A stretch of DNA of 64,000 nucleotides from Clostridia bacterium (GTDB lineage Bacteria > Bacillota > DTU025). Shown here one piece after another: positions 1 through 64,000 of the stretch; the first letter of the stretch is position 1; each line of letters begins with the position of its first letter. The stretch covers positions 1 to 64,000 of the forward strand of contig JAYFQW010000070.1 of NCBI GenBank assembly GCA_034926675.1, read 5' to 3'. A program made the translations under genes and the position numbers. Under the pieces are notes generated by a model, which saw nothing but the letters and a program-made list of their open reading frames with translations, made no database searches and was not told where the DNA came from.

Positions 1-456
1 ACATGATCGACGTTTCAATGTCGATTTCATCGACATTGACCTCCACACTCCGGGGTTCAAGGGGTTGAAGCGATCTCGTGTCAATGCCGGAATCGCCGGC
101 ATAGCTTCCGTATACGATTTTGGGTCGCTCGAACAGATGAACAGACCCTCGCTTGCATCCCAGAGGGCACGTCTGTCCGAGCTTACGCCGATGTCCCACA
201 TGCGTCTGTGTCCCATATTCAGCACCCTGACGGCACAGGGTTGAAGGTTTTTGCAGCCGATCCGGCTAGCGAGCAAATAAGCCTTTAGCTGGTCATTTCC
301 CAAATGCCTGCTTGCCATATGTTACATGCGGAACGTGAGCTGAATCCGTAGGCATTGTCGGTTCGGGATTCGGTCGCGTCTCATCAGGCGGCGTCAGTTG
401 CAGCCGGGAGTTACATGTGAGGCGCCACGGTTGCGGCAGCCACGCCTCAGACAGAC
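1..456. other. No confident gene at the left edge
   Basis: No recognisable gene was found here. On the minus strand one frame stays open from the edge to about position 262. Its last residues look protein-like (acidic, VEVNVDEIDIE near the edge), but it has no ATG, no ribosome binding site and no recognised motif, and a stop lies just upstream. It could be the tail of a decayed gene. I saw no tRNA-like fold, repeat or terminator. Confidence 0.4.
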
Positions 457-792
457 TCATATCCCTAGCCAGTCAGCGGCTTTCCTGCGATGCTCATCGG
501 TGATGTAAGGAGCCAACGACCTTATCGCTGCCCAGACGGCAGATGCGTCATCGGCGAAACCGGCGCCGGGAATTGCGTCCGGAATGAGGTCCACCGGAAG
601 GACGAAGTACGCGAGGGCGCTAAACGCCACAGCTCGAGCGTGTAGGGGTGTCGCTGGATCCATCGCGCAGTAGTGCATGGCCACGGCATCAGGAACGAAC
701 GGAACCTTTCCAGCGGTTTTCTTAACTTTGGACAGGAAGCCCTTCCTGACGAGCTGTTCCGGTTCTTCGGGCGGCATGTGATCAAGAGACAC
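457..792 (-). CDS. YkvA-like DUF1232 small membrane protein
   Basis: This 111-residue protein starts at a GTG with GAAGG just upstream. The family signature is visible in the second half: the segment LPVDLIPDAIPGAGFADDA (about residues 66-84) is the hydrophobic LPxDLIPDxIPxxGxxDD core of DUF1232/YkvA proteins. The role of the family is not established; members are small proteins with one short hydrophobic segment. It is divergent from the methyltransferase at 942, with about 150 bases between the two starts, so the promoters probably lie in that gap. The family assignment is confident and the function is unknown. Confidence 0.85.
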   Translation of the reverse strand: MSLDHMPPEEPEQLVRKGFLSKVKKTAGKVPFVPDAVAMHYCAMDPATPLHARAVAFSALAYFVLPVDLIPDAIPGAGFADDASAVWAAIRSLAPYITDEHRRKAADWLGI

Positions 793-941
793 TCGACCTT
801 CAGCTCCTCCGTCATATCAACTGCGTGAACGCCATGCTCCACGCGATTCTCCGTTCCACGGCGGGCATACTCAAGATGGAACTCTTGGTCAAAGCGGGCC
901 AATGGGCTGGCCATGGCCTCGTAGGGAAAGGAGGCAGAGGA

Positions 942-1601
942 GTGCCCATTGACGATCAGCGAGACGAGCGGTTCCAAGGCAGCGAAATCAGTCGTGCAAG
1001 ACGTGAGTTCAACCTGATAGCTCCAGTCTACGACATGATCCTGGGCAGGTCCATGACCCGCCTCTATCGGCTGGCAGTAGATGCCTTGCTGGAGACCCAT
1101 CCGTTCTCCCCGATGGCCGCAGCCCTAGATGTCGGCACAGGCACTGGCCTTCTTGCAGGGGTTCTGGCGGAACGCGGATTTGAGGTCACTGGAATCGACG
1201 TGTCGGAGGGTATGCTCAGAGCGGCGCGGAGGCGACGGGGAGGGCTGGCCGCATTTCGCGTCGCTCCTGCCCATTCAGCCTCCGCTCAACCCGGAGCGCC
1301 GTACGACCTGGTCTGCTCGGCAATGCTACTACATGGTTTCCCCCGCGACTATCGCCAACTCGTTCTGAAGGACATGTGCCGCGCTTCTCGTCGCTTGGTG
1401 ATGATAGTCGACTACGTGCCCCATCGGAGCCCATTCACATCAGTGGTAGAACGCCTTGAGGGGAGTCACTATCCGGGTTTTCTTCGTGAGTTCGCCGATG
1501 ACCTGGCGGCATCCTTCGAGAGTATGTCCGTCCGACCCCTGAGCCCCACATGTGGGGTGTACATCTGTGATGGAACCCGAAACCGACAAGGTGGCATCTG
1601 A
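942..1601 (+). CDS. Class I SAM-dependent methyltransferase
   Basis: A longer open frame begins at 825, but GTG at 942 has an AAAGGAGG ribosome binding site 8 bases before it and is preferred, giving 219 residues. The SAM-binding motif I is clear as ALDVGTGTGLLAGVLAERG, followed by motif II GIDVSEGML. The segment FNLIAPVYDMILGRSM before it resembles the start of UbiE/Methyltransf_11 proteins. The substrate cannot be told from sequence. No clear partner genes lie nearby, so a quinone or small-molecule role is only a guess. Confidence 0.8.
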   Translation: MPIDDQRDERFQGSEISRARREFNLIAPVYDMILGRSMTRLYRLAVDALLETHPFSPMAAALDVGTGTGLLAGVLAERGFEVTGIDVSEGMLRAARRRRGGLAAFRVAPAHSASAQPGAPYDLVCSAMLLHGFPRDYRQLVLKDMCRASRRLVMIVDYVPHRSPFTSVVERLEGSHYPGFLREFADDLAASFESMSVRPLSPTCGVYICDGTRNRQGGI

Positions 1602-1925
1602 TCCGCAACCGACCTCAAGCCCCCATCTGTCCATATCGTTCAACACCCGCGAATCTGCTCTTGCAGCAGTGAAACGGGCAAGCTCGAGAAGCTTGGACAG
1701 GCCCGAACAGCCGATAATCTGCCCGTGCGGAGAAGTCGCGCCGGCCTGAGGTCGCGCCGAGATCCCATGTAACCGAGAAGCCGGAATGGAAGCATGGCGC
1801 ACAGCATGAGACGGGCAATGGCCCGAAGTTCCCGCCGAAGCCCGGGAAAGGAGAGCGTGACGATGACGACCAGGACTGACATGCAGATGAGCTCGCATTA
1901 GGATGAACAACGGATCGTCCACGTT
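1602..1925. other. Intergenic stretch without a supported gene
   Basis: About 320 bases lie between the methyltransferase and the Crp-like fragment. Several short open frames occur on the minus strand. One of them (1640-1882) begins with a hydrophobic run, but none has a ribosome binding site or a known motif. No repeat or strong hairpin was seen. Confidence 0.4.
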
Positions 1926-2165
1926 TTGAGTGGTTATCCACTCTTTGAGGGCGTCGATGCGGATACCATGCACCAGCTTGGGCATGGGTCACGCCTGAAA
2001 GGTGTGACCCATGGGGATATCCTGTTCATTCAGGGGGACGTCAGCGCAGAGTTGTATGTTGTAGCCTCGGGCAGGGTGAGGCTCTACCGTGTGTCCCCCG
2101 AGGGTGGCGAGAAGACCCTCGCTGTTCTGGGGGAGGGGGATGTGTTCGGTGATCTTTCCGCCCTG
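1926..2165 (+). pseudogene. Truncated cyclic-nucleotide-binding (Crp/Fnr) domain
   Basis: The reading frame from a TTG gives a good N-terminal half of a Crp/Fnr sensor domain. It shows YPLFEGVDADTM, then GDILFIQGD, then a beta-roll with VVASGRVRLYRVSPEGGEK, and LGEGDVFGDLSAL, which matches the conserved GExFGElaL turn. Immediately after this, at about 2150-2165, the frame becomes the antisense of the neighbouring acidic protein and stops at 2231. The second half of the sensor and the helix-turn-helix are missing. It is therefore a remnant cut by a rearrangement, not a working regulator. Confidence 0.75.
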
Positions 2166-2876
2166 TCCTGCGCCCTGGCCATTGCCCTGCCCGTTGTCGG
2201 GCCCGTCGGACTCTACGTGGTCCTTGCCTGAAGCGTTGCTGGTGTCGGGCTGTCCTCCCTGGCGCTGTGGATCGTGTCCGTAAGCATGCCTAAGGCCGGG
2301 CTCTGCCTTGAGAGCGTCATCGATATCCTTGTTCTTACCATTCCAGAGGAGCCCCTGCCTGCTCATGACCTCAGATATGGCCCGCCCAAGGTTTCCTGAT
2401 TCGATTCCGATCGCTTGCGCCACTTCACCCCAGCCCATGCCGTCTGCGGCCATGGCTAGCACTTCTTCGAAGGGCACGCCGGAATCGGCGGATATCACTG
2501 TGCAGATGACTAGGTCTCCAATACCCCATCCCTGGTCAAAGGCGGCATTCAACTGATCAACCGTGAGAGCCAGGTCGGGGAAGGCAGATACAAGTCGCTC
2601 GAAGAACGCCGTCTTGTCCGATCCTATCTCGAGTTCCTCCCGAAGCTCTTCATCCAGCTCTTCATCCAGTTCCTCATCCGGCTCCTCATCCGGCTCCTCG
2701 TCCAGCTCTTCATCTAGTTCCTCCTCTGGATCCACTACGGTTCCAGGGTCGGTCTCGCCATCGACTGGATTTTCATCACCTGGCGCTATGGTCATTGCCC
2801 GTACTGGTGCAGTAGCTGATAGACTCAGCACAAGCAACAGAACTAGTGCAAGAGCGACAAACATCCTCCTGAACAC
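1989..2876 (-). CDS. Secreted acidic repeat protein, C-terminus replaced
   Basis: The predicted 295-residue protein begins with a clear signal peptide (MFRRMFVALALVLLLVLSLS, cut near APVRA). A run of EELDEE/EEPDEE repeats follows at about residues 50-82. A folded segment at about 85-190 is of unknown family and contains two similar pieces around GWGIGDLVI and GMGWGEVAQAIG. A glycine/glutamine/asparagine-rich tail comes next. The last 58 or so residues are read from the antisense of the Crp-like fragment, so the native C-terminus appears lost or replaced. I do not recognise the family. The acidic run suggests cation binding or a spacer at the cell surface. Confidence 0.6.
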   Translation of the reverse strand: MFRRMFVALALVLLLVLSLSATAPVRAMTIAPGDENPVDGETDPGTVVDPEEELDEELDEEPDEEPDEELDEELDEELREELEIGSDKTAFFERLVSAFPDLALTVDQLNAAFDQGWGIGDLVICTVISADSGVPFEEVLAMAADGMGWGEVAQAIGIESGNLGRAISEVMSRQGLLWNGKNKDIDDALKAEPGLRHAYGHDPQRQGGQPDTSNASGKDHVESDGPDNGQGNGQGAGQGGKITEHIPLPQNSEGLLATLGGHTVEPHPARGYNIQLCADVPLNEQDIPMGHTFQA

Positions 2877-2996
2877 CGTTGCTATCCCCCCTGATGTGGT
2901 ATTGACATCGGGGTCACTGTTGAACGTACGTGACTCTAGTCCGATATCTCTCCCTCACATCGTAGCATGCGCTCATGTGGGAGGCAGTGACCTAGG

Positions 2997-4478
2997 TCAC
3001 CGGGTGGTCTCGGCGCCAAGAAGAGCGGGTTCTTCCAGTGCCTCTTCGAGGATCCTTCCTGTTGCATTCGCTGGCGGACGAATGCCTAGCAGTCGCGACA
3101 TGGTCGGAGCTGCATCGATGATCTCCACTGGCGCGTCGATTACGAGGCCGGGTTTGACGCCGCTTCCGCTCACCAGCATGAACACGTTATGCGATGATGC
3201 ATCACGGGTATCGTGGTTGGCTGCCAGTCCAATTGAGATATCTTTGCGGCTGAAGTGATGTGGGGGCGCGGGCCACACAACGAGCTGCCCTGATACTGGA
3301 TGGGCGCCTGCGGCCGCGAGCCCCTTCCGGTCGAGCAGGCCGCCCACGTAGGGTTGGGCCGATACTGCAGCGATGATCTCGTTCAGCTGCTCTTCGGTGA
3401 TCGTCCGTCTGAAGTACACCTGCACGCTCTGTCCGGAGCCCACCATTACCACATCTGTATCATCTGCAGCCCGTCCGCTGTTGGGCAGGAATTCGCACTT
3501 GTAACCGAGCCCGTTGAACACCTGAATCAGTCCCGGGAGGCTGCTCTTTCCCCAGTAGGGAGTCATACCATGGTCGGCAGTAAGGAGTATCGCCGTCTTC
3601 TCGAACACGCCGAGTTCCCGAAGGGCTTCGATGAAAGTGCCCAGCGCCCGGTCCATCCTTATGAGCTCGGCGGTCATCTTCTTGGCCCACTGATCGTAGG
3701 TCAGTGATGGCACACTCCCGTATCCTGTGCCGTTGTGGCCTGCAGCGTCCAGATCGTCACCGTAGATCGCCAGGAACCTGGGTATCTCAGTCATCGACAC
3801 GAGCTGGCCCTTGGTGTTGCGCACAGGCTCCCCGCGGAGCATCTTGATGGCCTCCAACACTCTCAGTTCAAACCTGCCTCCGGGCTGGATGTACAGGTGA
3901 CGAGGATCGTCATCCGAAGTGCCTCTGTCTTGCAGCATGAACTGCTGTACTGAGGCTGTTGACAGTCCAGATGCGGAGGCGGCCTCTGCGATGGTTTCAG
4001 CCAGGTTGGTCCGTCCTGAACTGTCTACAGTGTTGCTGTCTTGATTGTAGTACTTGTACGCATTGCTGTGGGTAGCGGGCCATGATCCAGTTACAATGCT
4101 GGTCTGCATTGGATTTGTTATGCTGGGGAAGCCGTTTGTGGCATTGGGATAGTACACTCCCCTCGACATCAGGTAGTTGAGGTTTGGAGTGCCAGGCTGG
4201 CCCGGCTCGTTTGCCCAGTCGTAGTAGTCACGCCTGAAGGCATCCCAGTTTATGTAGACCACATATTCCGCCAGCGCCGTGTCTGATGTGATGATCTCCG
4301 GCTGCACATCCTGGGCAGGCACGGGTTCACTGCTGCCTGCTGCAGGTGTAATGGGCTCGCTGCTCATGCTGATCTCGCTCCCTCTTGCAGTTGCCGTGCG
4401 TCCATCTTGAAACATGCCAATAACTACTATACTCGCGATCAGTGCAATTAGTGTGAAAATGGCCAGTGGCCTTGTCAT
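2997..4478 (-). CDS. Secreted nucleotide pyrophosphatase/phosphodiesterase-type AP-superfamily enzyme
   Basis: ATG at 4478 is chosen because GGGGAGG lies 8 bases upstream; an open extension to 4520 has no such site. The N-terminus is a signal peptide or membrane anchor (MTRPLAIFTLIALIASIVVIG). Alkaline-phosphatase-superfamily metal-site motifs follow: YINWDAF for the first Asp, TNGFPSITNPMQTSIVTG with the expected Ser/Thr nucleophile, YGDDLDAAGHNGTGYG, LLTADHGM, and a late HN element near SSHNVFML. This pattern fits Phosphodiest/NPP enzymes that cleave phosphodiesters outside the cell. It is divergent from the PD40 gene at 4821. The substrate is unknown. Confidence 0.8.
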   Translation of the reverse strand: MTRPLAIFTLIALIASIVVIGMFQDGRTATARGSEISMSSEPITPAAGSSEPVPAQDVQPEIITSDTALAEYVVYINWDAFRRDYYDWANEPGQPGTPNLNYLMSRGVYYPNATNGFPSITNPMQTSIVTGSWPATHSNAYKYYNQDSNTVDSSGRTNLAETIAEAASASGLSTASVQQFMLQDRGTSDDDPRHLYIQPGGRFELRVLEAIKMLRGEPVRNTKGQLVSMTEIPRFLAIYGDDLDAAGHNGTGYGSVPSLTYDQWAKKMTAELIRMDRALGTFIEALRELGVFEKTAILLTADHGMTPYWGKSSLPGLIQVFNGLGYKCEFLPNSGRAADDTDVVMVGSGQSVQVYFRRTITEEQLNEIIAAVSAQPYVGGLLDRKGLAAAGAHPVSGQLVVWPAPPHHFSRKDISIGLAANHDTRDASSHNVFMLVSGSGVKPGLVIDAPVEIIDAAPTMSRLLGIRPPANATGRILEEALEEPALLGAETTR

Positions 4479-4820
4479 GCAGCTAACCTCCCCACAAGCT
4501 GTGCATAGTCTCTGCCTCAACTGCCAACCATCTCTCTCCTATGCCATGTCTGATCAGTGTTGCACTCCATACACATGACGAGCCAAATACCAGCTAGAAT
4601 GCCATTACGATCATAATACTCTATATTCCGGCGGATGTCGCCCATTATTGACTGGCAAAGAGGTAACTGATATATTCATTATGAACATATCCTCTGCAAA
4701 GTGGAAGAGGTGGGGCGCAAAAAGTGATGCTACAAGTTTCTCCCAAATCAGGCGCCAAGTGCGCTATACGAGCGCTTCTGCAGTAAACCCCGGGGTATTA
4801 CGCAAAGGGAGGCTGCCTCA
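4479..4820. other. Divergent intergenic region with leader
   Basis: These 342 bases separate two divergent secreted-protein genes. They hold a good sigma-A promoter for the plus-strand gene (4648-4676), followed by a leader of about 138 bases. The leader contains a weak AAGTGCGC/GCGCTT hairpin, but I could not fit it to a known riboswitch. No clear promoter for the minus-strand gene was found. Confidence 0.5.
4648..4676 (+). promoter_or_regulatory. Sigma-A type promoter for the PD40 gene
   Basis: TTGACT at 4648-4653 and TATATT at 4671-4676 are separated by exactly 17 bases. Transcription would begin near 4683 and give a leader of about 138 bases before the ATG at 4821. Confidence 0.65.
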
Positions 4821-5675
4821 ATGCCAAGAAAGAACCTGCTCCAGTTGGTCCTCACTCTGATAGTCCTGGCCATCTCAGTATCTGTGGTTCCTGCCATGGC
4901 GGCTGAGCCGGCGAAGGTCAGCCCATGGGAGTACTCCACCCCAGGCGTTGACAGAATGCCATTCGTGTATGGGAACACCCTCTACTATGTTAGGGACTAC
5001 GACATCTACTACTCAATCTGGGATGATGCGGCGAGAGCCTGGTCGGAGCCGAAGGCCATCCCCGGTGCGGTAAACACCGGCGCCAACGAGATCTGGCCGT
5101 GCCTGACCAGCGGAGGAAAGGTTCTGTATTTCGCCCGTTACGACCCAATCAGCGACTACGACTTCTACCGCAGCGAGTGGGATGAGGCCAATGCCAAGTG
5201 GGGCGAGCCCGTGCTCATCGAAGAGCTCTCTACCGACACCCAGGAGTGGGCGATATGGGTTAACGAGGATGAGACCATAGCCTACGTCACTACCAAGGGT
5301 GTCTACGGCGATGGCAAGTCGCTTGGAGGCCGCGACATCTGGAAATCGGCGCGTGGCGCCGATGGCGTGTGGGGCGTTCCGATGAACGTCGGCGAGCCAA
5401 TCAACACCACTGGCAATGAATGGAGCGTGTTCGTTGGCGCAGACGGCAGGATGTACATCGACGGAACGCGTGAGGAGACCCTAGGCCTTTCCGACATCTA
5501 CGTGGCGGAGAATGACAAGGCTCAGCCCGCAAACATCGGCGCTCCGATCAACAGCGCTGTTGACGAGCGCGAGGTGTGTGTAACCGACAAGTTCATCGTC
5601 TTTAGCGCAAACAAGCGTCAGGGTGGCGCAGGCGGGTATGACCTGTGGTATATCGTACTGGAGCCTGGCAAGTAA
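4821..5675 (+). CDS. Secreted PD40/WD40-like beta-propeller protein
   Basis: The ATG follows an AGGGAGG site by 9 bases. A 28-residue signal peptide ends near VPAMAAEP. The rest is built of repeated strands with the pattern W-P-x-L-x-x-x-G-x-x-L-Y-F and DIYYS/DFYRS/DIWKS/DIYVA/DLWYI. These are the Asp-Tyr/Trp-rich blades of the PD40 (TolB-like) family found in exported carbohydrate- or peptide-binding propellers. At 284 residues it is a single propeller with no catalytic module. It precedes the larger PD40-metallophosphoesterase gene and is separated from it by a strong hairpin. The ligand is unknown. Confidence 0.75.
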   Translation: MPRKNLLQLVLTLIVLAISVSVVPAMAAEPAKVSPWEYSTPGVDRMPFVYGNTLYYVRDYDIYYSIWDDAARAWSEPKAIPGAVNTGANEIWPCLTSGGKVLYFARYDPISDYDFYRSEWDEANAKWGEPVLIEELSTDTQEWAIWVNEDETIAYVTTKGVYGDGKSLGGRDIWKSARGADGVWGVPMNVGEPINTTGNEWSVFVGADGRMYIDGTREETLGLSDIYVAENDKAQPANIGAPINSAVDEREVCVTDKFIVFSANKRQGGAGGYDLWYIVLEPGK

Positions 5676-5687
5676 CCAGGCTCCGTC

Positions 5688-5715
5688 GGCTCACGCTGCT
5701 TGGGCAGCGTGAGCC
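5688..5715 (+). terminator. Perfect 12-bp hairpin after the PD40 gene
   Basis: GGCTCACGCTGC (5688-5699) is followed by a TTGG loop and the exact reverse complement (5704-5715), 13 bases past the stop codon. No T-run follows, so it may be a leaky terminator or a 3' stabiliser. Confidence 0.6.
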
Positions 5716-5805
5716 ATCTGCTCTGAAGCTCTGAAGCTTTGAAACTCTGGGGCTCTGAAACCCCGAGACTCTGGGGCTCTGGAGTGTGAAAACGTGGAAA
5801 CGTGG
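5716..5805. repeat. Degenerate CTCTGAAGCT / CTCTGGGGCT short repeats
   Basis: Between the hairpin and the next gene a roughly 8-10 base unit resembling CTCTGAAGCT, then CTCTGGGGCT, recurs about six times, followed by AACGTGG twice. It is non-coding and looks like replication slippage. Confidence 0.5.
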
Positions 5806-5824
5806 AAGCGGAGGCCTAGATAGC

Positions 5825-8800
5825 ATGAAACCGCGGAACCGAATTGTCGGGGTCTTCACCATGCTACTGGTGCTGTTTGCACTGCTGATCGCAGGCGGGC
5901 TCGCGGTCACAGCCGCGTCAGGGCTGTCTTCGGCCGGGTCTGACCCCGCCATTACGAGCCTGTATCAAGTGAGGCAGGTGGATGCGCAGGGGGTCCCTTT
6001 ACTGGTCGACACGGTTGTGACAGTAGAGGGCGTTGCTCTCCAATCCACTGGCAAGTGGCACAATGCCGCCAACTACTTCGCTGTCATCAGCCCGGCGGAT
6101 GCTGCTGCTCCTCGTGCCGGCGCACTTGTGTACTTGCCTGGAACGGTAATCCCAGACGTGCAGGCTGGCGAGTACGTGCGCATCACAGGCCGTGTGTCAA
6201 TCCGTGGCTACAGCACTGATTACGGCACAACGGTTATCATCCCGTCCCGATCTGAGGATATCGTCATCACCACGCACGGCTATGAATGCGTGGAGGGTTT
6301 GGCCGGGACTCCGCTTCCCACAGACCCCACATTCGCAGAGGCGGAACCGCTCGAAGGCCAGCTGGTGACCATCGAGGGCAGGCTATCGCGCTACGACAAC
6401 GAGGGGATATCCAGAGGGTTCTGGGTCGATGGCAGCCGCGATGGCGATATCGAAGACGGCAAAGGCCGGATGCAGGTGAAGTTCTACGACTACTCCGGCA
6501 TCGACATATCCCACCTAAGAGAAGGCTCCTACGCTATCGTTACGGGCGTTCTCGTGCAGGGCGATGACACTGCTCCGCATCACGACTCCTACTATGTCCG
6601 CCCAACTATGCAGAACTACATACTGAGTGATGAGGCAAGGGCGAGGGAACTGAGTCCAGAGGAACTCGCAGCTCAAGGTATGAGCCTTCAGACCGGGGAA
6701 ACGCAGCATCTATCAGACCGGGGCGTGTATCAGCTCACGGCGGTGCGATCGGGGTCGGCCCGTGCATTCACTCCGAGGCTATATCCTGACTGGCGGCCGG
6801 ACGGCAGCGGGCTTCTGTTTGTACTCGGCAAGGAGAAGAGCGCGCGCACGTCTGAGGAGAACGCTGAACCCAACCTGTTCTCAGTGGGTTTCACAGGGCT
6901 TTCCGAGTACAAGCAGCTCACGTTCGACCGCGGCATGAAAGCATATCCTCGTTGGTCGCCCGACGGCGCTGCTGTTGCATACGCGTGGATCGCTGAGCCC
7001 GACGCCGAGCAGGGCAACTGGAGCATATACACGTGGAATCCTGATCAGGGTTCATCTCCTGTCGCCATTACGCATGGCCTGTTCAACGAGACCTCGCCCA
7101 GCTGGTCACCTGATGGCGCGCGGCTCATCTACCAGTCGGATGCGGCCGGCAACTGGGATCTGTTCGCAGCAGCGTCGGACGGTTCCGGCATGGCGGTTCA
7201 ACTGACCTCCTCACCGGCTCATGATGCATGCCCTGACTGGTCACCGAAGGGGCCGTTCATCGCCTACCAATCAGATGCAGGCGGCAGTAGCTTCGACATA
7301 TGGGTGGCGCGAATCGATGAGGCAGGAGGCCGTCTTCTTGACGCCAGAGCCCTTACGGCTGCACTTGCAGGGGATTGCATCGCCCCACGTTGGTCCCCCG
7401 ATGGCAAGAAGGTCGCATTCATGTCGAACCAGGCGGGCACGTGGGACATATGGACTGCTGACGTGGCGTCAGGCGCTCTGCTCCGTGTGACCGACTTGGA
7501 AACTGACGAGTTCAACCCTGCATGGTCTCGAGATGGGCGCCGGATCGCCTTCAGCGCAGATCTCGGCAACGGCGCCAATGTATACGCAGCCGACGTGAAA
7601 CGGGCCACCCGCGCAGGGGTGTCCTTCATCGACAGGCCAGAGCCGGAACAGAGTCACGCATCAGCCGTGTACGCATCTGATGCTGCGCTTGCAGAGCCGG
7701 CTCAGGCTCGAATACTACAGCCGCGGATGATGCGGCCGTCTCTAGTGGCGCCAGGTTCTGAGTTGGATGTAGTTGTGGCTCTTCCGAATGATCTGCATGG
7801 GTCGTCCTTCGAGGAATTGGGAATTGAGGCATCGCTCATCTTCGTCACAGGGGTAAGGGACGCATCTGTTCCGCTATCGATCGTGAGCGCAGTTCGGGGT
7901 GATGATGGCCTTTACTACCTTCGATTCGCAGTGCCGAGCAGCGCAGAGCTGGGCCTGTACGACCTGCAAGTGGTCGTGGCATCTGGGGTCGCTCAAGCGT
8001 GGGAGACTCACTCAGTCGCAGTCAGCAGGGCTGGCGACGATTTCGTGTTCGCGGTTCTTGCGGACATTCATCTCAACAATGAACGTTCACGGGGCAGTGC
8101 AAGTGGGGAGCTCAATACGAACTTGATCAGGGCGATAGATGAGCTGAATGCCGTGGCCCCGGATTTCGTGATCCTCCCTGGCGACCTCGTTGAGAGCCGT
8201 GCCGACACATACGAGCGGGATTTCCGCATGATACGGGAGATCCTCGCGGAACGGGCCAAATTCCCAGTGTTCGGCGTGATGGGCAACCACGATGGTCAGC
8301 GAGTGGGCATGCTTGATGGGTTCGAGTTCTGGCAGAGTAACTTTGGTCCGCTGTATTACTCCTTCGATGTAGGACAGTGGCACTTTGCCATGGTTAACAC
8401 GTATGATAAGCCCACGAACCCGTCTGACAACGGCACGATTCGCCCAGAGCAACTCAGATGGCTTGAGAACGACCTGCTCAGTGCATCTGCTGCAGGCAGG
8501 CAGATCGCGGTGGCGCTCCACCATAACCCGCTCGACGACAGGTGGGTGTTCGTTGACGATGGCCGGCGCGAACTTGCGCAGGTGCTCTCGCGTAGTGGAG
8601 CGAAGTACGTATTCGCAGGGCACCGCCACTCTGATCAGTTGGAGATTAGTGAGTGCGCTCTCATACTCACAACACGAACCGCACAGGCCGAGGATGAGGG
8701 CAAGGTAGGGTACAGACTTATCGAGGTGGTCGATGGAAGGGTAGTGTCGTTCCGATACGCGCCGCCCAAGTCGTCGCAACCACTGGGAATGGGTGTTCTC

Positions 8801-8827
8801 GACGCCGAGGCGCCGATCAGCAGATGA
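5825..8827 (+). CDS. Exported OB-fold / PD40 propeller / metallophosphoesterase fusion
   Basis: ATG at 5825 has GGAGG 10 bases upstream and is preferred to the open frame from 5786, giving 1000 residues. A signal peptide is followed by a region of about residues 40-270 resembling OB-fold exported domains (VTVEGVALQS, YVRITGRVSIRG, QLVTIEGRLSRY). Six PD40 blades follow near residues 319, 373, 423, 468, 520 and 564 (xPxWSPDGxxxAY). A calcineurin-like metallophosphoesterase occupies about 740-990 with LADIHLNN, GDLVES, MGNHDG, LHHNP and GHRHSD, so all five metal motifs are intact. The enzyme should cleave phosphoesters outside the membrane while the propeller binds a ligand or wall polymer. The substrate is unknown. 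The next gene begins 32 bases downstream. Confidence 0.85.
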   Translation: MKPRNRIVGVFTMLLVLFALLIAGGLAVTAASGLSSAGSDPAITSLYQVRQVDAQGVPLLVDTVVTVEGVALQSTGKWHNAANYFAVISPADAAAPRAGALVYLPGTVIPDVQAGEYVRITGRVSIRGYSTDYGTTVIIPSRSEDIVITTHGYECVEGLAGTPLPTDPTFAEAEPLEGQLVTIEGRLSRYDNEGISRGFWVDGSRDGDIEDGKGRMQVKFYDYSGIDISHLREGSYAIVTGVLVQGDDTAPHHDSYYVRPTMQNYILSDEARARELSPEELAAQGMSLQTGETQHLSDRGVYQLTAVRSGSARAFTPRLYPDWRPDGSGLLFVLGKEKSARTSEENAEPNLFSVGFTGLSEYKQLTFDRGMKAYPRWSPDGAAVAYAWIAEPDAEQGNWSIYTWNPDQGSSPVAITHGLFNETSPSWSPDGARLIYQSDAAGNWDLFAAASDGSGMAVQLTSSPAHDACPDWSPKGPFIAYQSDAGGSSFDIWVARIDEAGGRLLDARALTAALAGDCIAPRWSPDGKKVAFMSNQAGTWDIWTADVASGALLRVTDLETDEFNPAWSRDGRRIAFSADLGNGANVYAADVKRATRAGVSFIDRPEPEQSHASAVYASDAALAEPAQARILQPRMMRPSLVAPGSELDVVVALPNDLHGSSFEELGIEASLIFVTGVRDASVPLSIVSAVRGDDGLYYLRFAVPSSAELGLYDLQVVVASGVAQAWETHSVAVSRAGDDFVFAVLADIHLNNERSRGSASGELNTNLIRAIDELNAVAPDFVILPGDLVESRADTYERDFRMIREILAERAKFPVFGVMGNHDGQRVGMLDGFEFWQSNFGPLYYSFDVGQWHFAMVNTYDKPTNPSDNGTIRPEQLRWLENDLLSASAAGRQIAVALHHNPLDDRWVFVDDGRRELAQVLSRSGAKYVFAGHRHSDQLEISECALILTTRTAQAEDEGKVGYRLIEVVDGRVVSFRYAPPKSSQPLGMGVLDAEAPISR

Positions 8828-8859
8828 GCAACCAGGATCTAAATGGGAGGGGATTGCCA

Positions 8860-10131
8860 ATGAAACGCACCGCAAGGAGGATGTTCTGCATCGTTGCAGC
8901 AGCACTCCTGCTGATATCGCTCGCAAGCGGCATCAGCATTGCCAAGAGGAAGACTGTGATCATCCACTGGCAGCATCACACCCCTGCGCGCCAGGAAATG
9001 GTCGAGGCGTTCGCGATCGAGTTCATGAAGCAGAATCCGGACATCGAGATCAAGATCGAGTCCATCCCTGAGGCCGACTACTTCCAGAAGCTCCTGCCTG
9101 CACTAGCTGCAGGATCCGGCCCAGACACTTTCCAGATTCCCGCGGGCCAAGTCCTGGCGTATGCTCGCACCGGGGTGCTCCAGCCTCTCGACACCTCTAT
9201 TCCTGAAGCCAAGAGCATCGAGGCGGATTTCATGGCTTCGGCAGCGTCGAGGCTGAAGATCGATGGCAAGTACTACGGATTTCCCGTTGACACCGCGACG
9301 GTGGTGTTGTTCTATAATCCCAAGCTCTTCAAGGAAGCTGGCCTGGATCCCAACAAGCCCCCGCAGACATGGGATGAGCTGGTCAAGTATGCTAAGGCCA
9401 TGACCAAGCGGGACGCCGCCGGAGTCACGACTCAGATGGGCGTCGCGACTGGCGGATACGGTCCAGTCATCATCTCGCTCATGCTGCAGAACGGCGCCAC
9501 CCTCTGGGATGCCAAGAGTGATCTGCCTGATTTCAACTCGAAACAGGCGGCCGAAGCGCTGCAGTGGTCGACTGCTTTGGTGGCCGACTACAAGGTGGAA
9601 GATAGGGCGATGGGTTCCAGGTGGAACGCATTCCGCCAGGAGAAGCTCGCCATGGTGTTCGCTGGACCGGCAATGATCGGCAGCTTCAAGGCGACCGCTC
9701 CGAACCTGGATTTCCGCATTGCTGAGGTGCCTGCGCCCAAGGCAGGCGGTTCGAAGAGCACTCTTCTGACATCGTGGGCGTATGTGACGGCGAAGAAGGC
9801 GCAGAGCGATGCTGCCACCAAGTGGGTCGCCTACCTTACATCGGAGAGCGCGCAGAAGCAGTGGATCCTCAAGACAGGCGATCTGCCGACGCGAAAGGCT
9901 CTGCTGGATCTTGCCGATTACAAGAAGGATCCTCTTCTCGCTCCGTGCATGGAGTCGATGAAGAAAGCGACTAGCGCACCGTGGAGCGCTCGCTCACTTG
10001 ATGACGCGCTCATCAGGAAAGCGTACGAACTCGTGCTTCTCAAGGGCAACAGCCCTGAGTCGGCGTTGAGCTATCTCACCACTGAGGCCGTCAAGGCGGA
10101 GAAGGAGCAGAAGGAACTGGCCATGCCGTAA
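8860..10131 (+). CDS. CUT1-family ABC transporter sugar-binding protein
   Basis: ATG at 8860 follows GGGAGGGG; a longer frame from 8824 overlaps the upstream stop and is not favoured. The protein is 423 residues with a signal peptide (MKRTARRMFCIVAAALLLIS) and the Bac_extracellular-solute-binding-1 pattern: VIIHWQHHTPARQEMVEAF, then AGSGPDTFQIPAG, YYGFPVDTATVVLFYNPKLF and PPQTWDELVKYAKAM. The family binds oligosaccharides, sugar alcohols or glycerol-3-phosphate (UgpB type). Two permease genes follow. The surrounding phosphoesterases hint at a phosphorylated ligand or its dephosphorylated product, but this is inference. Confidence 0.88.
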   Translation: MKRTARRMFCIVAAALLLISLASGISIAKRKTVIIHWQHHTPARQEMVEAFAIEFMKQNPDIEIKIESIPEADYFQKLLPALAAGSGPDTFQIPAGQVLAYARTGVLQPLDTSIPEAKSIEADFMASAASRLKIDGKYYGFPVDTATVVLFYNPKLFKEAGLDPNKPPQTWDELVKYAKAMTKRDAAGVTTQMGVATGGYGPVIISLMLQNGATLWDAKSDLPDFNSKQAAEALQWSTALVADYKVEDRAMGSRWNAFRQEKLAMVFAGPAMIGSFKATAPNLDFRIAEVPAPKAGGSKSTLLTSWAYVTAKKAQSDAATKWVAYLTSESAQKQWILKTGDLPTRKALLDLADYKKDPLLAPCMESMKKATSAPWSARSLDDALIRKAYELVLLKGNSPESALSYLTTEAVKAEKEQKELAMP

Positions 10132-10180
10132 GCAATCCTGCCTTCTCCAGATTGTCCGCTTGGATTTGAGTGCGGAGGGT

Positions 10181-10205
10181 GCGGGCCCCGGATGCCGGGG
10201 CCCGC
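10181..10205 (+). terminator. GC-rich hairpin between binding protein and permease
   Basis: GCGGGCCCCGG (10181-10191) and CCGGGGCCCGC (10195-10205) form a perfect 11-bp stem with a 3-base ATG loop. It lies between the binding-protein gene and the permeases, the usual place for an mRNA-stabilising or attenuating hairpin that makes the binding protein more abundant. Confidence 0.65.
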
Positions 10206-10266
10206 TCTCAGAGCGCTTCAGGCGTGCATAGCATCTTAGTGGTTTCCGCAAGGAGGAGTTGCTGCT

Positions 10267-11172
10267 GTGAGCCGCCGTGAAGCCGGCAAATACCGGCTAT
10301 ACAAGTTTCAGAGAACGATCGCCCCATACGGGTTCATCCTTCCCGGCACCGTCTTTTATCTCATGGTCACGATTATTCCTATGTTCACTGGATTCTGGAT
10401 GAGCTTTCGCAACTGGAACATCATCCGCCCCACGCATCCCTTTGTTGGCCTGGCCAACTACGATATGATCCTGCATGATCCCGTGTTCTGGCAGTCTCTC
10501 AAGAATACGCTTGTGTACACTGTCGGAGTTGTCCCTCTACAGATGGGCCTAGCTCTGCTCGTTGCACTGCTGCTCAACACCGAGATACGGGGGAAGGCGT
10601 TCTTTCGGCTTCTATATTACCTGCCAGTCGTCACTCCACTTTCGATCGCAGCTGTGATCTGGCAGTGGATCTACCACCCACAGGTGGGGCTGCTGAACGC
10701 GGCGTTGCGGACGTTCGGCGTTCCAGGCCAGAACTGGCTGGGAGATCCTAAACTTGCGATGCTTTCGGTAATCATAGTCGCCGTATGGGCCGGGCTTGGC
10801 TACCGAATGGTCATCTTTCTGGCGGCGCTCCAGGGCATACCCGATACGTACTATGAGGCTGCGATGATCGACGGGGCGAGCAGGTTTGCCCTGTTCAAGT
10901 ACATCACTCTGCCGCTTCTGAAGCCTACAACGATGTATGTGTTGATCACGAGCATGATTGGCTCATTCCAAGTGTTCGGCTTGGTTAACGTGCTGACGGG
11001 CGGAGGTCCGCTCGATGCGACGAACGTGCTTGTCAAGTACATCCACAGGAGAGCCTTCGGGGATCTGCAGTTCGGGAAAGCGGCGGCGATGTCGTTCATC
11101 CTGTTCGGGATCATACTGATCTTCACCGTGCTGCAGTGGAAGTTCCTCGGAAGGGAGGTCTCGTACGATTGA
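10267..11172 (+). CDS. Sugar ABC transporter permease (MalF/UgpA type)
   Basis: The GTG start follows AAGGAGGAG. The 301-residue protein has about six membrane segments, a periplasmic loop with FRNWNIIRPTHPFVGLANY, and the EAA loop YYEAAMIDGASRFALFKYITLPLLKP that contacts the ATPase. It overlaps the next permease by the ATTGA junction. No ATPase gene is in this cluster, so a shared MsmX-like ATPase elsewhere is expected. Confidence 0.9.
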   Translation: MSRREAGKYRLYKFQRTIAPYGFILPGTVFYLMVTIIPMFTGFWMSFRNWNIIRPTHPFVGLANYDMILHDPVFWQSLKNTLVYTVGVVPLQMGLALLVALLLNTEIRGKAFFRLLYYLPVVTPLSIAAVIWQWIYHPQVGLLNAALRTFGVPGQNWLGDPKLAMLSVIIVAVWAGLGYRMVIFLAALQGIPDTYYEAAMIDGASRFALFKYITLPLLKPTTMYVLITSMIGSFQVFGLVNVLTGGGPLDATNVLVKYIHRRAFGDLQFGKAAAMSFILFGIILIFTVLQWKFLGREVSYD

Positions 11173-12032
11173 GCAGAACAGGCAGTGTCGTAGGTTACCA
11201 GCGCTCCAAGTGGGCAAAGGTTCTTGGGCAGTTTCTGGCGTACGCTATTGTGATCCCTGGCGCGATCTTCATGGCCATGCCTTTCGTATGGCTGGTGTTG
11301 TCGTCATTCAAGACCCTGGAGGAGATAGTGCTCTTTCCGCCTACCTTCTGGCCACGAAGGCCTACTCTCGACAACTTCAGGCAAGTGATTGAGATGATCC
11401 CGTTTGGGCGCTATTACATGAACAGCATCATCACAGCAGTGGCGCCTACTATCGTGAGTGTTATCACCTGTTCCATGGCAGGGATGGGCTTCGCCAAATA
11501 CAAGTTTCGGGGCAGGAACGTGATCTTTTGGGTCATTCTCGCCACAATGATGGTGCCGTTCCCTGCCACGATTGTGCCGCTGTATGTGATGGTGTCCAAG
11601 ATGGGCCTTGTCAACACCAGGCTCGGCCTGATCATCGTGGGCTTGTCGAGCGCGTCAGGCATCTTCATGATGAGGCAGTTCGTCATGGGCATTCCGGATG
11701 AGCTCCTCGACGCAGCCCGAATCGACGGCGCAAGCGAGCTTCGCATCTTCAACCAGATCGTCGTTCCACTATGTAAGCCGGCCATAGCCACACAGACCCT
11801 GTTCAGCTTCACTGGCCACTGGGGCGCTTACATCTGGCCGTTGATTGTGATCAACTCGGATGAACTGAGAACACTTCCACTGGCGATTCCCTACTTCTCA
11901 GGCCAGTACTTGAGCTATCAGAACCTGATATCAGCGGCTTCACTCATGGCGATACTCCCGGTTTTGATACTCTTCCTATTCACGCAGCGGTACTTCGTAA
12001 AAGGCATAACGTTGACGGGCATGAAGAGCTGA
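11169..12032 (+). CDS. Sugar ABC transporter permease (MalG/UgpE type)
   Basis: The likely start is TTG at 11169, overlapping the upstream stop, with GGGAGG 10 bases before it. The open frame extends back to 11136 inside the upstream gene. Typical MalG features are present: FVWLVLSSFKTLEEI, then PTLDNFRQV, six membrane segments and the EAA loop ELLDAARIDGASELRIFNQIVVPLCKP. It should form the membrane channel together with the permease at 10267. The phosphatase fusion gene begins 17 bases downstream and is probably cotranscribed. Confidence 0.9.
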   Translation: MSRTGSVVGYQRSKWAKVLGQFLAYAIVIPGAIFMAMPFVWLVLSSFKTLEEIVLFPPTFWPRRPTLDNFRQVIEMIPFGRYYMNSIITAVAPTIVSVITCSMAGMGFAKYKFRGRNVIFWVILATMMVPFPATIVPLYVMVSKMGLVNTRLGLIIVGLSSASGIFMMRQFVMGIPDELLDAARIDGASELRIFNQIVVPLCKPAIATQTLFSFTGHWGAYIWPLIVINSDELRTLPLAIPYFSGQYLSYQNLISAASLMAILPVLILFLFTQRYFVKGITLTGMKS

Positions 12033-12049
12033 GGGGGAGATGGGGGGCA

Positions 12050-14989
12050 ATGAGAATGCTGCGCAATGATCACGCTGGTCGATGCCTGGCGGCTGTTGCT
12101 ATCGCTCTAGTTCTGTCGGTTTGTGCAGGTCAGGTTGCATGCGGCGCCGCGGCGCCTTCGCCCGTTCAAGCTCGGCCAGGTGCGCGAAACGTGATACTGT
12201 TCATTGGGGATGGCATGGGCGAGAACCACGTGAAGGCCGGTAGGATCGCGTCCGCCGCAGCAGGACGAGCCTTCGCAATCGACTCGATGCCCGTGATTGC
12301 TCACGTTTCGACACTGTCGTACGGCGGCAACATCACTGATTCCGCTGCTGCAGCCACTGCTATGGCCACGGGCCACAAGACCGTCAACAGGTCGCTCGGG
12401 ATCGATCCTGACGGTGTTCCTCTGAAGACCATACTCGAGGCTGTGCGCGATGCAGGCGGACGAACAGGCCTGGTGTCGACGTGCGCCTTGACTTCCGCAA
12501 CCCCGGCTGGATTCGCGGTGCATGTTGAGGACAGAGGTTCAGGGCGTGAGATCGCCGCAGCCTTAGTGAGAACGGCGCCAGATCTCATGCTCGGAGGCGG
12601 CCTTGCGAACTTCATGCCAACCCTGTTCGAAAAGACCAAGCCGCCGATGGATTTGGCCCGCGAACACGGCTACAATATCGTTCGTGAACCGGGCGAGTTG
12701 GATGCCGCCAAGAGCCTTCCCTTGTTGGGCCTGTTTGCCGATATCGACATGGAATACGAAGCCGACCGCGATCCTGAGGTTCAGCTGAGCCTGGCGAGGA
12801 TGGCTGAGCGTGCAATCGAACTGCTTTCGAACGCTGCCGGCGACCGAGGTTTCTTCCTCATGGTAGAGGGAGGGCGTATCGATCACACTGGCCACTCAAA
12901 CGATGCTGAGAGGCTTCCCGTGGAGGTGCTCGCGTTCGATCGGGCGATCCAGGTTGGGCTCGAGTTCGCCAGGAAACGCGGGGATACCCTCGTGATAGTC
13001 ACAGCTGATCACGAGACAGGCAGAGTCGAGATATCTGCAGACGGAGCTTTACGGTTCGGTTCAGACGGTCACACTGAGCTGAATGTGCCTCTGTACGCGG
13101 AAGGGCCGAACCAGGAGCTGTTCGCGCAGGAGGTTATCGACAATACCGATATCCCGGTGCTCATGGCAAGGGCGATTGGCGTATCCCTAGAGGGGCCTGT
13201 AGCAGAGGCGCCCGTCGTTATTTCGCAGCCGTCCGCGCCTGCACCGGCGACACAGGCTCTCGCCGTTGCGGCGCCGACCTCGTCTGCTGCGCCGACTTCT
13301 TCGGCTGAGCCGGCTTCATCGGTTGCGCCGGCTTCTTCAGCTGAACCGACTTCGACTGCTGCGATGGCCCCCGCAGCTGTGCCCGTGGCTTCCGAGGCTA
13401 CGCACACTCCATCACGTCCGGTGTTGAGTGGGGCAGCACCCAAGCGCCTGGTGGTCATGACCTACAACATTCAGACTGGCACAGGCGCCGACCTGGTGTA
13501 TGACATTGACCGCATAGCAGAGGTTATTCGCTCCCAGGGCGCTGACATCGTAGGCCTGAATGAAGTGGATAGCTACACGAAGAAGTCGGGGCCTGTGAAC
13601 CAGGCGAAGTACATTGCCGACAAGCTTGGTTTCGATTGTGCCTTCGGCGCCATACTCTCCCACAAGGGAGGCCAATTTGGAAACGCCATCATAAGCAGGT
13701 ACCCGATCGTATCGAACCGGAATCACATCCTGCCCAATCCTGAGATGAACGAGCCTAGGGGCGCTATTGAGTGTCAGGTGGATGTGGACGGCACGATAGT
13801 CAACGTATTCGCAACCCACCTTGAGGTTAGAGACTCCGAATCAAGGTTTGCTCAGGCCACATACCTGTTCAAGCTTGCATCGGCCGCGAAGGGGCCGACA
13901 ATCATCACAGGCGACTTCAACGCAGTGCCGAAGCTTTCCCCCGAGACGGCGGTCATCATGAAGGGGTTCAACGACACCATGCAGGTGTACAGGATGCTGG
14001 TAGATAGCGCGGAGTTGGTTCGGGATGGGCCCTTCAACCGAGATTACCTCAAGGGCGGATATACCTGCGATCCATACGATCCGAACAGGCGCATCGACTA
14101 CATCTTCGCGTCCTACGACCTGCGCGTTGTGGGCGAGGCAGGAGCGGCCAGAGTTCCTCGGACGCTGGGCTCGGACCACCTGCCCTATGTGGTTGCACTC
14201 GAGCTTCCGTGGGAGAAGTGCGATAAGAACACTGCTCCCCTTGTGGCTGTGATGTCGAGCCCTGACTCTGCACTGTGGTATGCCGACATGGGCTGGCAGT
14301 ATGATGATGATATCGACGAGATCCTCAGGGTCGTAGGAGAGCTCGGATATGCCTGTGCCGAGGTGACGCCGGACTCCATGCCTATGCTGCCATACGTAGC
14401 TGGCAGAAGGCCCACGATCCTACTGCTCTCCAATATAAGAAGGATGTCGCTCCAGCAGCAGCAGGCCGTGAGGGAGTTCGTTGCAGCCGGTGGAAGAGTC
14501 CTGGCCACATGCCAGACGTCGCTGAAGACTCCTGACGAAGTCATGTCCGGGGCCTTTGGCTTTGGGCTTTCGGATCTGTTCGGTGTGAGCCTTGCTGGAT
14601 GGCTTGGGGCCGAGCCATTGCATGACGCCATAATGCCAGTTACGGACGGGTCCGGGGTGGGGGCGGCGGCGGGAGCGACGGCAGGGTCGACGGTGACGGC
14701 TGCTGCAACGGCGATGGAGGCGAAGCTGTGGCGCGCAATCGATAAGCCCCTGGCGCTGGAGATCCCGGAGGGGACCATCGTGAAGGCCAGGCCGGGAGCT
14801 GTTGTTTTGGGCGTCTGGTCGAACGGCAAGGGCGCGCTCACACATCAGAGCGATCTCAATGCTGCCGCCGTCAAAAACGGACGTGTGATGTACGTCGGAT
14901 GTGACTTGCTTTGCTGGGATATGCTGCAGAGCGCACAGGTGAGGGCGTTCGTGGCGAATGCGATTGGCCTGTTGCTTGAGGTAGAGTAG
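12050..14989 (+). CDS. Exported alkaline phosphatase-EEP phosphodiesterase fusion with C-terminal Rossmann-like domain
   Basis: This is a 979-residue multidomain enzyme. A signal peptide (about 1-31) precedes a PhoA-type phosphatase (about 45-380) with FIGDGMGENH, the nucleophile in TDSAAAATAMATG (Ser98), GGRIDHTGHSND and TADHETG. A low-complexity linker rich in Ala-Pro-Thr-Ser (about 395-460) leads to an endonuclease/exonuclease/phosphatase domain (about 466-725) with MTYNIQTG, GLNEVD, ATHLEV, TGDFNAVP, RRIDYIFAS and SDHLP. The tail (about 730-979) resembles a glutamine-amidotransferase-like fold seen in secreted hydrolases. The two active sites could open a phosphodiester and then remove the phosphate. 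The position right behind a CUT1 transporter suggests feeding of the uptake system. Confidence 0.85.
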   Translation: MRMLRNDHAGRCLAAVAIALVLSVCAGQVACGAAAPSPVQARPGARNVILFIGDGMGENHVKAGRIASAAAGRAFAIDSMPVIAHVSTLSYGGNITDSAAAATAMATGHKTVNRSLGIDPDGVPLKTILEAVRDAGGRTGLVSTCALTSATPAGFAVHVEDRGSGREIAAALVRTAPDLMLGGGLANFMPTLFEKTKPPMDLAREHGYNIVREPGELDAAKSLPLLGLFADIDMEYEADRDPEVQLSLARMAERAIELLSNAAGDRGFFLMVEGGRIDHTGHSNDAERLPVEVLAFDRAIQVGLEFARKRGDTLVIVTADHETGRVEISADGALRFGSDGHTELNVPLYAEGPNQELFAQEVIDNTDIPVLMARAIGVSLEGPVAEAPVVISQPSAPAPATQALAVAAPTSSAAPTSSAEPASSVAPASSAEPTSTAAMAPAAVPVASEATHTPSRPVLSGAAPKRLVVMTYNIQTGTGADLVYDIDRIAEVIRSQGADIVGLNEVDSYTKKSGPVNQAKYIADKLGFDCAFGAILSHKGGQFGNAIISRYPIVSNRNHILPNPEMNEPRGAIECQVDVDGTIVNVFATHLEVRDSESRFAQATYLFKLASAAKGPTIITGDFNAVPKLSPETAVIMKGFNDTMQVYRMLVDSAELVRDGPFNRDYLKGGYTCDPYDPNRRIDYIFASYDLRVVGEAGAARVPRTLGSDHLPYVVALELPWEKCDKNTAPLVAVMSSPDSALWYADMGWQYDDDIDEILRVVGELGYACAEVTPDSMPMLPYVAGRRPTILLLSNIRRMSLQQQQAVREFVAAGGRVLATCQTSLKTPDEVMSGAFGFGLSDLFGVSLAGWLGAEPLHDAIMPVTDGSGVGAAAGATAGSTVTAAATAMEAKLWRAIDKPLALEIPEGTIVKARPGAVVLGVWSNGKGALTHQSDLNAAAVKNGRVMYVGCDLLCWDMLQSAQVRAFVANAIGLLLEVE

Positions 14990-15115
14990 TGCTGTATGAA
15001 TTCTGTAGAAGAGACCGAATTGAGCGGACTCTCTCCTTCCTTCAGGGTAACCTGTGCCGTGCGATAGTAGCGGCGCCGGCCTAGTTGACATCGAAATACG
15101 GGTTGCATGGGGGGT

Positions 15116-15163
15116 GTACGGAATCCGTACTGGGAACGTTGAGTACCTGTACGGATTTCGTAC
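15116..15163. repeat. First pair of GTACGGAATCCGTAC near-palindromes
   Basis: GTACGGAATCCGTAC at 15116-15130 is followed 33 bases later by GTACGGATTTCGTAC at 15149-15163. The second is the reverse complement of the first with one transition. Each copy is itself palindromic except at its centre. Confidence 0.8.
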
Positions 15164-15311
15164 CGTGCCGAAGGCGAAAATGGCGGATGGCGTTCTAAAC
15201 GCGGGCGATTCGACCCCAAAGAGCACCAAATGCCAGTGGCAGGATTGCGAAATTACAACTTTTGGAGCCAAACGTGCCTTCTTGGATCCTGCTGACAGGG
15301 GACTGGAGCGA

Positions 15312-15369
15312 GTGCAGTACGGAATCCGTACTGGTCGCATGGCAACCCAGTACGGATTCCGTACTGCAC
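15312..15369. repeat. Second pair forming a perfect 23-bp inverted repeat
   Basis: GTACGGAATCCGTAC at 15317-15331 and GTACGGATTCCGTAC at 15350-15364 are again 33 bases apart. With their flanks they form a perfect 23-bp stem (15312-15334 with 15347-15369) around a 12-base loop. It could act as a bidirectional terminator, a cruciform, a REP-like element or a double operator. Confidence 0.85.
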
Positions 15370-15421
15370 ACACAGAACCAGCGCTGTGAAACGCAGAGAG
15401 TGAGCTCGAACGCCTAGTATC

Positions 15422-16189
15422 CTAGTATCCTAGCCGCTCAGTGTCGGCCAAAGCCTGCTTGTTGAAGGCGTCAGCTCCTGGCAAGTGGTTGCTGAGCCAG
15501 GCGTGGGGTTTGAGGCCCCGGGCCAACATGCGCTGGATGATCTCCGCCTCAAGCGTCCACATGATGATGGCTGCTGCAATGCCGGAGGTGGGGCAGACCT
15601 TCACATCGATGTTCTCAACGCTAAGCGCTGCATCGCCCACGACCCCGCAGTTGTCGAGGACGATGTCGGCCGCCTCGAAGAGCCGCTTGCCCGACGGATG
15701 CTCGCCAGCAAGTGATGAGGAGTAGGCAACTGATGTGAGCGCTATCACATGCACCCCTTGCTTGCGCGCCTCAAGGGCCAGTCCGACAGGGAGCGTGTTC
15801 TTGCCAGAAACCGATCCTATGATGAGAACGTCACCGGTGTAGATCTCGCTGCGGTCGAGGACGAACTGGGGAAGGCCTGGTATCTCGTCAAGGTATACGG
15901 AATGCTTGCTCCTGCCCAGGCGCTTAGGGCCGGGGTTGGTCACTTCCATAGTGATGTTCACAGGCCTGAACATCATGAGGCCGCCCACTCTGCCGAACAG
16001 CTCATGCATGAGCATGTGGCCCGTGTCCATAAGATGCACTGCTCCGCCGTTTGCGATCGACTCTGTGATCACGTCGGCAGCGCGTGCGATACTCTCACCC
16101 TGAGTATGTCGTATTCTCTCGGCGAGGGCCTCGATCTCATCGAGATACCTGTTTCCCAAACTCAGCATGGATTGCATGTCCTCCCTCAC
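15422..16189 (-). CDS. SIS-domain sugar-binding protein (UPF0309-like)
   Basis: The frame opens with GTG at 16189, overlapping the upstream stop as GTGA. ATG codons at 16177 and 16168 lie just past a GGGAGG and may be the real start. The roughly 250-residue protein has the single sugar isomerase fold: GGAVHLMDTGHMLMHELFG, VLIIGSVSGKNTLPVGLALE and HVIALTSVAYSSS. SIS domains bind phosphosugars, and family members act as isomerases, phosphosugar lyases or sensors. It is the second of two SIS genes in tandem, which may form a heterodimer. The specific reaction is unknown. Confidence 0.8.
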   Translation of the reverse strand: MREDMQSMLSLGNRYLDEIEALAERIRHTQGESIARAADVITESIANGGAVHLMDTGHMLMHELFGRVGGLMMFRPVNITMEVTNPGPKRLGRSKHSVYLDEIPGLPQFVLDRSEIYTGDVLIIGSVSGKNTLPVGLALEARKQGVHVIALTSVAYSSSLAGEHPSGKRLFEAADIVLDNCGVVGDAALSVENIDVKVCPTSGIAAAIIMWTLEAEIIQRMLARGLKPHAWLSNHLPGADAFNKQALADTERLGY

Positions 16190-16914
16190 AGCGACTTGAT
16201 GAGCTGCTTGTACTTGGCCAGATACGCAGCGTTGTGCTCTGCACCCCCTGGTATGTTCGAGCTTGCGAATATGGGAGGGTCGATCCCTCGCTCCATCAGT
16301 TTCTCCACTACCCTGACCACTATCGAGTTGATGATCACAACTCCCACTGCTGTTGACACCGGAGCGATCTTCTGGGCGAGTCCGTCGACGGCCACGGCTG
16401 CGTCACCGTAGGGCACATGTGTATCGATAACCACATCTGCAAGCTCATACAGGCGCTTGCCGAGGGAATTGCGTATAGGAATGTCCCTAGAACTCGCCAC
16501 CGATGTGATGGCGATCACGCGAACGTGCATGTCCATGGCTGCGGCTGCCATCTCGACTGGCACAGGGTTTATGCCTGAATTCGAGGAGATGATCATCACA
16601 TCGCCGGACCTCACCTCTGATTCGGCCAGGATGATCTGGGCAAGCCCTGGCAGCTGTTCCATCCTCGAGCTTTTGGACGCTCCATTGGCAACCATCAGTG
16701 CAGGCTCGAGAATCACGTTGACCGGCGCCAGCCCACCAGCCCTATAGAACAGCTCATCGCCTAGCATGTGTGAGTGACCGGCCGCGAAGTAATGCAGCAC
16801 TCGTCCATCTGCGATGGAGGATGCGATAACGTCGGCCGCCTGCTCCATGCTCTCCCTTTCCGAAGACTGAACCTCGTCCAACAGGCCTTTTACGACATCG
16901 AAATATCTGAACAT
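16186..16914 (-). CDS. SIS-domain sugar-binding protein
   Basis: ATG at 16914 overlaps the PHP gene's stop as TGATG and has GGAGG 9 bases upstream; the longer open frame to 17007 lies inside the PHP gene and is discarded. The 242-residue protein is a single SIS domain: VLHYFAAGHSHMLGDELFYR, VMIISSNSGINPVPVEMA and RVIAITSVASSRD. It resembles its downstream neighbour over most of its length, so the pair probably arose by duplication. Coupling to PHP and glycoside hydrolase genes points to metabolism of a phosphorylated sugar, but the reaction is not known. Confidence 0.82.
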   Translation of the reverse strand: MFRYFDVVKGLLDEVQSSERESMEQAADVIASSIADGRVLHYFAAGHSHMLGDELFYRAGGLAPVNVILEPALMVANGASKSSRMEQLPGLAQIILAESEVRSGDVMIISSNSGINPVPVEMAAAAMDMHVRVIAITSVASSRDIPIRNSLGKRLYELADVVIDTHVPYGDAAVAVDGLAQKIAPVSTAVGVVIINSIVVRVVEKLMERGIDPPIFASSNIPGGAEHNAAYLAKYKQLIKSL

Positions 16915-17783
16915 CAGGACTCGCCTCCACATACCTGCCCCGCTCGTCCGGGGCTCCACACACTGTCGGGGTCTGCTCCCATCGACTTCAGAAGCTCGTA
17001 CCCCCACGTGACGTCTCCAATCCAGCTCTTGATGTGGGCATCGCTTCCCACCGTGAATCTCGCTCCCATGGCAAGCCCGAGCCTTACGATGTCAGGCGAT
17101 GGGCTCTTCGTTGGGCAGTGGATCTCAACTGCTATGCCCCTGTCGCGCGCTGTGCGGAAAACACGCTCGTACCAATCGCGCACGAAGAAGCGGCTTGCCA
17201 CTTCTCTTTCCATCTCTCGCCTCTCATCGAACGTAGAGCCTGGCTTGAGCATCGGCTCCATTGGAAGGTAGCCGGCGATATGGCCCATGACGTCAACCTG
17301 TGGCCCTTCGACTACCCTTATGACTTCATCCATGTACGCCTGCCAATAGGCATCGTTGAACAGCTCGCCGAGGCGAACGCAGATGGGTTCAGTGATATAG
17401 TGGACACTTGCGATGACCAGATCAGGAACGGCCCGCTCCAGCCGGACTGGGATCGGACCTCTCTCCAAGCCAATGAAGACCTGAATCGGCCTGGGGCCCA
17501 GGGTGCGTAGGCGAGCCTGCTCGAGTAGGCCGGCCTCATCGTTGAATCCAGCCTGGGCAATTTGGACGCCCCGAGCATCCTTGGCATCCATGGCATCCTT
17601 GGCATCCATGGCGCCCTTGGCGCCATGGCCCCGGCTTGCACTCGGGTCCAAATGGTCGGTTATGGCCACGGCCGTCATTCCTGCACTGGCCGCCAACTCC
17701 ACAGCTTCATCGAAGGATGCCTGCCCATCGGAAGCAGTCGTATGTACGTGCAGGTCCATCATCTGCCACTCGTTCATGCTCAT
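16914..17783 (-). CDS. PHP-domain metal-dependent phosphoesterase/hydrolase
   Basis: The ATG follows AGAGGTGAT. The 289-residue protein shows the PHP signature DLHVHTTASDGQASFDEAVE near the start, AVAITDHLDP (about residues 38-47), IASVHY, VEIHCPTKSPSP and a final FTVGSDAHI. Most of the histidine and aspartate metal ligands are therefore present. A short repeated insert of the AMDAKD type sits after motif II and is encoded by 18-bp slippage repeats at about 17575-17630. PHP proteins hydrolyse phosphoesters such as histidinol phosphate or cyclic phosphates. Here the neighbours are carbohydrate genes. Confidence 0.82.
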   Translation of the reverse strand: MSMNEWQMMDLHVHTTASDGQASFDEAVELAASAGMTAVAITDHLDPSASRGHGAKGAMDAKDAMDAKDARGVQIAQAGFNDEAGLLEQARLRTLGPRPIQVFIGLERGPIPVRLERAVPDLVIASVHYITEPICVRLGELFNDAYWQAYMDEVIRVVEGPQVDVMGHIAGYLPMEPMLKPGSTFDERREMEREVASRFFVRDWYERVFRTARDRGIAVEIHCPTKSPSPDIVRLGLAMGARFTVGSDAHIKSWIGDVTWGYELLKSMGADPDSVWSPGRAGQVCGGES

Positions 17784-17820
17784 GCATGATCACCTCTGCT
17801 TGTTCATTGCCGCCCGGAGC

Positions 17821-20067
17821 CTACGCCTGAACTTCTGGCAGCAGAACTATGAACGACAGCTTCGATGAGGGGATCTCCAGGGTTGCCCGGGCGTCTCCGT
17901 CCAGTGCGATCTCACGATCATCGTGAATGCCGCCTAGCTGCTCCTGGAGTAGCTGCATCTTCATGCCAGGCCGCCAGCAGCCTGGGGCCAGACAGTTGAT
18001 GCGGACATGCCTGCCTGCAAGCTCCACTGGGTTTGAGATCATCAGTAGCGCTCCGCCGCGTGGCAGTTCCCACCTGCTTGCGGTCATGCGGGTCAGGTCG
18101 CGATAGGGCAGGGAGTTCCAGTCGATGCCAGTATCTGATGCATCACCGGAAAGGCTCCAGCATGCTCTGGGCGCCAGGTCGGACCCATCGCCATCGACCA
18201 GCTCGATTCCATCGGTGTCGCGGTACACTCCGCTGGAGATGAACGAGGCAGCTTGCTGCCGTAGGCGGAGACCTATCCGGAAATACTCGAGAAGGTGCTG
18301 GTTCTCCGCGCCGAACCTGTCGCCGAGTTCGGCCCAGAAGACTGAGCCTAGCACAAAGGCCCTAGCCATGTCCCGGTAGAACCATGCAGATCTCTCCGTA
18401 TCGTCGTCGATGCGCCTGGGGTTGACCATGTTGATCTGAATGAACTCAGGGAATGTGTACTTGTACATGTTGAAGAACTCGTCGTAGTCAGTGCCGTTCC
18501 ACGTGAGGTTCGCGTATAGATACTGGCTGTATATGTCGCCGCAGTTCTCGATCATCAGGAACGCCGTAGGGTCGATCTCGGCGAGCCTGTCTCGTATCTC
18601 CCTTATCATCCTGAGATAGCCATGGTTGTAGAGGCCGTGGTGGTGCACGCCCTCGATCACGTGGTTGTGCTCACGGTCATAGCATGGGAATGGCTCAGCC
18701 GAGCCCAGCTGGTCCAGGTAGATGCCTCTGGCGCCGAAGGCCTTCGACATCCAGCTTGCGGTATCAACCGCCCATTTCCGCCACTGATCGTTTGAGGGGC
18801 ACAGAACGGCGAATGTGCGGGGCCCGTACGATTCGCGGTATAGATCGCCGGTGTAGTCCTTCAGCGCCCAGTGCTGGCCGAGGCGTTCGAAGAAGTCGGA
18901 TTCCAGGTCGAAGAGCCTCACGTTTATGTAGAAGCTTGCCTTCCCGCCTTGCTCCTTGATGTAGCGACAGCCCTGCGCGAGCTCCCACGAACTGCCTAGC
19001 TCCATATCCGGCACGTACTCCGGGTAGTCGGTGTCGAACCCAGATCTGTTCCATCCGGAGATGAATAGGTGATCCATGCCCTCAGCCGCGGCCTGGTCGT
19101 ACATGGACGGAATCTCTTCGAACCTGTGGCGAACCACTGAGTCATTCTTGAAATCGTAACGCGGGCACAGAGCCGACTCGCTCAGCAGATCATTCTGGAC
19201 GTCATGGAGAACGATGTGCTTCCTGATCCAGTTCCGATACTGCATCGCTCCCCAGTGCCAGTCGCCCTCGTGGAGGGCCACAACATATGGCGAGGAGTCC
19301 CATGTCGCTTTCGGGCCCACTGGAACGTGCTTTCTGAAGGAGAAGCCACACCATGGCTTCTCGGGGCCACCAGTTTCGCTCCTCACCCCAGTCAGCACGA
19401 AAGTAGGGTCGTAAGACGCCATATACAGGCCTCTGGATGCATTGGACTCATTGGTGTACAGATCCATCCAAGTCATCGATGCGAGTCCGCAGTAGTTGAT
19501 CTCCCTAGAGTAGACCCCATCGGCTTCCACGATAGTGCGTGCACGCCAGAATTCCAGATAACGCCGGCTGGTCAGCTCTTCCACTGGGTTTGCGATCTTC
19601 TCGCCAGCATGGTGCGGGAACACAAGAACGCTTTTGCGATGATCGCTTCCCAGGACTATGCCGCGCACGAATGGAAATAGGACCTCCACGACCTGAAGGT
19701 CGGTTGTGCGGTTGTCCAAGCTCAGCCGCCAGATGGTGGCGGCTGACGGCTCAGAAGGCTCATCTATCGATTCAATGCTCCAGTTGGCGGCGATTGCGAT
19801 CTCGTCGCTGCGCCCATCGATAGGACGAAACGCGAGATGTTGCACGCGCAACGAGGATTCAGATGCCTTCAGTGATGACACGGCCGACGGGACGAACTCA
19901 CGTCGTGCACCGGCGGAATCTAGGCATACGACGCGAATGGGCGCGTACTCGATTGCCTCAGAGTGCTTGATAAGCTCATCACCGTGGACCAGATCAGCCA
20001 TGCTTCGCAGGGCGCCGCTGGTCTCGTCGATTTCGATACGGAAAAACTTGTTGACAATGGATGGCAC
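17821..20067 (-). CDS. DUF6259-type glycoside hydrolase
   Basis: GTG at 20067 has GGAGG 7 bases upstream and is preferred to the open frame from 20127, giving 748 residues. The N-terminal part is a beta-sandwich of the kind that precedes alpha-galactosidase-like barrels. The barrel region carries PSMYDQAAAEGMDHLFISGW, GARGIYLDQLGSAEP with a likely catalytic Asp, AFLMIENCGDIYSQYLY, and a beta-rich C-terminus. The family is described as a putative glycoside hydrolase related to GH36-like barrels. There is no signal peptide, so it should act in the cytoplasm on an imported oligosaccharide. The substrate is unknown. Confidence 0.75.
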   Translation of the reverse strand: MPSIVNKFFRIEIDETSGALRSMADLVHGDELIKHSEAIEYAPIRVVCLDSAGARREFVPSAVSSLKASESSLRVQHLAFRPIDGRSDEIAIAANWSIESIDEPSEPSAATIWRLSLDNRTTDLQVVEVLFPFVRGIVLGSDHRKSVLVFPHHAGEKIANPVEELTSRRYLEFWRARTIVEADGVYSREINYCGLASMTWMDLYTNESNASRGLYMASYDPTFVLTGVRSETGGPEKPWCGFSFRKHVPVGPKATWDSSPYVVALHEGDWHWGAMQYRNWIRKHIVLHDVQNDLLSESALCPRYDFKNDSVVRHRFEEIPSMYDQAAAEGMDHLFISGWNRSGFDTDYPEYVPDMELGSSWELAQGCRYIKEQGGKASFYINVRLFDLESDFFERLGQHWALKDYTGDLYRESYGPRTFAVLCPSNDQWRKWAVDTASWMSKAFGARGIYLDQLGSAEPFPCYDREHNHVIEGVHHHGLYNHGYLRMIREIRDRLAEIDPTAFLMIENCGDIYSQYLYANLTWNGTDYDEFFNMYKYTFPEFIQINMVNPRRIDDDTERSAWFYRDMARAFVLGSVFWAELGDRFGAENQHLLEYFRIGLRLRQQAASFISSGVYRDTDGIELVDGDGSDLAPRACWSLSGDASDTGIDWNSLPYRDLTRMTASRWELPRGGALLMISNPVELAGRHVRINCLAPGCWRPGMKMQLLQEQLGGIHDDREIALDGDARATLEIPSSKLSFIVLLPEVQA

Positions 20068-20149
20068 TAACGGTCCTCCTCTCCGCAGCACGAAGACGTC
20101 CCCAGATGAACGGCGCGCCTGCCGCATACGGTCAATTCAGGTGAACTGG

Positions 20150-20881
20150 TTACGAACGCCTCATAGACACGTATAGCTTGTATCTGTCACCCCTGTATAC
20201 GGATGTGGTATACTCCACGGGTCTGTGGATGGAGTCAAACGAAAGACGTTCGACCCGCAGAACCGGAGCGCCCCTCTTGATGCCAAGCATCGGCGCTTCG
20301 TGGGCCGTTGCCAGTGATGACTCGAAGCTCTGCTCCGCCCAGGCCAGGTCCACCTGATACTTCTTGCTCAGCAGATCGTAGAGGGATGTGCCGTCCAGTC
20401 TGTCGTTGACAAGCCCCGGGCACAGGGCTGAGGACATTCTGAAGATCTCAATGGCTATGGGGTCATCCTCAGCAGTGCGCAAACGCTCAATGCGCACCAC
20501 TGTGCTGCCCTCCGGCATTTTCAGTTTCTCTGCCACAAGCGCATCTGCCTCCTCCTCCGCGACCGACACCAGATGGCCGCCGGGGATGAGTCCCCGGGAT
20601 CGCATGTCTTCGGAGAAACTCGTCAGCTGCATAAGCTGCTGGCTGAACTTGCGCTGGGCAACGTGGGTTCCAGTGCGAGGACGCCTGACCAGGAGGCCGT
20701 CTTTGACAAGCATCTGGATGGCCTGCCTCACGGTAATCTGGCTCACACCGTATGCCTCACAGAGCTCACGCTCGGTGGGAATTCTGTCGCCTGGCTTGAA
20801 TTCCGCGCTCTCGATTCGCTGTCTCCAAATACTGTAGATTTGCTGATAGAGGGAAACCGAAGAGTCTCTATCAAGCTGCAA
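20150..20881 (-). CDS. GntR/HutC-family transcriptional regulator
   Basis: A TTG start at 20881 gives 243 residues. The winged helix at about 8-75 includes SVSLYQQIYSIWRQRIES, IPTERELCEAYGVSQITVRQAIQ and a wing ending LVRRPRTGTHVAQ. The UTRA effector domain fills the rest (STVVRIERLRTAEDDPIAIE, YTTSVYRGDRYKLYV). It heads a minus-strand operon with the glycoside hydrolase, PHP and SIS genes and most likely represses it until a phosphosugar binds the UTRA pocket. A 13-bp palindrome at 20956-20968 is a possible operator. Confidence 0.9.
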   Translation of the reverse strand: MQLDRDSSVSLYQQIYSIWRQRIESAEFKPGDRIPTERELCEAYGVSQITVRQAIQMLVKDGLLVRRPRTGTHVAQRKFSQQLMQLTSFSEDMRSRGLIPGGHLVSVAEEEADALVAEKLKMPEGSTVVRIERLRTAEDDPIAIEIFRMSSALCPGLVNDRLDGTSLYDLLSKKYQVDLAWAEQSFESSLATAHEAPMLGIKRGAPVLRVERLSFDSIHRPVEYTTSVYRGDRYKLYVSMRRS

Positions 20882-20955
20882 AACTAGCCACCACCTGACA
20901 ACTGCAACTGGATCGCTCCATTGAACTCATACATGCCAATGCATCTATTCTTTAT

Positions 20956-20968
20956 AATCATTATGATT
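20956..20968. promoter_or_regulatory. Candidate GntR operator palindrome
   Basis: AATCATTATGATT is a perfect inverted repeat around one central base, about 75 bases upstream of the gntR-type start in an AT-rich stretch. A HutC-type regulator would be expected to bind such a site. Nothing else supports it. Confidence 0.35.
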
Positions 20969-21029
20969 CCTTCCTCGTGGAGAAGTTTGTTGAAGCTGTT
21001 CCTCCGCTGCCAGGTTGCCTGGCTACGTG

Positions 21030-22874
21030 TCATCTCACACTTCCTGCCGGAATGCACGGCAATTCCACCTCAACACGGGTTCCCTCGCCGAGCACGCTCG
21101 AGATGCGGATGAATCCGCGGTGGCGCTCCACTTCGCGGTAGCAAATGGCGAGCCCCAGCCCTGTGCCTTGTCCTGGTTCCTTTGTCGTGAAGAACGGGTC
21201 GAACACACGAGGGATGTACTCTTGCGGTATTCCCGACCCAGTATCGGCGACAACGACTCGGACGGTTTGCGCAGGAGCTTTCTCCACTGACACTGAGAGA
21301 TGGCCTCCATTGGGCATCGCCTGCGCAGCATTGTGGACGATATTGAGGAAGACCTGCCTGAGGCCATCGGGGCTTCCCATCACATCTGGAACAGGAGGCA
21401 ATCTGATCTCCACTTCTATGTGGCGCCTCTTGAGGAGATCGTCCGCAAGAGAGAGAACTTGCCTGATGATATCCGGGAGACTGGATGGACGCATGGACCA
21501 GTCGCCCTTTCTGCCGAATTCCAGGAGGTTCGCAATGATTCGCGTGGCCCGTTCTACGTTGCTCTCGATCGTGGTCAATGCCCTATGCACTTCCGGGTCA
21601 TCGCTATTGACGCGCGACTTGATGGCGTACTCTGCTGCGAGAATTGTCCCGAGTGGGTTCCGCAGCTCGTGCGCCACTCCCGCAGCCAGCTGGCCCAGGC
21701 TTGCCATCTTTTCCGCCTGCTGCAGCCGCTCCTCAGTAGCGAGTTCTTTGGTCATGATCTTGCCATAGCAGAATGCCTGGCTGGGGGCTGACTGAATCAG
21801 GCCCTGGTCTGCGTGGTCTTCGCGAATTGGGTACGCCCACACGTGGACCCGCTCATCTCGGAACGTGCGGGTGGCGAATGCAGTATCACCAGCCTCGAAT
21901 ACCCGTGCTGCAGGGCATCCAGTGCATGGCCTATCACTGCCAGCCAACACTCTGTAGCATTTCCTGCCTACCAGATCGCGGCGTCGGCAGTGGAAGAAGG
22001 AGGCAGAGAATCTGTTGGCTCGAACTACCTTGAGGTTCCGGTCGACCACAAACATGAAGTCCGACACAGCGTCGAACATCATCTCTAGTTCATGTCGTGA
22101 CTCCTCCAGCTCGCGCGTACGGGCGCTCACGAGGCTGGCGAGGTGGTCGTTGTAGGAACGCATATCCCGCTCGAGCTCTTTGTAGGTGTGAATATCCTTC
22201 GTGACGCCTACGATGGCCGAGACTCTGCCATCGGCGCCACGAATCATCGAGACTGACAGCAGCACAGGTATTGCTGCGCCGTCTTTTGTGATATTGACCG
22301 CTTCGCCTGTCCACAGGTCGTCGACATCTCCAGGCGACAGGATCGTCTCCTGTAGGCGACGGATCTCATCTGGGTTGCAGAAGATGTCAATCGTCTTTCC
22401 CACCAGCTCGTCCACGCGATACTGGTGCATAGCAGCCTGCGCCTGGTTCACGTAGATGATGCGCAGGTTAGGATCGATTATGGTGATCCCGCCGGCTGCC
22501 TTGTCGAGGGCGGTGGCGAGGAAGCTGAGTCTCCCTTCTTGGATTGCCTGCTCAGTGATGTCGCGCAGTGATATGATCACCTGACCGGTTGGGCTCCCGC
22601 TTCCGTCGCATATGTGCGTCTGCGTCGCTTCCAGATGAACCGCGCCCACACCTTCGGCCGTGCCTGCGCCGGCCCGGGTGAACTGCACAACAGGCAGGAT
22701 CTCGGCGGCGGCCAGCTCAGGGCAAAGGTCAGTGAGGAGGGAACCGGCAGGAAGCTGTACGCCTAGCATTGCCTCGGCGCTCGGATTGACATCGACTACC
22801 GTGCCGAGCTGATCGAGTACGATCAGTCCGATGCAGTTGATGGCATGCAGTATGGAACCGGATCCGGAAGCCAT
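21030..22874 (-). CDS. Multi-PAS sensor histidine kinase (NtrB-like)
   Basis: ATG at 22874 follows GGAGGG by 7 bases; the longer frame to 23072 runs through the promoter and is rejected. The 614-residue protein has no membrane segments and should be cytoplasmic. It carries three PAS domains (starting near residues 8, 130 and 275); the third contains a Cys motif, KCYRVLAGSDRPCTGCP. A HisKA domain follows with the phospho-acceptor His in VAHELRNPLG (about residue 400). HATPase boxes are IVHNAAQAMPNGG, DTGSGIP and GQGTGLGLAI. No receiver domain or response regulator with a receiver is adjacent. It is divergent from a sigma-54 activator. Confidence 0.88.
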   Translation of the reverse strand: MASGSGSILHAINCIGLIVLDQLGTVVDVNPSAEAMLGVQLPAGSLLTDLCPELAAAEILPVVQFTRAGAGTAEGVGAVHLEATQTHICDGSGSPTGQVIISLRDITEQAIQEGRLSFLATALDKAAGGITIIDPNLRIIYVNQAQAAMHQYRVDELVGKTIDIFCNPDEIRRLQETILSPGDVDDLWTGEAVNITKDGAAIPVLLSVSMIRGADGRVSAIVGVTKDIHTYKELERDMRSYNDHLASLVSARTRELEESRHELEMMFDAVSDFMFVVDRNLKVVRANRFSASFFHCRRRDLVGRKCYRVLAGSDRPCTGCPAARVFEAGDTAFATRTFRDERVHVWAYPIREDHADQGLIQSAPSQAFCYGKIMTKELATEERLQQAEKMASLGQLAAGVAHELRNPLGTILAAEYAIKSRVNSDDPEVHRALTTIESNVERATRIIANLLEFGRKGDWSMRPSSLPDIIRQVLSLADDLLKRRHIEVEIRLPPVPDVMGSPDGLRQVFLNIVHNAAQAMPNGGHLSVSVEKAPAQTVRVVVADTGSGIPQEYIPRVFDPFFTTKEPGQGTGLGLAICYREVERHRGFIRISSVLGEGTRVEVELPCIPAGSVR

Positions 22875-22932
22875 GAGGTTACCCTCCTTGCAGGGCGCGG
22901 ACAATTCCCCGGGATTGGGTGGCTCTGGGGAC

Positions 22933-22941
22933 ATTATACCA
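22933..22941 (-). promoter_or_regulatory. Extended -10 promoter of the histidine kinase gene
   Basis: On the minus strand the bases read TGGTATAAT, a consensus -10 box with the TGn extension, about 58 bases upstream of the ATG at 22874. The -35 region is weak, as is usual for extended -10 promoters. Confidence 0.55.
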
Positions 22942-23092
22942 GACGGAAAGAGATGAAGCGGCACATGGGGAATGAGGGAGAGACATTCCCACTGCTGCGT
23001 GGCGCGCCCATATGGAAGGTGGCAGCCTGCCAATGGCGAAATCATGAGTCCGGATGCTTGCGTCGCAAGCATCTTGAGGAGGAGCGCAATTA

Positions 23093-24916
23093 ATGTCGCG
23101 GCCGCTGGTTCCAGTAACAGGCGAAATGTCTGATCGATGCGTCTTGCAGAGTCAGGATCTTTTCGAAATGAGGGACACGATACAGCAGATTGTTGACGCT
23201 GTGGCTGCGGCCATGAGCGTCGATGTCACGGTGGCTGATTCGTCGCTTCTCCGAGTGGCTGGGACTGGCCCGTTTGCGGATTGTCTTAGCGCGAGAGTGC
23301 CGCGGGGATCAGCTTTCCAGAAGGCGCTAACATGCGGAGAGACTGTGCTCGTGGATAACCCCAGGGACATCGAGGCGTGCGTATCCTGTGAGGGCCGCGC
23401 GGATTGCCGTGAGACTTTCCAGATCTGCACCCCCATAAGACTGGGCGGGTTATGCATCGGAGTCCTCGCGATCGTGGCTTTCACAACAGAGCAGCGAGAT
23501 CGCCTCATGGAGAGGCAGCCATCATATGTATCATTCCTGGAGAGGATGGCTGAGCTCGTCGCCAGCAAGGCGGCTGAGGCAGCGCTAATACGCAGCATAG
23601 AGGCTCGAACCAGCGAACTCGAGGCCGTTATCGACAGCATTCAGCAGGGTGTGGTATGCGTGGACCAGGACTGCCGCATCAGGCACATAAACACGCGCGC
23701 ATCCAGCATGCTTGAGATTCCTCCCGGAACCCGGCTTATCAACATGGATATGCGGCTCATCTGGCCTTCGGCGCTTCTGTGTTCCTGCATGACACAGGGC
23801 AGCAATAAGCTGAATGCGGAAGAGACGTATCGAACTCCAGGCGGGAGGCTGGTGAGATTCCTATCTTCGGTTCAGGTCCTGCGGTACGGCGACCTGATCA
23901 CCGGTGGAGTATGCACTTTCAGTGATCTGGAGAGCACACATAAGAGCGCCTTTAGGGCCATGGAGAAGGGCACAGACTTCACCTTCAGCGACATCATCGG
24001 CGGCAGCAATGCGCTTGCCGATGTGAAGAGGATGGCTGAAGAGGCAGCTAGGTACGATTCGAGCATCCTTCTCATAGGTGAGACTGGGACCGGAAAGGAG
24101 CTCTTCGCGAGGGCCATCCACAACGCAAGCCACCGGCGCGAGTCACCATTCGTGGGTGTGAACTGCGCAGCGATACCAGAATCCCTCCTGGAAAGCGAAC
24201 TGTTCGGTTACGAACCCGGCGCGTTCACCGGGGCCAGCAAGAACGGCAAGCCCGGCAAGTTCGAGCTTGCCGACCACGGTACGCTGTTTCTCGACGAGAT
24301 AGGGGATATGCCCCTCTTTCTGCAGGCGAAACTGCTCAGGGTGATCCAGAACATGGAGATAACCCGAGTGGGAGGCGTGTACTCAAAGAGAGTCGACGTT
24401 AGAATAGTGTCAGCAACCAATCAAGACCTCAACGCATTCATCGCACAGGGCAGGTTCCGGCCTGATCTGTACTATCGGCTCAATGTAGTTCCAATCCGCC
24501 TGCCGGCGCTCCGGGAGCGCCGCGAGGACATCTCTGTTCTCACCCAGTACTTCGCTGTGCACTACGCAGGGCTGTTCAACAAGGACGTTCGTGGCCTTAC
24601 GGATGAGGCGTTGGAGGCCCTGCTTGAGTACTCCTGGCCCGGGAATGTGCGCGAGCTGGAGAATGTGATCGAGTTCGCCGTGAATTTCGCTAAGGGGGAC
24701 AGGATCACAATCGACGATGTGCGCCCTCGACTGCCCGAGATGCGGGAAAGATGCAGCGCTGGGCTTGATCTCAAGACTGCACTCGATCAGTGCGCTCTGA
24801 AGCTCGTTGAAGAGCGGCTTGCGGTGTATGGGAGAGACGCAGCGGGCAAGGAAAGGGCAGCTGGTGAACTCGGCATAAGCCGGGCGACTCTATATCGGAT
24901 CTTGTCGCAAAGATGA
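23093..24916 (+). CDS. Sigma-54-dependent transcriptional activator with Cys-rich sensory domain
   Basis: The ATG follows GAGGAGGAG. Of 607 residues, about 20-165 form a GAF-like sensor with four cysteines in the segment ACVSCEGRADCRETFQIC, which suggests binding of a metal, Fe-S cluster or thiol. A PAS-like segment is at about 178-285. The AAA+ core (about 295-530) has Walker A GETGTGKE, the sigma-54 contact loop GAFTGA and Walker B LFLDEIGDM. A Fis-type helix-turn-helix ends the protein (LGISRATLYRIL). No receiver domain is present, so the signal is probably sensed directly. The next operon carries a near-consensus sigma-54 promoter, its likely target. Confidence 0.92.
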   Translation: MSRPLVPVTGEMSDRCVLQSQDLFEMRDTIQQIVDAVAAAMSVDVTVADSSLLRVAGTGPFADCLSARVPRGSAFQKALTCGETVLVDNPRDIEACVSCEGRADCRETFQICTPIRLGGLCIGVLAIVAFTTEQRDRLMERQPSYVSFLERMAELVASKAAEAALIRSIEARTSELEAVIDSIQQGVVCVDQDCRIRHINTRASSMLEIPPGTRLINMDMRLIWPSALLCSCMTQGSNKLNAEETYRTPGGRLVRFLSSVQVLRYGDLITGGVCTFSDLESTHKSAFRAMEKGTDFTFSDIIGGSNALADVKRMAEEAARYDSSILLIGETGTGKELFARAIHNASHRRESPFVGVNCAAIPESLLESELFGYEPGAFTGASKNGKPGKFELADHGTLFLDEIGDMPLFLQAKLLRVIQNMEITRVGGVYSKRVDVRIVSATNQDLNAFIAQGRFRPDLYYRLNVVPIRLPALRERREDISVLTQYFAVHYAGLFNKDVRGLTDEALEALLEYSWPGNVRELENVIEFAVNFAKGDRITIDDVRPRLPEMRERCSAGLDLKTALDQCALKLVEERLAVYGRDAAGKERAAGELGISRATLYRILSQR

Positions 24917-24929
24917 GACTGGCGTCTCA
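24914..24929. promoter_or_regulatory. Short inverted repeat after the activator gene
   Basis: TGAGAC-TGGC-GTCTCA is a perfect 6-bp inverted repeat that begins at the stop codon, about 130 bases upstream of the -24 element. It could be an upstream activating site for the adjacent sigma-54 activator or a minor hairpin. The assignment is speculative. Confidence 0.3.
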
Positions 24930-25056
24930 AATGTGATACCGCGTGCCCTCGTTATGGGGCTTAGTGCGAACCGGGGCGGGGTTGCCAGAACGGAAAAACC
25001 CGATATGAGCTGGGCGTTGCCCGAGGCAAGCCATGCACGAGTGATGTGTGCCCATG

Positions 25057-25071
25057 TGGCACGGTTCTTGC
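25057..25071 (+). promoter_or_regulatory. Sigma-54 (-24/-12) promoter
   Basis: TGGCACGGTTCTTGC matches the sigma-54 consensus TGGCAC-N5-TTGC exactly, with GG at 25058-25059 and GC at 25070-25071 at the required 10-base spacing. Transcription would start near 25083. That places the true start of the following gene at ATG 25111 instead of the open frame from 25048. Confidence 0.85.
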
Positions 25072-25110
25072 GAGAGCTATTGGCAAATGGATCTTGCAAG
25101 GACTGATCGC

Positions 25111-26370
25111 ATGAATCTCGAGAAAGTCGTTTCGCTGCTCCAGAGGGAGTTCGTGCCGGCTGTGGGCTGCACCGAGCCGGTTGCCATAGCGCTCACCTGC
25201 GCGAATGCCTATCACGCTGTTGGAGGTCGCCTCGTCAGGCTTGAACTCGAACTAAGCTCCAACGTATTCAAGAACGCCAGGGCAGTTGGGATTCCGGGCA
25301 CGGAAGACACTGGCATTGAGATATCTGCTCTTCTCGGAGTAGTGCTCGACGCTCCCGACGATGGCCTTGAGATCTTCTCTTCCATGACTCCAGCTGCCGC
25401 TGCTGCTGCACGCAAGCTTCGGGAGGCCGCCGTCGTCCGCGTGGTGGTGGACTCAGAGCGGCGTGGCCTGTACGTGCGGGCGCGCGTCACAACCGACTGC
25501 GGATCTGCTGCCGCAGTCGCCATCGATCGGCACACCTGCATTCGCATTGTGGAGATGAACGGAGAGGCAGTTCCTGAAGGCGAATCCGCCAGTGGGGCGG
25601 AAAGCGCCAACGTGCGCCTGAGGAGCATGGGCACATTCGATGAGCTGGTGGAGTGCGTCATGCAGGCGCCAACAGGCGTGTTCGATTTCCTTGTCGACCG
25701 CGCCAAGGCCAACCTCGACATGGCCGAGATAGGCCTGGATTCCCATCATGGCTACGGGGAGCGCGTCCTTCCTGCGCCAGGGCCGAACCTGCCAGCCGAC
25801 TACGCAGCAGCGGCTTGCCTTGCCCGAATGGAAGGCGCACAGCAGCCAGTTTGCACTTGCGCTGGAAGCGGCAATGTGGGAATATCCGCGACCGTTCCAC
25901 TGCTGGTCGATGGACGCACAATCGGGGCGAGCCGCGATATGATGGCTCGAGGCTTGGCCCTCAGCCTGGCCATCACTGTTTATATCAAGGAACACCTGGG
26001 GCTTCTCTCGCCTGTGTGTGGATGCGCGGTGGCGGCCGGGGCTGGCGCCGCAGCTGGAATGGCCTACATGCGGGGAGGCAATGCGCATACCGTGGCTGAC
26101 TCGGCCTCTAGTGTGCTTGCGACACTCGCTGGCATGCTGTGCGACGGGGGCAAGGCAGGATGCGCGCTGAAGGTCTGGACGAGCGCGAGCACTGCGGGCG
26201 AGGCCGCGACGCTGGCCCTATTGGGCAGCACCGTGCCTGCAGGAAACGGGATCGTGGGCAGCTCTGTGGATGAGACCATCCTCGCCCTGGCCGAGGTGGC
26301 CAATCAAGGAATGGCGGAACTAGACCGAGTGCTTGTCGACATGATGCGGGCAAAGTACGGCTGCGCGTAG
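25111..26370 (+). CDS. cyuA: L-cysteine desulfidase-like protein (CyuA/UPF0597, serine dehydratase alpha family)
   Basis: ATG at 25111 is chosen because the promoter lies at 25057-25071; an AAGGA precedes it. The 419-residue protein has the UPF0597 landmarks: PAVGCTEPVAIAL near residue 20, CTCAGSGNVGISATVPL, PVCGCAVAAGAGAAAG and LCDGGKAGCALKVW. The spaced cysteines match those thought to hold an Fe-S cluster in this family. Members such as CyuA split L-cysteine to pyruvate, ammonia and sulfide under anaerobic conditions. A Cys-rich sensor in the activator and an OsmC protein at the operon end fit a thiol or sulfur theme. Another beta-eliminated amino acid cannot be excluded. Confidence 0.8.
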   Translation: MNLEKVVSLLQREFVPAVGCTEPVAIALTCANAYHAVGGRLVRLELELSSNVFKNARAVGIPGTEDTGIEISALLGVVLDAPDDGLEIFSSMTPAAAAAARKLREAAVVRVVVDSERRGLYVRARVTTDCGSAAAVAIDRHTCIRIVEMNGEAVPEGESASGAESANVRLRSMGTFDELVECVMQAPTGVFDFLVDRAKANLDMAEIGLDSHHGYGERVLPAPGPNLPADYAAAACLARMEGAQQPVCTCAGSGNVGISATVPLLVDGRTIGASRDMMARGLALSLAITVYIKEHLGLLSPVCGCAVAAGAGAAAGMAYMRGGNAHTVADSASSVLATLAGMLCDGGKAGCALKVWTSASTAGEAATLALLGSTVPAGNGIVGSSVDETILALAEVANQGMAELDRVLVDMMRAKYGCA

Positions 26371-26413
26371 GGCGGCAGTACTACTCATATCTCACAAGGA
26401 GGATGAAGCACCA

Positions 26414-27391
26414 ATGAAGCGTAACATCACAAGACTGATCGCCTGTTGTATGCTGATCGCGATGTTGGCGGGAAGCCCGGTATCGGCGGCCATGAGATTC
26501 GTGACCATATCCACAGGCCCCGTGGGCGGCGAGTGGTATGTACTCGGGGGCATTCTCTCAGAGCTGCTTAAGGAGCCACTTGCGGGCATCAAGGTGACAG
26601 CCACCACCGGCGGGTCGGTTGCGAACCTCAGCACAGTCGCGAGCGGCAAGTCCGACATCGCCACCACCCAGGACCAGTTGCTGTTCGAAGCGCGCAACGG
26701 GACTGGTGATTTTGCGGGCCAGGGTTCATATGACAACGTAATGGGCCTCGCCTACCTGGGCGACATCTACATGAGTGTGTTTCTCGTGAGGGAGGACATG
26801 CAGATCAACTCCCTAGATGATATCAAGACCAAGAAACTGCCCATCAAGATTCTCACTGCTCCGACAGGGTCGTCGCCATCAAAGGCTGCAGAACGGATGC
26901 TTGCCGAGTACGGAGTTACGCCCGAGTCCCTGAAGTCGTGGGGCGGAAGCATAAACTATGTCTCATACTCCGATGCTAGCTCGCTAATAAGCGACGGCCA
27001 CGCGGACGCATACTGCGGACCGATCATGCCTGCCATAGTGGAGCTTAGTGTGTCGCGGAAGGTGAAGATGCTTCCCGTTAAGCTACAAGTGCTGGATCAG
27101 ATGACAGGCAAGTACAAGTATGGCCGATCTGTGATCCCCAAGAACGCCTACTACTTCGTCAAGGCTGACACTCCGGTGATGACCGAGTCTCCCATCCTGA
27201 TCGTTCGGGCTGACCTTCCAGAAGATATCGTGTATACGATAACCAAGGCTATCTGCACTAACCCCGAACGTATTCGGGAGTCTGGGAAGACTTACGCTGG
27301 CTTCGCTCCCAGAATCACGGCAAACATCGCTGGCGGACCAATTCACCCTGGGGCACTTCGCTATTACAAGGAGCAGGGCTGGATGAAGTAG
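26414..27391 (+). CDS. TAXI-family TRAP transporter solute-binding protein
   Basis: The ATG follows AAGGAGGATG. The 325-residue protein has a signal peptide (cut near VSAAMRF) and the TAXI hallmark FVTISTGPVGGEWYVLGG, followed by VTATTGGSVANLSTVASGKSDIA. The fused TRAP permease comes next, so the two form one uptake system driven by an ion gradient. TAXI proteins are poorly characterised; some bind glutamate-like or dicarboxylate ligands. Within this operon an amino acid or 2-oxo acid is the natural guess. Confidence 0.9.
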   Translation: MKRNITRLIACCMLIAMLAGSPVSAAMRFVTISTGPVGGEWYVLGGILSELLKEPLAGIKVTATTGGSVANLSTVASGKSDIATTQDQLLFEARNGTGDFAGQGSYDNVMGLAYLGDIYMSVFLVREDMQINSLDDIKTKKLPIKILTAPTGSSPSKAAERMLAEYGVTPESLKSWGGSINYVSYSDASSLISDGHADAYCGPIMPAIVELSVSRKVKMLPVKLQVLDQMTGKYKYGRSVIPKNAYYFVKADTPVMTESPILIVRADLPEDIVYTITKAICTNPERIRESGKTYAGFAPRITANIAGGPIHPGALRYYKEQGWMK

Positions 27392-27414
27392 TGGAATGGC
27401 GCGGGCGCGAGGCT

Positions 27415-27455
27415 GGGGTGGGGAAGCGGCAAGCGTGAGCCCGCTTTTCCGCCCC
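27415..27455 (+). terminator. Hairpin between TAXI binding protein and permease
   Basis: Arms 27415-27430 and 27439-27455 pair over about 16 positions with three G-U pairs and one bulge around an 8-base loop. As in the other transporter operons here, it lies directly after the binding-protein gene and probably lowers permease expression. Confidence 0.5.
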
Positions 27456-27483
27456 GCCGAGTGCGGAGAGGAGGGACCAGATC

Positions 27484-29349
27484 GTGGATGACAATAGGGC
27501 GCTAAAGTACACAGTTATAGCACTGTCGGTTGCATTCGCCGCATTCCACCTATATACTGCAGCTTTCGGATCGTACGCTGCTCATCTTCAGCGCAGTGTG
27601 CACCTGGCATTTGCAGTGGTCCTCGGATTCCTGGTTTATCCTGCGTCGAAAGACGGCAAGGTTAGGTGGTACGACATCATCCTCGCGGCCCTTGCCGCGG
27701 TCTCTTTTGGGTACATCGCCTTCAAGTACGAGGAGATTGCGCTCAGGCAGAGCCTGGTTACGCCCTTGTCAAGTCTAGATATCGTCATGGGCATACTCGT
27801 CATTGTACTTTTGCTGGAGATCACAAGACGATCAGTAGGGCTGGTGCTGAGCATCGTAGCTGTCGTATTCGCAGCGTACGTGCTGGCTGGTCCGTACCTT
27901 CCGGACCTCATTGCACACAGAGGATTCTCTCTGGTCGACCTCATCGATTACCAGGTGTTCGGTTTGGATGGCATATACTCCATACCCATGAGCACATCAG
28001 CTACGTACATCGTTCTGTTTATCATCCTTGGCACTCTGATGGAGTTCAACAAGACCGGCGATGTCATGATGGATATCGGGAAGGCTCTTGCCGGACGGTA
28101 CAGAGGCGGCTCGGCAAAGGTCGCATGCGTGTCGTCAGCCCTGTTTGGATCGATATCCGGAAGCGCTGCGGCGAACGTGTACGCCACAGGCACTTTCACG
28201 ATCCCAATGATGAAGAAGATCGGGTATTCGCCTGCGTTCGCTGGGGCAGTGGAGGCAGTGGCATCCACCGGAGGCCAGTTGATGCCGCCAGTGATGGGAG
28301 CATCGGCGTTCCTCATGGCGGAGCTGCTTGGAGTACCGTACATTCAAATCTGCAAGATCGCGCTAATTCCGGCGCTCTTGTACTACAGTGCGCTCTTCTT
28401 CGTGCTCGACTTCGAGGCCGCCAAGCTAGGAATAAAAGGTATGGATAAGGACGAGCTTCCCACATGGCGTTGCATACTCCCGAGAGCGTACCTGCTTCTC
28501 CCGCTGGTGTTCCTGATTGTGGTGCTGATGAACGGGTTCACACCGTTCCGGGCTGCATTTCTCGGCATCATCGCCACTATCGTGCTTAGCTTCTTCAGTA
28601 AGGAGACTCGGTTCACTCTCAGCTCATTTACGCAGGCTCTAGCGGTTTCAGCCAAGCGGACGGTGATGATCGCTGCAGCGTGCGGAGCGGCGGGTATTGT
28701 GATAGGAGCGATAACCCTCACAGGATTCGGGCTTTCCCTATCGAGCATCATCATCTCTCTGTCGCGTGGCAGCCAGATACTGGCTCTTCTTCTCGTCATG
28801 CTCTCAGCCATTGTGATGGGAATGGGAACTCCGACGACAGTCGCATACATCGTCGTATCAACCATGGCGGTGCCAGTGATGAAGAACCTGGGCTACCCGA
28901 CCATGGCTTCCCACATGTTCGTGTTCTACTACGCAGTTCTCTCTATGATTACCCCGCCGGTGGCTCTTGCCGCATACGCTGCGGCTGACATTGCAAAGGA
29001 AGACTCCATGAAGATCGGGTTCACAGCCATGAAGATAGGGCTCATCACGTTCACAATCCCATTCGCGTTTCTTTTCGACCCTCCGCTGCTGATGCAGGGA
29101 GTATGGTGGGAGATTGCCCTGAGGTTTGCTACGACGCTGGTGGGAGCAGTGGCGTTCGCCGGCGCCGCCACCGGATGGTTTGGGAAGAAGCTGGGATGGT
29201 TGCACCGGGCGCTATTCTTCGTGGCATTTGGCCTCGTAATAGCTCCAGGATGGACGACGACGATCATTGGACTTGCGCTCACAGCTGCGCTTTGGCTCGT
29301 TCAGCACTACTTGAACTTGCGCGGCGTTGGTGAGAGTCCAACTGCATAA
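27484..29349 (+). CDS. TRAP transporter fused permease (DctQM)
   Basis: The GTG start follows GAGGAGGGA. The 621-residue integral membrane protein joins a short four-helix DctQ-like part (about 1-130) to a long DctM-like part. DctM landmarks include GSISGSAAANVYATGTFTIP, ASTGGQLMPPVMGASAFLMA and VMGMGTPTTVAYIVVSTMAV, plus many hydrophobic segments. Fused TRAP permeases are typical partners of TAXI binding proteins. The DapA-family gene follows 13 bases downstream. Confidence 0.92.
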   Translation: MDDNRALKYTVIALSVAFAAFHLYTAAFGSYAAHLQRSVHLAFAVVLGFLVYPASKDGKVRWYDIILAALAAVSFGYIAFKYEEIALRQSLVTPLSSLDIVMGILVIVLLLEITRRSVGLVLSIVAVVFAAYVLAGPYLPDLIAHRGFSLVDLIDYQVFGLDGIYSIPMSTSATYIVLFIILGTLMEFNKTGDVMMDIGKALAGRYRGGSAKVACVSSALFGSISGSAAANVYATGTFTIPMMKKIGYSPAFAGAVEAVASTGGQLMPPVMGASAFLMAELLGVPYIQICKIALIPALLYYSALFFVLDFEAAKLGIKGMDKDELPTWRCILPRAYLLLPLVFLIVVLMNGFTPFRAAFLGIIATIVLSFFSKETRFTLSSFTQALAVSAKRTVMIAAACGAAGIVIGAITLTGFGLSLSSIIISLSRGSQILALLLVMLSAIVMGMGTPTTVAYIVVSTMAVPVMKNLGYPTMASHMFVFYYAVLSMITPPVALAAYAAADIAKEDSMKIGFTAMKIGLITFTIPFAFLFDPPLLMQGVWWEIALRFATTLVGAVAFAGAATGWFGKKLGWLHRALFFVAFGLVIAPGWTTTIIGLALTAALWLVQHYLNLRGVGESPTA

Positions 29350-29362
29350 GGAGGATATACCA

Positions 29363-30292
29363 GTGACTAAGTGCAAGGACAAACTAGTAAGGCCCGTGGG
29401 TTCGTGGGTCGCGGTGATAACGCCATTCACAGCTGATGACCGCGTTGACATGGAGGGATTCCGCAAGTTAGTCGACTTCCACGTTGGCAACGGAAGTGAT
29501 GGACTGATCTTCCTAGGCTCCACAGGCGAAGCCACCTCGCTATCCATTGACGAGAAGCGCGAAATAGTGGCCTCCATGGCTCCTTACTGCCAGGGCAAGA
29601 TACCTGCATTCTTCGGTGTCACGTGCCCCACGACGCGCGACACCGTGAAGCTGGCTGAGTACGCCGAGGACAATGGCGCAGACGGCGTCATGATGGTGGT
29701 TCCGCCTTATATCTCGCCTCCGCAGGAAGCAATCTATGAGTACTTTGCTACAGTAGCCAGATCCGTATCAATCGGCGTTGCGCTTTACAACAACCCGAGC
29801 AGGGTCATTGTCAACATCGATCCAGAGACGGTTGTGCGTCTGTCTGAGATGCCCAACATCGTGGCCGACAAGGAGGCCATGGGCAACGTCAGTCAGCTCG
29901 CTGAGGTGATGAACGGGACCAAGGGCAGGATGAATCTTCTCTGTTGTGATTTTCCCAAGTACTCTATCATCATACCTACCCTGGCATTGGGAGGGCACGG
30001 GACTGCGAACGTATCTGGGAATATCATTCCCCGAGAGATGGCAGAGATGTCGCGTCCTTGGAGCTCATGGGATGACATAGGACGCACACGCAGGTTGTTC
30101 ACTCAGTATACGCCTATCATGAAGGCCTGCTACTCGGTTACGAATCCAGTGTCCGTGAAGGCCGCCATGGAGATACTAGGTCTCCCCGCTGGCAAGCCGC
30201 GGCTTCCCCTCCTTCCCATGCATGGAGAGAAGCTCGAGGCTCTGAGGCAGCTTCTTGACGGATTCCAGCTCCGTGAGGAATACGGACTATAG
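29363..30292 (+). CDS. DapA/N-acetylneuraminate lyase superfamily protein
   Basis: The open frame begins at 29327 inside the previous gene, but GTG at 29363 has AAGGAGG 8 bases upstream and is taken as the start (309 residues). The TIM-barrel lyase features are clear: VAVITPF, FLGSTGEATSLSIDEK, the conserved Tyr in VALYNNPSRV and the Schiff-base Lys in VADKEAMGN. The family joins or splits pyruvate and an aldehyde. As the operon also makes pyruvate if the first gene is a desulfidase, a catabolic pyruvate aldolase is likelier than lysine biosynthesis. Confidence 0.85.
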   Translation: MTKCKDKLVRPVGSWVAVITPFTADDRVDMEGFRKLVDFHVGNGSDGLIFLGSTGEATSLSIDEKREIVASMAPYCQGKIPAFFGVTCPTTRDTVKLAEYAEDNGADGVMMVVPPYISPPQEAIYEYFATVARSVSIGVALYNNPSRVIVNIDPETVVRLSEMPNIVADKEAMGNVSQLAEVMNGTKGRMNLLCCDFPKYSIIIPTLALGGHGTANVSGNIIPREMAEMSRPWSSWDDIGRTRRLFTQYTPIMKACYSVTNPVSVKAAMEILGLPAGKPRLPLLPMHGEKLEALRQLLDGFQLREEYGL

Positions 30293-30323
30293 TGCCAATA
30301 GGCTGCAACAAGGAGGCGTAGTG

Positions 30324-30713
30324 ATGTCGGAACAGAGATCACTTCACGGCCCAGAGCTGATGGTTCTGAGGCTTAACGCTGGTGAGGATCTATTCTCTGA
30401 GCTGAGGTCGTTCGTAATCGACGGAGACTGGAAAGAGGTAGTGATCATGGGCGCCGCGGGCTCCTTCGACAAGGCCGTGGTGTGCTACCCCAAGGGGGCC
30501 ACCCTGCCTCCGGTAGTAGAGCGGAAAGAGCTAGATGGCGTGTTCGAGATATCATCGCTTTCGGGGAACGCACGTCGTCTTAATGACGGGAGTGTCCATG
30601 TCCATATTCACGGCTCGTTCGCGGAGAATGGCGTCAGGGTGTATGGAGGCGCCATTGGAGAAGGCGCCAGGATATTCAAAATGGCGGATCTGTTCCTACT
30701 GGGAACGCGATAG
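30324..30713 (+). CDS. PPC/DUF296-domain protein
   Basis: ATG at 30324 follows AAGGAGG by 7 bases, giving 129 residues; an open frame from 30255 overlaps the previous gene. The fold is the single PPC domain: LMVLRLNAGEDLFSEL, VVIMGAAGSFDKAVV and the metal-binding HVHIHGSF. Bacterial stand-alone PPC proteins form trimers with a metal site and have no settled function. Some are called DNA-binding by analogy with plant AT-hook proteins. Here it may be a small-molecule binder of the operon. Confidence 0.8.
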   Translation: MSEQRSLHGPELMVLRLNAGEDLFSELRSFVIDGDWKEVVIMGAAGSFDKAVVCYPKGATLPPVVERKELDGVFEISSLSGNARRLNDGSVHVHIHGSFAENGVRVYGGAIGEGARIFKMADLFLLGTR

Positions 30714-30739
30714 CACCGGTCAATTCGGGAGGTCGCACT

Positions 30740-31153
30740 GTGAAGGCTGAGATCAGGAATGTTGATGGCCTTACGATGATGGGGAGAGCCGACAGCAACC
30801 ACTGGGTGGTCATGGACGCCAGTGAAGATCACAATGGCGCAGGGGCTGGCGCAACTCCGATGGAGTTTGTCCTGATGGCGCTCGGAGGGTGCCTTGCCAT
30901 GACAGTCAAGTCACTGCTCAGCAAGAAGAGGCTCGACGTCGGACAGATGACCGTGGAACTCGACGCACAGACCGCGGGTGAGAATCCGCATGTGTTCACA
31001 AGCGTGGATGTGCTGCTCCGCTTTCGCGGCGGGCAACTCACTGGCGACGATGTGGCTTGGGCAGTGGATCTTGCACGCAAGAAGTACTGCCCGGTAGACG
31101 CCATGATCGAGCGGACTGCCCAGGTGAACTGCTCTTGGGATGTGGAGGTCTAG
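30740..31153 (+). CDS. OsmC-family protein
   Basis: The GTG start follows GGGAGG. The 137-residue protein has the OsmC pattern: ATPMEFVLMALGGCLAMTVKSLL with the first redox Cys, and LARKKYCPVDAMI with the second. OsmC/Ohr proteins are thiol-dependent peroxidases. Both cysteines are present, so activity is plausible. As the last gene of the sigma-54 operon it may protect against reactive sulfur or peroxide species linked to cysteine breakdown, which is inference. Confidence 0.88.
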   Translation: MKAEIRNVDGLTMMGRADSNHWVVMDASEDHNGAGAGATPMEFVLMALGGCLAMTVKSLLSKKRLDVGQMTVELDAQTAGENPHVFTSVDVLLRFRGGQLTGDDVAWAVDLARKKYCPVDAMIERTAQVNCSWDVEV

Positions 31154-31165
31154 CAGGGTCAACCA

Positions 31166-32040
31166 GTGGCCCGCGACGGGCACAACGCACGTAGCTGGAC
31201 ATAAAGGAAAGGGCGGCGCGGTGGCGCCGCCCTTCGCCTTGTTCCTGTGGTTGTTCGGGCGAGCGGTCGCGGGCGGCGGGGCAGGATTCTCATTTTTGAG
31301 CGAAAGAGCGGGTGGAGATTCTCATCCGTGAGGATTTTCCGGCGGCTTGCGCTCAAAAATGGGAAACTCCGCCTGGCCCGAGGGCGCGCGCGATCGGGAT
31401 GCCATTGAGGCGCGACTGAATGCAGCCATGGATCGCCAGCGCAAGGATGCCCGCGGCGGGCACAACGCGCGTAGCTGGGCGTAAAGGAAAGGCGGCACGG
31501 CGGCGCCGCCTACCTCGTATGGTCTCGTGGTTGTCCGGGCGAGCGGTCGCGGGCGGCGAGGCAGGATTCTCATTTTTGAGCGAAAGGACAGGTGGAGATT
31601 CTCATCCGTGAGGATTTTCCGGCGGTTCGCGCTCAAAAATGGGAAACTCCGCCTCGCCCGAGGGCGCGCGCGATCGGGATGCCATCGAGGCAGGACTGAA
31701 TGCAGCCATGGATCGCCAGTGCAAGGATGCCCGCGGCGGGCACGACGCGCGTAGCTGGGCGTAAAGGAAAGGGCGGCGCGGTGGCGCCGCCTACCTCGTA
31801 TGGTCTCGTGGTTGTCCGGGCGAGCGGTCGCGGGCGGCGGGGCAGGATTCTCATTTTTGGGTGAAACGGCGGGTGCAGATTCTCATTCGTGAGGATTTTC
31901 CGGCGGTTCGCGCTCAAAAATGGGAAACTCCGCCTCGCCCGAGGGCGCGCGCGATCGGGATGCCATTGAGGCGCGACTGAATGCAGCCATGGATCGCCAG
32001 TGCAAGGATGCCTGCGGCGGGCACGACGCGCGTAGCTGGA
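31166..32040. repeat. 280-bp tandem repeat array, 3 full units plus a partial
   Basis: The landmark GTAGCTGG recurs at 31191, 31471, 31751 and 32032, giving units of 280, 280 and 281 bases that are nearly identical. Each unit contains a GGCGGCGC...GCGCCGCC hairpin. It also contains a larger inverted repeat in which CATTTTTGAGCG pairs with CGCTCAAAAATG about 75 bases away, enclosing a small ATTCTCA/TGAGGAT stem. The open frames crossing it are translations of the repeat and lack ribosome binding sites. It separates the OsmC gene from the argG promoter. An inverted copy lies at 50808-51049. Confidence 0.9.
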
Positions 32041-32192
32041 TGTGGAGGATACCCTTCGAGGATCGCGGGAATCAACGACGCAAGGTGCGCATTGGCGGCC
32101 GCAAATCGGAGTATGGGGCCCCATCCGGCAGTTAGGGTCACGGATGCGACGGAAATCTCCACGCTGCGTCTGATAGCTATCTGTAAGACCAT

Positions 32193-32222
32193 TTGCATAA
32201 ACATGCACAGTCAAAGTATAAT
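32193..32222 (+). promoter_or_regulatory. argG promoter with ARG-box-like palindrome
   Basis: TTGCAT (32193-32198) and TATAAT (32217-32222) are 18 bases apart. TGCAT-AAAC-ATGCA at 32194-32207 overlaps the -35 box and resembles half of an ArgR target (TGAAT-N4-ATTCA type). ArgR or AhrC with arginine would block this promoter. Confidence 0.6.
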
Positions 32223-32261
32223 CATTGATATTGCCCCAGATGATCTGAGGAGGCTATTCAT

Positions 32262-33524
32262 ATGTTGTCTTCCGCTGGCAAAGTCAAGAAAGTGGTGCTG
32301 GCCTATTCTGGAGGATTGGATACATCGGTAGCTATCAAGTGGTTGCAGGAAAGCTACGGAGCTGAAGTTTTGGCGCTGGCCGTGGATGTTGGAGCCAAGA
32401 AGGACTTGGATGTGATACAGAAGAAGGCATTGGCTGTAGGAGCAGTCAAATCCCTCGTGGCCGATGCTCGGAAGTCCTTTGTGCTGGACTATGTATACCC
32501 GTGCTTGAAGGCAAACGCCATGTACGAAGGGAAGTACCCCCTGACTGCCGCGATTTCCCGCCCTCTGATCTCCAAACTTCTCGTGGAGATGGCTCATCAG
32601 GAGTGCGCCGACGCTGTCGCCCATGGGTGCACTGGCAAGGGCAATGACCAGGTCAGGTTCGACGTGTCGATCCAGGCGCTCGATCCGTCGCTCGCCATCA
32701 TTGCGCCGGTGCGCGAGTGGCCTATGTCGCGCGAGAAGGAGATCGAGTACGCAGAGGCCAACAACATCCCGGTTCCAGTCACAGTGAAGAGCCCCTACAG
32801 TGTGGACGAGAATCTCTGGGGACGCAGTGCAGAGTGCGGCGTTCTCGAAGACCCGTGGGTTGAACCGCCGGCCGACGCATACGCCATGACCACCGATCCC
32901 AGCCAGGCGCCTGATGAGCCCGAATACCTGGACATCGATTTCGAACATGGCGTTCCCGTGCGCATAGATGGCGAGGCCATGGACCCGGTGGACATGATCG
33001 AGGCTCTGAACGTCACTGCAGGCAGGCATGGCGTTGGCCGCCTTGACATGGTCGAGAACCGGCTGGTTGGGATAAAGTCGAGAGAGATCTACGAAGCGCC
33101 TGCGGCCACAGTGCTGATCGCGGCGCACCAGGATCTCGAGACCCTCACCATGCCCAGGGAGACACTCCACTTCAAGAAACTCGTCGAGCAGAAATACTCG
33201 GAGGTTGTGTATTTCGGCCTATGGTATTCGCCGCTCCGCGATTCGCTGGATGCTTTCATTGATAGCACACAGAAATCCGTCAGCGGGACTGTCAAGGTGA
33301 AGCTATACAGGGGAACATGTACTGTGGTCGGGCGCCGCTCTCCTCATTCCTTATATGATTATTCATTGGCCACCTACGACAAGGGCGACCGATTCGACCA
33401 TTCCGCAGCGGTAGGATTCATCAATGTCTGGGGTCTCCCCACGAAGGTGGCACGCCAGGCCGAGAGAAGAACGGCCTCGGGGACGTGCACTACGAACAAC
33501 GGCGTCGGGGGGAGCGCCGAATGA
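32262..33524 (+). CDS. argG: Argininosuccinate synthase
   Basis: The ATG follows GAGGAGG. The enzyme joins citrulline and aspartate with ATP in arginine synthesis. The ATP-binding P-loop [15 protein letters not shown] is at about residues 10-24. Further hallmarks are [29 protein letters not shown] and [19 protein letters not shown]. At 420 residues it is slightly longer than usual, with a short tail ending in a Gly/Asn-rich stretch. Its stop overlaps the argH start as ATGA, so the two are translationally coupled. Confidence 0.97.
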
Positions 33525-34963
33525 AGCTCTGGCAGGGCAGAACGGATGGACGCGTTGACGAGTTGGTCAACACGCTGACCACATCCCTGCCGTTCGATGT
33601 TCGTCTGTTTCGAGAGGATATCGAGGGCAGCATCGCGCATGCCCGGATGCTTGGGTTCACTGAGATAATCCGCCCCGAGGAATCATCGGAAATCATCGCT
33701 GGCCTAGAGTGCATCCTTGCCCAGATGGAGAATGGGTCGTTTGAGTTTGAGCAAGACGATGAGGACATCCATACGGCCGTGGAGCGGGCGCTGATTGCCG
33801 CCATCGGCGAGGCTGGCAAGAAACTACACACCGGCCGAAGCCGGAACGACCAGGTTGCGCTGGACATGCGCCTATGGTGTTTGCGCCGGATTGCCGCGAT
33901 CCAGGATTCCATAAAGAAACTTCAGACCGTGCTTGTGGATCTCTCCGGGCAGCACGTGACTACGATTATGCCAGGCTACACTCACCTGCAGCACGCACAA
34001 CCTGTAACGCTGGGGCATCATCTCATGGCTTACTTTTGGATGCTCCAGCGAGACTGGACGCGTTTGGCTGACTGCCGATTCCGCACCGACGTAATGCCGC
34101 TCGGCGTCGGCGCGCTGGCCGGCACTGCCTACCCACTTGACAGAGAGTTCGTCAAACGGGAACTAGGCTTCTTCCGCATCAGCGAGAACAGCCTCGATAC
34201 CGTGGCGGACCGGGATTTCGTCATCGAGCTAGTGTCTGCATGCACTCTCATCATGACCCATCTCTCGCGCCTCTGTGAGGAACTCGTGCTGTGGTCGACA
34301 TGGGAGTTCAGATTCGTCGAGCTAGAGGATGAGTACACGACAGGTTCCAGTATGATGCCTCAGAAGAAGAACCCCGATGCGGCCGAGTTGATCCGGGGGA
34401 AAACCGGCCGAGTCACGGGCGACCTCATGTCGCTTCTTATGACTATGAAAGCATTGCCGCTCGCATACAACCGAGACATGCAGGAGGACAAGGAAAGGCT
34501 ATTCGACGCCTCCGATACTGTGCTAGCTTCACTCGGAGTCATGTCCTCAATGCTTGCCACCGCCCACTTCAGAGGTGAAAGAATGGCAAGAGCGGCGTCT
34601 GCCGGTTACACTCTGGCCACCGATGTCGCGGATTTTCTAGTGGGGAAGGGCATGCCATTCCGCGATGCTCATCACCTGGTCGGGCAGATCGTCCGCGATT
34701 GTGCTGCACAGGGCATTGAGCTGGAGGAGCTCACCGTCGAAGAGTGGTCCGGCTACTCCCCGCTTCTCGACTCGGCCATCACCGGAGTGCTGAACGCAGA
34801 TCACGCCGTTGCTCGCAGATGTGTGCCTGGCGGTCCTGCGCCCGAGGAAGTGATGGATCAGATTGCCTGCGCAAGGGCCATCCTGTCGGCCCGCCCCTGC
34901 TTTCTTGTCTCCAAAGGGATATCCTCGATGATTGCCTCGAGGGTCACGTGGCCCCGCCCATAA
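33521..34963 (+). CDS. argH: Argininosuccinate lyase
   Basis: ATG at 33521 overlaps the argG stop. The 480-residue enzyme splits argininosuccinate to arginine and fumarate. Signature elements are [51 protein letters not shown] and the family loop [19 protein letters not shown]. The final 20 or so residues ([18 protein letters not shown]) do not look like the usual C-terminus and probably come from read-through into the adjoining scar that holds an ABC ATPase remnant. The catalytic core is complete. Confidence 0.96.
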
Positions 34964-34984
34964 GTTAGCGGCGTTCCATCGCCA

Positions 34985-35120
34985 TTCTCCTGGATATCAG
35001 CTCGTCCGGGCGTTCGCCCTGGAACTATCCCTCATAATACGCGATGAGCCAGTATCGGCTCTCGATGTGTCAGTCCAGGCGCAGGCACTCAAGGCATTTG
35101 AGGATCTGCGCCTGGACTGA
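34985..35120 (+). pseudogene. Remnant of a peptide ABC transporter ATPase (DppF/OppF type)
   Basis: The frame reads RAFALELSLIIRDEP then VSALDVSVQAQ then LKAFEDLRLD and a stop. This is the Walker B and D-loop region of oligopeptide ABC ATPases. The preceding residues look like a damaged signature motif (SPGYQLV for SGGQ-Q-V). Nothing else of the gene remains. It overlaps the long hairpin at 35064-35126. Confidence 0.75.
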
Positions 35121-35126
35121 CATATC
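35064..35126 (+). terminator. Long hairpin downstream of argH
   Basis: Arms 35064-35084 and 35106-35126 pair over 21 bases with one G-T position. The 21-base loop itself contains CTCAA/TTGAG. It likely ends the argGH transcript. One arm is the DSVQAQ-type coding segment of the ATPase remnant. Confidence 0.7.
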
Positions 35127-35260
35127 TCTTCATCTGCATAAGTCGGAGCCAACCATGCCCTCCTCGGGCTTCACCCATGAGATCGGATACGCGCTTTTCG
35201 AGTACAAATAGTCTCTTCCGAAGAAGGAGTCTGCATGGGAGCGTAGAATATCCAGTGGCC

Positions 35261-35298
35261 GGCACAATTGTGCCGCACAAACGTGCAAATGCTAGCAT
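35261..35298. promoter_or_regulatory. Three consecutive palindromes upstream of the SorC regulator
   Basis: GGCACAATTGTGCC (35261-35274, perfect), GCAC-AAAC-GTGC (35275-35286) and ATGCTAGCAT (35289-35298, perfect) lie end to end, finishing 24 bases before the regulator's ATG. They are good candidates for autoregulatory operators of the SorC protein and the control region of the 35-46 kb cluster. Confidence 0.55.
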
Positions 35299-35322
35299 AG
35301 GCTTGCTGTGGGAGTGTGCCTT

Positions 35323-36282
35323 ATGGGTTTCGACAAGCGCCTGCTCTATGAAGTGGCCCGTCGCTATTACGAACTGGCCATAACCCAAGAAGAGATAGCT
35401 CTCAGCCTTGGCATATCTCGTAGCCAGGTGTCGAGAGCCATCAAGCAGGCGCGCGACGAGGGAATGGTGATCATAAAGGTTATCGGGCCTGGCCTCGATT
35501 TCACCGACATCCAGGCAGAGATGTGCGCACGGTTTGGACTCCGCGAGGCCGTTGTTGTATCTGGCGAGGGTGGGCCATCTCAGCTGCTCACGCAGAACCT
35601 GGGCGTGGCGGGCGCAAGATATGTGGTCGAGTCTTTGGAGCCTGGAACCGTCATAGGTGTGTCATGGGGCGCGACTCTGCGGGAGTTGGCGGTGGCGCTT
35701 GTCGATGCCAGGGGCGCCGCCCGGGATGTCGTCGTCATTCCGCTGCTTGGAGGGCTTGGTCAGGCGAGTGCGGACCTCCAGGTGAACGATATCGCCTCCC
35801 GAGTAGCAAGCGCGCTCGGAGGGACGCATCACTACCTTCACGCACCATCCTTCGTCGATACGCCCGAGGCCCGGGCTACGATCATGGCTGACAGCAATAT
35901 CAAAACAGTAGCCGACATGTGGGCCACCGTGGACATGGCGGTGGTTGGAATCGGATGCCTCATCCGTCCATCCACCCTCATTGAAGAAGGCGGATTCCCC
36001 GAAAGCGACCTAGAGCTGCTCGAGCGCAAGGGAACAGTGGGAGACATGTGCATGAGGTTCTTCAACAGCAAAGGGGAACCTGTCGATACATCGCTGGATG
36101 AGCGGATCATCGGAGTCGGTCTCGAGCAACTCAGGCGGATCAAGTGCGTGGTGGCAGTATCAGGAGGTGTTAATAAGGCGCGTGCGATCCTCGGAGCACT
36201 AAGAACAGGTGTAGTGGATGTGCTCGTAACTGATGACATCACCGCTCGTAAGGTGTTGGATGCAGCGCAGCAGGGGCAGTAG
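35323..36282 (+). CDS. SorC-family (LsrR/DeoR-like) transcriptional regulator
   Basis: ATG at 35323 with GGGAG upstream is preferred; GTG at 35308 is an alternative. The N-terminal helix-turn-helix is RYYELAITQEEIALSLGISRSQVSRAIKQAR. The rest is the phosphosugar-binding SorC domain: PGTVIGVSWGATLRELA, VVVIPLLGGLGQ, MAVVGIGCLI and CVVAVSGGVNKARAILGAL. SorC proteins sense a phosphorylated sugar made by the pathway they control; LsrR senses phospho-AI-2. It is the first gene of a long co-directional cluster of transport and sugar-kinase genes and is its probable regulator. Confidence 0.92.
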   Translation: MGFDKRLLYEVARRYYELAITQEEIALSLGISRSQVSRAIKQARDEGMVIIKVIGPGLDFTDIQAEMCARFGLREAVVVSGEGGPSQLLTQNLGVAGARYVVESLEPGTVIGVSWGATLRELAVALVDARGAARDVVVIPLLGGLGQASADLQVNDIASRVASALGGTHHYLHAPSFVDTPEARATIMADSNIKTVADMWATVDMAVVGIGCLIRPSTLIEEGGFPESDLELLERKGTVGDMCMRFFNSKGEPVDTSLDERIIGVGLEQLRRIKCVVAVSGGVNKARAILGALRTGVVDVLVTDDITARKVLDAAQQGQ

Positions 36283-36387
36283 GCTCAGCAGGGACAAGTA
36301 GGCTCAGTGGCCGCAGCAGGCGCCGGACACAGGTCCCGGCGAACTATCATCTCCATAAGGTCATCTCTACAAGAGGAGGAACGAAAT

Positions 36388-37005
36388 ATGCCGCTCGGAC
36401 AGGGCGCCTTAGGATTAGGCGTATCGTATGCACTAGCCCTTGGTTACTTGGTGCTCATGTGGTTTTTCGGGAGCATTCTCACGAAGCAGTATCCTACTGA
36501 GCAGAAAGTTGCCTGGGACACGCGGACAATCGCCCGCGTGACTATTCTAGCTGCTGTATCAGGCGCAGGGGCAATGATCAAGATCCCGGGTCCCGCCACC
36601 ACAATTGCGTTGGATGCAGCTGCAGGCTATTTCGCGGCTGCGTTTTTCGGATGGCCCGTTGGAGCTACTGTGGCCGCCATTGGATGCTTCCTTGCCAACG
36701 CCCTAGGAGGCTTTGCAAGCTGGCTTCCAATGGTAGTTGTGTACATTTCCGGAATGGCGCTCACAGTCACCCTGGCAGTGTTTGTTGCGAAGAAGGTCAA
36801 TATCGTAGCTGCCATCGTGGTGGGCACTATAGTGAACACCCTGACATGCCTCGGCCCATGGGCCATTATGGTCGGGCCGACACTCATGATTGCCCTCTTG
36901 CCTTCACAGATAATTGGATCTGCCGTGAACGCAATAGTGGGGTTGACTGTGGCTGTGGCGCTCAAGGGCGCCCAGAACCGTAAGAGGCCCGAGTCGGTCG
37001 ACTGA
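36388..37005 (+). CDS. ECF transporter substrate-binding membrane subunit (S component)
   Basis: ATG at 36388 follows AGAGGAGGAAC; an open frame from 36307 has no such site. The 205-residue protein has about six membrane helices. Its central part (VTILAAVSGAGAMIKI, TTIALDAAAGYFAAAFFGWPVGATVAAIGCFLANALGG) matches the general ECF S-component pattern. The specific subfamily is not recognised. The ATPase and EcfT genes follow directly, so it is a dedicated transporter whose ligand should be the substrate of the downstream enzymes. Confidence 0.8.
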   Translation: MPLGQGALGLGVSYALALGYLVLMWFFGSILTKQYPTEQKVAWDTRTIARVTILAAVSGAGAMIKIPGPATTIALDAAAGYFAAAFFGWPVGATVAAIGCFLANALGGFASWLPMVVVYISGMALTVTLAVFVAKKVNIVAAIVVGTIVNTLTCLGPWAIMVGPTLMIALLPSQIIGSAVNAIVGLTVAVALKGAQNRKRPESVD

Positions 37006-37053
37006 CAAGCCCCTAGAAGAACCCAGCGAAGATCAAGGCGAGAGGTGTTCCAT

Positions 37054-38910
37054 TTGGCCGCTACGATCATCTCACTCAAGGATGTCGCGTTCAACTACAA
37101 AGGATTCAAACGCCATGCTCTCGACGGCGTCTCAATCGATGTGAAACAGGGTGAATGCGTGGCTATCCTCGGTCCTACCGGCGCCGGGAAGAGCACGCTT
37201 GCATGTGTTCTGAACGGTACGGCGCCCTTGTTCGCGGAGGGCAACCTCACCGGCGAAGTGAGCGTCGACGGCATGGTTCCGTCACAGGTGGGCACCGCCA
37301 GAATGGCCTCAAGGGTCGGGCTGGTCTTTGGCGACCCCGATGCTCAGCTCTTTGGGATGACTGTTGAGGAGGATGTGGCTTTCGGGCCGTCCAACCTCGG
37401 CCTGGACTATGAAAGCATAATGGACAGAGTGAGCGCGTCCGTATCTGAGATGCGCCTCACCGGCCTGGAGAAGCGTGCTCCGCACAGGCTATCGGGCGGG
37501 CAGAAACAGGCAACGGCGATCGCTGGAGTATACGCGATGCTTCCGAAGATCATGGTCCTTGATGAACCCACGTCGATGCTCGATCCGGAGGGAAAGGCCA
37601 GAGTATTCGGGATTGTACAGAAGCTCAAGGAAGCACTCGGCGTAACTGTAGTTCTGATAGAGCAGGAGGTCGACGACATCCTGCAGTTGGCGGACAGGGT
37701 ATTCGTTATGAGATCGGGCAAGTTCGCACTGTCGGGAAGCCCGCGCGAGGTTTTCAGCAGAGTCGACGAACTGAGGGCGGCTGGAGTCCGTGTTCCTCAG
37801 ATGGTCGAGTTCGGCGGCCTGATTGGCGCCAAGGAGACGCCCTTCACTCTGGATGAGGCCGTGTCTACGGTGAGAAGGGGCGCCTGGACCGGCAGGGCCG
37901 TCGGCGCGCATGGCGTGAGACCACACGAGTCTGCCGCGCCACACGAGTCTGCTGCGCCTTCCGAGTCTGCTGCGCCTTCCGAGTCTGCCGCGCGTGCGGA
38001 GCCGTCCGGGCCCGCGGCGCCTGCCGCGCGTGGCGCGTCTGCCAAACCAGACAAGTCGGATGCCTTGGAAACCCCTGCCGTCCAGGCGATCGACGTTCAG
38101 TATAAGTATCCCATGGGCGCTGTTGCTCTCACTGGCGTTAATCTTGTAATTAGCCAGGGCGACTTCGTGGCCATTGTGGGGCAAAACGGAGCCGGAAAAA
38201 CCACCCTCACCCGGCACTTCAACGGACTGCTCAAGCCCACCGCGGGTGATGTGCGCGTCTTCGGCAGGTCGTCGCGGGAGATGCACACGACTGAGCTGTG
38301 CCGAGTCGTGGGATACGTGTTCCAGAACCCAGATGAGCAGCTCTTCTGTACCAGCGTGGAAGAGGAGCTGAGATTCGGCCCTGGCAACATCGGGCTGGAC
38401 CAGAAGGATACTGATCAATCGGTTGAGGAGATTCTGGCTGACATCGGCCTCGCGAAGTACAGGGATGTATGGCCAAAATACCTCACCAAGGGCGAAAGGC
38501 AGAGGCTTGCGCTTGCGTCGGTCGTGGCCATGAATCCGAAAGTCCTGATAGTAGATGAGCCCACAACCGGCCTCGACTGGGTTGAGTCTATTCAGATACT
38601 CGATTATCTCAGCAGACTGCGCACGGAACGCGGAAAGACGGTAATCATCATCACCCATGACATGAACGTGGTGAGCCTCTACGCGAGGAGAGTCGTCGTG
38701 ATGGCCAACGGAAAGGTCGTCGGGGATGGCAGCCCCAGGGAAGTGTTCTCTCAGCCAGATCTGATGACACTCGCGTGCCTGAGGCGTCCGCCCATTGCGG
38801 ATCTTTCGGATGCCCTATGGGGCCAGGTCTTGCTCACGCCTGAGGAGGCCGCGGACAGACTGCTAAGCTCATCGAAAGCGACCGAGAGGTGTGCAGAAAG
38901 TGATTGTTGA
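37054..38910 (+). CDS. ECF transporter ATPase, two domains fused (EcfA-EcfA')
   Basis: TTG at 37054 lies 6 bases past AGAGGTG; GTG at 37045 is an alternative start. Domain 1 has GPTGAGKST, LSGGQKQATAIAG and MVLDEPTSML. Domain 2 (from about residue 345) has GQNGAGKTT, LTKGERQRLALASV and LIVDEPTTGLDW. Both sites look competent, and the two signature motifs are degenerate in different ways. They are joined by a low-complexity linker at about 290-340 made of HESAAP/SESAAP repeats. One polypeptide replaces the usual EcfA1/EcfA2 pair. The end overlaps the ecfT start by 20 bases. Confidence 0.93.
   Translation: MAATIISLKDVAFNYKGFKRHALDGVSIDVKQGECVAILGPTGAGKSTLACVLNGTAPLFAEGNLTGEVSVDGMVPSQVGTARMASRVGLVFGDPDAQLFGMTVEEDVAFGPSNLGLDYESIMDRVSASVSEMRLTGLEKRAPHRLSGGQKQATAIAGVYAMLPKIMVLDEPTSMLDPEGKARVFGIVQKLKEALGVTVVLIEQEVDDILQLADRVFVMRSGKFALSGSPREVFSRVDELRAAGVRVPQMVEFGGLIGAKETPFTLDEAVSTVRRGAWTGRAVGAHGVRPHESAAPHESAAPSESAAPSESAARAEPSGPAAPAARGASAKPDKSDALETPAVQAIDVQYKYPMGAVALTGVNLVISQGDFVAIVGQNGAGKTTLTRHFNGLLKPTAGDVRVFGRSSREMHTTELCRVVGYVFQNPDEQLFCTSVEEELRFGPGNIGLDQKDTDQSVEEILADIGLAKYRDVWPKYLTKGERQRLALASVVAMNPKVLIVDEPTTGLDWVESIQILDYLSRLRTERGKTVIIITHDMNVVSLYARRVVVMANGKVVGDGSPREVFSQPDLMTLACLRRPPIADLSDALWGQVLLTPEEAADRLLSSSKATERCAESDC
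37921..37994 (+). repeat. 18-bp in-frame tandem repeats in the ATPase linker
   Basis: Four copies of an 18-bp unit of the type GAGTCTGCTGCGCCTTCC encode HESAAP, HESAAP, SESAAP and SESAAR. They lie between the two ATPase domains and are expected to vary in number between strains. Confidence 0.75.
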
Positions 38911-39733
38911 GTATGAGAGCAAGTCCACGCCGATGCACCGGCTTGACCCCAGGGCCAAGTTCGCATGGATGCTCGCCGCCATTGTCATCAGCGTGATCTG
39001 GACTAACCCCATCTACCTGGTTGGGTTGTGCGTGGCGATAATCGGGTTCGGCTTCCTCGCGGAATTCCCGTGGGCCAAGGTGAAAGGAGTGCTCTCCTTC
39101 ATCCTTGTGATTACCGCAATCATCACCCTTGTTCAGGGCGCCACCTACGTTCCGAAAACCGTGACTATTGCGGACCCGACCAGGGTGCTGTTTCACATCA
39201 TTCCAGGCTGGATTCCCGGCATCGGCCCTGCGGGCGCAGTTCGAATCGGCGGATTCCTATACGGTATCGGAATGGCGCTCAAAGTGTCTGTAGTCCTCGT
39301 AGTAGTGGCCATTTTCGGGTATCTCACGTCGCCATCGGAGATAGTCCAGATAATTGCGCGCGTCCCGTTCGTGCCGTACCAGGTCGGGTTCGTCATGTCC
39401 ACTGCATGGAAATTCATACCTGTGGTCCAGACTCAGATGCGAACCTTAATGGACGCGCATAGGTCCAGAGGAGTCGATTTCGAACAGGGGACCCTGACTC
39501 AGAAGGTCAGGAAGACCTCCAACGTCGTGTTTCCGCTGTTCGCCAATGCCCTATCGATGGCGGACACCATGGCTCTGGCCATGGAATCGAGGGCGTTCGG
39601 CTGCAGCAAGAAGTTCACTTTCATCAGACCATACAGAATGACGCTGGCTGACCGGCTTGCACTGTGGGGCTCGATCTTTGCCATGATTGCGAGCATCGTG
39701 TGCCTTGCCGTGTGGAAGATGGGGGCGCTGTAG
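38891..39733 (+). CDS. ecfT: ECF transporter transmembrane coupling protein
   Basis: A GTG at 38891 overlaps the ATPase gene, with a second GTG 9 bases further in frame. The 280-residue protein begins with the EcfT pattern TPMHRLDPRAKFAWML, has about six hydrophobic segments, and carries the coupling motifs MDAHRSRGVDF and ALAMESRAFG (the Ala-Arg-Gly boxes that touch the ATPase). It links the S component to the fused ATPase. The kinase gene begins 1 base after its stop. Confidence 0.93.
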   Translation: MQKVIVEYESKSTPMHRLDPRAKFAWMLAAIVISVIWTNPIYLVGLCVAIIGFGFLAEFPWAKVKGVLSFILVITAIITLVQGATYVPKTVTIADPTRVLFHIIPGWIPGIGPAGAVRIGGFLYGIGMALKVSVVLVVVAIFGYLTSPSEIVQIIARVPFVPYQVGFVMSTAWKFIPVVQTQMRTLMDAHRSRGVDFEQGTLTQKVRKTSNVVFPLFANALSMADTMALAMESRAFGCSKKFTFIRPYRMTLADRLALWGSIFAMIASIVCLAVWKMGAL

Positions 39734-39734
39734 G

Positions 39735-40682
39735 GTGAAGGGATCCGTGGTTTGCCTTGGCGCCGCAGCAATGGACCTCATATTCCAAGTTGATCGATTT
39801 CCGCTGGCAGATGAGATGGTCTTCGCATCGGGCGAACCAGGGCTCTTTCCCGGAGGATCGACTGCGAACATTGCCGCAGGTCTTGCTCGCCTGGGCGTTC
39901 GCGCTCGGTTTGTGGGGAAGGTGGGGCCAGATGCGAACGGGGATGCGCTTCGAGCTGCCTTTGAACACGACGGCGTCGACACCAAATGGCTCATGACAGA
40001 GGCAGATGGAAGGACGGCGCAGACCATCATAGTGGTCGACCACAGTGGCAACAGGATCATCTACTCGCTGGGCGGCACGGCTTTGCTGGAAACCCCCGAC
40101 GAGCTGGATAGCGCGATCATGGACGGGGTTGGCCTGCTATATGTGGGCGAAGCCTTTCCCGCTGTGGCCCAGAGGGCGATCTCACAGGCGCGTTCCTGCG
40201 GGGCGATAGTGGCATATGGGCCAGGGGGCGCCACGTCGTGGATTGAGCCGGACGTACTGCTCGACCTGCTGGGGAAGGCAGACTATGTGCTTGTCTCCCG
40301 TGGTGAACTCAGGGCGATCACCTCCTTCGAAAAGCCCCGCGATGGCGCGATTTGTCTGCTGAATCAGGGCGCAAGGAATGTGGTGGTCACCCTGGGCAGT
40401 GCGGGATCAGAGTGCTATGGTGGGGAAGCTCCCCATGATCCCTGGCGCGTGGACGCCTTCCGAGTTCAGCCTGTCGATACTACGGGAGCGGGAGACTCGT
40501 TTGCAGCTGGGTTCGCGGCCGGGCTGATCGAAGGTCGTCTGGTGCAGGAATGCCTCGTTCGAGGCAATGCCATGGCTGCCATCGCCATTTCCCGAGTCGG
40601 CGCGCGAGAGGCGCTGCCAACCCGCAAGGAGTTGGATGCGTTCCTCGGAACACATCTGGTTGAAGGCGGTGATGGCGTGTGA
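39735..40682 (+). CDS. PfkB-family carbohydrate/nucleoside kinase
   Basis: GTG at 39735 is chosen; the open frame from 39687 lies inside ecfT. The 315-residue protein has the ribokinase fold: VCLGAAAMDLIFQVDRFPL, PGGSTANIAAGLARLG and the catalytic DTTGAGDSFAAGFAAGL with its anion hole and base Asp. The sequence does not tell ribose, nucleosides and other sugars apart. It overlaps the ADP-ribosylglycohydrolase gene by GTGA. The same kinase-hydrolase pairing is found in the E. coli yegV-yegU genes. Confidence 0.9.
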   Translation: MKGSVVCLGAAAMDLIFQVDRFPLADEMVFASGEPGLFPGGSTANIAAGLARLGVRARFVGKVGPDANGDALRAAFEHDGVDTKWLMTEADGRTAQTIIVVDHSGNRIIYSLGGTALLETPDELDSAIMDGVGLLYVGEAFPAVAQRAISQARSCGAIVAYGPGGATSWIEPDVLLDLLGKADYVLVSRGELRAITSFEKPRDGAICLLNQGARNVVVTLGSAGSECYGGEAPHDPWRVDAFRVQPVDTTGAGDSFAAGFAAGLIEGRLVQECLVRGNAMAAIAISRVGAREALPTRKELDAFLGTHLVEGGDGV

Positions 40683-41734
40683 CAGGCGATGCTTGTAAAC
40701 GCACCCACGGCGTTCGGCCCATCCTCGACCCGGACCGGGTTGCGGGCTGTGTGGCAGGAGTGGCGATCGGCGATGCGATGGGCATGCCAGTGGAGTTCAT
40801 GACGCGCCAGGAGATACGGGCGATATACGGCAGGCTTGATCGTTTCGTCGCTCCGCGCCCCGACCACATCCACGCTGGGATGGGGGCGGCCAGGATTACC
40901 GACGACACAGAGCAGACCCTTGCCATCATCGATGCCCTCGATGAACACGGAACGATAACCCCGGAAATCGCGGCAGGGGCATATCTGAAATGGGCGGACG
41001 AATGCGACGCCTTCAGCTCATCAGTGCTCGGTCCAAGCTCCAGGCGAGCCTTGGAGAGGCTCCAGGCCGGGGAGGATCCACGCACTACGGGTTCGTCAGG
41101 GGATACCGTGGGCGCCGCCATGCGAGTCGCCCCGATTGGCATCGTGAATGCCGGAGATTTGGAGTCGGCGGCGCAGGAATGCGTCATGTCCTGCCTTCCC
41201 ACCCACGGCGTGAGCATAGCCATCGGCGGGGCCTGCGCGGTTGCCTGCGCGGTCGCTGCCGCGGTAGTGGCCGGCTCAGTTGATGAGATCATCAGCGCAG
41301 CCCTATTCGGTGCGGAATACGGCGAGAGCCGCGGGGTGAAATGGGCCGGGGCAACGGTAGCCGCCCGCATCAGGCTCGCGCTGCGGATTGTGGAGGAGAG
41401 CGGCGGGGAAACGGAGGCTCTGGATGGCCTCTACAGCATCGTTGGCGTTGGGATGCTTCCCACCGAACTTGTCGCTACTGCCATCGGGATTGTAAGGCTG
41501 CACCAGGCCGACTGCTGCAAAGCAACGATCTCGGCCGTGAACATGGGCGGGGATGCCGACACTCTGGCTTCGATAGTCGCAGCGATAACCGGGGGCTTCT
41601 CGGGCATTGGGCGGTTCCCCGCAGAGTGGACGACAGCTGTTGAGAGGGTCAACCGTCTGGATTTCCAGCGGCTCGCCGATGTTCTTGTTGCTGTAAGAGA
41701 AAGGAGACCCCAACATGACGGGTGTGGATGTTAG
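40679..41734 (+). CDS. ADP-ribosylglycohydrolase-fold (DraG/YegU-like) hydrolase
   Basis: The GTG start overlaps the kinase stop. The 351-residue protein has the ARH signature: AGVAIGDAMGMPVEF, the metal-binding ITDDTEQT (about residues 70-77) and NMGGDADTLAS near the C-terminus, with the di-Mg ligands in place. Enzymes of this fold cleave N-glycosidic bonds of ADP-ribose and, in some clusters, are thought to act on nucleoside-like metabolites. The catabolic context argues for a free small-molecule substrate and not for protein de-ADP-ribosylation. Confidence 0.9.
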   Translation: MTGDACKRTHGVRPILDPDRVAGCVAGVAIGDAMGMPVEFMTRQEIRAIYGRLDRFVAPRPDHIHAGMGAARITDDTEQTLAIIDALDEHGTITPEIAAGAYLKWADECDAFSSSVLGPSSRRALERLQAGEDPRTTGSSGDTVGAAMRVAPIGIVNAGDLESAAQECVMSCLPTHGVSIAIGGACAVACAVAAAVVAGSVDEIISAALFGAEYGESRGVKWAGATVAARIRLALRIVEESGGETEALDGLYSIVGVGMLPTELVATAIGIVRLHQADCCKATISAVNMGGDADTLASIVAAITGGFSGIGRFPAEWTTAVERVNRLDFQRLADVLVAVRERRPQHDGCGC

Positions 41735-42467
41735 GTTACGAAGGATTTTCAGAGATGGCAAGGCAGTCATCTGTCCGCTGGATTATGGCGGGTTCATGGG
41801 ACCTGTAGCAGGAATAGAGGATCCCGCTTCAGCAGTCGGCAAGGTAGTGGCGGGAGGCGCAGATGCAATTCTTGTGAATCCCGGCCTTGCGAAAAGCGAG
41901 TGGAACGCCTACGCGGGGAAGACAGGATTGATCGTCAGGGTGACCGGCGGCGCAACGAAATACAGCCCAAATCCTGGTTTCCACACACTTGTGTGCAGTG
42001 TCAGCGAGGCCTGTGCGATCGGCGCCGACGCCGTCTGCGTCATGGTGCTTGTTGGATCAGAACAGGAGCAAGAGATGTTCGAGATAATGGGAGATGTGGT
42101 GTCTGATGCCCATGCCCTGGGGATTCCAGTTCTTGCAGAGGTGATACCTTGCGATCCTGACCACAACTTCGACCCAGAGTGGATATCTGTATGCGCGAGA
42201 GTTGGGTACGAGCTTGGGGCGGACGTGATAAAGACCTACTTTACGCCCGAGGGTTTTGCGGACATAATCCGGGCTTGTCGAGTGCCGCTCGTGATTGCCG
42301 GCGGCCCGAAGGTGGAGGATCCGGATATTGTGGTGGCTCGAGCGATGGCCTGCGGAGCGGCTGGAATAGCGTTCGGCCGTAACGTGTTCCAGGCGCCGAA
42401 TCCCGAGGCCAAGGTGCGCGAGCTGCGACAGATTGTACACGGGAATCCCGCCGGGGAGGTGCGCTGA
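41715..42467 (+). CDS. LsrF/DhnA-type class I aldolase
   Basis: The ATG follows AAGGAG and overlaps the previous gene by 20 bases. The 250-residue TIM-barrel protein belongs to the DeoC/FbaB/LacD group: AVICPLDYGGFMGPVAG, AILVNPGLAKSEW, the Schiff-base Lys in LGADVIKTYFTPEGF and the phosphate-binding VIAGGPKVEDP and GIAFGRNVFQ. Relatives include LsrF, which processes phospho-AI-2, and archaeal-type fructose-bisphosphate aldolases. It should cleave or transfer from a phosphorylated keto-sugar made by the kinases here. Confidence 0.87.
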   Translation: MTGVDVRLRRIFRDGKAVICPLDYGGFMGPVAGIEDPASAVGKVVAGGADAILVNPGLAKSEWNAYAGKTGLIVRVTGGATKYSPNPGFHTLVCSVSEACAIGADAVCVMVLVGSEQEQEMFEIMGDVVSDAHALGIPVLAEVIPCDPDHNFDPEWISVCARVGYELGADVIKTYFTPEGFADIIRACRVPLVIAGGPKVEDPDIVVARAMACGAAGIAFGRNVFQAPNPEAKVRELRQIVHGNPAGEVR

Positions 42468-42469
42468 GC

Positions 42470-43504
42470 TTGAAAGCGGCAGTGTACCACGGACCGCGGG
42501 ACCTGAGGGTCGAGAGCATTGACGATCCTGTACTGCAGCCAGGAGATGCCCTCCTTAAGGTGGGTTTCTGCGGTGTGTGCGGAACAGACGTGAAGACATA
42601 TCTGCGCGGTCATCACATGTTCCCCCCTCCCTGCGTTCTTGGACACGAGGTTGTGGGCAAGATCGTGGAGATGAAGGAGCCACTTTCGACCACCGACATC
42701 AGGGTCGGTGATGTCGTGGCGGTGGCGCCCTATGTGCCATGCTACAGCTGCACCCTGTGCAGTCATGATCGGCACGAGCTGTGCAGACACAAGGATTGGA
42801 TAGACGGCGCATTCGCAGAGTACGTCAGGGCGCCGGCAGGCGTGCTTCAAAAGGGAACGTGCAAAGTGCCGCCGGGTATGGATCCACGGGTCGCATGCCT
42901 CAGCGAACCACTGGCATGTTGTGTGAATGCTGTCACAGATTCGCGAGTTAGCCTGGGCGACACGGTGCTCATCATAGGATCCGGGCCCATGGGCCTGCTC
43001 ATGCTGGAGCTGTGTAAAGCCGTGGGGGCATCGCGGGTGCTTGTTAGCGAGCCGAACGAGTGGCGGAGATCCGAGGCGGAACAGCGCGGGGCCATTGTCG
43101 CCAGTCCCTTGGATTCGGATGTGCCTGCATGGATCCGGGATCACACCGACGGGGAAGGCGCCGACATCGTGTTCATATGCGTAGGCACTGCCGATGCGGT
43201 GAAGGTGGGAATGGACTCGGTGAGGCAGGGAGGCCTAGTCAACATCTTCGGAGGGCTTCCCAGCGGCTCGGAACTGGCCATCGACTCAAAGCGTCTGCAC
43301 TATGACGAGGTAACCCTCACTGGCAGTTTCGGTTTCACACCGTACCACTTCAGAACGGCGCTGGCCATGTTGGCTTCCGGAGGCGTTCATTCCAGCGGCC
43401 TGATAACACACGAGTACGCTATAAATGACGCCCGAACGGCCCTGGAGACAGCTGGTTCTGGTGAGGGCCTGAAGATCCTTCTGAAGGTGGACGGCGATGA
43501 GTGA
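42470..43504 (+). CDS. Zinc-dependent medium-chain alcohol/polyol dehydrogenase
   Basis: A TTG start follows GGGGAGG. The 344-residue enzyme has the catalytic zinc site (FCGVCGTD, GHEVVGK), the structural zinc cysteines CYSCTLCSHDRHELC and the NAD-binding VLIIGSGPMGLLMLELCKA. It resembles sorbitol/threonine dehydrogenases that oxidise a secondary alcohol to a ketone. In this cluster it could oxidise a sugar alcohol before or after phosphorylation. It overlaps the FGGY kinase gene. Confidence 0.92.
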   Translation: MKAAVYHGPRDLRVESIDDPVLQPGDALLKVGFCGVCGTDVKTYLRGHHMFPPPCVLGHEVVGKIVEMKEPLSTTDIRVGDVVAVAPYVPCYSCTLCSHDRHELCRHKDWIDGAFAEYVRAPAGVLQKGTCKVPPGMDPRVACLSEPLACCVNAVTDSRVSLGDTVLIIGSGPMGLLMLELCKAVGASRVLVSEPNEWRRSEAEQRGAIVASPLDSDVPAWIRDHTDGEGADIVFICVGTADAVKVGMDSVRQGGLVNIFGGLPSGSELAIDSKRLHYDEVTLTGSFGFTPYHFRTALAMLASGGVHSSGLITHEYAINDARTALETAGSGEGLKILLKVDGDE

Positions 43505-44969
43505 TGCCGCCTTCGTGGGCATAGACATCGGGACATCCACAGTGAAGGCCGGGATCTGGCGCAACGACGGGGGCTTTCGGGCCGCCTATGGCCCGGCCGA
43601 GGTCCTCCGACTCCCCGGCGGTGGCGCCGAGCAGGATCCGCATGTTCTGTGGAATGCGGCGACGGCCTGCCTGAGGCAGGTTTTGTACGGCCAGGACCCG
43701 CAGAGCATCAAGGGCATAGGGCTTTCGGGGCATGGGCCGTCTCTTCTCGCAGTCGATAGCAACGGGAAGCCGCTGTGCAACGTGATCACGTGGATGGATG
43801 AGAGGCCAGGTCGGGACGTGGCAGCGAGCGATTCCCTTGCCGCTGCCGCCTGTGGCTCGCAGGGCGCTCCATCCGAGAACCATGGGCCGTCGTTCGAAGG
43901 GACTGCGCTGTGGATTCTGTCGCACCTAGCTTGCGAGGCAAGTGCGGCGCCCTGCGCACCTGCACCAGCGACCTTTCTGCAGCCCAAGGATTTCATCGGG
44001 CTTCGACTAACAGGGGAGGCATGCATCGACTCATCTGCCGCCTCGTGCATGGCGTGGTTTTCGCGTTGCGCCGATGGGTTTCCAAGAGTCGTGGAATCGT
44101 GGCAGCCCATAGGGAGAGTGAGCGGCAGGTTTGCTCAAGAGGCAGGCTTGCCCGAAGGGATTCCGGCTGCGGCAGGCGGGATTGACGCGTTTGTGGAGGC
44201 TTTAGGCGTAGGCGCCATCGAGCCCGGAATCGCCTGCGAATCCACTGGAACGTCCACATGCATATCCGCGGTGGCGCCGGATTGCGCAGACCTGCCCACA
44301 GTGGAGCATGTGATCCCCGGAGTCCGGCTCAGCGTCACGCCGATCTCGTTCACTGGCGGAGCACTGTCGTGGGCCATGTCGGTGTTGTTCCCAGAGGCGT
44401 TCAAGGATTCAAGGGACTGGAGTCACACTGTGGCTGAGGCCCTCCAGCGCTCAGCGCCAGGGGCGGCAGGGCTCACATTCATACCTCACCTGATAGGCGA
44501 GCGTAGCCCGAGGAGTAGCCCTGGCGCTGCGGGGGCGTTCGTTGGGCTGCGTCCGGGGCACAATCGGTTCGATATGCTCCGGGCGGTGCTGGAAGGCTGC
44601 GCATACGCGGCTCGAGAAAGCTTGCAGGTGTGCGCGCCGTCTCTTGGTGTTGCAGAGTTCAGGGCAGTGGGGTCTGGCGCCAAGCACGAGGGTTGGCTTC
44701 AGATGAAAGCTGACGTAATGGAGGCTCCAGTCGCAAGGATGGCTGTCCGAGACGGAGCGCTCCTCGGCGCCATTATGCTAGCGGGTATTGCCGCGGGGGA
44801 GTTCACCGACGCCAGGGAGGCCGTTCGGGCGTTGGTGCGCCAGGACGAGAGGTTCGAGCCGCGTGATTCGGCGATTGGGGATTATCGCAGGGGCTATGCG
44901 GCCTACTGCAGGACCGAAAAGGGACTTGAAGAGATGTGGCGCGAGAATTGTGACCTCTCGCGAGTGTGA
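43497..44969 (+). CDS. FGGY-family carbohydrate kinase (xylulokinase/LsrK-like)
   Basis: The ATG lies within the dehydrogenase 3' end. The 490-residue protein starts with the phosphate-binding FVGIDIGTSTVKAGIW, has GLSGHGPSLLAVDSNGKPL and VITWMDER as in xylulokinases, and a C-terminal domain with the ATP motif FRAVGSGAKHEGWLQMKAD. FGGY kinases phosphorylate ketoses, polyols or AI-2. A second sugar kinase in one cluster suggests two phosphorylatable pieces are produced from the substrate. Confidence 0.92.
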   Translation: MSDAAFVGIDIGTSTVKAGIWRNDGGFRAAYGPAEVLRLPGGGAEQDPHVLWNAATACLRQVLYGQDPQSIKGIGLSGHGPSLLAVDSNGKPLCNVITWMDERPGRDVAASDSLAAAACGSQGAPSENHGPSFEGTALWILSHLACEASAAPCAPAPATFLQPKDFIGLRLTGEACIDSSAASCMAWFSRCADGFPRVVESWQPIGRVSGRFAQEAGLPEGIPAAAGGIDAFVEALGVGAIEPGIACESTGTSTCISAVAPDCADLPTVEHVIPGVRLSVTPISFTGGALSWAMSVLFPEAFKDSRDWSHTVAEALQRSAPGAAGLTFIPHLIGERSPRSSPGAAGAFVGLRPGHNRFDMLRAVLEGCAYAARESLQVCAPSLGVAEFRAVGSGAKHEGWLQMKADVMEAPVARMAVRDGALLGAIMLAGIAAGEFTDAREAVRALVRQDERFEPRDSAIGDYRRGYAAYCRTEKGLEEMWRENCDLSRV

Positions 44970-46207
44970 TGGGGGTTCGATGGGTGAAATTGCGAACTGC
45001 GCGCATACCCCGTGGAATACGGCTCATAGCTCTGGGCATGTTCCTCTGGGGATTCGGGTACGGCCTGCATGCCTACGTGCTGCCGGTTCACTTGCGCTCC
45101 ATAGGGTGTAGCCCGGCGCAGGTTGGATTCGTTTTCTCAGTATCAATGGCAGCGATGGCGGCCTCGTGTATACCCGGGGGCATTCTTGCGGATAGGTGCG
45201 ACCGGCGAAAGGTGATATTCCTGTCGTGGCTTGCAGGGGCGCCTTCGGTCATTCTCTACTACGTTGCAAAGGACTACCGAATGGCTGCACTAGGCATCGC
45301 CATCTACTCTGGCTCCATGATGGGGTATCCGGCTCTAAACGCATATTCCCAGTCATGCGCCCGCGATGGGGAGTCAGGCATGACGTTCGGAGTGATAAAC
45401 GCGGCGTTTGCCGCAGGGATGATAGCGAGCCCTGCAGTGGGCGGATACCTGTCTTCTGTATGGGGCGTTCGCGGCGTCTTCCTGTTGTCGTGTGCATTCT
45501 TCCTAATTGCATCGGGCGTTGTGAGCCTCCTGCCGCCAGAGCCCGAGCGCGGCGCCTTGAGCAAAGCCAGCGGCCGAGGCGACTTCTTCGGCTCGCTTAG
45601 GAACAGGAGATTCGTGGCATTTCTAGTGTGCTATTCCGTGTGTGCTTTCGCCTACTACATGGTGCAGCCGCTTGTGCCTCAGTATCTCACGGATGCGCGC
45701 AGGAACAGTGTCGGGATTGTTGGCGCGTTAGGATCGATAATGTCATTGGGGCAGACGCTGATCACAGTGGGTGTGGGCAGAGCGGCGGATCGCCGCGGCG
45801 CCCTCGTGGCTGTGGGTGGAAACCTGCTGGTGTTCGTCGTGGCCCTTCTATGCTTCGTCGCATTCTCGGCGAGCGCCGCCACTGTGGCCTCCCTGTTCCT
45901 ACTCGGGGGCTTCATGGCTGGGCAGGGAGTCGTACTGGCCGGAGTTGGAGAGGTGCTCGGAGACCGCGCTGATGGCAAGGCTTTCGCCCTCTTCAATCTG
46001 GCGATGTCTGGAGTGTCGGTGGCAGGTCCGTACCTTGGAGGGCTGATGTACTCGGTTTCCCAGGGCGGTCCGTTCTACGCCGCCGCGGGGATCACCGCAG
46101 TTGGCGGGTTGCTCCTGCTCCAGCAGGGGCTTTCGGCACGTGGTGCAAGGGGAGGTGGTTGTCCTCGGGAGGAGCTTGGCAAGAACCTGGAATCGGCGAA
46201 GATCTAG
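44966..46207 (+). CDS. MFS transporter
   Basis: A GTG start overlaps the kinase stop. The 413-residue protein has 12 predicted membrane segments, with the MFS loop GGILADRCDRRKVIFLSW between helices 2 and 3 and a matching GRAADRRGALV in the second half. It is the last gene of the cluster. It may export a by-product or import a related substrate alongside the ECF system; in E. coli a nucleoside-type MFS gene (yegT) accompanies yegUV. Confidence 0.88.
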   Translation: MMGVRWVKLRTARIPRGIRLIALGMFLWGFGYGLHAYVLPVHLRSIGCSPAQVGFVFSVSMAAMAASCIPGGILADRCDRRKVIFLSWLAGAPSVILYYVAKDYRMAALGIAIYSGSMMGYPALNAYSQSCARDGESGMTFGVINAAFAAGMIASPAVGGYLSSVWGVRGVFLLSCAFFLIASGVVSLLPPEPERGALSKASGRGDFFGSLRNRRFVAFLVCYSVCAFAYYMVQPLVPQYLTDARRNSVGIVGALGSIMSLGQTLITVGVGRAADRRGALVAVGGNLLVFVVALLCFVAFSASAATVASLFLLGGFMAGQGVVLAGVGEVLGDRADGKAFALFNLAMSGVSVAGPYLGGLMYSVSQGGPFYAAAGITAVGGLLLLQQGLSARGARGGGCPREELGKNLESAKI

Positions 46208-46238
46208 TTGAAAACGACAATTAGGAGGAGGAACAGAA

Positions 46239-46754
46239 ATGCGCAGATTAGCAATGGCAATTGGGCTGTGTGCACTCTTGATGCTCGTGGGATCCATGTG
46301 TCTCGCTGCTCCTGCAGCTCCTACAGGCAAGGTCGTACTCACGGTGATAGGCCCTATCGATGAGAAGAACTGCGAAAAGGGATTCGAGTTCGACATGGCG
46401 ATGCTTGAGAAGGTCGGGATCCAGATCTGCGAAACTCGCGACCCGTGGCTTGGCAACAAGAAATACGGCGGAGTGCTCATCTCTGAAATACTCAAGTACG
46501 TCGGCGCCTCCAAGAGCGCTTCCGAGATTCTTGCCATCGCAAAGGATGGTAAGAAGGTCACGATAAAGGCTGAAGACTTGGCGAAGTACCCGATCATGCT
46601 TGCGACCCAGGATGGCGGGAAGGCAATTGGATCAGGCTTGGGCGGCCCCATTAAGCTTGTATTTCCATATGCCGGCTTCCCGGAGCTTGAGGCAGCCTAC
46701 AATAAGGAGCAGTGGAACTGGTTCGTCGTCACCCTTGAAGTGAAGGTGAAGTAG
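46239..46754 (+). CDS. Small exported SUOX/molybdopterin-binding-fold protein
   Basis: The ATG follows TAGGAGGAGG. A signal peptide (cut near LAAPAAP) is followed by about 145 residues. The pattern LTVIGPID, FDMAMLEKVG, TRDPWLGNKKYGGVLISEIL and DGGKAIGSGLGGPIKLVFP resembles the compact sulfite-oxidase-fold family often annotated as molybdopterin-binding. The cofactor-binding Cys of true oxidases is not evident, so a binding role is likelier than catalysis. The next gene starts 5 bases downstream and is presumably cotranscribed. Confidence 0.65.
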   Translation: MRRLAMAIGLCALLMLVGSMCLAAPAAPTGKVVLTVIGPIDEKNCEKGFEFDMAMLEKVGIQICETRDPWLGNKKYGGVLISEILKYVGASKSASEILAIAKDGKKVTIKAEDLAKYPIMLATQDGGKAIGSGLGGPIKLVFPYAGFPELEAAYNKEQWNWFVVTLEVKVK

Positions 46755-46759
46755 TATCC

Positions 46760-48004
46760 ATGATCAGGCATAGAGGAGCAAAACTGCTCATCGCTGCGCT
46801 GATAGCGCTTGTGGCGGCGGCGCCGGTGTGTGGCGCCGCCCGCGGCGCGGGGCAGCATCCACCAACTATCGTGCTGATCGTGATAGATGGATGCCCCGCC
46901 CGCTCGTTCGATGACCTTCCGAAATCTTCGTTCCTAACGACCATGCGAGAACAGGCGGAGTGCGGATTCAGCGTCATCGACACAGTGTTCCCATCATCGA
47001 CCGCAGCTGGACACGGTGCAATCTTCACCGGCAGCTATCCTCAGGAGAACGGGGTGACGGGAAAGGAGTACGTGCGCGATGATGGCGAGCTCGGACGGTT
47101 TGACTCTCCATCGCTCATAACCGGACGTACGCTTTTCGAGGTCGCCCACGCAGTGGGCCTCAGGACTGCGATGATCTCTGCCAAAGGAAATGTTCGCCTG
47201 ATGCTCTCTAAGGACGTCGATGCCTCAGTGGGCCCAGATGCTGTGCCGGAATGGGTTCTCGACACCGTCGGGCCTCCTCCTGACAAGGCGACGCAGTACC
47301 AGGATTTCTCGGGCTGGCATCGTGGACTCGACCAATGGGTCTTGAATGCTGCTGAGGCTTACCTGAGGCAAGACAGTGCTCCGGCGTTCGTTGGCATTAA
47401 CCTCGGAAGCCTCGATAAGCTCGGGCACAGGTACGGCCCCACTCCTGCAGAGGAAACCCTTCAGACCCTCATCTCCATAGATGAGGGGATCAGCGGACTT
47501 GTGCGCACTCTCGATGAGACATGTCCGGGAGACTGGAGCCTGCTCGTCACTGCTGATCACGGGATGACAAGGGTTGTGAATCCGATCCTGGCCAACGATA
47601 TAGTCGACGCGGCCGTCGGCGGGCAGGCCCTTGTGACCCTGGATGGGGGAGTCCTGTATGTTTGGGCCGAAGAGGGCATCGACGGGCTCGTCCAGACGCT
47701 TTCGGGCGCCGAAGGTGTGGCCGAGGTCATTGGCCCGAAAGATAAGGAAAGGCGGGTCGCGCTCCACATAGATAACCCGCGCACCCCGCCGCTCATTGCA
47801 GTGGCCCAGAGAGGCCACATGTTCATAGAGTCGGAAGCGTTCATGGAATACACTCTGGGAAGCCACGGAACCACAATCGATAGCGACGTTCGTGTGCCCA
47901 TCATGCTCTGTGGACCGAGGGCCGCTGGAGTCAGCCTGAAGGGCGTGAACTCGGTAACTCAGATAGCAGGGATAGTGGAGAGTATGCTCGGCATCGAACG
48001 ATAG
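46760..48004 (+). CDS. Secreted NPP-type phosphodiesterase/AP-superfamily enzyme
   Basis: The 414-residue protein has a signal peptide ending near VCGAARG. The metal and nucleophile motifs are LIVIDGCPARSF, FPSSTAAGHGAIFTGSYP, GSLDKLGHRYG, TADHGM and LGSHGT, the standard set of nucleotide pyrophosphatase/phosphodiesterases. It is the second such enzyme in the window, after the one at 2997-4478, and the two differ in sequence. It ends ahead of a strong bidirectional hairpin facing the cytochrome gene. The substrate is unknown. Confidence 0.85.
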   Translation: MIRHRGAKLLIAALIALVAAAPVCGAARGAGQHPPTIVLIVIDGCPARSFDDLPKSSFLTTMREQAECGFSVIDTVFPSSTAAGHGAIFTGSYPQENGVTGKEYVRDDGELGRFDSPSLITGRTLFEVAHAVGLRTAMISAKGNVRLMLSKDVDASVGPDAVPEWVLDTVGPPPDKATQYQDFSGWHRGLDQWVLNAAEAYLRQDSAPAFVGINLGSLDKLGHRYGPTPAEETLQTLISIDEGISGLVRTLDETCPGDWSLLVTADHGMTRVVNPILANDIVDAAVGGQALVTLDGGVLYVWAEEGIDGLVQTLSGAEGVAEVIGPKDKERRVALHIDNPRTPPLIAVAQRGHMFIESEAFMEYTLGSHGTTIDSDVRVPIMLCGPRAAGVSLKGVNSVTQIAGIVESMLGIER

Positions 48005-48119
48005 GGGCGATGCCGTTCTTGGCGCCGACACCGAGTTCTCCAAGCATACATCGAACACTGGATGGACATAGCAGGTGGCGACCCAAGAGACGGCGACCCA
48101 GCAGGCGCCTACCCAGCGT

Positions 48120-48156
48120 ACGCGGACCGCCAGGGATGATCCCTGGCGGTCCGCGT
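48120..48156. terminator. Bidirectional terminator, 17-bp perfect stem
   Basis: Arms 48120-48136 and 48140-48156 pair perfectly around a TGA loop, between the convergent phosphodiesterase and cytochrome genes. GC-rich, it should stop transcription from both sides. Confidence 0.8.
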
Positions 48157-48215
48157 GCTATCCGCTCACCTTGATGGCCATACCTGCCAATGTCCACTGG
48201 CGCTTCGTCTGTGCA

Positions 48216-48800
48216 CTAGTGGCACTGGGCGCAGAAGTCCTCATCAACCGAGTGGCCGTGGTGGCACACGTTGCAGTCGAGGTCCTCGTAGTGCGACGTA
48301 TGCGGATTGCGGGGGTTGCTCTCGGTCTTCTTGGCAAGCTCCTCGTATGGGCCGTGGCAACTCAGACAGGTCTCCATCGGGACCTCGCCACGTTTGGCAG
48401 GGCTCTTGCCATGGCATGCACTGCAGCCCACTCCGGCGGCCATGTGCTTGTCTGCAGTGGTAATCGGGGCATGGCAGACGGCGCAGAAGTCCTCGTTGTC
48501 GGTGTGCCCGTGATGGCACAGGCTGCACTCGAGATCGATATAGTGCGAGTCATGAGGGTTCATGCCTGTTCCCGAGGTTGCCTTCGCAAGCTCCTCGTAC
48601 GAGCCGTGGCACTCGAGGCATACATCCATGCTGACATCGCCTGGCTTGCCTGTTCCATGACACGCTGCGCACTCCAGCCCCATTTGCCCGTGCACATCGG
48701 CAGTGCTGGGGAGCCCGTTCTTCGCCAGGGCGACTGCTCCCATTGCAAGGACAAACGCGGTTACTAGTAGCACCATGAGCAGATGTGGCTTCTTGGTCAA
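48216..48800 (-). CDS. Octahaem c-type cytochrome of two tetrahaem modules
   Basis: TTG at 48800 has GGAGG 8 bases upstream; the longer frame from 48845 overlaps the flavoprotein gene. A signal peptide ends near AVALAKNG. Eight CXXCH sites follow: CAACH, CLECH, CSLCH, CAVCH, CSACH, CLSCH, CNVCH and CAQCH. The second four repeat the first four with the same spacing (CHGxYEELAK, SHY-DL-C, CHHGH), which shows internal duplication. The protein ends exactly at the last haem's His. It should pass electrons outside the membrane to the adjacent fumarate-reductase-like flavoprotein. Confidence 0.9.
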   Translation of the reverse strand: MTKKPHLLMVLLVTAFVLAMGAVALAKNGLPSTADVHGQMGLECAACHGTGKPGDVSMDVCLECHGSYEELAKATSGTGMNPHDSHYIDLECSLCHHGHTDNEDFCAVCHAPITTADKHMAAGVGCSACHGKSPAKRGEVPMETCLSCHGPYEELAKKTESNPRNPHTSHYEDLDCNVCHHGHSVDEDFCAQCH

Positions 48801-48831
48801 AGCGTGTACCTCCGTTCTGGCCGTGCCACTG

Positions 48832-50241
48832 CTATTTGCTCTCAAGCCCTGCGTTCTTTCCTGCTACGCGACCGAACACAGTGATATCGAGAATGGCGTT
48901 GCCTCCGATTCTGTTGGTGCCGTGTATTCCACCAGTGACCTCACCGGCTGCGTAGAGCCCAGGGATCACCTTTCCGTGGATATCTAGGACCTGAGCGTCG
49001 GTGTTTATCCTGAGGCCGCCCATGGTGTGGTGCACCCTCGGCTCGCCAAGTCCGGCGTAGAACGGAGGATGGGAGATGGTCTGCCCGAGGACCTTCTTGC
49101 CGAAGTCCTCATCTTCCTTCTTCTCAACGAGCTTGTTGTACCTATCCATGGTGGCAGTGAGTTTGGCGACATCGAGGGAGCACTTCTTGGCAAGTTCCTC
49201 GATGGAGTCGGCCTTCACGATCTCTCCGCGCTTGACCATGGCGTCGACATCATAGGCCTTCTGCGACATCTCGTCGGTGATGACCCAGCACTTCTTGCCT
49301 GGCTGCCGCAGAACAGCTTCGGTAAGGACATCGCGGCGGGCGCCTTCATCGGCAAATCTGTCGCCGTTGGTGTTCACGTAGACCATTGCGCCGACGTCGA
49401 GTGTGGTGAGGCCGCCTGCAACGGCGATGCACTGGATGTAGTCCATGCCCACCACGTCAGCTCCGATTTCCTGTGCGATGATAATGCCATCGCCTGTTGC
49501 GCCTGGATGGTTGGTGGTTCCCACGGAGGCATCGAACCTGGGGTCGTACTTCGACCTCATCTCGACATTGGCAGAGAATCCGCCGGTGGCAATGACTACT
49601 GTCTTCGAGAGGAACATCCGCTCATTTCCGGATTTGTCGACTGCAGCCACGCCGTACACTCGTCCATCCTTGCCGTCGCGAATCAGGCCGGTCGCACGGG
49701 TGTTGAGATAGATGGGGATATTGCGGCTCTTGGCTGCGTTGTTCAGAACTCGAATATAGCCGCGACCCTGCTCGTTCGGGACTGTGGGATGGCTGCGCGG
49801 GTATAGTGCTCCATACCCCTGGAACACCTGATCCGCGAACTTCATACCCAGTGACTCATACCAATGAAGACCGTCGAGAGCATTTTCACATAGCACTTTG
49901 ACTAGCGCTGGGTTGGCGCGGTTATCGCCTGCGGCGAGAGTTTGCTGCATGTGAAGCTCAGGCGAATCCTTGATCCCCTGCTTGTCCTGGCGCTCGGGAT
50001 CCGCGCTGTTGTAGAAGCCGCCCAGAAGAATGGTGTTCCCACCGATGACGGGCATCTTCTCAAGCACGATAACCTTCGCTCCGTTGTCGGCGGCTGTCAC
50101 GGCCGCGTTCAGGCCTGCTCCTCCGGCGCCGATCACTACTACGTCGGCCATCTCGATTCGCGGGGTTGCCAGCACACCTGCGCTGACCACTGGCAGAAGC
50201 ATGATGGCTGCTGCGATCACTGCGATGATCCTCTTGGTCAT
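48832..50241 (-). CDS. Exported FAD-dependent fumarate/urocanate reductase-like flavoprotein
   Basis: ATG at 50241 follows GGAGG by 10 bases, giving 469 residues with a signal peptide (MTKRIIAVIAAAIMLLPVVS). The FAD-binding motif is DVVVIGAGGAGLNAAV. The active-site set of soluble fumarate reductases is present: TNHPGATGDG, EGARRDVLTEA with the proton-shuttle Arg, VHHTMGGL and TNRIGGNA. The haem domain fused in Shewanella-type Fcc3 is absent; the separate octahaem cytochrome downstream takes its place. The enzyme reduces fumarate or a related enoate in anaerobic respiration. The exact acceptor is uncertain. Confidence 0.9.
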   Translation of the reverse strand: MTKRIIAVIAAAIMLLPVVSAGVLATPRIEMADVVVIGAGGAGLNAAVTAADNGAKVIVLEKMPVIGGNTILLGGFYNSADPERQDKQGIKDSPELHMQQTLAAGDNRANPALVKVLCENALDGLHWYESLGMKFADQVFQGYGALYPRSHPTVPNEQGRGYIRVLNNAAKSRNIPIYLNTRATGLIRDGKDGRVYGVAAVDKSGNERMFLSKTVVIATGGFSANVEMRSKYDPRFDASVGTTNHPGATGDGIIIAQEIGADVVGMDYIQCIAVAGGLTTLDVGAMVYVNTNGDRFADEGARRDVLTEAVLRQPGKKCWVITDEMSQKAYDVDAMVKRGEIVKADSIEELAKKCSLDVAKLTATMDRYNKLVEKKEDEDFGKKVLGQTISHPPFYAGLGEPRVHHTMGGLRINTDAQVLDIHGKVIPGLYAAGEVTGGIHGTNRIGGNAILDITVFGRVAGKNAGLESK

Positions 50242-50599
50242 CTCGGCTGCACCTCCTGTTATATTATCTGGTCGCTTGCTCTTGGGCCACGACAAGCCGC
50301 GGATGTGGCGCACCAACACTCGAACGAGTCCGCGGCACGGTGGAATATGTAGGCAAGTAACCAGCATTACAAATTTCGACATCGACCGGTGGCTTCCTGC
50401 AAAGTTCGCGAAGGATTTCACATTCTTTTAGCCTGAGGAGAATCCCGAATTCGACCCGAGTTGAGGGCATACGGATATATACAGAAGCGATGACATACGC
50501 AGGAGGCTGGCTCTAACGCTTGCCATCGCGAGCCTCCTGAATACTATGAGATGCCATGCCCAAACGTAGCGGCCGGTTTGAGCCTTGGGTGGGCCTTTC

Positions 50600-50716
50600 C
50601 TGGAAGCCTGGGGAGAGCGAGCCTGCGCAATTCTCGGCGACGTAGTTCTTCACAGGCGCCGACTGATAGGTCTGCACGAGATCTACAAGAGCGGAATCCT
50701 TCTCCCTGCCTGCCTT
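50600..50716 (-). pseudogene. Remnant of a MetQ/NlpA-type methionine-binding protein
   Basis: A minus-strand frame reads KDSALVDLVQTYQSAPVKNY followed by VAENCAGSLSPGF. This matches the C-terminal helix and GAVxPxF end of MetQ lipoproteins. Nothing upstream of it is recognisable, so only the last 35-40 codons survive. Confidence 0.6.
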
Positions 50717-50724
50717 GACAGCCA

Positions 50725-50772
50725 GAGCACCACCGCATTGGAGCACCACCGCATTGGAGCACCACCGCGCCA
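50725..50772. repeat. 16-bp tandem repeat, three copies
   Basis: GAGCACCACCGCATTG is repeated at 50725, 50741 and 50757 (the last copy diverges at its end). It abuts the metQ remnant. Confidence 0.85.
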
Positions 50773-50807
50773 CGGGTGGGGTTCACGGGGCGGGCTGGCT
50801 ACTAGTG

Positions 50808-51049
50808 TTCTTGCACTGGCGATCCACTGACGGCATTCAGTCGCGCCTCGATGGTGCGCGCCCTGGGGCCGAGCGGAGTTTCCCATTTTTGAGCGCGAGC
50901 CGCCGGAAAATCCTCACGGATGAGAATCTACACCCGCCGTTCCACTCAAAAATGAGAATCCCGGCGCCGCCGCAAGCGACTGCTAGCCCGTACAAGCACA
51001 AGAGCAAAGGCGGTGGGCGGCGCCGCCGCGCCGCCAGTCCTTTATCTCA
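50808..51049 (-). repeat. Inverted, diverged copy of the 280-bp repeat
   Basis: The sequence from CTTGCACTGGCGATCC to the GGCGGCGCCGCC block is the reverse complement of the 31-32 kb unit, with substitutions and small deletions. It keeps the CATTTTTGAGCG arm, the ATCCTCACGGATGAGAAT inner stem and the CTCAAAAATGAG arm. It ends where the homology to livM begins. Confidence 0.85.
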
Positions 51050-51360
51050 AGTACATCGACCCGTTCATGGTCTTCCCCATGGCAATATCCATGAAGATCG
51101 TGCTCCTCACGGTACTCGGCGGTCTGGGTTCACTATGGGGTCCAGTGCTCGGGGCGGCAATCCTCATCCCTCTCTCCGAGTATACTCGTATCGTCTTCGG
51201 CGGGACTGGGCGCGGTGTGGATCTGATCATCTTCGGCGCGCTCATCGCAATCGTGGCGTGTTTCCAGCCGCAGGGCATAATCGGCCTGATCAAGCTGGTA
51301 TCGCGGAAGACCGACGCGGCCAGGGGAGGTGCAAGCCCTGATGGGAGAGTCTCTGCTTGA
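51049..51360 (+). pseudogene. livM: 5'-truncated livM permease
   Basis: The frame gives only the last third of a LivM permease: KYIDPFMVFPMAISMKIVLL, VLGGLGSLWGPVLGAAILIP and ACFQPQGIIGLI. The front is replaced by the inverted 280-bp repeat copy. The open frame continues upstream to 51013 through repeat sequence. Its end overlaps livG. Without the other membrane helices it cannot transport. Confidence 0.8.
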
Positions 51361-52093
51361 GGTCAATGGCCTCACGATGGCGTTCGGCTCACTGTACGCG
51401 AACCAGGATGTGACTTTCGATGTGCCCACCGGCCAGATCGTGGCCTTGATCGGGCCGAACGGCGCTGGAAAGACAACCTGCTTCAACTGCGTGACAGGTT
51501 TCCCGCGCCCAACTGGAGAGTCAATCAGGTTCGCGGGAACCGATATCACCCATGCGGCGCCATACGATGTGTGCAGGCTTGGGCTGGCGCGAACGTTTCA
51601 GATAGTGCACACGTTCCACGACATGACCGTGATGGAGAACATCCTCACGGCGGCCTTCCTCAGAGAATCGAGCACACGGGAGGCAGCAACCGCAGCGCAA
51701 CAAGCGCTGGAGCTCACGGGGCTCGGGCATCTCCAAGACAAGCTCGGGAGGAGCCTTACGATCGCCGGCAAGAAAAGGATCGAGATAGCACGGGCGTTGG
51801 CCACAAAGCCGCGCTTGATCATGCTCGACGAGACGATGGCAGGCCTGAATCAAACTGAGATCAGAGAAGCCATGGACCTGTGCGTGCGTCTGAAGAAGGA
51901 GGGACTCACGCTAGTAATCGTTGAGCACATCATGGAGGCCATCATGCCAATATCCGACAAGGTGGTCGTCCTCGACTCCGGGCGGAAGATAATGGAGGGC
52001 ACTCCGCAGGAAGTGACCAGCGACGAACGGGTCATAAAGGCATATCTGGGGGACACTGGGGGACAGCTACAATGTTGCGAGTTAGATCTCTGA
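51341..52093 (+). CDS. livG: Branched-chain amino acid type ABC ATPase (LivG)
   Basis: ATG at 51341 follows GGGAGG; a GTG at 51329 is less likely. The 250-residue ATPase has LIGPNGAGKTTCFNCVTGF, the long LivG insert, the variant signature TIAGKKRIEIARALATKP seen in LivG proteins, and MLDETMAGLNQTE. It looks functional, but its own permease partner is truncated and livH is missing here. Complete livH and livM genes lie 10 kb downstream without ATPases seen before the window edge, so the two could work together. Confidence 0.9.
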   Translation: MGESLLEVNGLTMAFGSLYANQDVTFDVPTGQIVALIGPNGAGKTTCFNCVTGFPRPTGESIRFAGTDITHAAPYDVCRLGLARTFQIVHTFHDMTVMENILTAAFLRESSTREAATAAQQALELTGLGHLQDKLGRSLTIAGKKRIEIARALATKPRLIMLDETMAGLNQTEIREAMDLCVRLKKEGLTLVIVEHIMEAIMPISDKVVVLDSGRKIMEGTPQEVTSDERVIKAYLGDTGGQLQCCELDL

Positions 52094-52890
52094 GGGCAGG
52101 ATACGACGGGGCGCCGGTGTTGTTCGGCGTGGATCTGGAAGTGAAAGAAGGCGAGATCGTCGCCGTAGTGGGATCGAGCGGGGCAGGGAAGACGACTATC
52201 CTGCGGACCATCTCAGGGCTTGTGAGGCCTATGAGCGGGGCTGTAGAGTTTATGGGCAGGCCAATCAGCGGCATGCGTGCGCACGACATCACTGCGCCGG
52301 GGATTGCACATGTTCCCGAAGGGCGGCACGTGTTCTCCAAGATGAGCGTGGAAGACAACCTTCTCCTCGGGGCACATGCGGTGAAGGACGAGTCTTTCGT
52401 GGCTGACACACTCGAACAGGTGTACGACGCCTTCCCGGTGCTGCGTGAACGAAGAGCCCAGAAGGCAGAGACCCTTTCCGGCGGGGAACAGCAGATGCTG
52501 GTGGTGGGCAGGGGGCTCATGTCCCGGCCCAAGCTCATAATGGCGGACGAGACTTCCCTCGGCCTGATGCCGACAATGGTCGACCGGATGCTCTCAGTGC
52601 TCAAGGAGATACGAGACCGGGGCGTTACGGTGCTGATGGTAGAGCAGAAGATCGAGAAGGCGCTTTCCATGGCGGACCGTGCGTACGTACTGCAGACAGG
52701 CAGAATCGCGATGAGCGGCACAGGCCGTGAACTGCTTGAGAATCCAGAGATACGGAAGGCGTATCTGGGGCTGTGGGAATCGGCAGTGTGGAAGAGGGCT
52801 CCATCCACGGGCGCATTCCGTTGGTGGAGCCCTGGCTCTGCCATGTGGGCTGAGGATCAAGGAGTGGGACCACTACTGTGTGCTCACTGA
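52072..52890 (+). CDS. livF: Branched-chain amino acid type ABC ATPase (LivF), run-on C-terminus
   Basis: The ATG overlaps livG by 22 bases. Core motifs are VVGSSGAGKTTILRTISG, LSGGEQQMLVVGRGLM and IMADETSLGLMP (Thr replaces the usual Pro). LivF proteins normally end soon after KAYLG. Here some 38 further residues follow (from LWESAVWKRAP), which look like translated non-coding DNA, so the native stop has probably been lost by a rearrangement. The fold itself is complete. Confidence 0.85.
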   Translation: MLRVRSLRAGYDGAPVLFGVDLEVKEGEIVAVVGSSGAGKTTILRTISGLVRPMSGAVEFMGRPISGMRAHDITAPGIAHVPEGRHVFSKMSVEDNLLLGAHAVKDESFVADTLEQVYDAFPVLRERRAQKAETLSGGEQQMLVVGRGLMSRPKLIMADETSLGLMPTMVDRMLSVLKEIRDRGVTVLMVEQKIEKALSMADRAYVLQTGRIAMSGTGRELLENPEIRKAYLGLWESAVWKRAPSTGAFRWWSPGSAMWAEDQGVGPLLCAH

Positions 52891-53076
52891 CACGTTCGGG
52901 GCGGCGTTCACCGTCCGTTGAGGATCGCCGGCGATATCTGCAGTTTGCAGAGGAATTCTCACACAAAGGACGAACTTCCCAGATTAGTGTGCCGACAGGA
53001 GAGCCCGCAGTGCGGGGGCTTGATATGCGCTACGGGCTGTAGGTCCACAGACTATGCACGAATGGAGGCTCTATCT

Positions 53077-54735
53077 ATGCTTCTCAGAAGAAACCGATCT
53101 TGCGCTGTGGTTCCGATCCTCGCTGCTATCATCATAGGCCTGTTATCGTGGTCTACCCTGGCATGCACAACCATCATGGTATCCCAGGGGGCATCGTCTG
53201 ATGGATTCACGTCCTGCTCACATGCAAACGACTGTGGCAGCTGTTCGTTCCAGATCGAGAAGATCCCTGCCAAGGACTGGGCGCCTGGCACGATGATGGA
53301 AATCCTACATATGCCTCAGTATACTGATGGTTATCAGAGGATGGAAGTGCACGGAGAGCCCACCGGGCGCCAGATTCCTCAGGTTCCTCACACCTACGGA
53401 TATGTGCTTGGGCACTTCGGATACATCAACGAAGAGGCCGTGGGCATAGGCGAGACCACATTCGGTGGCCGGGGCGGGTCAAGTAATGCCAATGGGTGGT
53501 TCGAGGCCACAAACCTCACCTTCCTCGCCATGGAGCGGGCCAAGACCGCCCGCGAGGCGATCCAGGTCATGGGCGATCTCGCGGTGAAGTACGGATACTT
53601 CGATTCGGGCGAGCAGCTTTCGGTTGCAGATCCAGATGAAGTGTGGATGTTCGAAGTCGTTGGCCCCGGCCCCCTGTGGGAGCAGGGCGACAAGGAACCG
53701 GGCGCTTACTGGGTCGCCCAACGTGTCCCTGAGGGCCACATCGCTGTAGCTGCGAACTGCTCGGTGATTGACCAGATAGACTGGAACGACCATGACAACT
53801 TCATATATAGCTCCGGAATCGTAGATTTCGCAACAGAGAAGGGCTGGTACGATCCGAGCAGCAATAAGCCATTTAGCTGGAGGAATGACTTCTGCAACGC
53901 CGCTCCGAGCTACCAGACATGCCAGCGACGCATATGGCGAGTGTTCACCCGCGTGGCCCCGTCCCTTGCGGCTACGTTTGATGAAAGGAACCTGCCGTTC
54001 TCTGTCCCAGTAGACAAGCAGGTATCGATGTCAGATATCTTCGCTCTCAACAGGGATCATTACGAGGGAACCGAGTTCTACATGGGCGACAGCATCACTG
54101 CTGGCCCATGGAATAACCCACGCCGGTACCGGGGCACTCTCAAGTTCGAAGGAAAGAGCTACGATTGGCAGCGGACTATCTCCGTAATAAACTGTGAGCA
54201 CGTGTGCATAACGCAGATCCGATCTGGGCTGCCAAAGGAGATTGCTCCGGTGCTATGGTACGGCGCTGGCTCCGCTTCAACGACCTGCTTTGTGCCGTTC
54301 TATGCGAGCGTATCGAACATAGCTCCTACCATGAATACCAAATCTGGGTCACATTGGGACTTCACCCGCGATTCCTATTGGTGGGCGGTGCAGTCGGTGA
54401 ATGTCATAGCGGACCTCCGGTGGTCGCTCATGATCAAAGACATCGAGAAGATGCAGGATGGGTATGAGGGCTACGCTGTGAGAACTCAGCCTGCAATTGA
54501 TGCTGCCGCACTGGAGTTATACAAGACCGATCCCAAGCTTGCCGTGGAGTTCCTGACGAACTACTGCAACAGGAACGTGGAAACTGTGCGTGATGCGTGG
54601 TGGTCCCTCCTCGACCAGCTGATTGCCAAGTACCATATGGGGTACATCTACGATGGCGGCAAGGTGAAGAAGCCGGTGTATTCAGAGGAGTGGGTCAAAC
54701 TCATAAGGAATGGGCAGGACGTCCGCGCCAAGTAG
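53077..54735 (+). CDS. Secreted C69-family dipeptidase (PepD-like, Ntn hydrolase)
   Basis: ATG at 53077 has GGAGG 8 bases upstream; the open frame from 52918 is rejected. Of 552 residues the first 28 are a signal peptide ending LSWSTLA. The next residue is Cys in CTTIMVSQGASSDGFTS, the N-terminal nucleophile of peptidase family C69 exposed by processing. Family elements GEPTGRQIPQVPHTYGYVLG and EEAVGIGETTFGG follow. Such enzymes release dipeptides from short peptides. The neighbouring liv transporter genes suggest scavenging of amino acids. A perfect hairpin follows the stop. Confidence 0.88.
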   Translation: MLLRRNRSCAVVPILAAIIIGLLSWSTLACTTIMVSQGASSDGFTSCSHANDCGSCSFQIEKIPAKDWAPGTMMEILHMPQYTDGYQRMEVHGEPTGRQIPQVPHTYGYVLGHFGYINEEAVGIGETTFGGRGGSSNANGWFEATNLTFLAMERAKTAREAIQVMGDLAVKYGYFDSGEQLSVADPDEVWMFEVVGPGPLWEQGDKEPGAYWVAQRVPEGHIAVAANCSVIDQIDWNDHDNFIYSSGIVDFATEKGWYDPSSNKPFSWRNDFCNAAPSYQTCQRRIWRVFTRVAPSLAATFDERNLPFSVPVDKQVSMSDIFALNRDHYEGTEFYMGDSITAGPWNNPRRYRGTLKFEGKSYDWQRTISVINCEHVCITQIRSGLPKEIAPVLWYGAGSASTTCFVPFYASVSNIAPTMNTKSGSHWDFTRDSYWWAVQSVNVIADLRWSLMIKDIEKMQDGYEGYAVRTQPAIDAAALELYKTDPKLAVEFLTNYCNRNVETVRDAWWSLLDQLIAKYHMGYIYDGGKVKKPVYSEEWVKLIRNGQDVRAK

Positions 54736-54768
54736 CTGAGTAGAACGAGTGCTGATCAGCCGGGCAAT

Positions 54769-54802
54769 ACATGGCGGTCCCACAGGGGCGGGACCGCCAT
54801 GT
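54769..54802 (+). terminator. Hairpin after the C69 peptidase gene
   Basis: ACATGGCGGTCCC (54769-54781) pairs perfectly with 54790-54802 around an 8-base loop, 34 bases past the stop codon. Confidence 0.7.
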
Positions 54803-54890
54803 TCATCTACATCGACCCGTTCATGGTATTCCCAACGACAATATCCATGAAGATCGTGCTCCTCACGGTCCTCGGTGGGTTGGGCTCCAT
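54802..54890 (+). pseudogene. Second livM fragment
   Basis: The frame reads FIYIDPFMVFPTTISMKIVL then LTVLGGLGS and is closely similar in DNA to 51049-51135 for about 80 bases, then diverges. It starts inside the peptidase terminator and ends in another hairpin. It is a scrap of a duplicated livM. Confidence 0.75.
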
Positions 54891-54917
54891 CCGCGGGCGG
54901 ATCCCGCGGGTGGAGCC
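54883..54917. terminator. 15-bp hairpin between convergent genes
   Basis: Arms 54883-54897 and 54903-54917 pair with a single G-T position around a CGGAT loop, 36 bases before the end of the convergent ABC ATPase gene. Confidence 0.65.
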
Positions 54918-54953
54918 ATGATCCTGCCCTGCCGCCACGACCCACAGAAGCCA

Positions 54954-56054
54954 CTATGCCTTGCAGACGATCATCGATTCCTCACGGAGCACTATCCCTA
55001 CATCCTGGCCGGGCTCGAATATTCCGTGGGTCGCAGGATCGTAAGAGGTCACCTTTATGACCGAGCCCTCCAGGCCCACATCATACTCCATTTTCTCCCC
55101 CATGTAGGTGATGCCCTCGATGCGCCCGTGCAGCCGCGGGCTCCGATCATCCGATGGCGAGTCGCCGCCTGCTGCCAGGCTGATGGATTCAGGCCGCACC
55201 ATCAAAAACACCGTATCGCCTTGATTGAGTTCAATGCTGGGCCGACTGGTCGTGAAGGATTGCCCAGCGAAGGCTGAAGTGGCAGTCTCGGCGTCGAGTC
55301 GCTCGATTACTGCAGGAAGGCTGTTCACCTTTCCGATGAACCCTGCCACGAAGTTGGACGCAGGGTGAGTGTAGATCTCCTGAGGAGAACCCGCCTGCGC
55401 TACTTCTCCTTGGTTCATCACTATCACCCTATCCGATATGCTCAAGGCCTCTTCCTGGTCATGTGTGACGTAGAGGCTCGTAATATTCAGAGACTGCTGC
55501 AGGCGGCGTATCTCCGAGCGCATCTGCACACGCCGCTTGGCATCGAGGTTCGATAGAGGTTCATCCAAGAGCAGGACCTCTGGATGGGTGACGATCACCC
55601 GGGCCAGAGCTACTCGTTGCTGCTCACCCCCTGATAGCTGACTGGGTTGGCGCCTTTCCATGCCCTCGAGTCCAACAAGTTGAAGTACGTCTGCAACTTC
55701 CTTATGTCTCTGCGATATGGGCATGCCCTTGACAGCGAGTCCGTAGGAGACATTCTCGAAGATGTTCATGTGGGGGAACAGTGCATAGTTCTGGAATACG
55801 AATCCGATGCTCCGCTTGTTTGGCATTATCCCAGTCACATCCCGCTCTCCGATGAAGATGCGTCCTGCAGTAGGGTTTTCGAATCCAGCTATCATGCGAA
55901 GAGCGGTGGTCTTTCCGCATCCTGAGGGGCCCAGGAGCGTCACCAACTCTCCGGGTTTAACCACGAGGTCCAGGCTTCTCACTGCGTGAACTGCTCCCCG
56001 TTCTGCGTGGAAGAAGGTTTTGCTTATGCCCTCAAGCCGTATACCACTAGCCAT
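54954..56054 (-). CDS. ABC transporter ATPase of the FbpC/PotA type
   Basis: The ATG follows GGAGGGT. The 366-residue protein has LLGPSGCGKTTALRMIAGFE, QNYALFPHMNIFENV, the signature LSGGEQQRVALARVI and LLLDEPLSNLDAKRR, then a C-terminal TOBE domain (VRPESISL, GITYMGEKMEYDV). Such ATPases serve iron(III), polyamine, thiamine or phosphonate importers. It is the last gene of a binding protein-permease-ATPase operon. Confidence 0.93.
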   Translation of the reverse strand: MASGIRLEGISKTFFHAERGAVHAVRSLDLVVKPGELVTLLGPSGCGKTTALRMIAGFENPTAGRIFIGERDVTGIMPNKRSIGFVFQNYALFPHMNIFENVSYGLAVKGMPISQRHKEVADVLQLVGLEGMERRQPSQLSGGEQQRVALARVIVTHPEVLLLDEPLSNLDAKRRVQMRSEIRRLQQSLNITSLYVTHDQEEALSISDRVIVMNQGEVAQAGSPQEIYTHPASNFVAGFIGKVNSLPAVIERLDAETATSAFAGQSFTTSRPSIELNQGDTVFLMVRPESISLAAGGDSPSDDRSPRLHGRIEGITYMGEKMEYDVGLEGSVIKVTSYDPATHGIFEPGQDVGIVLREESMIVCKA

Positions 56055-56071
56055 TGCTGACCCTCCTTGAC

Positions 56072-57811
56072 CTAGCGGATCTGGGTGACGCCCACTGATT
56101 CATGCATGCCGGCACGGCGCATCACCCACCGGATAACGCTCATCGTGATGAAGACGATTGCGATGACGAGTATCGAGAATCCAGCAGCATGCCCTAGCTC
56201 CAGCTCTGTGGCGCCTTCCAGAATCCTCACAGTGATCAGTGTCCAGTTCACTGAGATTAGGAATATGGTGGCGCTGATTGCTGTCATTGCCCTGATGAAC
56301 ATGATCTCAAGCCCGGCGAAGAAAGCAGGTGCAACCAGCGGTATCGTGATCTTCCTGAATGTCGTAGCCGTGCTGGCTCCGAGGCTTGCTGAGGCTTCCT
56401 CTATGGCGGGATCTATCTGATGGAGAGTAGCTATTGTTGCCCGTATTCCAGTTGCACTGTATCTGAACACATAGGCTGCTATGAGTATCCAGGCCGTGCC
56501 GGCTATGGCGAACGGGGGGTTGTTGAACGACAGAAGGTATCCGATACCCACGATGATGCCTGGCAGGCTGTAGTTGATCATCGACACGAACTCCATCAAG
56601 CCCTTGCCTGGGAGCGATTTCTTCGACACAAGGTAGCCAACAAGCACGCCATACAGGCCCCCAAGGGGCATCGATGCGAAGGCTATCATAAGTGTGTCGC
56701 GAATCGCCTTCCGCCCGAATGTGAAAATGTACCGATAGTTCTCAAGAGTGAATGTGTGATTGGCGCCCCACGCTCTGACGAGTGATCCGAATAGGATGGA
56801 TCCGTAAAGGAAGAAGATGAAAATGGAAATACACAGACAAATGCCCAGCAACACCCAGCGAGCTCCTGCACTCACTATCCTGCTTCCACTTTGGGCTCCC
56901 GATTTTCCAGACACCGTGATGTAGCTTCGCCGGCCCACCCAGTAGCGCTGGAGGCTGAATATGACCAGCGAAGGCACGAGCAGTAGGAAGCAGAGTGCGG
57001 CCCCGCCCTTCATATCGTACAGCCCAGTGATCTGAAGATACGCCTGAGTGGGCAGAACTGGGAAGCGTGCGCCTGAGAGAATTAGCGGACTTGCGAAGTC
57101 AGCCAGTGAGCTTGCAAACAGGACAAGAAGCGAATTGGCCAGGCCAGGTATGGTAAGGGGAAGCGAGACGGTGAGGAACACCCTCAAACGAGAGCCGCCA
57201 AGGCTGAATGCTGCGTCTTCCATGCTCAGGTCCACATTCGCGAGGACTCCCCTCATGGTCAGGTATGCGATGGGAAAGTAAGTGAGCACTTCAGCGAGAA
57301 GTGCACCCTGCAGACCGTATATGTTGGAGTGCCCAATGCCGAGTATGTTGTAGGTGATCAATCCACGCGGTCCCAACGCAAATAGAATAGCCAACGCGGA
57401 CGTAAAGGGCGGCGAGATCATGGGGAGAAGGCAGGCTGCATCGATGATCCACTGCCAGGACTTTGCCACACCGATTCTGGCGTAGGTGAAGGCAAACAGG
57501 TAGCCCAACGCTGTTCCGATTACGGCCACGAGAGTGCCAAGGAAGATACTGTTTCTCAGAGCTAGCCTGTTGTTTGGGCGCGACAGTATCTGTATGAGCG
57601 GCTTGACCGTGACTTGCCCCTTGTTGAGGAACGCTGCGCCAATGAGCTTAGACAAGGGATACAGCACGAACAGCATCATGGCGGCCCACACGGCGAGAAC
57701 CGCGAAGAGCAGAGCAGGGTCGCAGGTCAGATTGCGCAGATCCGTTCTCCATTTCGCCTCCGGTGCTAGGTGCGAGTGGGGAACGCCCATACCATATGGT
57801 TCTGCCGGCAC
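56072..57811 (-). CDS. Fused ABC permease of the FbpB type
   Basis: GTG at 57811 has AGGAGG 7 bases upstream; the longer frame to 57886 passes through a terminator hairpin. The 579-residue protein carries two permease domains with about 12 helices. Each half has an EAA-type loop (DLSMEDAAFSLGGSRLRVFL and DPAIEEASASLGASTATTFR). FbpB-like fused permeases import iron(III), 2-aminoethylphosphonate or similar anions. It lies 17 bases before the ATPase gene. Confidence 0.92.
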   Translation of the reverse strand: MPAEPYGMGVPHSHLAPEAKWRTDLRNLTCDPALLFAVLAVWAAMMLFVLYPLSKLIGAAFLNKGQVTVKPLIQILSRPNNRLALRNSIFLGTLVAVIGTALGYLFAFTYARIGVAKSWQWIIDAACLLPMISPPFTSALAILFALGPRGLITYNILGIGHSNIYGLQGALLAEVLTYFPIAYLTMRGVLANVDLSMEDAAFSLGGSRLRVFLTVSLPLTIPGLANSLLVLFASSLADFASPLILSGARFPVLPTQAYLQITGLYDMKGGAALCFLLLVPSLVIFSLQRYWVGRRSYITVSGKSGAQSGSRIVSAGARWVLLGICLCISIFIFFLYGSILFGSLVRAWGANHTFTLENYRYIFTFGRKAIRDTLMIAFASMPLGGLYGVLVGYLVSKKSLPGKGLMEFVSMINYSLPGIIVGIGYLLSFNNPPFAIAGTAWILIAAYVFRYSATGIRATIATLHQIDPAIEEASASLGASTATTFRKITIPLVAPAFFAGLEIMFIRAMTAISATIFLISVNWTLITVRILEGATELELGHAAGFSILVIAIVFITMSVIRWVMRRAGMHESVGVTQIR

Positions 57812-57828
57812 ATTTCTCCCTCCTAGAA

Positions 57829-57850
57829 AAGGCGGCCCGAGGGCCGCCTT
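57829..57850 (-). terminator. Rho-independent terminator between binding protein and permease
   Basis: Read on the minus strand, AAGGCGGCCC-TC-GGGCCGCCTT is a perfect 10-bp stem followed by TTCT, so a U-rich tail follows the stem. It lies 65 bases after the binding-protein stop and should attenuate expression of the permease and ATPase. Confidence 0.8.
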
Positions 57851-57914
57851 CCCGTACATGCTTCTAGTGCTCATTTGAACCAACACTGTTCTGCCCGGCG
57901 GAGTGGGAGCTGGA

Positions 57915-58916
57915 TCACTGGCCGAGAGTCTCTGTGACCCACCGGTCGATCAGACGCTGTCTGTTGTCGGCGGCCCACTTCAGGTCGAGATCAAACAGCT
58001 TGGCGCCTGTGACTTCGATCAGATCAGACACCTTCGCGCTTGGGTGCGTGGGCATGAAGCCTATCCCGTGTTTTGAATACAGGCTCTGAGCTTCAGCAGT
58101 GACGAGCCAGTCGAGGAATCTCTTGGCCAGATCATGGTTCTTGCCGTTCTTCACCAAGGCGCAGGCCTCGACTGCCACAACGCTTCCTTCCTTGGGGAAA
58201 GTGATCGCTACATCGTAGCCTTTCTGCTGTGTGAGAATGCAGTCCACAAGGAAGAACACGCCCGCCCCGGCCTGGCGAGTGCCAACGGGGACGGTGCCGC
58301 CGCCGCCGCTCTTGGTGTACACCTGGACCTGCCTATCGAGTTCCTTCATGTACTTGTATGCAGCGTCCTCACTACCCAAGGCGAATATCAGCGACATTAT
58401 TCGATTGACACCAGTGCCCGATGTGCGCGCATCAGCCATCTGCAACTGCTGACGATATACGGGGCTAAGCAGGTCATTCCAGGATGCTGGGGGTTTCAGC
58501 TTGTTATCAGCAAGGAATCCTCTGTTCGACAGCAATACCACCGGATTCAGGGCGATTCCGGTGTAGAACCCCTTAGGGTCCTCAGGGATCGACTTCACCC
58601 CAGTGGGGAAGTAGCTTTCAAGAACGCCCTCATCCACAGCTGCTGCGAAGGTGTCGGCAGGCCCGCCGAAAACCATTCCCACCCTCGGGTTGTCTTTCTC
58701 TGCGATTATTCGGGCAAGAACCTCTCCCGATGAGTGCCGCACGAAATTGATCTTGATGCCGGTTTTCGCTGTGAACTCCTGAAACATGGGAGTGCAGAAC
58801 GACTCAGGCCAGATGCTGTAGACGTCGAGCACAGATGCGCTCCCCACGCCCGCCGTAGCCAAGGCGAGAACGAGCAGGATAGATACCGCCAGAATGCTGC
58901 CTCTTCTCTTGTTCAT
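57915..58916 (-). CDS. ABC transporter binding protein of the FbpA/PhnS-like type
   Basis: The 333-residue protein has a signal peptide (MNKRRGSILAVSILLVLALA, cut near VGSAS). The extracellular-binding fold shows VLDVYSIWPESF, RIIAEKDNPRVGMVFGGPAD and PPASWNDLLSPVYRQQLQMA. This subfamily includes iron(III), 2-aminoethylphosphonate and thiamine binding proteins, and I cannot choose between them. Its gene is the first of the operon. Confidence 0.88.
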   Translation of the reverse strand: MNKRRGSILAVSILLVLALATAGVGSASVLDVYSIWPESFCTPMFQEFTAKTGIKINFVRHSSGEVLARIIAEKDNPRVGMVFGGPADTFAAAVDEGVLESYFPTGVKSIPEDPKGFYTGIALNPVVLLSNRGFLADNKLKPPASWNDLLSPVYRQQLQMADARTSGTGVNRIMSLIFALGSEDAAYKYMKELDRQVQVYTKSGGGGTVPVGTRQAGAGVFFLVDCILTQQKGYDVAITFPKEGSVVAVEACALVKNGKNHDLAKRFLDWLVTAEAQSLYSKHGIGFMPTHPSAKVSDLIEVTGAKLFDLDLKWAADNRQRLIDRWVTETLGQ

Positions 58917-59567
58917 GCTTGGTTTGCCTCCCGTCGTGAAATGTACGCCACTGGAAACCCATTCTACACAGCGGATGGAAACCCTCCCAGTATTGGGCCA
59001 ATCGAGTATGCACCATACACCGTCGAATCTTGCTTCGCAAGAGGCGAGCCCGGCTCATTAGGTTCGCCTGGATTGTTTGCTGAACCAATGGACCGAAGCA
59101 TGAGCTAGTAGTAGCGCGGAGTTGGGCGCGCACCGCATTTGCGTACGGCGGTTGCGGTGCAAGAGATGCGGTGCATCGGTTTCGCTCCTACCGAGCTTCG
59201 TCCTACGCAGTTACCTGCACTTAATGTGCCAACGATTAGTACAGCAATACCGGCAATCCCCTTCACTGCCTACCGCACACCGATCATCAACACCGGCCAC
59301 GAAACTCGCTGTGCAATCCGATCGGACGTCTCGGGCGCTCCGAGCACGATCACGAACGCCAGCAACTTCCTTCCAACGCACCAGCTTGCGCCCCACATAT
59401 GTATCATGGCTACAACTATTGCCACACATCTTTAGCTGCATCCCACAAAGGAGTGCGGCCGTCTGTGCAGAATTCAAAACCCAGGAACAGAATTCGAGCC
59501 CACGGACCTGGAATTGCGCCTGAGGATGGCGCGCGTGAATTGGTCGCGGGGGAAACTGGAGATCGCA
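58917..59567. other. Long intergenic region
   Basis: These 650 bases between divergent genes have a base composition less GC-rich than the neighbours. GCACCGCA at 59130 is inverted at 59153 and again at 59167 (TGCGGTGC). Small open frames (for example 59139-59435 on the plus strand) have no ribosome binding site or recognisable motif. No clear promoter was identified for either flanking gene. Confidence 0.45.
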
Positions 59568-60758
59568 ATGAACGACGAGCTCATCGCAGTGTTGGCTGAA
59601 CAAGTAACTGAACAGGTTATCGGCTGGCGTCGGCAGATCCATGAGCACCCCGAAGCTGGGTTTGAGGAGATTAACACATCGGATCTGGCGGCCCGACTTC
59701 TCTCCAGTGTTGGCTGTGTGGTTCGGAGCGGCATTGCGAAGACTGGCGCTGTTGGGCTTCTCAGGGGAGGCCGTCCAGGGCCAACCGTGGCCTTAAGGGC
59801 CGACATGGATTCGCTGCCGATAGCCGAGGATACTGGATTGCCGTGGGCCTCGCGCGTGCCGGGCAGGATGCATGCCTGCGGGCACGACGGCCATGTAGCC
59901 ATGCTGATGGGCGCGGCCTGGGTTCTTAGCCAAGTCAGAGATGACCTTCCAGGCAATGTGAAGTTCATATTCCAGCCGTCGGAAGAACGCGATGGTGGAG
60001 CTGCGCCCATGATCGATGCCGGAGTGCTGGAGGAACCCCACGTTGATGCGATCTTCGCCACGCATCTTTGGCCTGATGTTCCGTTCGGTTCGATACGAGT
60101 GCACAGGGGTCCAGCGATGGCGTCCCTCGACGAGTTCTCGGCCCGCATTCACGGCAGAGGCGGACACGTGGCCACTCCGCACAAGAGCGTCGATGCGATT
60201 TCTGCAGCTGGGACGTTTATCACCCAGTTGCAGACTATCGTGAGCCGCGAAATCGACCCAACGGAACCTGTGGTTGTGAGTGTAGGGCGAATCGAGGGAG
60301 GCACGGCTTACAATGCCATCGCGGATGAAGTGTTCATGAATGGGACTGTCCGCGTGGTGAACCCTTCGCTTCGGCAAGTGGTGAAGGACAAGATTGAGGC
60401 GCGCCTCAGGGGCGTGGCCGAGGCCACGGGAACCGGCTATGACTATGATTATCACTTTGGCTACCCGCCGGTGGTCAACTCGACGCGAATGGCGGAGTTC
60501 GTTAACGCATCTGCTGGCCGCATCCTTGGCAATGACCATAGTGGGTATGCCGAGCGCCCATCCCTCGTTGGCGAAGACTTTGCGTACTTCGCCCAGCAGG
60601 CGCCAGGCGCCATCTTCCTATTGGGTGTCGGCGACGAGCTGACCGGCTGTTACCCCCTGCACCACCCGAAATTCACCTTCAATGAAGCAATCATGACAAC
60701 TGGGGTACGGCTCCATGCTCAGCTCGCCGTCGACTTCTTATTTCGAGATCCCGAGTAG
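59568..60758 (+). CDS. M20D-family amidohydrolase (aminoacylase/carboxypeptidase type)
   Basis: ATG at 59568 follows CTGGAG and is preferred to 59514, giving 396 residues. The M20D pattern is complete: RRQIHEHPEAGFEE, ALRADMDSLPI, RMHACGHDGHVAMLMGAA with metal ligands, FQPSEERDGGAAPMI and the late His in CYPLHHPKF. A dimerisation domain sits in the middle. Family members remove acyl groups from amino acids or split small amides. The liv-type binding protein gene follows, which suggests handling of imported amino acid conjugates. Confidence 0.92.
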   Translation: MNDELIAVLAEQVTEQVIGWRRQIHEHPEAGFEEINTSDLAARLLSSVGCVVRSGIAKTGAVGLLRGGRPGPTVALRADMDSLPIAEDTGLPWASRVPGRMHACGHDGHVAMLMGAAWVLSQVRDDLPGNVKFIFQPSEERDGGAAPMIDAGVLEEPHVDAIFATHLWPDVPFGSIRVHRGPAMASLDEFSARIHGRGGHVATPHKSVDAISAAGTFITQLQTIVSREIDPTEPVVVSVGRIEGGTAYNAIADEVFMNGTVRVVNPSLRQVVKDKIEARLRGVAEATGTGYDYDYHFGYPPVVNSTRMAEFVNASAGRILGNDHSGYAERPSLVGEDFAYFAQQAPGAIFLLGVGDELTGCYPLHHPKFTFNEAIMTTGVRLHAQLAVDFLFRDPE

Positions 60759-60876
60759 TCTGCCTGGATTTCGGGAGGTGATCATCGGAGCAATTGCCAG
60801 AACAACACATGCGCGCACATTGTGCCCTGGCGTAGATCGGAATCGGTTTCAACTAAGATCAGAGAGGGTGTAAAGC

Positions 60877-62007
60877 ATGCTTAGAAAGAATATGCTCTTC
60901 TGCGTATTGGCGATGGCGCTGATCTCCTCCACGATCGTTTCTGCGGCTGCTCCTGTGTACAAGATCGCTCTGGTGGCTCCGTTCACAGGGTCGGGCTCAA
61001 TACTTGGCGAGTACATTAAGAACTCCTTCGCCATGGCTGTTGACGAGGTCAATGCCAAGGGTGGAGTGAAGGGCCGCAAGATCGAGTACGTGATCTACGA
61101 TGACGCTGCATCGCCGGCAACTGCGATCAACGTAGTGACCAAGGCCATCCTAAACGACAAGGTCGATGCCGTATTTGGCCCCAACATGTCAAGCTGTGTG
61201 TTGGCTGTTAACCAGATCGCAAAGGACAACAAGATTCCGATGATGGTTGGAGCGACTTCACCATCGTTCGGGTACGACAAGATCGGAAACGAGTGGCTCT
61301 TCCGCCTTCGCGCGGATGACGAGGTCAAGGTGGTTAACCTCGTTAAGTACGCTGTGGAGAACATGAAGGTTAAGAAGCCAGCCATCATCCATGGATCTAC
61401 GGACTACTGCGTAGTGGCTAAGAACGTGGCCATACGCGAGTTCGAGAAGTATGGAATCAAGACAGTCGCTATCGAGCAGATTAAAGAAGGCGAAAAGGAC
61501 GCCACTGGCCAGTTGCTCAAGGTCAAGAGGGGCAACCCCGACGTGCTTGTTGGGCTTACGCATGAGCCTGAGGCTGCAGTCGTCGTAAGGCAGTTCCGTC
61601 AGCTCGGAATGAAGGACTGCGACGTCATAGGGTTCTCCGCTTGGGGCGTTCCCGCATTTACTGACCTAGCCGGAACTGCCGCCGAGGGCGTAGTTGCAGT
61701 GCAGGGATTTACGCCTGAGTACAAAGACGCCAAGGTTCAGGAGTTCGTGGCCAAGTACCAGGCACGGTACAACTCGCTTCCAAGCGATCCGGCGCAGGCA
61801 TACTACGACGGTCTGCACCTGCTGAAGAGCGTCATCGAGAAGGTCGGTTTCGAGCGCGTCGACATCCAGAAGGGCCTCACTGAAGTGAGGGGTTTCCAGG
61901 GTGTTCAGGGTCCACTGACCTGCGACGCCAAGCATAACTTCACCAACTTCTCGCTCATCTCCCAGTTCAAGGGCGGACGCTGGGATATCATCACCGCGAT
62001 TCACTAG
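60877..62007 (+). CDS. Branched-chain amino acid type ABC binding protein
   Basis: The ATG follows GAGAGGGTG. The 376-residue protein has a signal peptide (cut near VSAAAPVY) and the periplasmic-binding type 1 fold of LivK proteins: YKIALVAPFTGSGSILGEYI, AVDEVNAKGGVKGRKIEYVI, AVFGPNMSSCVLAVNQIA and PSDPAQAYYDGLHLL. LivH and LivM permeases follow after a hairpin. The ligand may be an amino acid, amide or other small acid. Confidence 0.92.
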   Translation: MLRKNMLFCVLAMALISSTIVSAAAPVYKIALVAPFTGSGSILGEYIKNSFAMAVDEVNAKGGVKGRKIEYVIYDDAASPATAINVVTKAILNDKVDAVFGPNMSSCVLAVNQIAKDNKIPMMVGATSPSFGYDKIGNEWLFRLRADDEVKVVNLVKYAVENMKVKKPAIIHGSTDYCVVAKNVAIREFEKYGIKTVAIEQIKEGEKDATGQLLKVKRGNPDVLVGLTHEPEAAVVVRQFRQLGMKDCDVIGFSAWGVPAFTDLAGTAAEGVVAVQGFTPEYKDAKVQEFVAKYQARYNSLPSDPAQAYYDGLHLLKSVIEKVGFERVDIQKGLTEVRGFQGVQGPLTCDAKHNFTNFSLISQFKGGRWDIITAIH

Positions 62008-62057
62008 GTTCCTAGCGGCTTTCGCTGAAGCCGAGAATGAGTCCATTCCCCTAGATG

Positions 62058-62085
62058 GCGGGCGGCGCGAAACCACGCCGCCCGC
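62058..62085 (+). terminator. Hairpin between liv binding protein and livH
   Basis: GCGGGCGGCG (62058-62067) pairs perfectly with 62076-62085 around an 8-base loop, 50 bases past the binding-protein stop. It is a likely attenuator or mRNA stabiliser. Confidence 0.65.
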
Positions 62086-62133
62086 GGATCTGGGGGATGC
62101 CCATGTTGAGGCACTGAGGGGTGGAGACACTGG

Positions 62134-63003
62134 ATGCTTAGCATTATGATCCAAAACGCCGTCAGCGGCATCGCCATAGGCTTGCTTTACGGTTTGATCG
62201 GTCTTGGCGTTGTGCTGTTTTTCCAAACGACGAACCTCATGAACTTTGCCCACATATCGTCCGCCATGTTGGGCGCATATCTGTGCTACACATTCTACGT
62301 GATGCTTAAGCTGCCATTCCCGGCAGCAATGGTCTTGGCGATTCTTGCCGTGGCACTGTATGGTCTGGCTCTCAAACACTTCGTATACGCGCCGCTTGCC
62401 CGCCGCGATGGCGGACGGCTGGAGTTTATAATTGCCACTTTGATGCTATCAGTGTTTCTGTTGAACGCTGTCATCGTCATCTGGGGAGGAACGCCTTTGC
62501 CGTTCCCGCCGGTGTTCGGGGATCCAAGCAACCCTTTGTTCATCGGCGATGTGGCTATCCAGAGACACTCTCTGTGGGTTCTGGGCTACGTGACGGTGTT
62601 TGTAGTAGCTTTGCAGCTGTTCTTCACCAAGACCATGACTGGCAAATCTCTCCGGGCTGTGGCGCAGAACCCGGCCGCGGCGAAACTGATGGGGATCAAC
62701 GTGGATAGAATGCTTACGCTTTCGTTCATGTTGAGCACCGGGGTGACTGCGCTAGCAGGCATACTCCTTGCTCCTTCCTATTTCGTGTCGCTCGATCTCG
62801 GCGGAGGCATCATCGGCATCAAGGGGTTTGCTGCCGCAGTGATAGGGCGCATGAAGAAGCCGTATGTGGCGCTAATCGGCGGGGTGATGATAGGGCTTGC
62901 AGAGAACTTCGTGGTGCTTTTCGCGTCATCAACCTACCGCGACGTCATCACATTCCTGTTCCTGATTTTGTTCCTTGTCGCTCGCAAACAGTCGGAATCC
63001 TAA
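62134..63003 (+). CDS. livH: LivH-type permease
   Basis: The 289-residue protein has about eight membrane segments and LivH landmarks: GIAIGLLYGLIGLGVVLFFQ, TNLMNFAHISSAMLGAYLCY, SLRAVAQNPAAAKLMGINVD and GGGIIGIKGFAAAVIGRM. It pairs with LivM at 63023 as the membrane channel. The gap to livM is 19 bases. Confidence 0.94.
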   Translation: MLSIMIQNAVSGIAIGLLYGLIGLGVVLFFQTTNLMNFAHISSAMLGAYLCYTFYVMLKLPFPAAMVLAILAVALYGLALKHFVYAPLARRDGGRLEFIIATLMLSVFLLNAVIVIWGGTPLPFPPVFGDPSNPLFIGDVAIQRHSLWVLGYVTVFVVALQLFFTKTMTGKSLRAVAQNPAAAKLMGINVDRMLTLSFMLSTGVTALAGILLAPSYFVSLDLGGGIIGIKGFAAAVIGRMKKPYVALIGGVMIGLAENFVVLFASSTYRDVITFLFLILFLVARKQSES

Positions 63004-63022
63004 GAAGGGGGTGAGAAAGCAG

Positions 63023-63988
63023 ATGAACAAGAAGAGAACTATCGTCATAATGGCTATAGTGGCTGCATTCCTTGCGGTTCCGATCTTCGACAGGAATCAG
63101 TACCATGTGTACATTCTCGACCGTGCGCTGCTCAACTGCATGATTGCGAGCGGACTTGTCGCCCTCACCGGGTTTGCGGGCCAGATGTCCCTGGGCCACG
63201 CGGCATTCTACGGTATTGGAGCGTACGCGTCGGCGATTCTCACCACCCGTGTTGGGCTTCCGGTATGGCTTGGCATCATCTTGGCGGCAGGCTTGTGCTT
63301 GCTCGTTGGGATGCTCCTGAGCATTCCGTCTTTCCGGGTGTCCGGATTCTACCTGTCACTCGTCACGATTTCCTTCGGCAACATCGTATGGGCGCTCATC
63401 GTGAACTGGCAGTCTCTCACCGGAGGGCCGCTGGGGTTCGCCGGCATACCACCGGTCAGGTTTGGTGGGCAGCCCATTAGCAAGGTCGGGTTCTTCTATC
63501 TCGCCGCGGCGATTCTGGCCTCCATATTCCTTGTGAGCTATCGGCTTGCGAACTCCTTCATTGGGCGGGGGCTTAGGGCCATGAGCGATGATGAGATGGC
63601 TGCAGAGACTGCAGGCATCGACACCAAGCGGCTAAAACTGCTCGTGTTCTCGCTCTCCGCAGCTTACGCCGGAATTGCCGGAGGCCTCTATGCGCACCTT
63701 TCGACCTTCCTTAGCCCCGAGAGCTTCGTGCAAGGCGAGTCGGCGAATTTCGTTGCAATGTCTGTGGTGGGCGGGCTTCGGCACATCCTCGGAGGAGTGA
63801 TCGGCGGCCTCACGGTCACGGTTATCCCTGAGTTCCTGCGCGTTAAGGGCTGGGAGGTCTACTACCTGATGGGATCCAGCCTGGCCATACTGGTCCTCGT
63901 TATACTGCTTCCATCAGGGCTCGCCCCCACCATCGAAAGGGGCATGAGCCGCTTGTTCGGCACTTCGCAGGACGGCCAGAGAAAGTAG
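63023..63988 (+). CDS. livM: LivM-type permease
   Basis: ATG at 63023 follows AGGGGGTGA; an open frame from 62975 overlaps livH. The 321-residue protein has LivM features: GLVALTGFAGQMSLGHAAFY, GPLGFAGIPPVRF, LRAMSDDEMAAETAGID and VVGGLRHILGGVIGGL. It is intact, in contrast to the two livM fragments at 51 and 54.8 kb, from which it is clearly diverged. The ATPase genes, if any, lie beyond the window. Confidence 0.94.
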   Translation: MNKKRTIVIMAIVAAFLAVPIFDRNQYHVYILDRALLNCMIASGLVALTGFAGQMSLGHAAFYGIGAYASAILTTRVGLPVWLGIILAAGLCLLVGMLLSIPSFRVSGFYLSLVTISFGNIVWALIVNWQSLTGGPLGFAGIPPVRFGGQPISKVGFFYLAAAILASIFLVSYRLANSFIGRGLRAMSDDEMAAETAGIDTKRLKLLVFSLSAAYAGIAGGLYAHLSTFLSPESFVQGESANFVAMSVVGGLRHILGGVIGGLTVTVIPEFLRVKGWEVYYLMGSSLAILVLVILLPSGLAPTIERGMSRLFGTSQDGQRK

Positions 63989-64000
63989 GTGCGTTGTGGC

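Follow-up and report, generated by a model that had tools for sequence, protein, structure and literature searches.

A dispersed repeat in a Clostridia genome, probably a mosaic element carrying palindromes three helical turns apart

Dispersed repeats in bacteria are usually defined by conserved sequence. Chromosomal parS consists of dispersed palindromic sites for a dimeric protein, and the sequence of these sites is conserved between bacteria. Insertion elements of the IS66 family have characteristic ends and an 8-bp target duplication. REPINs occur with tandem arrays (PMC3116915). Regulators of the Lrp type use two- or three-turn spacing, with wrapping of the DNA (PMC2995911). Hence, such geometry suits cooperative binding. 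Here, we describe a 280-bp repeat from a Clostridia bacterium. On balance, and with modest confidence, we favour a mosaic repeat of the BIME/MITE type that is dispersed between genes, does not code for protein, and has expanded in tandem at the locus studied, with a unit that carries an operator-like array of sites.

The window array and its unit

The window is the whole stretch of DNA analysed, 64,000 nucleotides in length. The initial annotation placed three near-identical 280-bp units, and a part unit, in tandem. This was confirmed by Tandem Repeats Finder (31169-32039; period 280, 3.1 copies, 92% matches, score 1490) and by unit matches. The array is flanked by an OsmC-like gene (30740-31153) and argG (32262-33524). 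To the left, the OsmC-like gene is accompanied by genes for a DctM TRAP transporter, a DHDPS-family protein, and a PCC-domain protein. Note that the anchor sequence both starts and ends the array. The features are listed below, together with those of a second copy of the repeat in the window.

31169-32039, plus strand: tandem array, three 280/281-bp units and a 30-bp part unit (anchor only)
31169-31448, plus strand: unit 1, 90% identical to unit 2
31449-31728, plus strand: unit 2, the query for repeat searches
31729-32009, plus strand: unit 3, 95% identical to unit 2
32010-32039, plus strand: part unit (30 bases), terminal anchor copy
31179-31199, plus strand: anchor 1 (GGCACAACGCACGTAGCTGGA)
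31459-31479, 31739-31759 and 32020-32040, plus strand: further anchors
31208-31235, minus strand: GC hairpin of unit 1, terminator-like
31490-31511, minus strand: GC hairpin of unit 2, terminator-like, covariation at family level
31772-31791, minus strand: GC hairpin of unit 3, terminator-like, covariation at family level
31287-31365, no strand: palindrome triple A-B-C of unit 1, middle box B at 31319-31340
31567-31645, no strand: palindrome triple of unit 2, box B at 31599-31620
31848-31926, no strand: palindrome triple of unit 3, box B at 31880-31901, right arm at 31911-31926, left limit placed as in the two other units
50810-51047, minus strand: the other window copy, a single unit lacking the anchor, abutting the LivM fragment
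51043-51357, plus strand: LivM C-terminal fragment, 105 aa; a homologue in G008 (another family) is 67% identical, in a 353-aa open frame

On the plus strand of the window array, each unit comprises the anchor, a GC hairpin, three imperfect palindromes, and a variable stretch. The anchor sequence is GGCACAACGCGCGTAGCTGG, given for the plus strand of the window array as GGCACAACGCGYGTAGCTGG. The palindromes have the form CTCA-N4-TGAG and are CTCATTTTTGAG (A), CTCATCCGTGAG (B), and CTCAAAAATGRG (C). A long stem with the arms CATTTTTGAGCG and CGCTCAAAAATG was initially ascribed to every unit; the arms are found in units 1 and 2, but the left arm of unit 3 reads TTTTTGGGTG. The GC hairpin was borne out in all three units. 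Thus, a terminator scan of positions 30900-32300 found one per unit (3 compared to 0.9 ± 0.9 in shuffled sequences), each on the minus strand. Because these hairpins are terminator-like on that strand only, the transcript of the left operon would not end there.

The spacing of the palindromes is nearly constant. Among 29 cores of this genome (G000), the A to B distance is 32 bp in 23 and 31 bp in 6, where distances of 30-43 bp were considered. The B to C distance is 31 bp in all 28 cores with a recognised C (range considered 18-41 bp). This corresponds to approximately three turns of the helix; successive sites thus share one face of the helix. The same spacing emerges from a scan that makes no use of the motif (distances 20-60 bp). 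Setting the arms to 5 and the gap to 4 yields 40 pairs at 31/32 bp in the array loci of this genome, with a mean background of 1.2 pairs per two distance bins. Three other arm and gap settings, incompatible with CTCA-N4-TGAG, yielded 0, 2, and 0 pairs in the same loci. No 31/32-bp pairs were found in 400 kb of array-free DNA from this genome, with either arms 5/gap 4 or arms 6/gap 6. In control DNA, the latter setting detects one pair in 281 kb of G001 and one in 408 kb of G008; the former detects two in each, equivalent to background. On a larger scale, 17 of 18 core-to-core distances in this genome, obtained with looser matching, are 271-284 bp. The remaining distance, at divergent locus L048, is 228 bp.

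The initial annotation proposed a genome-wide search with one 280-bp unit, and this shows that the repeat is dispersed. Across the 3.38 Mb and 90 contigs of its own genome, a single unit is matched 53 times; by our own grouping, these matches fall in some 23 places on 18 contigs. We estimate 40-50 units in total (35 anchors, 38 middle boxes, 53 unit matches), and array size varies from a partial unit to over four units. Array ends occur at several unit phases and, in these fragmented genomes, many arrays lie at contig ends. For instance, contigs C87 and C33 have common sequence at their ends and, by eye, resemble two halves of one array.

Relatives in sister genera

When 41 genomes were searched with the unit, weak matches outside its own genome occurred only in a sister genus (G003), at unit positions 11-67. 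These positions are the anchor and hairpin. A pattern for the anchor was found in 7 of 101 genomes; we take G000, G003, and possibly G008 to be real. Single hits in G005, G029, G074, and G078 were judged from their context to be chance, and five exact matches in named genomes are presumed to be chance also. In G008, two anchor-like motif copies, with other inverted repeats, surround one open frame (L145:1300-3300). By eye, the frame resembles a helix-turn-helix domain joined to a PD-(D/E)XK nuclease.

The palindromes of the sister genera belong to other classes: GACCC..GGGTC, CTCCTC..GAGGAG, and ATCCAC..GTGGAT. In G003, all three of these GACC, CTCC, and ATCC classes, in one genome, stand beside the common anchor and hairpin. 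A pattern search of 12 genomes detected GACC pairs in four (G002, G003, G004, and G007) and none in G000, G001, G005, or G006; the reversed-pattern control gave none in any of the 12. With gaps of 14-18 allowed, all 39 pairs have a gap of 15 or 16. A stricter GACCC pair occurs in 3 of 299 genomes, all of one family. The same pair pattern is absent from the viral contigs. A phage origin was rejected: one viral contig (L161), which is AT-rich, has a lone box-B match without anchor or further boxes.

The spacing recurs with the new palindromes. For adjacent GACC pairs in the fetched loci, counted at 31 and 32 bp only, 51 of 67 are 32 bp apart and 16 are 31 bp apart. An unconstrained scan of G003 recovers 27 pairs at 32 bp and no more than two at any other distance. 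The loci read in G002, G003, G004, and G007 are likewise tandem; their triples recur every 206-245 bp or so, with GTAGCTGG or TAGCTGG in between. We conclude that the three-turn spacing of the palindromes is kept while their sequence differs between elements and genera. A further palindrome class possibly exists in G001, where two CTGCGG/CCGCAG-type palindromes lie 32 bp apart beside a sequence gap (L206:401-450); a strict pattern did not confirm it.

Where gene context was scored, at 45 sites in three genomes using home-made gene calls (15 of the sites are in this genome), 19 arrays lie between tandem genes, 11 between convergent genes, and 8 between divergent genes. Five are at contig edges, and two fall within open frames that enter or cross the repeat. 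The arrays are therefore intergenic, without preference for promoters. We also searched for a partner protein. Beside 57 sites, no recurrent DNA-binding gene was found among the 25 largest frame clusters, from which 8 proteins were compared with Pfam. Once frames through the repeat are set aside, the leading clusters comprise ABC-transporter ATPases, with 13 frames at 9 sites, and, at 4 sites, LysM/peptidoglycan-binding proteins. The neighbours of CTCC and ATCC arrays were inspected by eye only.

The arrays might instead be functional sites of the host, of the parS or Lrp type, with a nucleoid, segregation, or architectural role and a dedicated protein. Dispersal would then be selected and mobility incidental. 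We think this unlikely. Together, GACC loci in four genomes, and the CTCA class in G000, place the geometry in five genomes of four genera, despite replacement of the recognition sequence. Dyads per genome are also numerous in two cases: compared to the reversed control, there are 62 against 7 in G003 and 50 against 7 in G004 (5 against 9 in G000 and 3 against 5 in G001). Furthermore, work on Lrp-type regulators describes how they bind imperfect sites that are clustered at intervals of two or three helical turns (PMC2995911). Conversely, sister genomes are very uneven, as the lack of GACC pairs from G000, G001, G005, and G006 indicates. In addition, as described below, copies adjoin broken genes and several G003 copies have IS66-like ends.

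Mobility, coding capacity and RNA structure

Seven palindrome-bearing elements of G003 are bounded on each side by ends that resemble GTGAGCGTCAAA..TTTGACGCTCAC. Of the 11 listed end pairs, one is flanked by identical 8-bp sequences (agccccgc) and two by sequences that match at 7 of 8 positions, where about 0.004 matches are expected by chance with equal base frequencies. One of the 7/8 matches belongs to a 75-bp element without palindromes. Two such 75-bp mini-elements, with IS66-like ends, are present in G003 (L126:5109-5183 and L119:9287-9361); the first has an internal hairpin, by eye, and is nested in another element, with flanks matching at 7 of 8 positions. In total, single end-like hits number 47 in the G003 DNA retrieved, compared to approximately 28 expected. 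We refer to these ends as IS66-like because G000 has an IS66-family element with the ends GTAAGCGTCAAATAGC (C42:66576-69260, L171) and further end copies near contig ends. The copy at C42 appears intact but lacks matching 8-bp flanks; its right flank, GTTTGGCC, is the left flank of the C62 copy. No IS66 transposase was found in G003. The IS66-bearing stretches L171-L179 contain no palindrome boxes and no palindrome pair at 31/32 bp.

In 216 kb of array loci from this genome, no end pairs were found 60-700 bp apart, and single hits number 8 compared to approximately 16 expected. A target-site duplication, which the initial annotation had suggested looking for, is seen once as an exact 8-bp repeat in G003, but not at the window array. 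Its proposal of a non-autonomous mobile element fares similarly. Some 23 genomic places, relatives in sister genera, and IS66-like ends in G003 are in its favour, but no such ends were found around copies of the family to which the window array belongs.

We also count in favour of mobility that copies adjoin broken genes. The second window copy abuts the LivM fragment listed above, and another array adjoins part of a reverse transcriptase, by eye of the group II intron type, which covers positions 69-154 of the 205 in the RVT_1 profile. A second LivM-like stretch, at window positions 54808-54903 within a 61-aa frame, matches residues 4-35 of the 51043 fragment with 81% identity. The genes for transport of branched-chain amino acids look rearranged here. 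Adjoining the second array copy, at 50725-50768, is a 16-bp repeat with 2.8 perfect copies. Elsewhere, by eye, a sequence ending in GGGTGCTGAAYATGG is joined to the repeat at differing points (L033 near 2448, L040 near 2690, and L147 near 9937). The sequence resembles one end of an insertion element that had inserted into the palindromes. Loci L037 and L042 have a common left flank, and the right end of L037 recurs in L046; by eye, these flanks point to a segmental duplication or a larger mobile unit.

It is improbable that the repeat is a REP/BIME proper. On that reading, the GC hairpin would be a REP with the GTAG tag, formerly mobilised by a RAYT transposase, and the DNA between REPs would be the palindrome triple. 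On the minus strand, GTAG precedes the hairpin in 16 of 20 aligned G000 copies, but in only 4 of 13 from G003, and not in the single copy from G004. GTAG-tagged REPs form a described superfamily (PMC3733652), BIMEs are tandem modules, and inter-REP DNA can bind IHF (PMC2817692). Even so, the REP model has no place for a palindrome triple. The Y1 transposase family PF01797 has no match in carriers G000 (97% complete), G003, G004, or G007 (72% complete), and the one match in carrier G002, which would favour a REP origin, is partial. Conversely, G001 has 10 matches and G005 has 5, and no elements of these classes were found in either genome. (G008 has two matches and G006 none.) We have not accepted RAYT/REPIN membership because PF01797 has no match in this genome, and only a partial one in G002.

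A protein-coding repeat was rejected. In the window, each unit has stops in five of six frames, with one minus-strand frame open. Of 18 core-to-core distances in this genome, 9 are not divisible by three, among them the two from the window. The 193-aa minus-strand frame through the window array has no Pfam match. The initial view of an array with no coding function is thus upheld.

It is very unlikely that a structured non-coding RNA is transcribed from each unit. The core of unit 2 folds at -43.2 kcal/mol on the plus strand, with a z-score of -5.0 relative to shuffled sequences (-1.3 on the minus strand). Furthermore, in all 27 copies from this genome, which are of common ancestry, the plus strand gives the better fold of the palindrome core. 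However, the GACC sister class has no strand bias; the plus strand is better in 14 of 24 runs with an unambiguous anchor, where one row with an invalid energy was counted as not plus-biased. At gathering scores, no Rfam family is present in the window, and no sigma-70-like promoter was found in 30900-32300.

Covariation further separates the parts of the unit. For the long A-C stem, in the class of this genome, there is one double-change pair compared to 0.7 expected. Its covariation score was equalled by only 16 of 500 shuffles, but sliding the partner by two columns scores as high (0.128 against 0.125). The signal is at most weak. Across 111 palindromes of the GACC class, to which this test applies, no variable half-site position has a significant excess of matching halves over the shuffled pool. 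At the palindrome centre, the halves match less than when shuffled (33 compared to 44.8 ± 4.3). Since the halves vary independently, they are better explained as half-sites in double-stranded DNA than as RNA stems. Neighbouring GACC sites have no general pairing covariation, and one nearly invariant position gives 62 compared to 60.2 ± 0.6 in shuffled sequences. Matches on the same strand exceed shuffling more (for example, 48 compared to 38.7 ± 3.3), as expected from common descent. The GC hairpin behaves otherwise. In 34 copies, from three genera, 14 double-change cells were counted compared to 3.6 ± 1.5, and none of 500 shuffles was as high. Note that 8 of 42 anchor rows were left out before counting: three from G004 (no GC hairpin), L033 (cut end), L049 (hairpin lost), and L036:4335, L038, and L044 (extra bases before the hairpin). 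We conclude that the GC hairpin is kept through compensatory changes and is the sole part with clear covariation. Hence, of the structured RNA and covariance analysis raised initially, the short hairpin stands, while the long stem does not do so clearly and the GACC palindromes act as DNA half-sites. For the palindromes, independent GACC halves and the long-stem result leave a structured RNA unsupported.

Passive satellite DNA, generated by tandem duplication and ectopic recombination only, would fit array ends at several unit phases and the many arrays at contig ends, but is scarcely credible because the palindrome phase and anchor are conserved between genera and the intervening DNA is not.

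A model for the repeat and comparison with known systems

For the mosaic repeat with an operator-like site array, which we prefer, the following model can be proposed. A dimeric, sequence-specific protein would bind the dyads side by side to form a compact nucleoprotein complex. The putative complex may act by repression, as a roadblock, by looping, or by local packing of the nucleoid. On the minus strand, the hairpin would stop antisense transcription. Arrays could grow and shrink by unequal recombination between direct copies of the anchor, and copies would spread by transposition, using an IS66-type transposase in at least one sister genus. Because array ends occur at several unit phases, precise transposition alone is insufficient. 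We count against the model that the plus-strand folding preference, in 27 of 27 copies, is more than a purely double-stranded role would require.

A broader proposal, which we regard as rather doubtful, is that the dispersed triple-dyad arrays belong to a family-wide chromosomal system, together with a DNA-binding protein (or several paralogues) that diversifies and co-evolves with them. The geometry would be fixed at three helical turns and the recognition sequence repeatedly replaced. By analogy, this would be like eukaryotic centromeric satellites and their binding proteins.

In the titles and abstract openings of the open-access literature, we found no description of a constant three-turn phase with replaced palindrome sequence. 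What distinguishes this repeat is that its geometry, palindromes every three helix turns with one anchor and one hairpin, outlasts the palindrome sequence, even within one genome. Consequently, it offers several natural sets of sites for asking whether a protein family shifts its DNA specificity along with a repeat.

Of the systems described, BIMEs and REPs of E. coli, and REPINs of Pseudomonas, come closest: they combine a GC hairpin with inter-hairpin DNA, as a dispersed intergenic mosaic with tandem modules and hybrid arrays (PMC2817692, PMC3116915). They differ in four respects. This genome has no match to a RAYT-type transposase; units in the arrays read are head to tail, with no paired or alternating palindrome orientation; there are some 40-50 units rather than hundreds; and each unit has three phased dyads, with sequence replaced between elements. 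MITEs are likewise short and non-coding and, in G003, the likeness extends to terminal inverted repeats with an 8-bp target duplication. However, no such ends surround the arrays of this genome, and the element in the window is a tandem array. As for an autonomous partner, G000 has the IS66 element with GTAAGCGTCAAATAGC ends, whereas G003 has no IS66 transposase match. Operator clusters of Lrp/AsnC regulators also consist of imperfect palindromes two or three helical turns apart, cooperatively bound (PMC2995911); here, the spacing is 31/32 bp. Those clusters are control regions of particular genes, whereas the 45 sites here have no gene-orientation preference. Like parS, the sites are palindromic and dispersed but, unlike parS, their sequence changes while the spacing stays. 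The repeat described here would link the BIME/MITE type to a defined nucleoprotein structure.

Follow-up and report, generated by a model that had tools for sequence, protein, structure and literature searches.

A conserved twelve-gene operon of uncultured anaerobic Bacillota that may import and dismantle an aromatic alpha-riboside

Gene content and arrangement of the locus

Within the window (the whole stretch of 64,000 nucleotides that was analysed), the ten genes that the first-pass annotation had placed at 35261-46207 are all present, intact and co-directional. The families assigned there also hold: a SorC regulator, an ECF S component, fused A-A' ATPases, a T component, a PfkB kinase, an ADP-ribosylglycohydrolase (ARH), a DhnA/LsrF-type aldolase, a zinc alcohol dehydrogenase (ADH), an FGGY kinase and an MFS transporter. 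However, the cluster does not end at 46207, and two more operonic genes extend it to 48004. Genes mostly overlap or are separated by 1-39 bp, the exception being a gap of 105 bp between the SorC and S genes. Start codons were corrected to ATG at 35323 (SorC), ATG at 36388 (S) and GTG at 39735 (PfkB). All features described below are on the + strand.

The first gene (35323..36282) predicts a SorC/DeoR-type regulator with a sugar-phosphate-binding domain (PF04198, 5.6e-70); its match to the DeoR model (1.8e-66) is under the cut-off for that model. The SorC operator, at 35263..35288, consists of two tandem GCACAnnTGTGC-type palindromes and is conserved upstream of SorC in loci of this type (type A). 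It is the only match within the window, where 0.03 would be expected with up to 3 mismatches, and the site has 0-3 mismatches in genomes whose cluster contig extends to it. Other operator-like sites in genome G000 all have 2 mismatches or worse, and the operator search found no further members of the regulon.

Conservation in other genomes

Genomes of families f1, f2 and f51 share the complete gene order, so that the co-occurrence in other genomes expected of a single pathway is indeed seen. The two distal genes, 46239-46754 and 46760-48004, keep the same order in type-A relatives with contigs reaching that far. The hosts are uncultured anaerobic Bacillota. Aldolases of this group score at least 421 bits and all other aldolases at most 214 bits across 399 sampled genomes. 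Because the order recurs in three families and the aldolase scores set the group apart, the cluster is more than a chance assembly. This synteny, together with the unique and conserved SorC operator, marks the twelve genes as one operon and one dedicated system.

In other Bacillota, a core of ARH, aldolase, ADH and FGGY genes follows a sugar ABC transporter (type E), with an iron-type ADH after it that could take the aldehyde.

The ECF importer and its relationship to CblT

The ECF transporter is complete. It includes an S component with an extra N-terminal helix (36388..37005; PF07155, 2.3e-8), fused A and A' ATPases with two ABC domains that match the ECF_ATPase_1 and _2 models above cut-off (37045..38910), and a T component (38891..39733; PF02361, 3.7e-27). 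Matches to the S fold are weak, with a low-confidence S model (pLDDT 61) matching RibU/PanT at a probability of 0.57-0.99 and E of 0.3-0.8. Searches of PDB sequences with the S sequence or with a profile built from it gave nothing meaningful, and scans of viral contigs with S and ARH revealed no relatives.

The S component had been described as belonging to no recognised vitamin class, but the tree places it as a sister clade to CblT. A clade (100/99) that unites nine S proteins of the cluster with 25 relatives stands apart from the FMN-riboswitch RibU, which G000 encodes as well, and from other S components. The cluster proteins join with CblT (100/99) and form their own clade (100/99) outside CblT proper. 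An AIRS-family CblS-like gene adjoins 22 of the 25 relatives, and a cobalamin riboswitch is found at 13 of their loci. Gly61, Lys65, Asp76, Met123, Asn150 and Asn181 are common to cluster S and CblT, whereas a His invariant in CblT is replaced by Cys100, Gly151 by Thr and Leu174 by Gln. The possibility that S is a known vitamin transporter therefore stands as to lineage and not as to identity.

Alpha-ribazole is the lower-ligand nucleoside of B12, and CblT is its transporter. CblT and CblS serve in alpha-ribazole salvage, according to Gray and Escalante-Semerena (2010) as cited in PMC6461909 and PMC6167548. A family profile search found no CblS gene within the operon, and an Rfam scan of positions 30000-50000 had no matches, hence no cobalamin riboswitch at the cluster. 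CblS and CobS are missing from most cluster genomes, and as only 2 of 10 have CobS, the operon does not serve to build B12.

The glycohydrolase and PfkB kinase

The PfkB-family kinase (39735..40682; PF00294, 1.4e-55) is ribokinase-like, and ribokinases are its nearest solved structures. The ARH-fold glycohydrolase (40679..41734), a putative alpha-ribosidase, matches PF03747 at 6.1e-59 (200 bits; cut-off 26.2). Its metal-site motifs, TDDT and GGDxDT, are invariant (T74-D75-D76, D292, D294 and T295), leaving the binuclear site intact. ARH1 and ARH3 cut N-ribosides of the alpha but not of the beta configuration, and act on O-linked ribosides as well (PMC9738213).

Seven genomes carry a separate second operon, GntR-CblT-CblS-EcfAA'-EcfT-ARH, that joins ARH to CblT and CblS, though one of the contigs ends before CblS/CblT. 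Pairs of ARH and PfkB genes also adjoin ABC importers; a Bmp/PnrA-type nucleoside-binding protein accompanies one of these, and a CblS-like gene another. The ARH tree retains two poor rows (L240 and L248), and the groupings of types A, B and E are without them.

The aldolase, dehydrogenase, FGGY kinase and MFS transporter

The class I DhnA/LsrF-type aldolase (41715..42467; PF01791, 9.4e-43) has an invariant Lys173 in the motif IKTYF. The zinc ADH (42470..43504; PF08240 and PF00107) is of the polyol/threonine dehydrogenase type, and among the solved structures closest to it are those of a zinc-binding dehydrogenase and of threonine, sorbitol and xylitol dehydrogenases. The FGGY carbohydrate kinase (43497..44969; PF00370 and PF02782) is xylulokinase-like, with a xylulokinase as nearest solved structure. 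These three types would suit a polyol chain that is oxidised, phosphorylated and cleaved in a retro-aldol reaction. The dehydrogenase and aldolase had been thought to process the sugar part of the substrate; it seems more likely that they would act on a part of polyol type and that the ribose would go to PfkB. The MFS transporter (44966..46207; PF07690, 8.9e-39), which matches drug/sugar efflux models weakly, is a candidate exporter of an aromatic remainder.

The secreted proteins

The gene at 46239..46754 predicts a PruR-like protein of about 170 aa with the SUOX-like, pterin-binding PruR fold (phmmer 2e-19 to 7rkb; hmmsearch 2.4e-24 to 7kos). Its model (pLDDT 84) has a TM of 0.76-0.89 to the closest PruR structures, and it is predicted to be secreted, the signal peptide being judged by eye. 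Close homologues are confined to cluster-bearing genomes. PruR-DcpA is a pterin signalling system (PMC13259868). Like PruR, the window protein has this size and fold and a predicted signal peptide. Of the two pterin-binding residues named for PruR, Trp160 is kept (W161) and Tyr104 is replaced by an invariant Lys105; Asn102 is replaced by Asp, so that the protein may bind something other than a pterin. The gene lies beside those for a phosphodiesterase and an importer rather than a DcpA-type regulator.

This neighbour (46760..48004; PF01663, 2.9e-32) predicts a secreted AlkP-superfamily nucleotide pyrophosphatase/phosphodiesterase in which D43, T81, D219, H223, D266, H267 and H369 are invariant. 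The PF01663 enzyme could instead be a phosphatase.

Predicted substrate and pathway

Since S is sister to CblT, ARH occurs in a CblT-CblS operon and characterised ARHs cut alpha- and not beta-ribosides, the substrate is probably an aromatic alpha-riboside. The first-pass proposal of a single pathway in which a riboside would enter by ECF and be cut by ARH is likewise supported. We regard the chances as about even, judging from sequence, that the operon captures, imports and dismantles an exogenous aromatic alpha-D-riboside, most likely pterin-bearing and of the methanopterin type.

Methanopterin consists of a pterin, an aryl-1-deoxyribitol, an alpha-ribofuranose and a phosphodiester-linked hydroxyglutarate. 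In the proposed pathway, the secreted PruR-like protein would bind the pterin and the phosphodiesterase would take off the charged tail, after which the CblT-lineage S component with EcfAA'T would import the riboside. ARH would hydrolyse the alpha-ribofuranosyl bond and PfkB phosphorylate the freed ribose. The freed ribityl chain would be oxidised by the zinc ADH, phosphorylated at its end by the FGGY kinase and split by the class I aldolase into DHAP and an aryl-acetaldehyde. The MFS transporter would export the remainder, so that ribose and DHAP are harvested and the aryl-pterin is released.

Methanopterin type is the first choice because all twelve genes are given a job, and as a specific assignment it is tentative. 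It was by structural reasoning that the operon was paired with methanopterin; the substrate and every catalytic step are inferred. Kinship with CblT alone points to alpha-ribazole, the methanopterin core is bulky while ECF importers usually handle small vitamins, and in type-E clusters no gene for a PruR-like protein, a phosphodiesterase or PfkB adjoins the core. The gene content, its conservation, the operator, the kinship of S and ARH, and the linkage of ARH to CblT/CblS are observed.

Pseudouridine catabolism by PsuK/PsuG uses a PfkB kinase and a glycosidase, and polyol pathways follow a logic of oxidation, kinase and aldolase. The window operon shares both, with a glycosidase of a different fold, and we know of no other combination of this kind. 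Literature on yegU/yegV, DhnA with FGGY, methanopterin degradation, and alpha-ribazole with ADP-ribosylglycohydrolase yielded no matching pathway, and to our knowledge no methanopterin breakdown pathway has been described.

Alternative explanations

The main rival, somewhat unlikely in our view, is that alpha-ribazole or other cobamide lower-ligand alpha-nucleosides are catabolised or scavenged. The phosphodiesterase would free nucleosides from cobamides, the CblT-like S import them, PfkB and ARH yield the base and ribose-5-phosphate, and the MFS transporter export the base. Both bacteria and archaea release alpha-ribazole in free form (PMC5643483; PMC8281238), and G000 has CblS and CobS, with no separate CblT found there. 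As in CblT/CblS salvage, a kinase is encoded together with an ECF importer whose S component falls in the wider clade that includes CblT, and the second operon described above adds ARH to CblT, CblS and ECF genes. Unlike that system, the window operon is under SorC control, has altered S residues, including Cys for the CblT-invariant His, has neither CblS nor a cobalamin riboswitch, and carries a full catabolic set. The ADH, FGGY kinase, aldolase and PruR-like protein would be left without a job, and most of the hosts lack CobS and CblS.

It is improbable that the operon is of the yegTUV type with a sugar module added on, taking in an ordinary riboside (nucleoside-like, or derived from ADP-ribose/NAD) chiefly for its ribose. 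The trio of ARH, PfkB kinase and transporter is shared with E. coli yegTUV, and the ARH-PfkB operon with the Bmp-type nucleoside ABC transporter is related. However, YegU falls outside the clade of operon ARHs of types A-F (80/89), so the suggested kinship with yegVUT is not borne out, and import is by an ECF transporter whose S component is of CblT lineage rather than a nucleoside importer. The window operon also adds the PruR-like protein, the phosphodiesterase, the aldolase, the ADH and the FGGY kinase. The last three accompany ARH in both cluster types, A and E, and would go unexplained.

There is only a slim chance that one promoter drives two unrelated modules, with the genes from S to ARH salvaging a riboside and those for aldolase, ADH, FGGY and MFS forming a general polyol pathway. 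Modules of ADH, aldolase and FGGY that lack ARH occur widely across the phylum, but the cluster aldolase and FGGY kinase are specifically related to the type-E ones found beside ARH (type A and E aldolases, 100/100), and the operon has a single operator and tight overlaps throughout.

Catabolism of a ribityl cofactor (riboflavin, FAD or F420) through a RibU-like importer would accord with the PF07155 match, and a ribityl chain suits the ADH, FGGY kinase and aldolase; it is very improbable, given that S is separate from the FMN-riboswitch RibU and these cofactors have no alpha-riboside bond for ARH. Processing of AI-2 has a negligible probability: the lsr operon likewise combines a SorC-family regulator, an FGGY kinase and a DhnA/LsrF-family aldolase, but LsrF groups with L059/L060/L062 (99/93) in a different aldolase clade, LsrK lies outside the cluster FGGY group (the window FGGY kinase scores 69 bits against the autoinducer-2 kinase model; cut-off 528), LsrG and LsrACDB are absent from the cluster, the importer differs, and ARH, PfkB, ADH and ECF have no AI-2 role. 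The AI-2 and riboflavin readings were rejected on the aldolase and FGGY trees and the placement of S.

Implications

If alpha-ribazole were the substrate, the operon would break down a building block of B12 by a route of which we know no description. If the methanopterin-type reading is correct, this may, tentatively, be the first dedicated degradation pathway for methanopterin or a related archaeal pterin cofactor, in hosts that would live beside methanogens. It would make this ARH subfamily small-molecule alpha-ribosidases with a metabolic role outside ADP-ribosylation, extend the CblT group of ECF importers past B12 salvage, and give a PruR-like protein a part in capturing nutrients instead of in signalling. 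It would also give a way into the question, so far unstudied, of what becomes of archaeal cofactors in methanogenic communities.

Gene content and conservation of the operon

The ten co-directional genes that the first-pass annotation placed at 35261–46207 are all intact, tightly ordered and of the families named there, namely SorC, ECF S, fused ECF ATPases, ECF T, PfkB, ADP-ribosylglycohydrolase-fold hydrolase (ARH), DhnA/LsrF-type aldolase, zinc dehydrogenase, FGGY and MFS. Starts were moved to 35323 (SorC), 36388 (S component) and 39735 (PfkB). The gene run does not end at 46207 as proposed, and continues to 48004 with a PruR-like gene (46239–46754, 31 bp after the preceding gene) and a PF01663 phosphodiesterase gene (46760–48004, 5 bp after). 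Both adjoin the cluster and come after MFS, in unchanged order, in relatives with contigs long enough, and the system is therefore one of twelve genes. A reverse-strand ORF rich in CxxCH motifs and resembling multihaem cytochromes (48216–48845) adjoins the operon end.

The recurrence elsewhere that had been looked for was found, the entire gene order being retained in genomes of the window's family, its order and f51, a third family within the phylum. An aldolase search of 399 genomes of the phylum gave 14 matches of at least 421 bits and all others at most 214; cluster genes flank the aldolase at all 14 loci, some cut by contig ends. Named records with the cluster are uncultured Bacillota, Firmicutes or Clostridia MAGs, several of which we take to be from biogas or digester studies, except for one Armatimonadota-titled fragment (L080). 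Its aldolase is 83% identical to that of the window, and mis-binning or transfer are both possible.

Regulation

A tandem palindrome 5′ of SorC (35263–35288), conserved across loci with window-like clusters, is the sole window match at up to 3 mismatches (0.03 expected). It is the only perfect site in genome G000, and across nine genomes searched all matches outside the cluster carry 2–3 mismatches. Most likely, therefore, SorC controls this operon alone. A promoter-like block, AAGAAGGAG...GCGTAGAAT, that departs from the sigma-70 consensus lies 5′ of the operator (35220–35250), with similar blocks in most window-like loci.

The S component is related to CblT

The S component, which matches none of the NCBIfam models, had been assigned to no recognised vitamin class. 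However, a tree was built from 86 S proteins, with the bias that CblT sequences were picked by similarity to the window protein and the remainder by Pfam. In it the nine cluster S components are monophyletic (100/99) and sister to the CblT (alpha-ribazole) group, with 100/99 for the join; FMN-riboswitch RibU and the remaining S components lie elsewhere. The nearest relatives outside the cluster are 25 proteins in one clade, 22 of which are encoded next to a CblS-type (alpha-ribazole kinase) gene of the AIRS family, with a cobalamin riboswitch at 13 of these loci. Cluster proteins share CblT-specific residues (e.g. Gly61, Lys65, Asp76, Asn150 and Asn181), carry Cys100 in place of an invariant CblT His, with further CblT residues altered, and have an additional N-terminal helix. 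We read the cluster protein as a CblT relative whose substrate has probably changed. Genome G059 (family f51) holds both a CblT and a cluster S component.

ARH and its linked operons

Seven f51 genomes from two genera carry a separate operon of GntR, CblT, CblS, fused EcfA, EcfT and ARH (L266:4335–11064; also L287–L292), counting L289, whose contig stops short of CblS and CblT. In L266, ARH starts 36 bp past EcfT behind a clear ribosome-binding site, and no cobalamin riboswitch was detected at this locus; a CRISPR array with 21 repeats listed lies nearby (L266:186–1559). Because CobS is absent from two f51 genomes (G059 and G097), CblS there may serve catabolism. A further operon (L293:356–8988) ties ARH and CblS to a non-ECF importer in the order GntR, ARH, PfkB, substrate-binding protein, ABC, two permeases and CblS-like gene, and in L267 ARH and PfkB accompany a Bmp/PnrA-type nucleoside ABC importer.

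ARHs of these operons share a clade with the window ARH (80/89), away from most other sampled ARHs and from YegU, which does not support kinship with yegVUT. Alpha-ribazole is an alpha-N-riboside. The characterised ARH1 and ARH3 cleave alpha-N-ribosides, as well as O-linked ones, and leave beta-N-ribosides uncut (PMC9738213). The CblT/CblS-linked operons, the shared clade, this chemistry and the intact TDDT and GGDxDT motifs of the window ARH together make an aromatic alpha-riboside the probable substrate class.

CobS is present in only two, and CblS in three, of ten cluster genomes, and the purpose of the operon is therefore other than B12 assembly. Adjoining CobS in G000, a 748-aa frame (L225:5252–7498) combines ABC ATPase, CobU and AIRS/CblS-like domains, possibly a fusion; a similar long frame occurs in genome G006 (L226).

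A related core behind another importer

A named-genome scan found an ARH-aldolase-ADH-FGGY core in other Bacillota (L093–L097, of which one is truncated at the edge of its contig). There the core follows genes for a GntR regulator and an ABC importer of the CUT1 sugar type, PfkB and ECF genes are absent, and MFS and iron-type ADH often lie downstream. Their aldolases are 52–57% identical to that of the window (others at most 41%) and join it at 100/100. The four enzymes are thus a unit that persists when the importer changes. The downstream iron-type ADH (L093:14408–15556, also L094 and L097) is placed as if for aldehyde disposal, and a TIM-barrel isomerase-like protein or malate/lactate dehydrogenase follows the core in some of these loci.

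ADH-aldolase-FGGY modules that lack ARH are likewise frequent in the phylum, which suggests a general oxidise-phosphorylate-aldol-cleave routine. ARH-free ADH-aldolase modules with FGGY and/or SorC (L059, L060, L062, L209, L211, L221 and L236), in part with ABC importers, resemble a widespread, unnamed polyol-type pathway.

Downstream genes and proposed pathway

The PF01663 phosphodiesterase retains invariant AlkP-superfamily metal ligands and nucleophile, and has a putative signal peptide, judged by eye. The model of the small PF00174-like protein encoded at 46239–46754 (pLDDT 84) best matches PruR pterin-binding proteins (TM 0.76–0.89; 31–33% identity to the closest structures), in agreement with sequence search (2e-19), and its close homologues were found in cluster-bearing genomes only. 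PruR binds small pterins via Trp160 and Tyr104 (PMC13259868). The operon protein retains the Trp, but Tyr104 is replaced by an invariant Lys and Asn102 by Asp, so that pterin binding is plausible, not established.

An alpha-ribazole-type substrate, the leading rival, has the better direct link, via CblT, but leaves four operon genes unexplained and seems rather unlikely. Methanopterin comprises a pterin, an arylamine, 1-deoxyribitol, alpha-ribofuranose and a phosphodiester to hydroxyglutarate. As these parts suit the operon enzymes, a substrate of methanopterin type was a candidate ahead of the PruR match, which adds a pterin link, and we propose it tentatively. The phosphodiesterase would cut the methanopterin tail, ARH would cleave the alpha-riboside and PfkB would take the released ribose. 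The freed ribityl chain, once oxidised and phosphorylated, would be cleaved to DHAP and an aryl-acetaldehyde. The protein families are all known, and their combination and proposed role are new to us; the operon is real, conserved and undescribed.
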